A stretch of DNA of 29,822 nucleotides from NCBI GenBank assembly GCA_004298675.1, contig SCRI01000048.1, positions 1-29,822 on the forward strand. Direction: 5' to 3'. This DNA comes from a bacterium (GTDB taxonomy: Bacteria; Vulcanimicrobiota; Vulcanimicrobiia; Vulcanimicrobiales; SCRA01). Shown one piece after another: positions 1-29,822 of the stretch (the stretch's first letter is position 1; every line of letters starts with the position of its first letter). The position numbers and the translations under genes are program-made. The notes under the pieces are model-generated. The model searched no databases. It was not told where the DNA came from and worked only from the letters and a program-made list of their open reading frames with translations.

Positions 1-36
1 ATGGACTTCGAGCGCCGCATGAGTCAGCCCGCCTGA
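1..36 (+). other. Possible 3' end of an upstream gene
   Basis: Frame 1 is open from the first base to a TGA at 34-36 and encodes only eleven residues (MDFERRMSQPA). It may be the tail of a gene cut by the window edge or chance. Nothing identifies it. Confidence 0.2.
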
Positions 37-360
37 TGTCCAATCACAAACTCTCCACGGAACCGGACCAGCTTCAGTCCGGAGTCGTGGCTCGAGCGAG
101 CGGTTAAGAAGCTCGGCTGCCTTTGTATGGAGTGCAAGCGGAAGAATCCGCCGGGCATCCTTGCTGTCGATTCCATCATAGATCTCTCTAGAAATCTGCG
201 AGCCATTCGCAAATATACGAACTCGTGTGGTCACCCTGGCCGGCGTCAACCTCGTCGCGAGCACGAATTGTACGGTAAATTGCCAAACGCGCCAATTCGC
301 CGGGGAGTACGACCTCAGCGTAGCGGAGGCATAGATCGCCGCTGGCGACAAAATGGTAAT
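37..360. other. Non-coding leader region before the ClC gene
   Basis: This stretch of about 320 bases has no convincing intact gene. It contains an inverted repeat at 63-82 (CCGGAC and GTCCGG around an 8-base loop) without a following T-run, so it is at best a weak terminator of an upstream gene. Its second half (193-334) is a decayed copy of the 5' end of the TonB receptor gene found at 2176. A frame in phase with the ClC gene stays open back to an ATG at 127, but its amino acids look unlike any ClC N-terminus and it runs through the relic in another frame, so I treat it as non-coding. Confidence 0.55.
193..334 (+). pseudogene. Relic of a TonB-receptor 5' end
   Basis: Bases 193-214 are identical to 2143-2164, just upstream of the intact receptor gene, and 228-256 match 2321-2349 with one mismatch. 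The material between these blocks in the intact copy (about 142 bases) is missing here, and the junction falls on a GTGGT pentamer present at both ends in the intact copy (2178-2182 and 2320-2324). The remnant, read from 227, gives VVTLAGVNLV and later AGEYDLS, which correspond to receptor residues 49-58 and 76-82, and then stops at TAG 332-334. It is therefore a deleted, frameshifted partial duplicate, not a functional gene. How the ClC gene came to lie between relic and intact copy is not visible. Confidence 0.75.
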
Positions 361-2118
361 GTGACCAGCCGCCCGCATTTCGAGTTCGTCGAGCAGCGCG
401 GCGAGTACCGCCTGCACGTGGGCCGGATCGCCATCAGTCAAAGCACGCTGCTCCTCGCCGCAGCGATGCTGGTCGGTATTGGGGGTGGCTACGGCGCCGT
501 CGCCTTCCGGAAATTGATCGATCTCGAGACGTGGTTGGCGCTCGGCGGCATCGCAGGCTGGGCGAAGGCGCTCTTGGGACCAGTGGGCATCTTGATCCCG
601 CTCATGCTCGGCGGGGCGCTTGTCACGCTGATCATTCGCCGGCTTGCCCCAGAGGCGCACGGCGAAGGCGTACCCGAGGTGATGGCCGCAGTAGCGCTCC
701 ACGAAGGGCGGATCCCGGCGCGCGTCATCGCGGTCAAGACCGTTGCCTCCGCCACCACCCTCGGCTTCGGCGGCAGCGGCGGACGCGAAGGGCCGATCAT
801 TCAGATCGGCGCGGCGATCGGGTCGCTGGTGGGGCAATTGGCGCACGCGCCCGCGCCCATCATCCGGACCTTGGTGGCATGCGGCGCCGCCGCCGGCGTC
901 TCCGCAACGTTTAACGCCCCCATCGGGGGCGTGTTCTTTGCCAGCGAAGTAATCTTGGGTGAGTTCGCACCGCGTTCATTCGCGGTGATCGTGGTAGCGA
1001 GCGTGGTCTCCGCGGTGATCGGGCGCGCCTATCTTGGCGACCGCCCCTCGTTCGACGCGGCCGGTTTCAGGCTCGTCTCGGTACACGAGCTCTGGCTCTA
1101 CGCACTGCTGGGCGTGGTCTGCGCCGCCTGGGCGGCGGGTTTTGTCAAACTGCTCTACGCCGCCGAACAGCGCTTCGAGCGCTGGTCGATCCATCCGGTG
1201 GTGCGCACGTCAGTGGGCTTCGGCCTGGTTGGCCTGATCGGCATCTTCTATCCGCAGCTCTTCGGCGTTGGCTACAACTACGTGCAGCAGGTGCTCTACG
1301 AACACGTGCCGCTGGTCCACGCCACGATGCTGGCGCTGCTCAAGCCAATCGCCACCGCGATCACGCTGGGCAGCGGCGGCAGCGGTGGCGCCTTCTCACC
1401 TGCGCTCTACACCGGCGCGATGGTGGGCGACGCCTTTGGTGCGATCGTCCACGGCGCGTTCCCGGCCTGGACGGGTCCCGCCGCCGCCTATGGACTCGTG
1501 GCGATGGCGGCGTTCTTCGGCGCCGCCTCAGAGGCGCCGATCACGGCGATCACCATCGTCTTCGAGCTCTCCACGGACTACACGATCATTCTGCCGCTGA
1601 TGATCAGTACGGTCATTGCGACGGTGCTGGGGCGGCGCTTCATCGGCAGCACCATCTACCAGCTGAAGCTCGAGCACGAAGGCATCGACTGGAAGCGCGT
1701 TCGCCATCCCAGCCCGTTCGCCGGAATCGCGATCTCGCGCATCGCGCGCGCGGCGCGGATCGTCGCCGCACCGGACGATCTCGCGAAAACAATGGCCCAG
1801 CGCTGCGCCGAGGCGGGTGAGCTGGCACTGCCGATCACCGAAAACGGACGCTACGTCGGCATCGTCACCGCCGGCGACCTAGTACGCGCAGCGCTTGGCG
1901 ACGAGACACGCCGTGTGGATGAAATCATGCGCACGGACCGGCCGACACTTAGCCCGAGCGACTCGCTCGAGCAAGCGATGGCGCTCATGGCGGACCCAAG
2001 TGTCACGACTCTCGCCGTAGTCGAGCCAGCCACCGGTGCGCTCGCCGGCGTGGTGAACCGCGGCGACCTCGTGGCCGCGCAGAGCGCGCTGCTCGGGGCA
2101 CCCAGCACGCGATCCTAG
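361..2118 (+). CDS. ClC-family chloride channel/transporter with C-terminal CBS pair
   Basis: This is a 585-residue inner-membrane anion channel or transporter. The three ClC selectivity-filter motifs are present: GEGVPEV at about 101-107, GREGP at 141-145 with gating-type Glu143, and GGAFSP at 342-347. About 430 residues of hydrophobic helices are followed by two CBS repeats (about 460-577), which in this family bind adenine nucleotides and modulate gating. After Glu196 (the FASEV segment) the position matching the internal proton glutamate of ClC-ec1 appears to be Val197, which would favour channel rather than exchange behaviour; that is an alignment by eye. I chose GTG 361 because the open frame upstream crosses the receptor relic; no strong ribosome binding site is visible, so the start is uncertain. 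It stands alone, 57 bases before the TonB receptor gene. Confidence 0.9.
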   Translation: MTSRPHFEFVEQRGEYRLHVGRIAISQSTLLLAAAMLVGIGGGYGAVAFRKLIDLETWLALGGIAGWAKALLGPVGILIPLMLGGALVTLIIRRLAPEAHGEGVPEVMAAVALHEGRIPARVIAVKTVASATTLGFGGSGGREGPIIQIGAAIGSLVGQLAHAPAPIIRTLVACGAAAGVSATFNAPIGGVFFASEVILGEFAPRSFAVIVVASVVSAVIGRAYLGDRPSFDAAGFRLVSVHELWLYALLGVVCAAWAAGFVKLLYAAEQRFERWSIHPVVRTSVGFGLVGLIGIFYPQLFGVGYNYVQQVLYEHVPLVHATMLALLKPIATAITLGSGGSGGAFSPALYTGAMVGDAFGAIVHGAFPAWTGPAAAYGLVAMAAFFGAASEAPITAITIVFELSTDYTIILPLMISTVIATVLGRRFIGSTIYQLKLEHEGIDWKRVRHPSPFAGIAISRIARAARIVAAPDDLAKTMAQRCAEAGELALPITENGRYVGIVTAGDLVRAALGDETRRVDEIMRTDRPTLSPSDSLEQAMALMADPSVTTLAVVEPATGALAGVVNRGDLVAAQSALLGAPSTRS

Positions 2119-2142
2119 GGTTACAGCAGCGGCTCCGCCAGG

Positions 2143-2164
2143 AATCTGCGAGCCATTCGCAAAT
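2143..2164. repeat. 22-base repeat with internal inverted repeat, intact copy
   Basis: This 22-base block recurs exactly at 193-214. It contains TGCGA and TCGCA arms around a 5-base loop, extended by an outer AT pair after one mismatch. It lies 11 bases before the receptor start codon, so it could be an operator or a leader hairpin; its reappearance in the relic is explained by duplication. Confidence 0.6.
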
Positions 2165-2175
2165 GTAACACCCCT

Positions 2176-4371
2176 GTGTGGTACCGGATCAAGGGCTTCG
2201 CGCTCGTCACCCTCCTCTCTACGGCCGCCGCGGCGGCTTGCGTCTCGCCGGCATGGGCCGCCTTGGCCGCCATCCATGGCCGGCTGGTCGATGGCCGCGC
2301 CCAGCCGGTGGCCCATGCCGTGGTCACCCTGGCCGGCGCCAACCTCGTCCTGCACGCCACCACCAGGGGCGACGGGACGTTTACCTTTGGTGCCGTCGAC
2401 GCCGGCGAGTACGACCTCAGCGCCGATGTCGATAAGCAACACGCCGCCGCGCACATCGTGGTAGCCGGCGGCGACGCCAGCGCCCTGCTCGTGCTCGCGC
2501 CGCTGAAGACGATCGGCCGCGCCATCGCCGTGTCGCAAGCCACGGCCACACGCAGCGGCGGCTCGCTGACGCTGACCGCGGCGGACCTCATGCGCTCGCC
2601 CAGCGCCGACAGCGTGGCCAACGTCCTGGCCCAGCTGCCGGCCGCCGCACGCGGCTCCAACGGCCAGATCCATCTCAACGGCGACCACGGCGACGTCAAC
2701 TACCAGATCGATGGCGTCACCTTACCGCAATCGCTCAACCGCGTCATCGGCTCGGAGGTCGACCTTTCGCAGGTGGTCATGGTCGACGTGCTGGAGGGCG
2801 CGTACCCCGCGCAGTACGGTGGAAAGTTCGCCGCCGTCGTCAATCTCGCCACGGTCTCCGGCGCCGCCGAGAACGGCGCCAGCTACGCCGTCGGCGGAGA
2901 CAGCTACGGCGGCAGCTTCGCCGGCGCAACGCTCCACCGCCGCATCGGCGAGCGCGGCGGCCTCAGCCTCAGCCTCCACAACGAAACCACCGGCTGGGCC
3001 CTCGATCCTCCCGTGCGCGGCAACAACCACGACGCCGGCAGCGCCAGCAGCCAGTTCGCGCGCGTGACGCTGCCCTCAGGCACGGCCGGCTCCTTCAATC
3101 TCGATCTCGGCCACAGCTACCAAACGTTCCAGATTCCGCCCGACACCGCCAACGGCGTGCCGGCCAGCGCCGACGACGTTGAGACGCAGAACGACACGTT
3201 TGCGATCCTGCAGTGGCAGCGCGCGATCGACCAGCGCTCCTCGCTCGCGCTGAACGCGGGCACGAAAGTCTCGCGCATTCGTGACTTCGCCGATCTCGCG
3301 ACGGACTTGTCACCTGCCGCCGACGACCGCACCGCCACCAGCTACATGCTGGGTGGCGCGTACCGCCTGCAAGTTGGGCGCCACGCGCTGCAGTTCGGCG
3401 CCAACGGCGAGAGCGATGCCATCAGCAAGCGCTACAACGTCAACCAGCTGGTCGACGACGCACCCAACAGCGGACGCCAATACGCCGCCTACGCGCAAGA
3501 CGGCTGGCAGATATCACCGCGCTGGCGCTTGGACGCGGGGCTGCGCTACGACATGTTCGCGCTAGGCTCGGCAAGCTTTCTCGTGGGCTACGCGCAGACG
3601 AGCCCGCGCGCCAAGCTGACGCGCACGCTGGGCGCGCGCAGCTCCGCCTACGTCTATTACGGCCGCCTCTTCACGCCGTTCTCTCTCGAGAACATCTCAC
3701 CGGCTAACGCCCGCATCCTCAATCCCAGCTCCGGCACCGGCTTCGATCTCAAACCCGAGCGTGACTCGCTCTACGAAATCGGCGGGCACTTCCCGCTGGG
3801 CGGCGCGCAAGGCTCGTGGCGCGTCTCCCACAAAGTGGCGCGGGACTTGCTGGACGACGGCCAAGTGGGCGCCACCAACATCCACCAAGACGTCAACTTC
3901 GCACAGGGCGCCGTGGATCTGCAGACGCTGCTGCTGGAGTGGCCGCACGGCGCGCTCGGCCGCGCCTATCTCTCGCTGACGCACTCGCGTGCCGTCAACC
4001 GCGGCTGCGGCAGCAGCCTGCTGATCGACTGCAGCCAGTTCTCGCAGGATTGGACCAACGCCGATCACGATCAGCGTTGGAGCGCGACGGGCGGCATCGA
4101 GCATCCGCTTGCCGGCGGCGGCTGGCTCTCATTGGACGGCGAGTACGGCAGCGGTCTCAGCGAAAGCGCGCTCTGCGACGCCTGCAAGGTACCTCCGCAC
4201 GTGACCTTCGATGCCGCGTTCGGCCACCCGCTCTCAACCCGCGGCACGCTGGTTTTCAGAGTACGCAATCTCCTCGATGACCGCTACGCCATCACCATCG
4301 ACAGCAGTCTTCAGGGCACGCACTACGCGCAGCCGCGCACCGTCGAAATCGCCTACCGCTTCCGTTCGTAA
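2176..4371 (+). CDS. TonB-dependent receptor with carboxypeptidase-regulatory-like N-terminus
   Basis: This 731-residue outer-membrane protein is a receptor for TonB-energised uptake of an unknown ligand. It begins with a signal peptide (residues 1-28, cleavage expected after PAWA), continues with a beta-sandwich domain of the CarboxypepD_reg type (about 30-90, VVTLAGANLV and AGEYDLS), a plug domain (about 130-230, with QIDGVTLP and EGAYPAQYGG), and ends in a long beta-barrel closing on VEIAYRFRS. The length is normal to short for the family. Translation is taken from GTG 2176, since no ATG exists between the upstream in-frame stop and the signal peptide. No TonB, ExbB or SusD partner lies in the window, so the substrate is open; the adjacent amino-acid importer operon is only suggestive. 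Confidence 0.85.
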   Translation: MWYRIKGFALVTLLSTAAAAACVSPAWAALAAIHGRLVDGRAQPVAHAVVTLAGANLVLHATTRGDGTFTFGAVDAGEYDLSADVDKQHAAAHIVVAGGDASALLVLAPLKTIGRAIAVSQATATRSGGSLTLTAADLMRSPSADSVANVLAQLPAAARGSNGQIHLNGDHGDVNYQIDGVTLPQSLNRVIGSEVDLSQVVMVDVLEGAYPAQYGGKFAAVVNLATVSGAAENGASYAVGGDSYGGSFAGATLHRRIGERGGLSLSLHNETTGWALDPPVRGNNHDAGSASSQFARVTLPSGTAGSFNLDLGHSYQTFQIPPDTANGVPASADDVETQNDTFAILQWQRAIDQRSSLALNAGTKVSRIRDFADLATDLSPAADDRTATSYMLGGAYRLQVGRHALQFGANGESDAISKRYNVNQLVDDAPNSGRQYAAYAQDGWQISPRWRLDAGLRYDMFALGSASFLVGYAQTSPRAKLTRTLGARSSAYVYYGRLFTPFSLENISPANARILNPSSGTGFDLKPERDSLYEIGGHFPLGGAQGSWRVSHKVARDLLDDGQVGATNIHQDVNFAQGAVDLQTLLLEWPHGALGRAYLSLTHSRAVNRGCGSSLLIDCSQFSQDWTNADHDQRWSATGGIEHPLAGGGWLSLDGEYGSGLSESALCDACKVPPHVTFDAAFGHPLSTRGTLVFRVRNLLDDRYAITIDSSLQGTHYAQPRTVEIAYRFRS

Positions 4372-4406
4372 TATCGCTCCAAGCCCAGGGCAGAAGCGTG
4401 CCACCG

Positions 4407-4412
4407 TATAAT
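4407..4412 (+). promoter_or_regulatory. Candidate -10 box for catabolic operon 1
   Basis: A perfect TATAAT lies 46 bases before the first gene of the operon, in the 87-base gap after the receptor gene. No convincing -35 hexamer is found 16-18 bases upstream, so the promoter may need an activator. Confidence 0.4.
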
Positions 4413-4458
4413 CTATGCCTGCTTCTCGAATTACTAACGTTGAGGAAGGAGACGCTTC

Positions 4459-5766
4459 ATGTCGAGATCCTTCATCGTACGCATGCGAAATGCGCTTGCG
4501 CTCATCGCGCTCGCGTCGCTTGCCTTCCCGCCGCTGCCCTCCGCGGCCGCGGGACCGCCCATCAAAGTCGGCGCGGTCTTCCCGTTCTCGGGACCGCTTG
4601 CTCTTCTCGGTCAGGATTCATTCGACGGCGCCAACGTCGCCATGGAGATGATCAACGCCAAAGGCGGCGTCGACGGACGTAAATTGGAGTGGGTCAAAGC
4701 CGATTCGCCCAACGCCGAACAGGCGAACTCCCAAGCGGAGCGCCTGATCTCGCAGCAGGGGCTGAAGATCCTGATGGGCTCGTACGCCTCACCGATCGCC
4801 GTGGCGGCATCGCAGGTGGCCGAGCGCCATCACGTCATCTACTGGGAAGAGGGCGCGTGGACGAGCACGCTGTTCGATAATCATCCCAAGTACGTCTTCC
4901 GCGTCAACGTCTACGCGGTGCCCGCGGGCGATGCCGCGGTAGCCTACGCCGCGCAGACGGTGGCGCCGAAGATTGGCAAGACCGCCAAGACGCTGAAGGT
5001 GGCCATCGTCAACGAAGACGGTCCCTTCGGAACCAGCGTGGCCAACGCCGAGATCGCGCAGGCGCAGAAGCTCGGCGTCGATGTAGTGGCCCATCTGCCG
5101 TACAGCGCCAAGACCAACGACATGACGGCGCTGGTCCTCAAGCTCAAGGCCTCCAATCCCGACGTGCTGCTCGCAACGTCGTATATCAACGACGCCACGC
5201 TGCTGGTCAAGACGATGCGCTCGCAGGCGTTCCGGCCCAAAGCCATCATCGGCGCCTCCGCCGGCTTCGGTCTGCTGGCGCTCGGCAAGAACCTCGGTGA
5301 AGACGTCAACGGCATCCTCGAAGCCGACGCGCCGTCGATCATCAACCCCAAGGGCCTACGCCCCGCGGGCGAGGCGCTCTACAAGGAGTTCATCGACAAG
5401 TTCAAGGCCGCGACCGGGCGTGAACCCGACGGCTTCTCGTACATGGGCTTCACCGGCGCGTACTCGCTCTTCCACGACGTGCTGCCCAAGGCCAAGGATC
5501 CCAACAACACCGACGACATCCGCGCAGCGGCCGTGGCCGCCAACGTGCCGGAGGGGAGCTATCCCAACGGTTGGGGCCTGAAGTTCGATGAAACCGGGCA
5601 GAACACGCACATGTTCGCGGCGATGATCCAGTGGCAGAAGGGTGCGCCGGTCATCGTCGGCCCGGCCAACATCGCCATGGCCAAGCCGGAGATGATTCCG
5701 CTGCCGAATTGGGCCTACGTACCGCTGCACCTTGCAGCAAGGCTTGGGACGCTCCTCGGTCTCTAA
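4459..5766 (+). CDS. ABC transporter substrate-binding protein, LivK/amide-binding family (system 1)
   Basis: This 435-residue periplasmic protein is the ligand receptor of the first importer. An N-terminal signal peptide (about 1-31, ending in SAAA) is followed by the typical Peripla_BP_6 start IKVGAVFPFSGPLALLGQ and the family's two-lobe pattern, including NAKGGVDGRK near residue 65. The start ATG is well supported by an AGGAAGGAG ribosome binding site seven bases upstream. It heads an operon with two permeases, two ATPases, two C-N hydrolases and an aminotransferase. The ligand cannot be read from sequence; the fold binds branched-chain amino acids, amides, urea or aromatic acids in different members. 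The downstream hydrolases suggest an N-substituted amino acid or amide. Confidence 0.9.
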   Translation: MSRSFIVRMRNALALIALASLAFPPLPSAAAGPPIKVGAVFPFSGPLALLGQDSFDGANVAMEMINAKGGVDGRKLEWVKADSPNAEQANSQAERLISQQGLKILMGSYASPIAVAASQVAERHHVIYWEEGAWTSTLFDNHPKYVFRVNVYAVPAGDAAVAYAAQTVAPKIGKTAKTLKVAIVNEDGPFGTSVANAEIAQAQKLGVDVVAHLPYSAKTNDMTALVLKLKASNPDVLLATSYINDATLLVKTMRSQAFRPKAIIGASAGFGLLALGKNLGEDVNGILEADAPSIINPKGLRPAGEALYKEFIDKFKAATGREPDGFSYMGFTGAYSLFHDVLPKAKDPNNTDDIRAAAVAANVPEGSYPNGWGLKFDETGQNTHMFAAMIQWQKGAPVIVGPANIAMAKPEMIPLPNWAYVPLHLAARLGTLLGL

Positions 5767-5772
5767 CCGGGC

Positions 5773-6660
5773 GTGACGTTTCAGCTCTTCGTCCAGCTAC
5801 TCGCCGCCGGGGTTCTCCTCGGCGGCGTCTATGCATTGATCTCGATCGGCCTCACGCTGATCTTCGGCGTGATGCGCATCGTCAATTTCGCGCACGGCGA
5901 GTTCCTGATGGTCGGGATGTACCTGAGCTACTATCTGGTCACGGCCGCGCACATGAACCCCTACCTGGCGTTGATCGTGGTGGCGCCGGGGCTCTACCTC
6001 TTCGGGCTGCTGGTGGAGATGACGGTCATCAAGCCCACCGTCGGCCAGTCCGACGTCGTGCAGGTCTTCGCCACCGTCGGGCTCTCCATCGTGCTGCAGG
6101 CGGCGGCACTGATGGCGTTCAGCGCCAACGTGATGGGCCTCAATCTCCCCATCACCAACGCGTTGCTGCACCTGGGCTGGCTGACGATCGGCGTGCCGCA
6201 GGTGCTGGCGTTCGTCGCCGCGATGCTGGTGGCGGCGGCGCTGTTCGCGTTTCTGGGGCGCACGGACGTCGGCCGCGCCATCCGCGCCACCGCGCAGGAC
6301 CGTAGCGCGGCCGCGCTGATGGGCATCGACGTGCCCGCGATCTACCGCTTGACGTTCGCGCTGGGCACCGCGATGACGGGCCTGGCGGGGGCGCTATTGA
6401 TGCCTATCTACTCGGTGAGCCCGGACGTGGGCACACAATTCGTGCTGGTGGCCTTTGTGGTGGTGGTGCTCGGCGGCATGGGTTCGGTGAGTGGGGCGCT
6501 GGTGGGCGGGCTGCTGATCGGCATCGTCGAGACGTTCTCCGGTTTCGTGATCGATCCGCAGTGGAAGGCGGCCATCTACTTCATCATCTTCCTGATCGTG
6601 CTGGTCGTGCGCCCGGCGGGGCTGTTCGGCATCCGTGGCAGCGAGGAGACCGCCTCCTGA
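5773..6660 (+). CDS. Liv-type ABC transporter permease, LivH family (system 1)
   Basis: This 295-residue polytopic inner-membrane protein forms half of the translocation pore of importer 1. It shows the family's N-terminal helix and loop GVYALISIGLTLIFGVMRIV followed by NFAHGEFLMVG, and the conserved region LGGMGSVSGALVGGLLIG near residues 235-252. The start is GTG six bases after the stop of the binding-protein gene; there is no strong ribosome binding site, so translation is probably coupled. It ends in TGATG, its stop codon sharing one base with the next start. Length is normal for LivH. Confidence 0.9.
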   Translation: MTFQLFVQLLAAGVLLGGVYALISIGLTLIFGVMRIVNFAHGEFLMVGMYLSYYLVTAAHMNPYLALIVVAPGLYLFGLLVEMTVIKPTVGQSDVVQVFATVGLSIVLQAAALMAFSANVMGLNLPITNALLHLGWLTIGVPQVLAFVAAMLVAAALFAFLGRTDVGRAIRATAQDRSAAALMGIDVPAIYRLTFALGTAMTGLAGALLMPIYSVSPDVGTQFVLVAFVVVVLGGMGSVSGALVGGLLIGIVETFSGFVIDPQWKAAIYFIIFLIVLVVRPAGLFGIRGSEETAS

Positions 6661-7655
6661 TGCGCGCCGTCAAATATCTGCTGCTCGTGCTGGCGATCGT
6701 GGCGGCAGCGGTGGGCCCGCTCGTCACCAGCAACAGCTTCGTGCGCGATCTGTGGGTGCTGGTGGCGATGTGGGGCGCCGTTGCCACCGCCTGGAACTTG
6801 ATCGGCGGTTACGCCGGCGGCCTCTCTTTGGGGCATGCGGCGTTCTTCGGCATTGGCGCGTACACCAGCAGCCTGTTCTACCTGGACCTGCACCTCTCGC
6901 CGTGGCTGGGGGCGCTAGCCGGCGGCGTGGTGGCGATGCTCTCGGCGCTGGTGATCGGTTTCATCACCATTCGCCTGCGCGGGCCGTTCTTCGCGCTGGC
7001 CACGCTGGCGTTTGCCGCCATCCTCGGCATCGCGGCCACGAATCTCACCGCGCTGACGCACGGTGCGGAAGGCATGACGATTCCGTTCGCGCCGGGACTC
7101 GGCCACGCCATCTTCGCATCGAAACTCGACTACTACTACGTGGCGCTCGCGCTACTGCTAGCCTACGTCGCGCTGACGTGGTGGATCTCGGTCTCGCGCT
7201 TTGGCTACTACCTGGTGGCGATCCGCGAGAACGAGGACGCCGCGCAGGCGCTGGGCATCGACGCCGTGCGCGTCAAGCTCGCGGCCACGTTGCTCTCCGC
7301 CTTCATGACCGCGCTGGTAGGCAGCTTCTACGCGCAGTACCGGCTCTTCTTCGAACCCTCGATCTTCGCTACCGATATCTCCGTGCAGATCGCGCTCTTC
7401 GCCATCATCGGCGGCATGGGCACGGTGTGGGGCCCGCTCTTGGGCGCGGCAATCCTGGTGCCGGTGACGGGCGAGCTGCAGAGCTGGCTGGGATCGTCGC
7501 TGCCCGGCATCGACGCCTTCGTCTACGGCGCGATCCTGGTGCTGGCGATTCTCTTCGTCCCCAACGGATTCGTCTCGCTGCTGCGCCCGCTGTTCGCCGC
7601 CAAGCATCCGCCTGCAGCCACGCAGCAGGCCGCCGAAGCTGAGGCCAAGACATGA
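6660..7655 (+). CDS. Liv-type ABC transporter permease, LivM family (system 1)
   Basis: This is the second inner-membrane permease of importer 1, 331 residues. Family hallmarks are WNLIGGYAGGLSLGHAAFFG near residues 41-60, a region AIRENEDAAQALGIDAVRVK, and FAIIGGMGTVWGPLLGA towards the C-terminus, ending in the usual LFVPNGFVSLLRPLF. The frame is open 33 codons further upstream, but ATG 6660 overlaps the stop of the LivH gene by one base and begins the hydrophobic segment, so it is the likely start. Its 3' end overlaps the LivG gene by four bases (ATGA), indicating tight translational coupling. Confidence 0.9.
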   Translation: MRAVKYLLLVLAIVAAAVGPLVTSNSFVRDLWVLVAMWGAVATAWNLIGGYAGGLSLGHAAFFGIGAYTSSLFYLDLHLSPWLGALAGGVVAMLSALVIGFITIRLRGPFFALATLAFAAILGIAATNLTALTHGAEGMTIPFAPGLGHAIFASKLDYYYVALALLLAYVALTWWISVSRFGYYLVAIRENEDAAQALGIDAVRVKLAATLLSAFMTALVGSFYAQYRLFFEPSIFATDISVQIALFAIIGGMGTVWGPLLGAAILVPVTGELQSWLGSSLPGIDAFVYGAILVLAILFVPNGFVSLLRPLFAAKHPPAATQQAAEAEAKT

Positions 7656-8383
7656 GCGCGCTCTTGCAACTGCGCAACGTCGAGAAACGTTTCGGCGGCT
7701 TGCTCGCGGTCAAGGACTTCAACCTCGACGTCGAGCCCGGCGAGATCGTCGGCTTGATCGGACCCAACGGCGCCGGAAAGACCACGCTCTTCTCCTGCAT
7801 CGCCGGCTACCATCGCATCACCAAGGGCAGCATCGTGCTGGACGGGCACGAGATCGGCAATCGCCCCGCGTTCGAAGTCTGCCGTGCCGGCGTGGCGCGC
7901 ACGTTCCAAGTGGTCAAGCCGTTCGCGCGCATGACCGTGTTGCAGAGCGCGATGGTGGGCGCCTTCCTGCACCATCGCGATGCCGCCTCCGCGCGCCGGG
8001 TGGCGCTGGAAGTGTTGGGGCGCCTGCACATGGAGCATCTGGCGCACGTGGAGGCGCGCAGCCTGACACTGGTGCTCAAGAAGCGCTTGGAAGTGGCGCG
8101 GGCGCTCGCCACGCAGCCGCGCCTGCTGCTGCTGGACGAGGTGATGGCGGGTCTCTCACCGGGCGAGGTACCGGAGCTGCTCGACGTCATTCGCTCCATC
8201 AACGCCGGCGGCGTGACCGTGCTCTTCGTGGAGCACATCATGGCGGCGGTGATGACGATTGCGCAGCGCGTGGTGGTGCTGCATGGCGGCGAGTTGCTGG
8301 CCGACGGCACGCCCGCCGAAGTGTCACGAGATCCGCGCGTCGTTGCTGCATATCTCGGTGAGGAGTACGCCGCCGGTGCTTGA
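7652..8383 (+). CDS. Liv-type ABC transporter ATPase, LivG family (system 1), variant signature
   Basis: This 243-residue cytoplasmic ATPase powers importer 1. It has Walker A GPNGAGKTT (37-45), a Q-loop at Gln86 and Walker B LLLLDEV (158-164). The ABC signature is unusual: where LSGGQ or LSYGQ is expected the sequence reads LTLVLKKRLE (138-147), and Walker B continues DEVMAGL rather than DEPxxGL. Linked DEV/LT-type variants are known to me from part of the LivG family, so this is probably a functional subgroup and not decay; the other ATPases in the window keep a canonical LSxGE. The start ATG overlaps the LivM stop by four bases. Confidence 0.9.
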   Translation: MSALLQLRNVEKRFGGLLAVKDFNLDVEPGEIVGLIGPNGAGKTTLFSCIAGYHRITKGSIVLDGHEIGNRPAFEVCRAGVARTFQVVKPFARMTVLQSAMVGAFLHHRDAASARRVALEVLGRLHMEHLAHVEARSLTLVLKKRLEVARALATQPRLLLLDEVMAGLSPGEVPELLDVIRSINAGGVTVLFVEHIMAAVMTIAQRVVVLHGGELLADGTPAEVSRDPRVVAAYLGEEYAAGA

Positions 8384-9080
8384 AGTGCGAGGGCTTGCCG
8401 CCGGCTACGGCGAGAACGCGGTGCTCTTCGACGTGAGCTTCGATGTGCCGGAGGGATCGCTGACGGTGATCGTGGGCGCGAACGCCGCCGGCAAGACCAC
8501 GACCTGCCGCGCCATCTCCGGCGAGATCGAGACGCGCGGCGGAACGATTCGCTTCGGCGGCGAGCAGATCGAACGCGAGCCCAGCAACCGGCGCGTCGAG
8601 CGCGGATTAGTGCAGATCCCCGAAGGCCGCCGCCTCTTTCCGTTCATGACCGTCGAGGAGAATCTGCTGCTGGGTTCCTATGCCCACCGCGCGCGCGCGG
8701 CGCGGCAGGAGGCACTGGACGAAGTCTTCACGCTGCTGCCGCGCGTGGCGGAACGCCGCCGCCAACTGGCGGGGTCGCTCTCCGGAGGCGAGCAATCGAT
8801 GGTGGCGATCGGCCGCGGGCTGATGGCGCGTCCGCGCCTGCTGGTGATGGACGAGCCGACGCTGGGCCTGGCTCCGATCTTCGTGGAGCGCACGTTCGAG
8901 ATCGTCGCGGAGATCCGCAAGCACGGCGTGACCGTGCTGCTGGTGGAGCAAAACGTCAAACGTGCGCTCTCGCTCTGCGACCGCGCTTACGTGCTGGAGC
9001 ACGGGCAGGTGGTGATGCAGGGCGCGGGCGAGCAACTGTTGGGAGACGAGGGATTGCGGCGTGCCTATCTCGGTATGTGA
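8376..9080 (+). CDS. Liv-type ABC transporter ATPase, LivF family (system 1)
   Basis: This 234-residue ATPase is the partner of the preceding LivG. Walker A is GANAAGKTT (34-42), the signature is LSGGE (135-139) and Walker B LLVMDEP (155-161). The start is placed at GTG 8376, ten bases after AGGAG at 8361-8365 and overlapping the LivG stop by eight bases; the open frame upstream lies inside LivG and is not expected to be used. It ends in RRAYLGM, the usual LivF tail, and its last 20 bases overlap the start of the M20 hydrolase gene, so importer and hydrolase are translated as one coupled unit. Confidence 0.9.
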   Translation: MLEVRGLAAGYGENAVLFDVSFDVPEGSLTVIVGANAAGKTTTCRAISGEIETRGGTIRFGGEQIEREPSNRRVERGLVQIPEGRRLFPFMTVEENLLLGSYAHRARAARQEALDEVFTLLPRVAERRRQLAGSLSGGEQSMVAIGRGLMARPRLLVMDEPTLGLAPIFVERTFEIVAEIRKHGVTVLLVEQNVKRALSLCDRAYVLEHGQVVMQGAGEQLLGDEGLRRAYLGM

Positions 9081-10278
9081 TCGACTTGCGGAGCTAGGGG
9101 AGATCGGACGCGGCGAACGCGGCCTGACGCGTCAGCTCTTCACGGAGCCGGAGCACCGCGCGAGCGCGTTGCTGGCGCGTTGGGGACGCGAGTTAGGCTG
9201 CGAGGTCGTGCAGGACCACATCGGCAATCTCTTCATCCGGCGCGCCGGCCGCACGGACGCTCCCGCGTTGCAGTTTGGATCGCACCTGGACACCGTGCTC
9301 GACGGCGGCGCCTACGACGGCGCCTACGGCGTGGCCGGCGGGCTGACGGTTCTGGCGGAACTCGCCGCCGCCGGCGTGCAGACGCAACGCACGTTTGAGC
9401 TGGCCGCGTGGGCCGGCGAAGAGGGCAGCCGCTTTCCGGTGGGCTGTTTGGGCAGCGCGGTCTTCGCCGGCTGGGAACATCTGGATGAAATGTTGGAGTT
9501 GCACGGCGACGACGGCATGACGCTGGCGCAGGCCCGCAGCGGCCCCTACGGCTTGCTGCCGGACGTTCCGGTGCGCGACGATTTCCCGCGCCCGGCTGCG
9601 TATGCCGAGTTGCACATCGAGCAAGGCCCGGTTCTGGAGCGCCAGAGCATACCGCTGGGCGTCGTGACCGCGATTGCCGGCATGTACCGCTACACCGTGC
9701 ACGTGCACGGCGAAGCGGGGCATGCCGGCACGGTGCCGATGGCGGTGCGCCGTGACGCCTTCTCCGCCGCGGCTGAGTTTGCGCTGGCGCTGGAAACCGC
9801 GGCGCGCGACGTTGGCGACTGTGTGGCGACGATCGGCTGGCTCGCCATCACACCCAATCAAACCAACATCGTGCCCGGTTCGGTGGAGTTCCGCATCGAC
9901 GCGCGCTCCACCGATGCCGCGCGTCTGGTGGAGATAGATCGCCGCATCCACGCGTTGGCAGACGAGATCGCCGCGCGGCGCGGCGTGGAGGTCGACGTGC
10001 AGCGCTTCGAAGAGCGCGCGCCCACGCCGCTGGACGAGCGCTTGAAAGGCACGCTGCGCGAGACGTTGGATCGCGAAGCCTTCGCGCACATCGACCTTCC
10101 TAGCGGCGCCGTGCACGACGCGATGTGCATCGCCTCGCTCTGCCCCGCGGCCATGCTCTTCGTCCCCAGCGTCGCCGGCGCCAGCCACGTGGGCCACGAG
10201 CACACACAGCCCGCCGATCTGGAACGCGGCGTGCAGGCCTTCAAGGCGTGGCTGCTGGCCATCGACCGGGCGCTATGA
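9061..10278 (+). CDS. M20-family Zn-dependent hydrolase (carbamoylase / allantoate amidohydrolase group)
   Basis: This 405-residue cytoplasmic enzyme belongs to the binuclear metal hydrolases that cleave N-carbamoyl-L-amino acids, allantoate, ureidoglycolate or beta-ureidopropionate. Metal-site motifs are in order: SHLDTV (His75), GGAYDGAYG (Asp86), GEEGSRF (Glu120, Glu121), ELHIEQGP (His185) and SHVGHE (His376). GEAGHAGTVPM at 217-227 is the dimerisation-domain motif. Length fits the family. The GTG start lies inside the end of the livF gene; no better in-frame start exists before the conserved N-terminal helix. Position directly behind the ATPases suggests it acts on the imported compound. 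Which of the known activities applies cannot be read by eye. Confidence 0.88.
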   Translation: MPISVCDRLAELGEIGRGERGLTRQLFTEPEHRASALLARWGRELGCEVVQDHIGNLFIRRAGRTDAPALQFGSHLDTVLDGGAYDGAYGVAGGLTVLAELAAAGVQTQRTFELAAWAGEEGSRFPVGCLGSAVFAGWEHLDEMLELHGDDGMTLAQARSGPYGLLPDVPVRDDFPRPAAYAELHIEQGPVLERQSIPLGVVTAIAGMYRYTVHVHGEAGHAGTVPMAVRRDAFSAAAEFALALETAARDVGDCVATIGWLAITPNQTNIVPGSVEFRIDARSTDAARLVEIDRRIHALADEIAARRGVEVDVQRFEERAPTPLDERLKGTLRETLDREAFAHIDLPSGAVHDAMCIASLCPAAMLFVPSVAGASHVGHEHTQPADLERGVQAFKAWLLAIDRAL

Positions 10279-11477
10279 GCGACCCCGTGGCCGCGCTCGA
10301 AGCGGCGCTCACACGCATCGAACAGACCGAGCGCAGCCTGCAGGCCTGGGCCTTCATCGACGCGGACGGCGCGCGTGAGCAGGCGTGCCGCGTCCACGCC
10401 GCTGCGCCGTTGCGCGGACTGATCCTCGGCGTCAAAGACATCTTCGATGTGGCAGGCCAGCCCACGCAATGCGGCATTCCGCAGGCAACATCCACACCGG
10501 CCGCGCAGGATGCGGCAGCGGTGGCGGCACTGCGCGCTGCCGGCGCGGTGGTATTGGGCAAGACGCACACGACTGCTTACGCCTGGCTCGATCCCGCGCC
10601 CACGGCCAATCCCTACGACGCCACGCGCACGCCGGGTGGTTCGAGCGCGGGCTCCGCGGCAGCGGTGGCCGCCGGCCACTGCCAGATCGCGCTGGGCAGT
10701 CAAACCGCCGGCTCCACGCTGCGCCCCGCGTCGTTCTGCGGCGTCGTGGGCTTCAAGCCCACCTTCGGGCGCATCGCCACCGGCGGCATGCATCCGCTGT
10801 CGCACTCGCTGGATCACGTCGGTATCTTCGCGCGGCGCGTGCACGACGCCATCGCCGCGGCGCGCGCGCTGGACGCAACGATCGTGGTGCCGCCGGAGGC
10901 GCCGGCGCTGCGCGTGCTCGTCTCCGATCTCGAGGGCGACGAGGCGTTGGAGCCGTCCTCGCGCGAGGCGCTGGCGCGCGCGGTGGAGGGGCTGCGCGCG
11001 GCGGGGTGCAGGGTGGAGTCTCAAAGGCTGCCCGACGCGGTGACGCGCGGCGGCGAGCTCTTGCAGACCGTGGCCGCGTACGAGAGCGTGCAGCGTAACG
11101 GCGCGCACTGGCACGCGCTGGGCGATGCGCTGCCGCCGCGCCTGGCGGAGCTGCTGGCGGAGGGTGAGTCTACGCCGCGCACACGCTACGAGGATGCGCT
11201 GCTGCTGCGCGAGCAACTGCGCCCGAATATCACGGCGCTCTTCGCGCAAGCGGACCTGCTGCTCGCGCCCTGTGCACCCGGTGAGGCGCCGGAACGCTCG
11301 ACGACGGGCGACGCCCGCTACGTGCGGCCGTGGACCTTCTTTGGATTGCCGGCGATCGCACTGCCGTGTGGCCGCGGCGCGCACGGGCTGCCGGTAGGCG
11401 TACAGCTCATCGCACCGGCGGGCGCGGACGGCGCGCTACTGGCGGCGGCGCTGCGTTTGGAGGCCGCCACAGGGTAA
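10275..11477 (+). CDS. Amidase-signature family hydrolase
   Basis: This 400-residue enzyme carries the Ser-cisSer-Lys triad of the amidase signature family: Lys54 in GVKDIFDVAG, Ser123 in TPGGSSAGSAAA and nucleophile Ser147 in GSQTAGSTLRPASF; the 24-residue Ser-Ser spacing is standard. Members include GatA, AtzF allophanate hydrolase, indoleacetamide hydrolase and general amidases. It is shorter than most (about 450-500 residues) and has no GatB or GatC nearby, which argues against a tRNA amidotransferase. The ATG overlaps the stop of the M20 hydrolase gene by four bases; the frame is open further upstream but only inside that gene. The two hydrolases probably act consecutively or on related amide bonds. 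Confidence 0.88.
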   Translation: MSDPVAALEAALTRIEQTERSLQAWAFIDADGAREQACRVHAAAPLRGLILGVKDIFDVAGQPTQCGIPQATSTPAAQDAAAVAALRAAGAVVLGKTHTTAYAWLDPAPTANPYDATRTPGGSSAGSAAAVAAGHCQIALGSQTAGSTLRPASFCGVVGFKPTFGRIATGGMHPLSHSLDHVGIFARRVHDAIAAARALDATIVVPPEAPALRVLVSDLEGDEALEPSSREALARAVEGLRAAGCRVESQRLPDAVTRGGELLQTVAAYESVQRNGAHWHALGDALPPRLAELLAEGESTPRTRYEDALLLREQLRPNITALFAQADLLLAPCAPGEAPERSTTGDARYVRPWTFFGLPAIALPCGRGAHGLPVGVQLIAPAGADGALLAAALRLEAATG

Positions 11478-11478
11478 C

Positions 11479-11494
11479 TCCCTCGCTCGAGGGA
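11479..11494 (+). promoter_or_regulatory. Hairpin overlapping the aminotransferase ribosome binding site
   Basis: TCCCTCG and CGAGGGA form a perfect inverted repeat separated by two bases, in the 28-base gap between the amidase stop and the aminotransferase ATG. The second arm carries GAGGGA, the only Shine-Dalgarno-like sequence for ATG 11506 (11 bases away), so the stem could hide it and lower or couple expression of the last gene. Confidence 0.45.
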
Positions 11495-11505
11495 AATTCC
11501 ACCGC

Positions 11506-12735
11506 ATGGAAACCGCCACCCTGGGCCACGTCAACCGCTTCGCGACGCGCACGCAACGGTTGCGCGCCAGTACGATCCGCGAGATCCTGAAGGTCACCCA
11601 GCAGCCCGACATCATCTCCTTCGCCGGCGGGCTCCCCGCGCCGGAGCTGTTCCCGCGCGCGGAGTTGACGCAGGCCGCTACGCGCGTCCTGGCCGACCCG
11701 GTCGAGGGCCCCAACAGCCTGCAGTACTCGGTGACCGAGGGGCATCCGCCGCTGCGGGCATGGGTAGCCAAGCGCCTGCATGAAGTATGGGGCGCCGAAG
11801 TCTCGCCGGACGATGTGCTGGTGACGGGCGGCTCGCAGCAGGGGTTGGACCTGGTCGCCAAGGTCTTCCTGGATCCCGGCGACACGGTGGTGCTGGAGAA
11901 CCCCAGCTACCTTGGCGCCATCCAAGCGCTGGACGCCTACCAGGCCGAGTACCTCACCGTGGAGACCGACGCCGCGGGCATGGTGCCGGAGGCGCTAGAG
12001 CGAGCGCTGCGCACGGCCGCGGCCCCGCCGAAGCTGGTATACCTGGTGCCGAACTTCGGCAATCCCACCGGCGTGACGCTGGCGCAGGAGCGCCGCGAGG
12101 CGATCGTGCGTATCTGCGAGCGCTACGACGTGCCCCTGGTCGAGGACGATCCCTACGGCGAGCTGCGCTATGAAGGCAATCACCTCACGCCGTTGATCGC
12201 GTACCCCACCACGGGCACGATCATCTACTTGGGGACGAACTCGAAGATCTGCGCACCGGGGCTGCGCGTGGCCTGGATGGTGTGCCGCGACGCATCGGTG
12301 CGCGAGCGTATCGTGCCAGCAAAGCAGGCCGCCGACCTGCACACGAACACGTTCTGTCAGTACCTCTTCTTCGAATACGCGCGCGACGGCGCCGCATTCA
12401 CCGCGCACGTGGAGCAGATCAAGGCTTGTTATCGTGAGCGGCGCGATGCCATGCGCGAGGCGTTACGCGCGTTCATGCCTGCAGACGTGCGCTTCAACGA
12501 GCCCAACGGCGGGCTCTTTTTCTGGGCGACGGTGGAGCGAGCCGGCTTCGACACCGAGACGCTGCTGCACGAGGTAGCGGAGAAGCAGCGCGTGGCCTTC
12601 GTACCCGGACACGCGTTCTTTCCCCAACGCAACGTGACCAACGCGATGCGTCTGAACTTCTCCAACATGCCGCCCGCCCGCATCCGCGAGGGCATCCAGC
12701 GGCTAGCTGCGGGGCTTTGCGCAAAGATTCCGTAA
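11506..12735 (+). CDS. PLP-dependent class I/II aminotransferase, 2-aminoadipate (LysN/ARO8)-like
   Basis: This 409-residue cytoplasmic enzyme is a fold-type I aminotransferase. Characteristic segments are SFAGGLPAPELFP (38-50), YSVTEGHPPLRAW (74-86), NFGNPTG with Asn186, VEDDPYGELR with Asp215 and Tyr217, and the Schiff-base lysine Lys248 in GTNSKICAPGLRVAW. The group contains 2-aminoadipate, aromatic and broad-range amino-acid aminotransferases as well as the catalytic domains of MocR regulators; no DNA-binding domain is fused here. It follows the amidase by 28 bases and is probably the last gene of operon 1, where it would deaminate the amino acid freed by the hydrolases. Substrate preference is not readable. 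Confidence 0.88.
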   Translation: METATLGHVNRFATRTQRLRASTIREILKVTQQPDIISFAGGLPAPELFPRAELTQAATRVLADPVEGPNSLQYSVTEGHPPLRAWVAKRLHEVWGAEVSPDDVLVTGGSQQGLDLVAKVFLDPGDTVVLENPSYLGAIQALDAYQAEYLTVETDAAGMVPEALERALRTAAAPPKLVYLVPNFGNPTGVTLAQERREAIVRICERYDVPLVEDDPYGELRYEGNHLTPLIAYPTTGTIIYLGTNSKICAPGLRVAWMVCRDASVRERIVPAKQAADLHTNTFCQYLFFEYARDGAAFTAHVEQIKACYRERRDAMREALRAFMPADVRFNEPNGGLFFWATVERAGFDTETLLHEVAEKQRVAFVPGHAFFPQRNVTNAMRLNFSNMPPARIREGIQRLAAGLCAKIP

Positions 12736-12771
12736 AGACGCCTGGGCGGCCAACGCTCCCTGCACGGGATT

Positions 12772-12780
12772 TGCTATGAT
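12772..12780 (+). promoter_or_regulatory. Extended -10 promoter candidate for the regulator island
   Basis: TGCTATGAT, a TGn-extended -10 element, lies 35 bases upstream of the GTG of the first regulator, in the 80-base gap after the aminotransferase. No clear -35 box is seen, which is common for extended -10 promoters. Confidence 0.4.
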
Positions 12781-12815
12781 ACCGGAAGCATAATTTCTTT
12801 GATCAAGGGTCGCTC

Positions 12816-13547
12816 GTGCAACTTCCTTTCGGCACCCCCGATAAGCAGCTGGGCGATCGCGGCAGACTTTCCGCGGGCGATTCCACCGACATCGTCGTTC
12901 TTTCTGATTCTCCGGTCTATGTTTCGGCGCTCGAGGAGATCATCAGGTACACCTCTACGCTGCGCGTCCGCGCGCATACAACCGCGCTCGACGAAGCGCT
13001 GCGGACGCTCGAAGCACAGGCCAACACCACGGTGCTCGTGGCGACGTTCCTCGCGTCGTACCGATGTCTCGTCTCACAAGCGACGGCAACGATCCGTACA
13101 CTGCGTGGCCGCTTCCCAAGGCTCCCAATTCTAGCGATCGTTCCTTATCTGACGCTTGCGGACACTCAGGCATTCCTGCACGCCGGAGCCTCCGGGCTCT
13201 GTTTCCCAAGCATCGAATCGCTCCCAATGCTTGAAGGAATCAAGTCGGTTGCCAGCGGCCGCGAGTGGCTCGGGCCGGAGTTGGAGCAACTCCTGGGACT
13301 CCGCGGGCGGAGTAGGCGCAAGCGTGTCAAGCTCACGCTGCGGCAGGTCGAGGTTCTCGACATGATTTACAACGGTCTGGACAACCAGACTATTGCAGTG
13401 CGGCTGTGTTGTACAAGCTCCAACGTGAAGGCGCATCTTCACGCGATCTACCGCAAGCTGGGCGTTACGAGCCGGGCTCAGGCAGCGGCCATCGCCGCAC
13501 GCTGGCGCTCCGCCTCAGACGCAAACACTAGCCATTCGGCTGATTGA
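12816..13547 (+). CDS. NarL/LuxR-type regulator with degenerate receiver domain
   Basis: This 243-residue protein has a receiver-like N-terminal part starting at DIVVLSDSPVYVSALE (25-40) and a C-terminal LuxR-type helix-turn-helix (about 172-228) with LTLRQVEVLDMI and NVKAHLHAIYRKLGVTSRAQA. By alignment with the second regulator at 14087, the residue at the phosphoacceptor position is Phe78, so phosphorylation-dependent control is unlikely. The GTG start follows AAGGG at 12805-12809 with a six-base gap. No histidine kinase is adjacent. It could respond to a ligand, a partner protein or act constitutively. Its targets may be the neighbouring catabolic operons, but nothing shows this directly. 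Confidence 0.75.
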   Translation: MQLPFGTPDKQLGDRGRLSAGDSTDIVVLSDSPVYVSALEEIIRYTSTLRVRAHTTALDEALRTLEAQANTTVLVATFLASYRCLVSQATATIRTLRGRFPRLPILAIVPYLTLADTQAFLHAGASGLCFPSIESLPMLEGIKSVASGREWLGPELEQLLGLRGRSRRKRVKLTLRQVEVLDMIYNGLDNQTIAVRLCCTSSNVKAHLHAIYRKLGVTSRAQAAAIAARWRSASDANTSHSAD

Positions 13548-13640
13548 ACTTGCCGGCCATCTCAACTAAACTAGCACGTGGTGAGCGCCCCCATCGCTAC
13601 GCCGTAGATCATCAGTGAACCATGTCGGGGTGTGTAATTC

Positions 13641-14069
13641 GTGGCAGCTGTTTGGCTTAGTTCCCTTACCGCGCATGTGCGCGAGCAAATGGGCTACGCA
13701 AGCCGGCTCTCAGCGCGGCTCGAAACCGGAGCCTCCTCACCGCAGGCCGCTTTTACCGGAATCGTCGACTGCATGGCCCGCTCAGTGACGCACTTGGCGA
13801 ACGCTATCGACGCCATTACCGTAGAAGAACAGAATACCGCGCTGCTCCCGGCAGGCAAGATAGGCGAGCCGTGCTGTCCAGCATGCCACCGGCCACTGGC
13901 TCTCGCCACGAAGCGCGTGAGCGCCGTGGGAACGAGCTACGATATCGATGCCGCGTACTGCAGACTCTGCGGCAATACGATCTCAGTTTTCTGGCATACA
14001 TCGGTTCTCGTCCGCTTCGCGCAGTACGTCGTCGCCCAACTCATCGGCAAAGGATCGCGCGCTTCCTGA
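13641..14069 (+). CDS. Uncharacterised four-cysteine (zinc-ribbon-like) protein
   Basis: I do not recognise this 142-residue protein. Its N-terminal 70 residues are probably helical, without signal peptide or membrane helix. The C-terminal half has a CPAC pair (Cys79, Cys82; Cys78 precedes) and a CRLC pair (Cys107, Cys110) 24 residues apart, a spacing suited to a zinc ribbon. It lies between two related LuxR-type regulators, 93 bases after the first, and its end runs into the leader of the second. The GTG start has only a weak ribosome binding site. A role as partner or modulator of the regulators is a guess from position. Confidence 0.6.
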   Translation: MAAVWLSSLTAHVREQMGYASRLSARLETGASSPQAAFTGIVDCMARSVTHLANAIDAITVEEQNTALLPAGKIGEPCCPACHRPLALATKRVSAVGTSYDIDAAYCRLCGNTISVFWHTSVLVRFAQYVVAQLIGKGSRAS

Positions 14070-14086
14070 AGGCGGCAAACGCAACC

Positions 14087-14767
14087 GTGGTCGACATCGT
14101 GGTGTATTCGGACTCACCGCTCGTCTGCGTGGGACTGGAACACGCGCTCCACCCATATGGTACGTTCCGGTTCTTGGGCTGCTCTGGAAACTGCAGAGCC
14201 AATAGCTTGCAGGTGTGCGCCGATCTCGCGCGTGCCACGCACCCGGTACTGCTGGCCGCCGATCTCAACGGTTCGCGCCTCTACGACGGCGATTTCTGCG
14301 CGGGGCTCAACCTGCTGCGCACGGCAAATCCCGCCGCACCCGTGCTGTTGATCGCCGTCGGCCTTCGGGCCGCCGAGGTACTCAAATCGTTCGGCGATGG
14401 GATTCGCGGCGTCTGTGGCGCTGGCGTTGCTCCAGCCGACCTCGCTGACGGTATTCGCGCGATTATGACGGGAAGGCACTGGCTCGATCCAACGCTCGTG
14501 CACGCTCTATGCGGCTCGGACGGCGACTGCGCCGACGACGAGCCGAAGAGTGCGCTGGCTGCGACGTTGACTCCGCGCCAACGGCAGGTTCTCTCGCTAC
14601 TTGGGGCGGGGCTACGCAACAGCGAGATCGCGCAACATCTCGGATGTTCGGCCGCAACGGTGAAGGCGCATATCGCCGAGATATTCCGCAGACTCGACGT
14701 CACGAATCGAACACAAGCGATTCACCGCTTCCTCGAGAACGTGCCGGCGCAGTCTGCAAGGACGTAA
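14087..14767 (+). CDS. NarL/LuxR-type response regulator
   Basis: This 226-residue regulator has a receiver-like domain that begins VDIVVYSDSPLVCVGLEHA, closely resembling the first regulator, and keeps an aspartate at the likely phosphoacceptor position (Asp59 in LLAADLNGS). The conserved receiver lysine region reads GVCGAGVAPADL, so the usual lysine is not apparent. The LuxR helix-turn-helix spans about 161-215 (LTPRQRQVLSLLGAGL, TVKAHIAEIFRRLDV). The frame is open upstream to 13871, inside the preceding gene, but homology with the first regulator begins only here and GAAGGCGG lies 11 bases before GTG 14087. It follows the four-cysteine gene by 17 bases and is probably cotranscribed with it. 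Confidence 0.72.
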   Translation: MVDIVVYSDSPLVCVGLEHALHPYGTFRFLGCSGNCRANSLQVCADLARATHPVLLAADLNGSRLYDGDFCAGLNLLRTANPAAPVLLIAVGLRAAEVLKSFGDGIRGVCGAGVAPADLADGIRAIMTGRHWLDPTLVHALCGSDGDCADDEPKSALAATLTPRQRQVLSLLGAGLRNSEIAQHLGCSAATVKAHIAEIFRRLDVTNRTQAIHRFLENVPAQSART

Positions 14768-14769
14768 CG

Positions 14770-14964
14770 ATGATCGATCATGCCGTAGCCCCGGCCCCGC
14801 GTGCCTGGATGCTGGTACAAATCCCTGACGCCGCGAACGTGTCGATATGCGATTTCCTTGGGTCGCCGGAGATCGAGTTCGAGTTGGGCGACTTTCGATT
14901 CGCGCTAGCCCTGGGAAAGGAGACTCTAGCGAAGCTCGCGGTTACTCTTGCGAACTGTTCCTAA
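14770..14964 (+). CDS. Small uncharacterised protein (64 aa)
   Basis: This short frame begins two bases after the stop of the second regulator and has a good ribosome binding site, AAGGA at 14758-14762, seven bases before the ATG. It encodes 64 residues, mildly acidic, without a membrane helix or cysteine motif (a single Cys near residue 27 and one at the end). I do not recognise it. The coupling to the regulator and the well-placed Shine-Dalgarno favour a real gene. It could be a small partner of the regulator. Confidence 0.55.
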   Translation: MIDHAVAPAPRAWMLVQIPDAANVSICDFLGSPEIEFELGDFRFALALGKETLAKLAVTLANCS

Positions 14965-15037
14965 TGTCGAGACGAGCCTTCACAAACGACATGTCGTCCT
15001 CTAAGAACGCGGCGCGCGCCAAGGGGCGGGGCTGGAC

Positions 15038-15078
15038 GAGGGCGACCCTCCTGCCGGCTACAGAACCCGGAAGCCGGC
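15038..15078. other. Two adjacent hairpins between convergent genes
   Basis: GAGGG-CGA-CCCTC at 15038-15050 and GCCGGCT/AGCCGGC arms at 15053-15059 and 15072-15078 lie where the regulator island and the minus-strand toxin gene converge. No T-run follows on either strand, so neither is a classical intrinsic terminator. The rest of 14965-15057 shows nothing. Confidence 0.3.
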
Positions 15079-15453
15079 AAGACGCTTCGCGGCGCGCCGG
15101 TCAAAGGTCGCGGTCTCCTCACATCCGGCGGCTTCGTTCGTTATGCTGAGGAGTGCATCGGCGAAGTCAGCGCCCTCGCGGTAGGCACTCAGTGACAGCG
15201 CTACCTCGGAGGTATCCTCCACGGTGAGCTCCTGTGTGCGAAGAAGTCCATCGATTGCCGCCGCTATCTGCTGCCGCGTGTAACCGTAGGTGCTTTCTAG
15301 CACCCATACGAGCTCGACGATGACGATGCGGTTGACGAAACCGGGTGATGCGGCGCTGCAGTTGGAGGCGATAAACGCTCGCGCCCGCTGCTGCTGCGCC
15401 GGATCATCACCCGTGAGTAACCGGACCAGGACGTTAGTATCAAGACCTTTCAC
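15058..15453 (-). CDS. vapC: VapC-type PIN-domain toxin (module 1)
   Basis: This 131-residue PIN-domain protein is a probable RNA endonuclease toxin. The acidic metal-binding set is visible: Asp5 in GLDTNVLVR, Glu47 in IVELVWVL, Asp96 and Asp99 in GADFADALL, and Asp118 in TFDRR. Its start overlaps the stop of the AbrB-like antitoxin gene by four bases (ATGA on the minus strand), the normal arrangement for vapBC. Family members cleave tRNA or rRNA; the target here is unknown. The protein has full length and no visible inactivating change. Confidence 0.88.
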   Translation of the reverse strand: MKGLDTNVLVRLLTGDDPAQQQRARAFIASNCSAASPGFVNRIVIVELVWVLESTYGYTRQQIAAAIDGLLRTQELTVEDTSEVALSLSAYREGADFADALLSITNEAAGCEETATFDRRAAKRLAGFRVL

Positions 15454-15689
15454 GTGGAACGCGACGCCGCTCTACGACGAATCACGCGATCCATCTCGTC
15501 CAAAGAATGCCGCTTCTTGGCGCGCGGCAGGATCGACGTAAGGTCATCCGTATGCAAGGAGGCGGGAACCAGCACGATGCGCCCCTCCTGAACAAACACG
15601 TTCAGCTTGTCGCCGGGCTTCAGGTTCAAGCGCTCGCGGACGTCCTTCGGCAGCGTCATCTGGCCCTTAGAAGTTAGCGTGGAGGTCAT
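15450..15689 (-). CDS. vapB: AbrB/MazE-type antitoxin (module 1)
   Basis: This 79-residue protein has an AbrB/SpoVT swapped-hairpin DNA-binding domain (residues 1-42: TSKGQMTLPKDVRERL, then LKPGDKLNVFV) and a C-terminal tail of about 35 residues that would wrap the PIN toxin. In this family the antitoxin neutralises the toxin and represses its own promoter. The start has AAGGA four to five bases upstream. A promoter and palindrome directly upstream agree with autoregulation. Confidence 0.88.
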   Translation of the reverse strand: MTSTLTSKGQMTLPKDVRERLNLKPGDKLNVFVQEGRIVLVPASLHTDDLTSILPRAKKRHSLDEMDRVIRRRAASRST

Positions 15690-15712
15690 TTTCCTTACCT
15701 ATTTCTCCTATT

Positions 15713-15730
15713 CCTTACTCTATCGTAAGG
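15713..15730. promoter_or_regulatory. Probable antitoxin operator, module 1
   Basis: CCTTAC and GTAAGG form a perfect inverted repeat with a six-base spacer and cover the -10 box. A further CCTTACC half-site lies at 15693-15699, over the ribosome binding site. This is the expected place for AbrB-type autorepression. The rest of the gap up to 15807 shows nothing. Confidence 0.6.
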
Positions 15731-15745
15731 GATTCGAGGAGTCAA
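15717..15745 (-). promoter_or_regulatory. Sigma70-type promoter of toxin-antitoxin module 1
   Basis: On the minus strand TTGACT (15740-15745) is followed after 17 bases by TAGAGT (15717-15722). Transcription would begin near 15710, about 20 bases before the antitoxin ATG. Confidence 0.65.
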
Positions 15746-15807
15746 GCAGACTGTGCTGGCGTTGCAACCAAGCGGCCAACGATTACCATCGAAGTGGCCG
15801 GTGACAG

Positions 15808-16203
15808 CTAGATCAATGCAACCAGTGGGAGATCGGTCCGCGCAAAATCATTGCCGACAAAAAGGAGTGGTTTACCGGCAACTCTCGCGGTGGCATAGCT
15901 CAAACAATCGCCGAAATTCAGTCCGGCCCGATGCTTGCCTCGGCCGAAGCGCTCGTACGCGGCGGCGGCCTCTACCCAATGTGTATCTTCGAACGGTATC
16001 ACGGAGATCCCAAACTCGTGCACAAAACGATGGACCATACTCAAGCGCTCGAAGCCTAGCCGGTTACCGATTACGATTCCGGTTTCCGCCAGCGTAGGAG
16101 CACCGATGCCAATCCAGTCAGCACGCTCGAGGGCTGCCAACAACTTCGGCCATATCTTCTCCTGAAATATGAGCGCAACGACGGCAGAAGTATCGAGGAT
16201 CAT
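15808..16203 (-). CDS. vapC: VapC-type PIN-domain toxin (module 2)
   Basis: This 131-residue PIN protein is of a different subgroup from the one downstream. Asp4 (MILDTSAVVALIF), Glu40 (APTLAETGIV), Asp99 (LNFGDCLSYATA) and Asp119 (VGNDFARTDL) form the acidic site. The LNFGDCxSYA and GNDFxxTD motifs are those of VapC toxins paired with Rv0623-like antitoxins. Its start overlaps the antitoxin stop by four bases. The two toxins share only the catalytic frame, so the tandem modules did not arise by recent duplication. Confidence 0.9.
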   Translation of the reverse strand: MILDTSAVVALIFQEKIWPKLLAALERADWIGIGAPTLAETGIVIGNRLGFERLSMVHRFVHEFGISVIPFEDTHWVEAAAAYERFGRGKHRAGLNFGDCLSYATARVAGKPLLFVGNDFARTDLPLVALI

Positions 16204-16469
16204 ACGCCGTCCGGGCCGAGGCCGAGGATAGCGTCTTCCTCCTTACGTGTGAGATGTTTGCCGCGCAGCCTGTCGGGTATGAGAGGCCAGACCTCGCGTT
16301 CGAGAAAAGCGCGACGCTGGCGCGCACGGGTCGCCTCAACCGGAACGGCGAGCCGCGCTTTGCGCTCGAGCAAGGCTTTGCGAACGGCTTCCGTCTTACT
16401 CTCACCGGCAAGTTTAGCGACTTCCTCGGCGAGACGCTCGACTTCGGCATTCTTGAGATTCAGCGCCAT
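16200..16469 (-). CDS. vapB: VapB antitoxin, Rv0623/PSK-like family (module 2)
   Basis: This 89-residue antitoxin begins MALNLKNAEVERLAEEVAKL and has SKTEAVRKALLER (about 24-36), the pattern of the Rv0623-like VapB family, with a C-terminal toxin-binding tail. It neutralises the neighbouring PIN toxin and probably represses its own promoter. The ATG lies inside a long palindrome, and no Shine-Dalgarno sequence precedes it, which agrees with a leaderless or nearly leaderless transcript from the promoter at 16479-16507. Confidence 0.88.
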   Translation of the reverse strand: MALNLKNAEVERLAEEVAKLAGESKTEAVRKALLERKARLAVPVEATRARQRRAFLEREVWPLIPDRLRGKHLTRKEEDAILGLGPDGV

Positions 16470-16494
16470 GATGGTGTAATTCTACCATCATGGC
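16465..16494. promoter_or_regulatory. Long palindrome, probable antitoxin operator, module 2
   Basis: GCCATGATGGT and ACCATCATGGC form a perfect 11-base inverted repeat with an eight-base spacer. It covers both the -10 box and the antitoxin start codon, so bound VapBC complex would block initiation of transcription. Confidence 0.75.
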
Positions 16495-16507
16495 AGAACG
16501 GTGTAAA
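16479..16507 (-). promoter_or_regulatory. Sigma70-type promoter of toxin-antitoxin module 2
   Basis: On the minus strand TTTACA (16502-16507) and TAGAAT (16479-16484) are separated by exactly 17 bases. The expected start of transcription, 16472-16469, coincides with or lies within about three bases of the antitoxin ATG. Confidence 0.7.
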
Positions 16508-16517
16508 GCGAAAGACG

Positions 16518-17756
16518 CTAGCGCAGCAGTGCGTTCTTCACCAGACTGCCGGCTTTCACGATGACGTCGAGGTGCTCGCCCTGACCGGTCAGCAGCGCGA
16601 TATTTCTCAGCGGATCGCCGTCGACCACTAGGAGATCGGCCGCCGCATCCGGCGCGATCACCCCCAACCGGCCCTCCATCTGCAGGATCTCCGCGCCCAC
16701 GGAGGTGGCGCTCGCGATCACCTCCACTGCCGAGAGCACTTGTGAGCGCAGCAAGAACTCGCGGCTCTGGTAGCGATGCAGATCGCCGAGCAGGTCACTG
16801 CCGTAACCCATTCGCACTCCTGCCCGCTGGAAGCGCTCCAGCGACCGCAGTCCCTCCAGCCGCACGGCATCGATCTTCGCGACCGACGCCGGCGGAAGAC
16901 CGAGCGCGGCTCCCTCGCCCGCCAGCGCTTCGTACGTCACGAGCGTGGGGACCGCGAATACGCCCAGCTCGCCCATGCGCATCGCCGTCGCGTCGTCGAT
17001 CAGATTGCCGTGCTCGATGGTCCGCACGCCGCCGTCGATTGCGCGCTGGATGGCGCGCGCGGTATACGCGTGCGCGAGGACGTAGGTCTGCTGCGCACGC
17101 GCCTCTTCAACGGCGGCGCGGATCTCGTCGAGCGAGTACTGCGTGCCGTCGATGCGATCCGCCGGTGATGCCACACCGCCCGATGCCATGATCTTGATCT
17201 GCGTCGCGCCTTTGCGCAATTCGTCACGCACGGCGTGACGCACGGCATCCACACCGTCTACCACGCAGGCCATCGCGCCGATCCGCGTGCCGCAAGCACA
17301 GGGAGCCACGTCGTGGCCGGGTTTGCGGAAGTCGCCGTGGCCGCCCGTCTGGCTCAGCGCCTTGCCCGACGGAAAGACGCGCGGCCCCACTACCAGGCCC
17401 TCCTCGAGCGCCTGCGCCAGAGCGGCGTCGGCGCCACCGGTATCGCGCACGGTCGTGAAGCCGCGCATCAGCATACCCCGCAGAATGGGTAGGGCGCGGT
17501 AGGCCGCGAGCGCATTGGGAAGCGCGGCATTCGCGCCCAGATCGACCTGCGAGGCCGTGACGTGAACGTGGCAATCGATCAGACCCGGCATCAAGGTGCG
17601 GCCGCCGAGATCGACGACGAAGGCGTCGGGCGCGTGGATCGGCCTCTCGGAGACCTCACGAATGGTCTCGCCTTCGACCAGCACCTCGAAGCCTTCGCGA
17701 AGCTCCTCTTCGCGCGGAATAAGTAGCTTACCGTTCTTGAAGAGCAGTTGACTCAT
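16518..17756 (-). CDS. Amidohydrolase, imidazolonepropionase / Xaa-Pro dipeptidase-like
   Basis: This 412-residue metal-dependent TIM-barrel hydrolase has the subtype-I amidohydrolase ligands: His63 and His65 (LIDCHVHVT), Lys188 likely carboxylated (QIKIMASGGV), His229 (LAHAYT), His249 (IEHGN) and Asp321 (YGSDLLGD). The stretch ASGGVASPADRIDGTQYS and the overall pattern match the group that includes Sgx9260-type enzymes cleaving Xaa-Pro and related N-acyl amino acids, as well as imidazolonepropionase-like proteins. ATG 17756 is preferred over in-frame GTG 17792, which lies inside the divergent gene. A GGAGG stands 14 bases upstream, rather far. Divergent from an IclR regulator, so it is the obvious candidate target. 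Dipeptidase activity is inference. Confidence 0.85.
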   Translation of the reverse strand: MSQLLFKNGKLLIPREEELREGFEVLVEGETIREVSERPIHAPDAFVVDLGGRTLMPGLIDCHVHVTASQVDLGANAALPNALAAYRALPILRGMLMRGFTTVRDTGGADAALAQALEEGLVVGPRVFPSGKALSQTGGHGDFRKPGHDVAPCACGTRIGAMACVVDGVDAVRHAVRDELRKGATQIKIMASGGVASPADRIDGTQYSLDEIRAAVEEARAQQTYVLAHAYTARAIQRAIDGGVRTIEHGNLIDDATAMRMGELGVFAVPTLVTYEALAGEGAALGLPPASVAKIDAVRLEGLRSLERFQRAGVRMGYGSDLLGDLHRYQSREFLLRSQVLSAVEVIASATSVGAEILQMEGRLGVIAPDAAADLLVVDGDPLRNIALLTGQGEHLDVIVKAGSLVKNALLR

Positions 17757-17779
17757 GGCGTAGCGAGGAACCTCCAAGT

Positions 17780-18598
17780 ATGGAACGAGCACAGACCGTG
17801 GAGCGCGCGCTGCTCCTCTTGACGGCCTTCAGTGAAGACGAACCGGAGATGACCGTCGCCGAGCTGACGCGCCGGCTGAAGCTCTCGCGCACGATCGTGG
17901 TGAGGCTCCTGGACACGCTGGCCGCAGCCGGCTTTCTGGAGCGTAGCGCCCGTGACGGCCGCTACCGGATCGGTCTGGCGGCGTTCAAGCTCGGGAGCCT
18001 GTACGCGGCTACGAATCCCCTGCATACCTACGTCTCGAACGAGTTGGCGCGCCTGGCCTCGGAGACGGGCTACACCGCGTACGTCGGCGTGCTCGACCAG
18101 GCCGAGGTGGTGATCATCTCGCATCACGAGGGGCGCCTTCCCGTGCGCTTCGTGTGGACCGCGGGAGACCGGCTTCCGGCCGCAACGACCGCACTGGGCA
18201 AGGCCATGCTTGCGCACCTCGAGACGCAGCAATTAGACGCAATCTTGGGCACCGATCAGATCCGCGGGTTGACCGAGCGTTCGCTCGCGACGCGCGCCGA
18301 CCTCGACCGCCAACTCGCGGAGATCCGCGAGCGCGGCTGGGCCGTCGCTCAAGACGAGAGCGCCGTGGGCATCACGGCTGTCGGTGCGGCCGTGCTCAAC
18401 GGCAACGGTGCGCCGCTGTGCGGTCTCAGTCTGAGCTTCCTCGACTACCCGCACGACCCGGCCCGCTTCAGCGATCTCGGCAGCCTCGTGCACCAGGCCG
18501 CGCAACGCGCCACCGAACGCGTGACGTACTACGAACGCTACGGCCATCGCGCCGTGACCACCTCGTCCAAACGCAGATCCCGTTTCATCGCAACCTGA
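17780..18598 (+). CDS. IclR-family transcriptional regulator
   Basis: This 272-residue protein has the IclR N-terminal winged helix (TVERALLLLTAF, then MTVAELTRRLKLSRTIVVRLLDTL, about 6-48) and the C-terminal effector domain with LPAATTALGKAMLAHL and GWAVAQDESAVGITAVGAAVLN. IclR proteins commonly control divergent catabolic genes and respond to small acids of the pathway. GAGGAA lies nine bases before the ATG. Only 23 bases separate it from the divergent amidohydrolase, so each gene's promoter must overlap the other's coding sequence. It may also control liv operon 2, whose last gene converges on it three bases away. Confidence 0.88.
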   Translation: MERAQTVERALLLLTAFSEDEPEMTVAELTRRLKLSRTIVVRLLDTLAAAGFLERSARDGRYRIGLAAFKLGSLYAATNPLHTYVSNELARLASETGYTAYVGVLDQAEVVIISHHEGRLPVRFVWTAGDRLPAATTALGKAMLAHLETQQLDAILGTDQIRGLTERSLATRADLDRQLAEIRERGWAVAQDESAVGITAVGAAVLNGNGAPLCGLSLSFLDYPHDPARFSDLGSLVHQAAQRATERVTYYERYGHRAVTTSSKRRSRFIAT

Positions 18599-18601
18599 GC
18601 A

Positions 18602-19072
18602 TCACACGATACGCAGCGACTTCGAAGCGAGATCGTACAACTTGAAGAGGTCGCCCGCCACGTCGCGCGCGGTCTCCGGAGCATCGGCTAAACGCTCGCT
18701 GCTGACGTACTGGCTCTCCCCCGCAGCCGGCGAATAGTACGCCTCCAGCCCCTGGGCACGGCAGAACGTCTTCAGGCTCTCGAAGGCGTCGTAGGCGGTG
18801 CGCGCGCTCGCCAGGCAATGGATGCCCAAACGCACGCGCAGGCTCTCCGGATTCACCACCGCGCCCACGTGCAGCTCCCAGAACGGGAACGAACCCAGCG
18901 GCACGGCAACCCAATAGAAGTGCGCTCCTTGCCGCCGCAACTGCAGCACCTCCGGCCCGGACCCCTTCTCCAACTCGGGCCCGTAGTAGATCTCCACCTT
19001 CTCGGCAAAGAGCGGATTGGCCGCGCGTCTAATCGACGCGCACACGCGCAGAATATCGTGACGCTTATTCAC
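18602..19072 (-). CDS. Uncharacterised protein at the end of liv operon 2 (156 aa)
   Basis: I do not recognise this protein. It is soluble, without signal peptide or membrane helix. Notable segments are EIYYGPELEKGSGPE, HFYWVAVPLGSFPFWELHVGAVV and GIHCLASARTAYDAFESL. The GTG start overlaps the stop of the preceding livF gene by four bases (GTGA), which makes it an integral part of the operon and supports translation. Aromatic-rich beta-strand-like stretches could form a small ligand-binding domain, but no function is claimed. Confidence 0.65.
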   Translation of the reverse strand: MNKRHDILRVCASIRRAANPLFAEKVEIYYGPELEKGSGPEVLQLRRQGAHFYWVAVPLGSFPFWELHVGAVVNPESLRVRLGIHCLASARTAYDAFESLKTFCRAQGLEAYYSPAAGESQYVSSERLADAPETARDVAGDLFKLYDLASKSLRIV

Positions 19073-19776
19073 CCTTGTACTCCCAGATAGCGTTGTCTCA
19101 CGACGTCCGAGCCCAACAGCGCAGCGCCGGTGTCCTCGATAGCGATGTGACCGCTCTCCATGACGTACGCGCGGTCACAGATACAGAGCGCCTTGGTGGC
19201 ATTCTGTTCCACCAGCAGCACCGAGATGCCGCTTTCACGGATCCGCGAGATGCGATCGAAGATCGCGCGCACGTTATCCACCGAAAGCGCCGCGGACGGC
19301 TCGTCCATCATCAGCAGATCGAAGGGCCGGTTGATCAGCGCGCGCGCGATTGCCAGCATCTGCCGCTCGCCGCCGGAGAGCAGGCCGGCGCCGGTGCGCA
19401 TGCGCTCGCCCAGACGCGGGAAGAGCCCCAGCACTTCCTGCAGCGCCGCCGGATAGTCGTGGCGCAGGTAGCACACCTGCAGCGTCTCAGATACCGTGAG
19501 CGTTGGGAAAACATTCCCCACTTGTGGCACGTAGGCAAGGCCCGACGCCAGCGTCTTCTCGGGATCGATGCCCGTGATATCGCGATCGTTCAAGGTCACG
19601 CTGCCGCTGCGCGGACGCAGCAGACCGGCAATCGTGTTCAGGAGCGTCGACTTGCCGGCACCGTTGGGGCCGATCAAACCCACGATCTCGCCGCGCTCGA
19701 CGCGCAGGCTCACGTCTTTGACGATGTGCTGGCCGCCATAGCCCGATTCGAGAGAGGATACGGTAAAAAGGCTCAT
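19069..19776 (-). CDS. Liv-type ABC transporter ATPase, LivF family (system 2)
   Basis: This 235-residue ATPase has Walker A GPNGAGKST (36-44), signature LSGGE (133-137) and Walker B LLMMDEP (154-160), and ends VRQRYLGVQG. After Walker B it reads SAALSVD where LivF proteins usually have a SLGLAP-like sequence, a mild departure. It follows the LivG gene by nine bases and drives importer 2 together with it. Confidence 0.9.
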   Translation of the reverse strand: MSLFTVSSLESGYGGQHIVKDVSLRVERGEIVGLIGPNGAGKSTLLNTIAGLLRPRSGSVTLNDRDITGIDPEKTLASGLAYVPQVGNVFPTLTVSETLQVCYLRHDYPAALQEVLGLFPRLGERMRTGAGLLSGGERQMLAIARALINRPFDLLMMDEPSAALSVDNVRAIFDRISRIRESGISVLLVEQNATKALCICDRAYVMESGHIAIEDTGAALLGSDVVRQRYLGVQG

Positions 19777-19785
19777 CTCCCGGCG

Positions 19786-20553
19786 CTACGCCCTCCCCAG
19801 GTATGCAGCATGCACGTTCTCGTTGGACTGCACCTCGCCGGGGCGGCCGCTGGCAAGCAGCTCGCCGTCGACGAGCACGTAGACCCAGTCGGCCACCCGC
19901 ATCACGGCCTCCAAATTGTGCTCCACCAGGAGCAGCGTCTTCCCGCGCTCGCGGATGCTCACGAGATGCTCCAGAATCTGCTCGCGCACGTCGAAGGGCA
20001 CGCCGGCAAGCGGCTCGTCCAACATCAGCAGCTTGGGATCGAGCATGAGCGCACGCGCCAGCTCCAACAACTTCTTCTCACCCGCGGAGAGCGTCTCGGC
20101 ATCGGCATCGCGGCTGGCGGAGAGCCCGAGAAACTGAAGGATGCCGTCCGCTCGTTCGGTGTTGGCGCGCTCCTGCGCGCGCGTCTTGCGCTTGGCCAAC
20201 AGTCCCAACGGAAAACGCTCGCCGATCTGGTCGCTACCTGCAACCAGCAGATTTTCAAGGACGCTCAAGCCGCCAAACTCGTGTGGAATCTGGAACGTCT
20301 TGACGATGCCGCAGCGCGCGCGTGCGTAGGCCGGCAGGCGTGTGATGTCCGTACCATCGTAGCATACGGTCCCGCTATCGGCCTGCACGAAGCCTGCGAT
20401 CACGTCGAAGAGCGTGGTTTTGCCGGCGCCGTTGGGACCGATCAGCGCGGTAATAGTCCCCGGCTTCAGGGTTATCGAGACCGACTTCAGGACGCGGCTG
20501 CCAAAGTACGCTTTCGCGACGTCTCGCGCCTCCAGCAAGAACTCGCCGCTCAC
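19786..20553 (-). CDS. Liv-type ABC transporter ATPase, LivG family (system 2)
   Basis: This 255-residue ATPase has Walker A GPNGAGKTT (39-47), signature LSAGE (155-159), Walker B LLMLDEP (175-181) and the LivG-type tail NVHAAYLGRA. The frame stays open far upstream inside the LivM gene, but GTG 20553 overlaps the LivM stop by four bases (GTGA) and directly precedes the conserved start SGEFLLEARDVAKAY, so the long fusion frame is not the gene. It pairs with the LivF ATPase of importer 2. Confidence 0.9.
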   Translation of the reverse strand: MSGEFLLEARDVAKAYFGSRVLKSVSITLKPGTITALIGPNGAGKTTLFDVIAGFVQADSGTVCYDGTDITRLPAYARARCGIVKTFQIPHEFGGLSVLENLLVAGSDQIGERFPLGLLAKRKTRAQERANTERADGILQFLGLSASRDADAETLSAGEKKLLELARALMLDPKLLMLDEPLAGVPFDVREQILEHLVSIRERGKTLLLVEHNLEAVMRVADWVYVLVDGELLASGRPGEVQSNENVHAAYLGRA

Positions 20554-21461
20554 GACGCACGCTCCGGGCGCGCGGCACGCTTGCGCTTGGCCCTGCCCAT
20601 GATGCCGTCGGGACGGAAGACGATGAGCAAAACCAGCGCCAGCCCGATGATCATAAAGCGCAGGGCCGACTGCTGGTTGGCGGAGAGGACGTGCACGTAA
20701 TCTTGCAGCACGATGGAACCCTGTAGGAACGCGATCAAGACGAAGGCCCCGATCACCGGTCCGAGCAGACTCCCGACGCCGCCTAAAATGAGCGCGATGA
20801 ACGTGTTGAAGGTGACGTCCGGGGAGAACTGCTCCGGCGAGATGTACTGCACCCAATGCGCGTAGAGCGCGCCCGCCAAACCGGCAACGGCCGACCCGAC
20901 GACGAGCACCAGCACCTTGTAGGACACGGTGTTCTTGCCCAACGCCTGCGCGGCCGCATCGTTGGCTTGAATGGCTCGCAGGAGACGCCCCAACGGAGAG
21001 TGCCCGATCTGCCAGATCAGCGCGGTGGTGAGCGCGGTCAGCGCGGCGATGATCACCAGCGTGACGGGGGCGGAAAGCTGCGGACCCAACATCGCAAAGG
21101 GCCGATGGATCCCGGTGATGCCGATCGCGCCGTGCGTGAGATTGCGCTGATTCAAGACGAACAGCAGCACGAGCTCGGAGAAGCCCAACGTCACCACCGC
21201 GAAGTAGTCGCCACCGAGGCGGATGGTGAGCAGGCCCAACGGGTAGCTGGCCAAGGCTGCCAGCGCGGTGCCGGCCGCCCAGCCGGCAAGCATCGGCCAA
21301 TGGTGACCCACGGTGAGAATGGCGCTGGTGTAGGCACCGATCGCCACGAACGCGACGTAACCGAAGTTGATGATGCCGGTAAAGCCCATCTGCAGGTTCA
21401 AGCCCAGCGCCAGCATCGTGTAGATCAAGCCGAAGGCGATAACCGTGTAGACGTAGGTCAT
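20550..21461 (-). CDS. Liv-type ABC transporter permease, LivM family (system 2)
   Basis: This 303-residue polytopic membrane protein is a pore subunit of importer 2. It has the LivM segments LGLNLQMGFTGIINFGYVAF near the N-terminus, AIQANDAAAQALGKNTVSYK in the cytoplasmic loop, and LILGGVGSLLGPVIGA near the C-terminus, ending LLIVFRPDGIMGR. The start ATG overlaps the LivH stop by four bases (ATGA); the longer open frame upstream lies within LivH and is rejected. Confidence 0.9.
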   Translation of the reverse strand: MTYVYTVIAFGLIYTMLALGLNLQMGFTGIINFGYVAFVAIGAYTSAILTVGHHWPMLAGWAAGTALAALASYPLGLLTIRLGGDYFAVVTLGFSELVLLFVLNQRNLTHGAIGITGIHRPFAMLGPQLSAPVTLVIIAALTALTTALIWQIGHSPLGRLLRAIQANDAAAQALGKNTVSYKVLVLVVGSAVAGLAGALYAHWVQYISPEQFSPDVTFNTFIALILGGVGSLLGPVIGAFVLIAFLQGSIVLQDYVHVLSANQQSALRFMIIGLALVLLIVFRPDGIMGRAKRKRAARPERAS

Positions 21462-22327
21462 GCGCGCACCGCCTCGCCGAACAAGCCACGCGGTTTCACG
21501 AGCAAGACCAGCATGATCAGGAAGAAGGCGATGCCCTCTTCGTAACTCGTGGGAATCCACAGAATGCCCAACTCGCTGACCAGCCCCATGAGAAAGGCAC
21601 CGATGGCGGCACCGAAGGGATTGGAGATGCCGCCGAAGATCGCGGCGGCGAACGCGAGCAGCAGCACGTCCCAGCCCATCGTCGGAGCAATCACGTCGCG
21701 CGCGCCCAGGAGAATGCCGGAGGCTCCAGCCAGCACCGAGACGAGCACCCACATCGCGAGGTGAACCCTAGCAGGGCTGATGGCGCTCAAGCGGGCCAGC
21801 GACGGATTGTCCGAGACGGCGCGCATGCGCCGCCCCAACTGCGTGCCGCGGAACATCCACCACACGCCCAACAACGCGGCGAACGCTGCCGCCAGAAGGA
21901 TGACGTCGAGCGGCCGCACGACCACCGGGCCCAGATGCATGCCGCGCTCGGCCGGCAGCGGAAAGGTCTGGAAGTCGCTGCCGAACGAGAAGATGATGCC
22001 GTAGCGCAAGAAGAGTTCCACGCCGATCGACGCGATGAACAAGTTGAGCATCGGACGGCCGGCGAGATGCCGGTAGACACCGAGGTGCATTCCCACGCCG
22101 GCCAGCGCCGAAATCACGAGGCCGAACAGCACCGCCAGCGGCAGCGGCAGGTTCCAGGAACCCGCCGCCACCCACGCGGCGTACGCCGCGATCGTCATGA
22201 GCGAGCCGTGCGCGAGGTGCGGAAAACCGGCGATGCGCCACACCAGTGCCAAACCCATCGCCGGCAGCGCCATGATCGCCCCCAGGACGATGCCGTCGAC
22301 GGCGTGCTGGAGGAGCGTCGCGATCAT
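21458..22327 (-). CDS. Liv-type ABC transporter permease, LivH family (system 2)
   Basis: This 289-residue permease has the LivH N-terminus GIVLGAIMALPAMGLALVWR followed by HLAHGSLMTIAAY, and FAAAIFGGISNPFGAAIGAFL near 225-245. The usual GLTLIFGVxxxxNFAHGE is varied here (ALVWRIAGFPHLAHGS), as in divergent members. It follows the binding-protein gene by 22 bases and overlaps LivM by four. Confidence 0.88.
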   Translation of the reverse strand: MIATLLQHAVDGIVLGAIMALPAMGLALVWRIAGFPHLAHGSLMTIAAYAAWVAAGSWNLPLPLAVLFGLVISALAGVGMHLGVYRHLAGRPMLNLFIASIGVELFLRYGIIFSFGSDFQTFPLPAERGMHLGPVVVRPLDVILLAAAFAALLGVWWMFRGTQLGRRMRAVSDNPSLARLSAISPARVHLAMWVLVSVLAGASGILLGARDVIAPTMGWDVLLLAFAAAIFGGISNPFGAAIGAFLMGLVSELGILWIPTSYEEGIAFFLIMLVLLVKPRGLFGEAVRA

Positions 22328-22349
22328 GGCCGCACTCCACGCTGCATCG

Positions 22350-23621
22350 TTAGGTCAAGTCCCGGGCGGGGTAGAGCGCCAACTGCTCGCGCGCGGTGCC
22401 GTTGAGGCGCCACACCGCGAAGTTGCTCACGATGTCGTGATGGTCGTCGAAGTCGCACGGACCGGAAGCGCCCTGGTAGTTGATCTTCTTTCCTTCGCGC
22501 AGCAGCTTGGCGCCGGTGGCGAAGTCGTAGACCTCGATGCCCGGAGGGCAGGCAATGTCGCGCATCTTGGCGGCAACCTCCGCGCCCGCCGTGGACTTCG
22601 CCGCTTCCATGGCTAGCGCAAGCAGATTGGCCTGATCGTGCGCCTGCGCCGGCCAGAAGTTGTCGGAGAGACTGGAGCCGGTGGCCGACTGAAAGACGTC
22701 CGCAAACGCCTTATAGCCCGGCTGCGTCACCGGCGGGATGCCGTCAACGGCGAAGAAGCCGTTGACCACCCCGGCACCCACGTTCTTCACCAAGGCATCG
22801 TTGAAGGCGAAGCCGGGGCCCATGACGTGCGTCTTGACGTCCGCCGCGTACCACTCTTTGGTGATGATCGAGGCGTCGGGCGTGTAGCCGATGACGATGA
22901 GCAGATCGGGCGTGCCCTGCAGCGCCTTCTGTACCTCGCCGGCGTACGACGCCGCCTTGGGATTGTAGACCACCACGTTGTCGACACCCGGCATGCCCAG
23001 GCGCCGCCACTCCGCGGCGAAGGCGTCGCGCATCGTCAACGCGTACGGGTTGTTGAGCGCCAGGATCGAAACTTTCCGGTAGCCCTGCTTCTTCGCGAAG
23101 CGCGCCATGACCAGCGCGTACGGGCGATCCGTCGGCTGCGTGCGGAAAACCAGGCGGCGATACTTCGGCGCGGTCACGTCGCCGGCACCGGAGGTATTCA
23201 TCTCCAGCACGCCGGCTTGCGTGGTGATGGGAAGTACGGCCAGCGTGACGGCGCTGGACCACGTTCCGATGATAGACTCCACGTGATTGAGGCTGATGAG
23301 CTTCTGCGCCACGGTCACCGCGGCGTCCGGACTCGTCTGGCTATCCTCGCTGACGATTCGCAGCCGCCGCCCCATGGGCCCGCCGGCTTTGTTGATCGCG
23401 TCGACGGTGATCTCGATGGCCTTGAGCATCTTCGGTCCGTACGTCGCCCCGCCGCCCGTCAACGGAACCATGACGCCCACCGGAATATCCGGACCGCCGC
23501 TGGCCAGCGCGGGCAGTCTGATGGAAAGCCCGCCGGTTAGACCCGTGAGGACTCCCGCAGTAGAGGCCCCCGCCCCGAGCATAAAATGCTTGCGCGTGAC
23601 ACCGTGACGCATGTCCTTCAT
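22350..23621 (-). CDS. ABC transporter substrate-binding protein, LivK/amide-binding family (system 2)
   Basis: This 423-residue periplasmic protein is the receptor of importer 2. It opens with a basic region and hydrophobic signal (RKHFMLGAGASTAGVLTGL, ending ALASGG), followed by the Peripla_BP_6 pattern IPVGVMVPLTGGGATYG, INKAGGPMGRRLRI and EDSQTSPDAAV. The signal has Arg-Lys rather than twin arginines, so Tat export is uncertain. ATG 23621 is chosen because GAGGAAAGGG lies immediately upstream; ATG 23612 is an alternative, and the longer open frame lacks a signal. It follows the 443-residue gene by 29 bases. The ligand is unknown. Confidence 0.88.
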   Translation of the reverse strand: MKDMRHGVTRKHFMLGAGASTAGVLTGLTGGLSIRLPALASGGPDIPVGVMVPLTGGGATYGPKMLKAIEITVDAINKAGGPMGRRLRIVSEDSQTSPDAAVTVAQKLISLNHVESIIGTWSSAVTLAVLPITTQAGVLEMNTSGAGDVTAPKYRRLVFRTQPTDRPYALVMARFAKKQGYRKVSILALNNPYALTMRDAFAAEWRRLGMPGVDNVVVYNPKAASYAGEVQKALQGTPDLLIVIGYTPDASIITKEWYAADVKTHVMGPGFAFNDALVKNVGAGVVNGFFAVDGIPPVTQPGYKAFADVFQSATGSSLSDNFWPAQAHDQANLLALAMEAAKSTAGAEVAAKMRDIACPPGIEVYDFATGAKLLREGKKINYQGASGPCDFDDHHDIVSNFAVWRLNGTAREQLALYPARDLT

Positions 23622-23650
23622 CCCTTTCCTCTTCTCGAGCAAAACGCCGG

Positions 23651-24982
23651 CTAGATGGTATAGCCCAGTCGCTCCATGCGGCGCCGATAGAGCTCCGGCT
23701 TTGCGGGCTCCCAAGGCAACGGCTCAACGGGATCGAGCGGTGCGAAGCGTGGATGCATGGGTCTTCCGCTCAGTTCCGGCAACCATGATTCCTGGAAGTC
23801 AATCACCCGGTCGAAGGTCGCTTCGATCACCCGTGCAACGCGCTCGAAGAAGTGCTGTGTCTCCGCCGCGCCGAGCGCGATGATCTCCGGCGGCAGATGG
23901 CCGTCCGCGGCGTGGAGCTGGAAGGCGCGCGCGAGCGACTGCAACAGTTCGAGCAGGTCCGGCTTCCCACCGAGCAGTCGCTGCTGAAACGCAACCTGAC
24001 AGAGTGCGAAGCGCACCGCGCGGTCGTGGAGGTCGAGGTCACTCACCTCCGGCGGGGCCACCGCACCGCTCACTTCGCCGTTGAGGCCGGCGTCGCGCGC
24101 GGCGTTCGCCAGAAACGGCGTGACGCTGTGGATGGCCGCAACCCAGCCGTCGAAGCGCGTGGGCACCATCCGGTCAGCCAGGCGCACCGCAAGCCAACGA
24201 TCCGCGAGCCCGCAATCGCGCGCCTCCTCCACCCACGACTTCGCAACCGTGGGCACGCCCTGCTGCACCACCGACGTCACGCGCGGGAACGGCGGAATGA
24301 CGTTTCCGTCGCCTTCGTCGGAGAGGGACTGTCCCGCGAGAATGCGGGCAACCTCCCCGGGATTCTGACCCGGCGAGAGACCGAGCCCCAGCGGGAGATG
24401 TTCGAACGGCACCTGCGGCAGCGGACGCGTCACCTCGTAGGAGTAGCCGTGCGAGGACGCGCCCGCGGTGGCATCGGGATGGACGGCGAAGCCGCGCGAA
24501 CGCTCGATCGCCTCCCAACGCCACATCAGCGCGATCTCCGCTTGGTCGAAGAACTCCGTGACCAGGCGTTGGACCTCCGCGCGCTCGCCGCTCGTGAAAG
24601 CGGGCGCGTCGTCGATCGCATCGCGGTAGGCGTCGCGCATGAACTTGAGATACAGCACGTACTGCCAGAGCCGGGTGTCGATCTTCCAGTGGAAATCCGC
24701 TTGCCAACGGCCGTAGCGCGTGGCGGCGTTGCCACCCGTCCACGTCGTCACCTCCTCGAGGTCGAGTTGCGGCGCCTTGCCGTCCTCGACGAAGCCGAAG
24801 ATGCTCTTGGTCGTGACGTTGGCGGCGTGGATCCAGCCGTCGATCTTCGTGGTGAAGACGCCGTCGGCGATGGGGATGCGCAGCAGTTCGTCGACCGAGC
24901 CGGCTGCGGAGGCGTGCTTGCACCAGTTGCGGCCGATCTCGTCGTCCAACGCGGCAAGCTTGTCTAAGATATGGCGATTCAT
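23651..24982 (-). CDS. Uncharacterised protein heading liv operon 2 (443 aa)
   Basis: I do not recognise this 443-residue protein. It has no signal peptide or membrane helix and is probably cytoplasmic. Visible features are a tryptophan-rich stretch (WTGGNAATRYGRWQADFHWK, then TRLWQYVLYLKFMRDAY) around residues 80-118, a Gly/Pro-rich loop (LPLGLGLSPGQNPGEVARIL) near 200-220, and a mostly helical C-terminal third. No nucleotide-binding or metal-binding motif stands out. It is the first gene of the operon that encodes importer 2 and, with the 156-residue protein at the other end, brackets it. A catabolic or ligand-processing role is guessed from position only. The ATG is the first start after the divergent intergenic region. 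Confidence 0.7.
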   Translation of the reverse strand: MNRHILDKLAALDDEIGRNWCKHASAAGSVDELLRIPIADGVFTTKIDGWIHAANVTTKSIFGFVEDGKAPQLDLEEVTTWTGGNAATRYGRWQADFHWKIDTRLWQYVLYLKFMRDAYRDAIDDAPAFTSGERAEVQRLVTEFFDQAEIALMWRWEAIERSRGFAVHPDATAGASSHGYSYEVTRPLPQVPFEHLPLGLGLSPGQNPGEVARILAGQSLSDEGDGNVIPPFPRVTSVVQQGVPTVAKSWVEEARDCGLADRWLAVRLADRMVPTRFDGWVAAIHSVTPFLANAARDAGLNGEVSGAVAPPEVSDLDLHDRAVRFALCQVAFQQRLLGGKPDLLELLQSLARAFQLHAADGHLPPEIIALGAAETQHFFERVARVIEATFDRVIDFQESWLPELSGRPMHPRFAPLDPVEPLPWEPAKPELYRRRMERLGYTI

Positions 24983-25039
24983 CGGCGGTCCATGAAACTC
25001 CCGAGAAGTCGTTCGAGAAATGTCCGATTATCGGTTTAC

Positions 25040-25069
25040 TTGACTGAAGTGCGGTTGCCGGATTATATC
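25040..25069 (+). promoter_or_regulatory. Sigma70-type promoter of proline dehydrogenase
   Basis: TTGACT (25040-25045) is followed after 18 bases by TATATC (25064-25069), or after 17 bases by the overlapping TTATAT. Transcription would start near 25076, about 70 bases before the ATG. TTGACT is also the -35 of toxin-antitoxin module 1. Confidence 0.6.
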
Positions 25070-25086
25070 ATTGCGGTAACGGCTTG

Positions 25087-25101
25087 CGCAAGTCACTTGC
25101 G
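25087..25101. promoter_or_regulatory. Palindrome downstream of the proline dehydrogenase promoter
   Basis: CGCAAGTCACTTGCG is a perfect 15-base palindrome about 11 bases past the predicted transcription start, a position suited to a repressor. A weaker related inverted repeat, ACTTGACTGAAGT, lies at 25038-25050 over the -35 box, about 50 bases (five helix turns) away centre to centre. Confidence 0.45.
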
Positions 25102-25147
25102 TCATCACGTCTCGCTCATCGCTTTTCAGCCACGGGAGTCTACTGCC

Positions 25148-26038
25148 ATGACCCTCCTCGAGCGCGCCATCTCCAGCCCGCGCTTTCAAGAGCGCTGTTT
25201 CTTCCTCGCCAAACGCTTCGTCGCAGGCGAGAGCATCGAGTCCGCCATCGATGCGGTACGCCGCCTCAATGCGGACGGCCTTACCGCGACTCTCGACTTT
25301 CTCGGCGAGGATGTAGCGGACGACGCGGAGGCGCGCGCGTCGGCGCAGCAAACGCTGCGGGTGATCGAAGCCGTCAACCACGCGAACGTCGACGCCAACG
25401 TCTCCGTGAAACTCACCGCACTGGGCCTCTCGATCAGCGAAGCGCTGGCGCGCGATCAACTTGCGGAGATCGTGCAACATGCGTCGCGCAACCACGATCC
25501 CTTCGTGCGCGTGGACATGGAGGGCAGCGGCGTCGTCGACGCCACGCTACGCGTCGCCGAGAGCGTCTACGCCGGCCACGAGAACGTGGGCGTGGTGCTA
25601 CAGGCCTATCTCCATCGCACGGAGCGCGACCTCGACGCCGCCATCGCGCGCAAGCAGCGCGTCCGGCTGGTCAAAGGTGCCTACAAGGAGCCACCCGACG
25701 TCGCGATTCAGGACATGGCGGAGATCCGGCGCAACTACGTGCAGCTCGCGCAACAGCTCCTGCGCGACGGCATCTACCCGGCCATCGCCACGCACGATCT
25801 CGCGCTCATCGACGCCGTCGCCCGCATGGCACACGAGCTGGGCGTGGAGAAGGACCGTTTCGAGTTTCAACTGCTCTACGGCATACGTCCGGAGACGCAA
25901 CGGCGGCTTGCCGCCAACGGCTATCGCGTGCGCGTCTACGTGCCGTTTGGCAGCCACTGGTCGGGGTATTTCTATCGCCGTCTGGCGGAGCGCAAAGAGA
26001 ACGTCTTCTTCGTGCTGCAGTCGCTCTTCAGCCGGTAG
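25148..26038 (+). CDS. Proline dehydrogenase, monofunctional
   Basis: This 296-residue FAD enzyme oxidises proline to pyrroline-5-carboxylate, passing electrons to the membrane quinone pool. The barrel motifs are in order: SVKLTALG (86-93), RVDMEGS (121-127), LQAYLHRT (151-158), VKGAYKE (175-181), ATHD (214-217), FQLLYGIRPETQ (240-251) and the C-terminal substrate helix YVPFGSHWSGYFYRRLAERKEN (264-285), whose arginine pair binds proline carboxylate. The length matches the short bacterial monofunctional type, without the P5C dehydrogenase domain of PutA, and no P5C dehydrogenase lies in the window. GGGAG stands nine bases before ATG 25148; the open frame upstream crosses the promoter. Its 3' end overlaps the convergent amidohydrolase by 11 bases. 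Confidence 0.92.
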   Translation: MTLLERAISSPRFQERCFFLAKRFVAGESIESAIDAVRRLNADGLTATLDFLGEDVADDAEARASAQQTLRVIEAVNHANVDANVSVKLTALGLSISEALARDQLAEIVQHASRNHDPFVRVDMEGSGVVDATLRVAESVYAGHENVGVVLQAYLHRTERDLDAAIARKQRVRLVKGAYKEPPDVAIQDMAEIRRNYVQLAQQLLRDGIYPAIATHDLALIDAVARMAHELGVEKDRFEFQLLYGIRPETQRRLAANGYRVRVYVPFGSHWSGYFYRRLAERKENVFFVLQSLFSR

Positions 26039-27653
26039 CCGATGGCAGCGTCTCCCCGTGCCGCCAGACGCAGGCTCCACCGGCGTAGGTCGCGCGCACC
26101 TGCAGCGAACCCAGCGTGGCCGGCTCGACGTGCAGCGGATCGCCGTCCAGCACCGTAAAATCGGCGAGGTAGCCCGGCGCGAGGAGCCCCTTGAGCTCGT
26201 GTTCCCCCGATGCATACGCCGCGCCGGTGGTGTAGAGAGCTAGCGCCTCCCGCGCGCTGATGCGCTGGTTCTCGCCCAACACCGCGCCGTCCCAACCGCG
26301 TCGCGTGACGCAACTCTGCATGGCCAGCAACGGCTCGAAGGGTCCGCACGGATAGTCCGACGAGCCCGCGACGGCCACACCTGCATCGAGGAACCAGCGG
26401 TGCGCGAACATTCGCTGCAGCCGTTTGCCGCCGTACCAATCCAGCAGCTTACCGCCATGGTAGTGGACGTAGCTGCCGAACGGCACCGCGATGGCGCCCA
26501 GGCGGTGCATGCGCTGAATGATCTCCTCGCTGACCACGGTGCAATGCTCGATGCGGTGGTGCAACTCCGGACGGGGCTGCTCGCGCTGCGCCTCTTCGTA
26601 GAGCTCGAGCAGCAGCTTGATGGCGCGATCACCGTTGGCGTGGATGCCGATGCGGTTGCCGTCACCGTGCACCATGCGGACCAAGTCACGCAGGTCCCTG
26701 GTCGAGACGCTCTGAATGCCGTAGTCGTCGGTCGTGCCTTCGAACGGCTCTTCCATCATGCACGTGCGTCCGCCGATAGCGCCGTCGACGAACGACTTCA
26801 CGCCGCACAGGCGCAGCCTGTCGCTGCCGAAACCCGAGCGCAACCCCAGGCGCCGCACTTTGTCATAATGTTCGTAGCCGATCAGCATGTTGACGCGCAG
26901 CGTCAAGATGCCGCAGCGCTCGCCTTCTTCGAAGAGCGCGATGTCCTGCGGGCTGACCAGCGCGTCCGTGATCGAGGTGATTCCGGCGGCGTGAAACATC
27001 TTCACGGCGCGGGCCAGCCCCAACAGCCGCTCCTCCACACTGCTGGCCGGCGCCACCGTCTTGCCGTCCTTCGCCGACGCCGCATAGGCGTAGTTGAAGA
27101 TCGCCTGCTCGTAGAGAATGCCGTTGAGGTGGCCGGCTGCGTCGCGCCCGAACGCGCCGCCCTCCGGCGGCGTGCTGCTCTCGCTGATCCCACCCAGCTC
27201 CAGCGCGCGGGAGTTGAGGATGCCCCAGTGGCCGGCCACCTGCAGCACCATGATGGGATGCTCGCGACTCACCTCGTCGAGATCGGCGCGCGAGAGCACG
27301 CGCCCCTCCACCATCTTCGCGTCGTCATAGCGGGAACCACGCAGCCACGTCCCCGCGGGAGCCCGCGCCGCCTCTTCGCGCAGCCGCGCTTTGAGCTGGG
27401 CCAGCGAGCGCACCGCGTTGATCGAGAGATCGAGGTGGAGCAGATCCTCGGCCATGATGGCGAGATGGCAGTGGGCATCGTTCAGCCCCGGAACGATGGT
27501 GGCGTCACCGAAGTCGACGCGCTCCGCACCCGGAAAGCGCGCCGCCAACTCCTCCGTATCACCGCTCGCAACGATGCGGTCGCCGAGCACCGCGAAGGCA
27601 CGCGGCTCCCCTGACGTCATCGAGATGATACGGTCTGCTGAGTAGATCTTCAC
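26028..27653 (-). CDS. YtcJ-like amidohydrolase (amidohydrolase 3 family)
   Basis: This 541-residue metal hydrolase belongs to the YtcJ/N-substituted formamide deformylase group. It has a beta-sandwich N-terminus (KIYSADRIISM, then ATIVPGLNDAHCHL with His61 and His63), Lys286 in VKSFVDGAIGGRT, His338 in GIHANGDRA, His370 in HRIEHC, and Asp433 in AGSSDYPCGPF. GTG 27653 is preferred because it overlaps the stop of the binding-protein gene by four bases and gives the family's usual start; GTG 27665 is the alternative. No signal peptide, so cytoplasmic. Cotranslation with the importer 3 receptor suggests that it acts on the imported compound, likely an N-substituted amide; the exact substrate cannot be read. 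Confidence 0.87.
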   Translation of the reverse strand: MKIYSADRIISMTSGEPRAFAVLGDRIVASGDTEELAARFPGAERVDFGDATIVPGLNDAHCHLAIMAEDLLHLDLSINAVRSLAQLKARLREEAARAPAGTWLRGSRYDDAKMVEGRVLSRADLDEVSREHPIMVLQVAGHWGILNSRALELGGISESSTPPEGGAFGRDAAGHLNGILYEQAIFNYAYAASAKDGKTVAPASSVEERLLGLARAVKMFHAAGITSITDALVSPQDIALFEEGERCGILTLRVNMLIGYEHYDKVRRLGLRSGFGSDRLRLCGVKSFVDGAIGGRTCMMEEPFEGTTDDYGIQSVSTRDLRDLVRMVHGDGNRIGIHANGDRAIKLLLELYEEAQREQPRPELHHRIEHCTVVSEEIIQRMHRLGAIAVPFGSYVHYHGGKLLDWYGGKRLQRMFAHRWFLDAGVAVAGSSDYPCGPFEPLLAMQSCVTRRGWDGAVLGENQRISAREALALYTTGAAYASGEHELKGLLAPGYLADFTVLDGDPLHVEPATLGSLQVRATYAGGACVWRHGETLPSATG

Positions 27654-28879
27654 GAGAGGTGACACTCGCTCACGCCGCGCGGCACGGGATAGCTGCTCTC
27701 CGCTAGCGTCTCGACGAAGTCCCACTGGTCCTTCATCGCGCTCTGCGCCTTGCCGCGCAACAGATAGTACGGCTTCACGACTTGGTGGTCGAAGGCGCGC
27801 ACTTGCTCCGGCCCCGTGGGACCGGCATACTTGAAACTCTCCAGCGCCTTAGCCACCTTCAGCGGGTCGGAGGACTTCGCCAGCTCGATCGCCTTGAGCA
27901 CGAGCCACGCCTCGATATAGGCGCTCGCGCCGACGTAGCCCATCGGCTCGCCGTATGCCTTCTGGTACGGCTCGCTGGCCTTGCGCGTGGCCGCGGACGC
28001 TTCGTGCCAGTACTGGCAGCCTACGTAGACACCGTCGAGCGCATCAGAACCGATCGCGCCGTAGTCCAGCAGACCACCGCTCCAGACGTACAGGATCTTC
28101 GCGTTCTTCTTCAGCCCATAGCTCGCCGCGGTCTTGATGCTCTTGATGGCGTCGCCGCCGAAGTTCAGCAGCGCCACCACGTCCGGCTTGGCTTCGATGG
28201 CTTTGGTGATGTAGCTGGAGAAATCGCTCGCGCCCAGCGGATGGTAGTCGTTGCCGATCAGCTCCAGCCCCTTCTCCTGCGCCACCTCTTTGACGTTGCG
28301 CAGCAGCGAGTCGCCGAAGACGTACGAAGGCGTGATCGTGTACCACTTCTTGGCGCCGGGGTTGGCTTTGATGAACGGATACATCGTGGAGCGCACGGCG
28401 CCGTAGGTCGGAACCGACCATCTGAACGTGTACTCGTTGCAGTCCTTCCCGGTGACCTCGTCCGCGCCGACGCTGGTGATGAAGACGGCCTGCTTCTGCT
28501 TGGCGATAGGCTCGAGAGCCAGCGCGACGGCGCTGGAGGCGACGCCGATGAAGAACTTCACGTTCTCGTGGTCGATGGCGTCGCTCACGCGCTGCACGGC
28601 GATGCCGGGATTGGTCTGGCTGTCGCGCGTGAGATAGGTGACCTTCTGCCCCAGCACGGTGTTGTTGAATTGCGCGAGCGCGAGCTTGATGCCGCGATCG
28701 GTATCGCGTCCGAAGACGGCGTAGGCGCCGCTGGACGGGAAGACGCCCAGGAGAGAGACCTGCTCGCCGGCGGCAAGCGCGCGGTTGAGGGAGCCGAGGA
28801 ACGCCGCGCCCGTGAAGCCTGCTCCAAGGCCGATGGCGGCGCGGCGGCTGAGACGACGTGGACGCTGATGAGTGCTCAT
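27650..28879 (-). CDS. ABC transporter substrate-binding protein, LivK/amide-binding family, Tat-type signal (system 3)
   Basis: This 409-residue periplasmic receptor carries a twin-arginine signal (RLSRRAAIGLGAGFTGAAFLG, processed near ALAAG), so it is probably exported folded. The mature part starts VSLLGVFPSSGAYAVFGRD and shows the Peripla_BP_6 pattern TRDSQTNPGIAVQ and FFIGVASSAVALAL. GGGAGGA lies five bases before the ATG. It sits downstream of the two ATPase genes, an inverted order compared with the other two operons, and its end overlaps the YtcJ-like gene. The ligand is unknown. Confidence 0.9.
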   Translation of the reverse strand: MSTHQRPRRLSRRAAIGLGAGFTGAAFLGSLNRALAAGEQVSLLGVFPSSGAYAVFGRDTDRGIKLALAQFNNTVLGQKVTYLTRDSQTNPGIAVQRVSDAIDHENVKFFIGVASSAVALALEPIAKQKQAVFITSVGADEVTGKDCNEYTFRWSVPTYGAVRSTMYPFIKANPGAKKWYTITPSYVFGDSLLRNVKEVAQEKGLELIGNDYHPLGASDFSSYITKAIEAKPDVVALLNFGGDAIKSIKTAASYGLKKNAKILYVWSGGLLDYGAIGSDALDGVYVGCQYWHEASAATRKASEPYQKAYGEPMGYVGASAYIEAWLVLKAIELAKSSDPLKVAKALESFKYAGPTGPEQVRAFDHQVVKPYYLLRGKAQSAMKDQWDFVETLAESSYPVPRGVSECHLS

Positions 28880-28894
28880 GGAATCCTCCCTTTA

Positions 28895-29593
28895 TCAAAC
28901 CTCAACGCCGAGGTAGCGCGATTGTAAGTCCTCGCGTGCCCGCAGCTCCTGACAGGAGCCCGAGAAGACGAGGGCACCTTGATCGATGATGTAGGCGTAA
29001 TCCGCAAGCTTGAACGGTATCTCGAGATCCTGCTCCACCAGCAGGATGCTCAAACCACGGCTCTTCATCTCGGCGATCGAGTCGACGACGGCGTCCACGA
29101 TCACCGGAGCCAAACCCTGCGAGGGCTCGTCTAGCAACAGCAGGCGCGGCCCCGTCACCAATGCCCGCGCGATCGCCAGCATCTGCTGCTCGCCGCCGCT
29201 CAAGAAACGCCCGCGGCGATCGCGCAAGCGCGCCAACGGCGTAAACATCTCGTAGATGCGCTCGCTGCTCCAGAGCGTGTCGCGCCGCTGAGCGATCAGC
29301 AGGTGCTCGCGCACCGTGAGGTGCGAAAAGATGCGCCGCTCCTCCGGCACGTAGGCAATGCCCAGCGCGTTGATCTTGAACGGAGGGAGATCCGTGAGGT
29401 CCTGCTCACCAAAGGTGATGCGTCCACGGCGCGGCGGCACCAGGCCCATGATGCTCTTGAGCGTCGTGCTCTTGCCGGCGCCGTTGCGCCCCAAGAGCGC
29501 CACCACTTTGCCCTCGGGCACCACCAGCGAGAGGTCCTTCAGAATGTAGCTCTCGCTGTAATAGGTATGGATGCCCTCGATCTGCAGCTTCAT
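28895..29593 (-). CDS. Liv-type ABC transporter ATPase, LivF family (system 3)
   Basis: This 232-residue ATPase has Walker A GRNGAGKST (35-43), signature LSGGE (131-135) and Walker B LLLLDEP (151-157) with the canonical SQGLAP continuation, and ends LQSRYLGVEV. Its ATG overlaps the stop of the upstream LivG gene by four bases. It energises importer 3 with that partner; the permeases must lie beyond the window. Confidence 0.92.
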   Translation of the reverse strand: MKLQIEGIHTYYSESYILKDLSLVVPEGKVVALLGRNGAGKSTTLKSIMGLVPPRRGRITFGEQDLTDLPPFKINALGIAYVPEERRIFSHLTVREHLLIAQRRDTLWSSERIYEMFTPLARLRDRRGRFLSGGEQQMLAIARALVTGPRLLLLDEPSQGLAPVIVDAVVDSIAEMKSRGLSILLVEQDLEIPFKLADYAYIIDQGALVFSGSCQELRAREDLQSRYLGVEV

Positions 29594-29822
29594 CCGCGCC
29601 TCCCAAGGTAGGCGTCGCGCACACCTTGATGGCTGCGAATCTCCTGCGGGGTGCCACGGGCCAGCACGGCGCCGAAGTTCATCACCGTGATCTCGGTGGA
29701 GAGCTCCATCACCAGCCCCACGTTGTGCTCGATCAGCAGGATCGTATAGCGCGCCGACAGCGCGCGAATGCGCCCCATGAGGCGCTTGGCATCCTCCGGC
29801 GAGAGGCCCTGGGAAGGCTCGT
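29590..29822 (-). CDS. Liv-type ABC transporter ATPase, LivG family (system 3), partial
   Basis: Only the C-terminal 76 residues lie inside the window; the 5' part is cut by the window end. The visible part begins within Walker B (EPSQGLSPEDAKRLMGRIR) and continues with the H-loop segment ILLIEHNVGLVMELS and the LivG-type tail VRDAYLGRRG. An ATG at 29778 lies within the gene and is not the start. Confidence 0.85.
   Translation of the reverse strand, partial: EPSQGLSPEDAKRLMGRIRALSARYTILLIEHNVGLVMELSTEITVMNFGAVLARGTPQEIRSHQGVRDAYLGRRG

Follow-up and report, generated by a model that had tools for sequence, protein, structure and literature searches.

Two related LuxR-type regulators, here called R1 and R2, flank a gene for a cysteine-containing protein (the Cys protein), and a 64-aa open reading frame follows the second regulator. 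A sequence-only reading of this locus took the four genes for an unusual control unit, in which a phosphorylatable regulator and its non-phosphorylatable paralogue share a metal-binding partner. Do the genes form such a unit, and would phosphorylation control it? We analysed the window, a stretch of 29,822 nt that lies entirely within one contig of a 3.03 Mb genome (98.5% complete). The four ORFs are found where that reading had placed them, all on the + strand, and two VapBC modules adjoin them on the opposite strand:

12816-13547, + strand: R1, NarL/FixJ-type regulator, 243 aa, GTG start
13641-14069, + strand: Cys protein, CxxC-x24-CxxC, zinc-ribbon-like, 142 aa, GTG start
14087-14767, + strand: R2, NarL/FixJ-type regulator, 226 aa, GTG start
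14770-14964, + strand: 64-aa ORF, no family, ATG start with AAGGA upstream
15058-15453, - strand: VapC-like PIN toxin (Pfam PIN, 4e-10)
15450-15689, - strand: MazE/AbrB-type antitoxin, partner of the preceding PIN toxin (Pfam MazE_antitoxin, 1.7e-14)
15808-16203, - strand: second VapC-like PIN toxin (Pfam PIN, 9e-13)
16200-16469, - strand: Rv0623-like antitoxin, partner of the second PIN toxin (Pfam PSK_trans_fac, 6e-15)

For each of the four ORFs the annotated frame is stop-free and has the top codon score among the six frames, and GC by codon position (1/2/3) is of the coding type. The gaps between the genes measure 93 bp (R1 to the Cys gene), 17 bp (Cys gene to R2), and 2 bp (R2 stop to the 64-aa ORF). 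From this layout we infer that the four genes form one co-transcribed operon, although the 93-bp gap ahead of the Cys gene might contain a separate promoter.

Both regulators end in a GerE/LuxR HTH that scores above the Pfam cut-off (PF00196; E 6e-16 for residues 173-227 of R1 and 4.3e-19 for residues 160-213 of R2). Their closest curated or solved relatives are NarL/FixJ response regulators, e.g. NarL, VraR, ChrA, and ErdR, and the genome holds nine GerE HTH matches, R1 and R2 included. A role of the regulators in defence was rejected because the PADLOC CARF matches span the HTH only. The receiver of R2, which carries Asp59, is assigned by homology, as R2 aligns with full-length NarL from residue 8. 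R1 has a pseudo-receiver at about residues 24-148 that remains below threshold in Pfam (Response_reg, E 0.13). The AF2 model of R1, computed from a two-sequence alignment (mean pLDDT 70.6, pTM 0.56), displays alternating β-α receiver elements and HTH helices. Residues 23-159 of this model match a LuxR-family receiver in the PDB with a Z score of 17.0 and an rmsd of 1.7 Å over 120 residues. Thus, the AF2 model and the structural match identify R1 as a receiver by predicted fold, despite its Pfam score. The sequence-only reading had held that a standard receiver in R1 would speak against its proposal, and a standard receiver is largely what the model predicts.

To what extent the two receivers retain an active site was assessed by aligning R1 and R2 with NarL and with 43 homologues found in the phylum. 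R1 has S-D at the acidic pair and lacks the Asp, the Thr/Ser, and the Lys, keeping one of the five residues. R2 likewise has S-D at the acidic pair, retains Asp59, and carries Ala in place of both the Thr/Ser and the Lys, keeping two of five. Phe78 of R1 sits opposite Asp59 of R2 in the pairwise alignment, and the aspartate is retained in R2 alone, as had been noticed from the sequence. Residues 67-98 of R1, the β3-α3 stretch, contain no Asp or Glu, so the loss of the aspartate does not depend on the alignment. Neither protein combines the DD pair, Asp, Thr/Ser, and Lys that mark a canonical phosphorylated receiver. Pseudo-receivers, defined as lacking at least one of the five active-site residues, make up several percent of all receivers (PMC12632262); by this published definition R1 and R2, judged by their residues, are both degenerate (pseudo-)receivers. 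The view of R2 as phosphorylatable fares poorly with three of five positions altered (Thr/Ser, Lys, and one acidic residue), and the supposed contrast between the paralogues comes down to one residue of five.

Degenerate receivers are not peculiar to the R1/R2 locus. They also occur in four homologues from other families of the order, which have Asn for Asp and no Lys. These four Asp-less NarL-type regulators form a clade with LK at the Thr site and CLATT or CMATT at the Lys site, and each is solitary, with no Cys protein beside it. Three of the four lie near apparent PQQ-dependent alcohol dehydrogenase, substrate-binding, and cytochrome c genes (names assigned by reading, not by profile); proteins of this clade may regulate genes of methanol/alcohol oxidation without a kinase.

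The kinship of R1 and R2 is borne out by BLASTP (E 7e-27, 33% identity over 214 aa). They are reciprocal best matches in their own genome (E 3.5e-21, next best 5.8e-14) and mutual best matches across the 61 genomes searched. A joint R1+R2 profile run against 149 genomes of the phylum gives the pair 459 and 437 bits and everything else at most 85 bits. The DIVVxSDSP motif near the N terminus is present in both proteins, as first described, and among the homologues aligned only R1 and R2 have SDSP; this restriction, together with the BLASTP score, argues that the shared motif exceeds chance. In a maximum-likelihood tree R1 and R2 are sisters (support 96/94), each on a very long branch. The sister grouping joins two very long branches, however, and weakens once either regulator is removed: without R2, R1 falls in the Asp-less clade (96/90), and without R1 the placement of R2 is not firm. 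An old local (tandem) duplication followed by rapid divergence is the simplest reading of these comparisons. Against plasmids, R1 matched nothing but generic response regulators, with identities of about 30%, and it had no relatives in viral contigs. Tandem LuxR pairs found in two relatives were rejected as kin of the locus, their receivers being ordinary and Asp-bearing.

The Cys protein had been described as a four-cysteine protein. It contains six cysteines in total, of which four (79, 82, 107, and 110) are conserved in relatives and make up a CxxC-x24-CxxC pattern, here CPAC-x24-CRLCG, followed by a conserved W118-H119. The relatives comprise a pair of shorter paralogues from the same genome (about 96-98 aa) and, from each of two congeners, a single orthologue. 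The CxxC pairs are invariant across them, and an N-terminal extension of about 70 aa is present in the Cys protein and missing from all of these relatives. A low-confidence model (pLDDT 52), of insufficient quality for fold searching, comprises helices 2-28 and 35-62, a β hairpin between the CxxC motifs, and a C-terminal helix; a zinc ribbon is plausible. As the sequence-only reading had suspected, neither the Cys protein nor the 64-aa protein matches a curated family. The top PDB profile match of the Cys protein is a LIM domain (E 0.009), and Pfam and NCBIfam matches remain below cut-off; the weak matches to a DUF7479/DVU_1557 redox protein, to a LIM domain, and to ribosomal L24 were not taken as homology. 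The family is confined to its own genus in a profile search of the 149 phylum genomes and likewise, at strong scores, within the order. We found no relatives in plasmids, phages, or viral contigs. The third member of the family (96 aa, same genome) follows an apparent XRE-HTH + EAL-domain gene near rpoC. The 64-aa ORF has no family match and no convincing homologue in 60 relatives or in viral contigs; its weak matches (E 0.07-0.08) lie in unrelated or non-coding frames and were rejected.

Does the set of four genes exist elsewhere? Searches of the 149 phylum genomes with the R1+R2 and Cys profiles found the arrangement nowhere else, and no trace of the set turned up in three congeners or in the viral, phage, and plasmid collections. 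A query of the GTDB contig collection with the Cys family returned only the stand-alone congener genes and one weak short match. Beside the Cys-protein relatives in the own genome and the two congeners there is no R1, R2, 64-aa gene, or any LuxR regulator, and the regulator homologues in relatives occur in turn without a Cys protein. Homologues thus largely occur singly, an outcome that the sequence-only reading had itself named as evidence against its proposal, and a conserved unit that includes a metal-binding partner is not supported.

GC3 is 0.68-0.72 in the four ORFs and 0.61-0.78 in the whole block including the VapBC pairs, whereas the genes on either side have 0.81-0.87. A GC3 this low is what recently acquired DNA would show, and with the two VapBC modules it makes acquisition of the block by transfer likely, we infer. 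In congeners the flanking aminotransferase and amidohydrolase genes are found on different contigs and have other genes around them, which indicates a variable block boundary; with the flanking genes in such different surroundings, no clean empty site is readable in the congeners. At the block edges we saw neither a tRNA nor flanking direct repeats, and no gene resembling an integrase. Relatives of the second VapBC module lie within about 7 kb of a stand-alone Cys paralogue in the own genome and in a congener. The rest of the window has the look of an amide or amino-acid catabolism neighbourhood: several ABC transporter sets of the branched-chain amino-acid type and amidohydrolase, amidase, and M20 peptidase genes occupy 4459-9080 and 19069-29593. 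Two proteins there lack a Pfam match, one of 443 aa (23651-24982, - strand) next to a set of genes for a branched-chain-type ABC transporter and one of 156 aa (18602-19072, - strand) adjoining an ABC-transporter ATPase gene.

The reading that we favour, with a probability of about 0.62, is an operon in which two tandem-derived, orphan, degenerate NarL/FixJ regulators accompany a Cys protein and a 64-aa ORFan, the whole lying in a low-GC3, probably acquired segment. The locus looks like a lineage-specific, largely ordinary orphan-regulator set, not a new control circuit. R1 and R2 would most likely bind DNA via the LuxR-type HTH as homodimers and/or as an R1-R2 heterodimer. They would act without phosphorylation by a histidine kinase, their activity being set by protein level or by a protein or ligand partner. 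Phosphorylation-independent homo- or heterodimers are favoured because BldM/WhiI offers a precedent of degenerate orphan NarL/FixJ regulators (PMC4125116). Against such independence, R2 still has Asp59, so some phosphorylation is conceivable, e.g. from small-molecule donors or through a distant kinase. Any part played by the Cys and 64-aa proteins in regulation is speculative; if involved, the Cys protein might be a metal-binding or redox accessory.

The alternatives differ in how much of the block they regard as one device. The unit may consist of the two regulators alone, with the Cys protein an unrelated housekeeping protein. Its relatives are stand-alone genes, and one stand-alone form recurs with the same adjacent gene of unknown function in the own genome and in a congener, just as this alternative would have it. 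Yet the Cys gene lies between R1 and R2, shares their orientation, stands 17 bp from R2, and encodes the N-terminal extension that the relatives lack; we regard the separation as possible but lean against it. A more sweeping proposal would make the whole block a decaying or fast-evolving passenger, in which regulators and small ORFs came with the toxin-antitoxin modules and, under weak constraint, serve no dedicated circuit. The very long branches leading to R1 and to R2, the low GC3 beside two VapBC neighbours, and the absence from three congeners all agree with it. Four open and best-scoring frames, HTH scores far above the Pfam cut-off, and intact CxxC pairs do not, and we hold it to be unlikely.

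More elaborate circuits find less room. In the phospho-switch implied by the sequence-only reading, a distant kinase would phosphorylate R2, the phosphorylation-blind R1 would modulate R2, and the Cys protein would act on them as a metal sensor. No HATPase_c domain is encoded on the contig, in keeping with the earlier remark that no kinase is nearby; 24 proteins with this histidine-kinase ATPase domain in the rest of the genome could serve. An Asp that only R2 has fits the scheme, and RcsB-RcsA and RcsB-BglJ show that such pairs exist (PMC4125116). The scheme asks much, however, of a receiver without Thr/Ser, Lys, and one acidic residue, and of an arrangement conserved nowhere found whose Cys family exists without regulators, and it strikes us as quite improbable. 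Least credible is a mobile four-gene sensor-regulator cassette, in which a kinase-free R1-R2 heterodimer switch would be set by a zinc- or redox-responsive Cys partner, docking through its helical N-terminal extension, together with the 64-aa protein; for this we would allow only a slim chance.

It is stated to be an open question how pseudo-receivers change state if they are not phosphorylated (PMC12632262); this compact locus, which encodes two paralogous pseudo-receivers next to a candidate Cys partner, could serve as a test case. Its present value, with gene position the sole pointer to an action of the Cys protein on R1 and R2, is mainly that of a carefully annotated case of orphan, atypical regulators from a little-studied phylum.

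Among known systems the nearest parallel is BldM/WhiI of Streptomyces, an orphan atypical NarL/FixJ pair that forms a heterodimer (PMC4125116). In WhiI the Lys is missing along with one Asp of the pair; BldM keeps the pocket, but its D54A mutant still complements (PMC4125116). Like R1/R2, the two are orphan NarL/FixJ regulators of which one bears the Asp, and they need no kinase; WhiI resembles R2 in the missing Lys and acidic residue. The bldM and whiI genes are reported to be highly conserved in streptomycetes (PMC4125116), whereas R1 and R2 are adjacent, lineage-specific, and set among unrelated small proteins, and their heterodimer is only proposed. In the enterobacterial RcsB-RcsA and RcsB-BglJ pairs a receiver-bearing LuxR-type regulator joins an auxiliary LuxR-type partner (PMC4125116); the RcsB receiver is typical and phosphorylated, unlike R1 and R2, which are both degenerate. 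Aspartate-less and pseudo-receiver regulators (PMC4395418, PMC12632262) share with R1 and R2 a receiver fold devoid of catalytic residues and a DNA-binding output, but R2 retains the Asp and the R1 and R2 genes stand in tandem with the Cys-protein gene between them. The Cys protein itself resembles small four-Cys proteins of the zinc-ribbon/LIM-like kind in its CxxC-x24-CxxC spacing and the predicted hairpin between the Cys pairs, and differs from them in being genus-restricted, with no significant family match.
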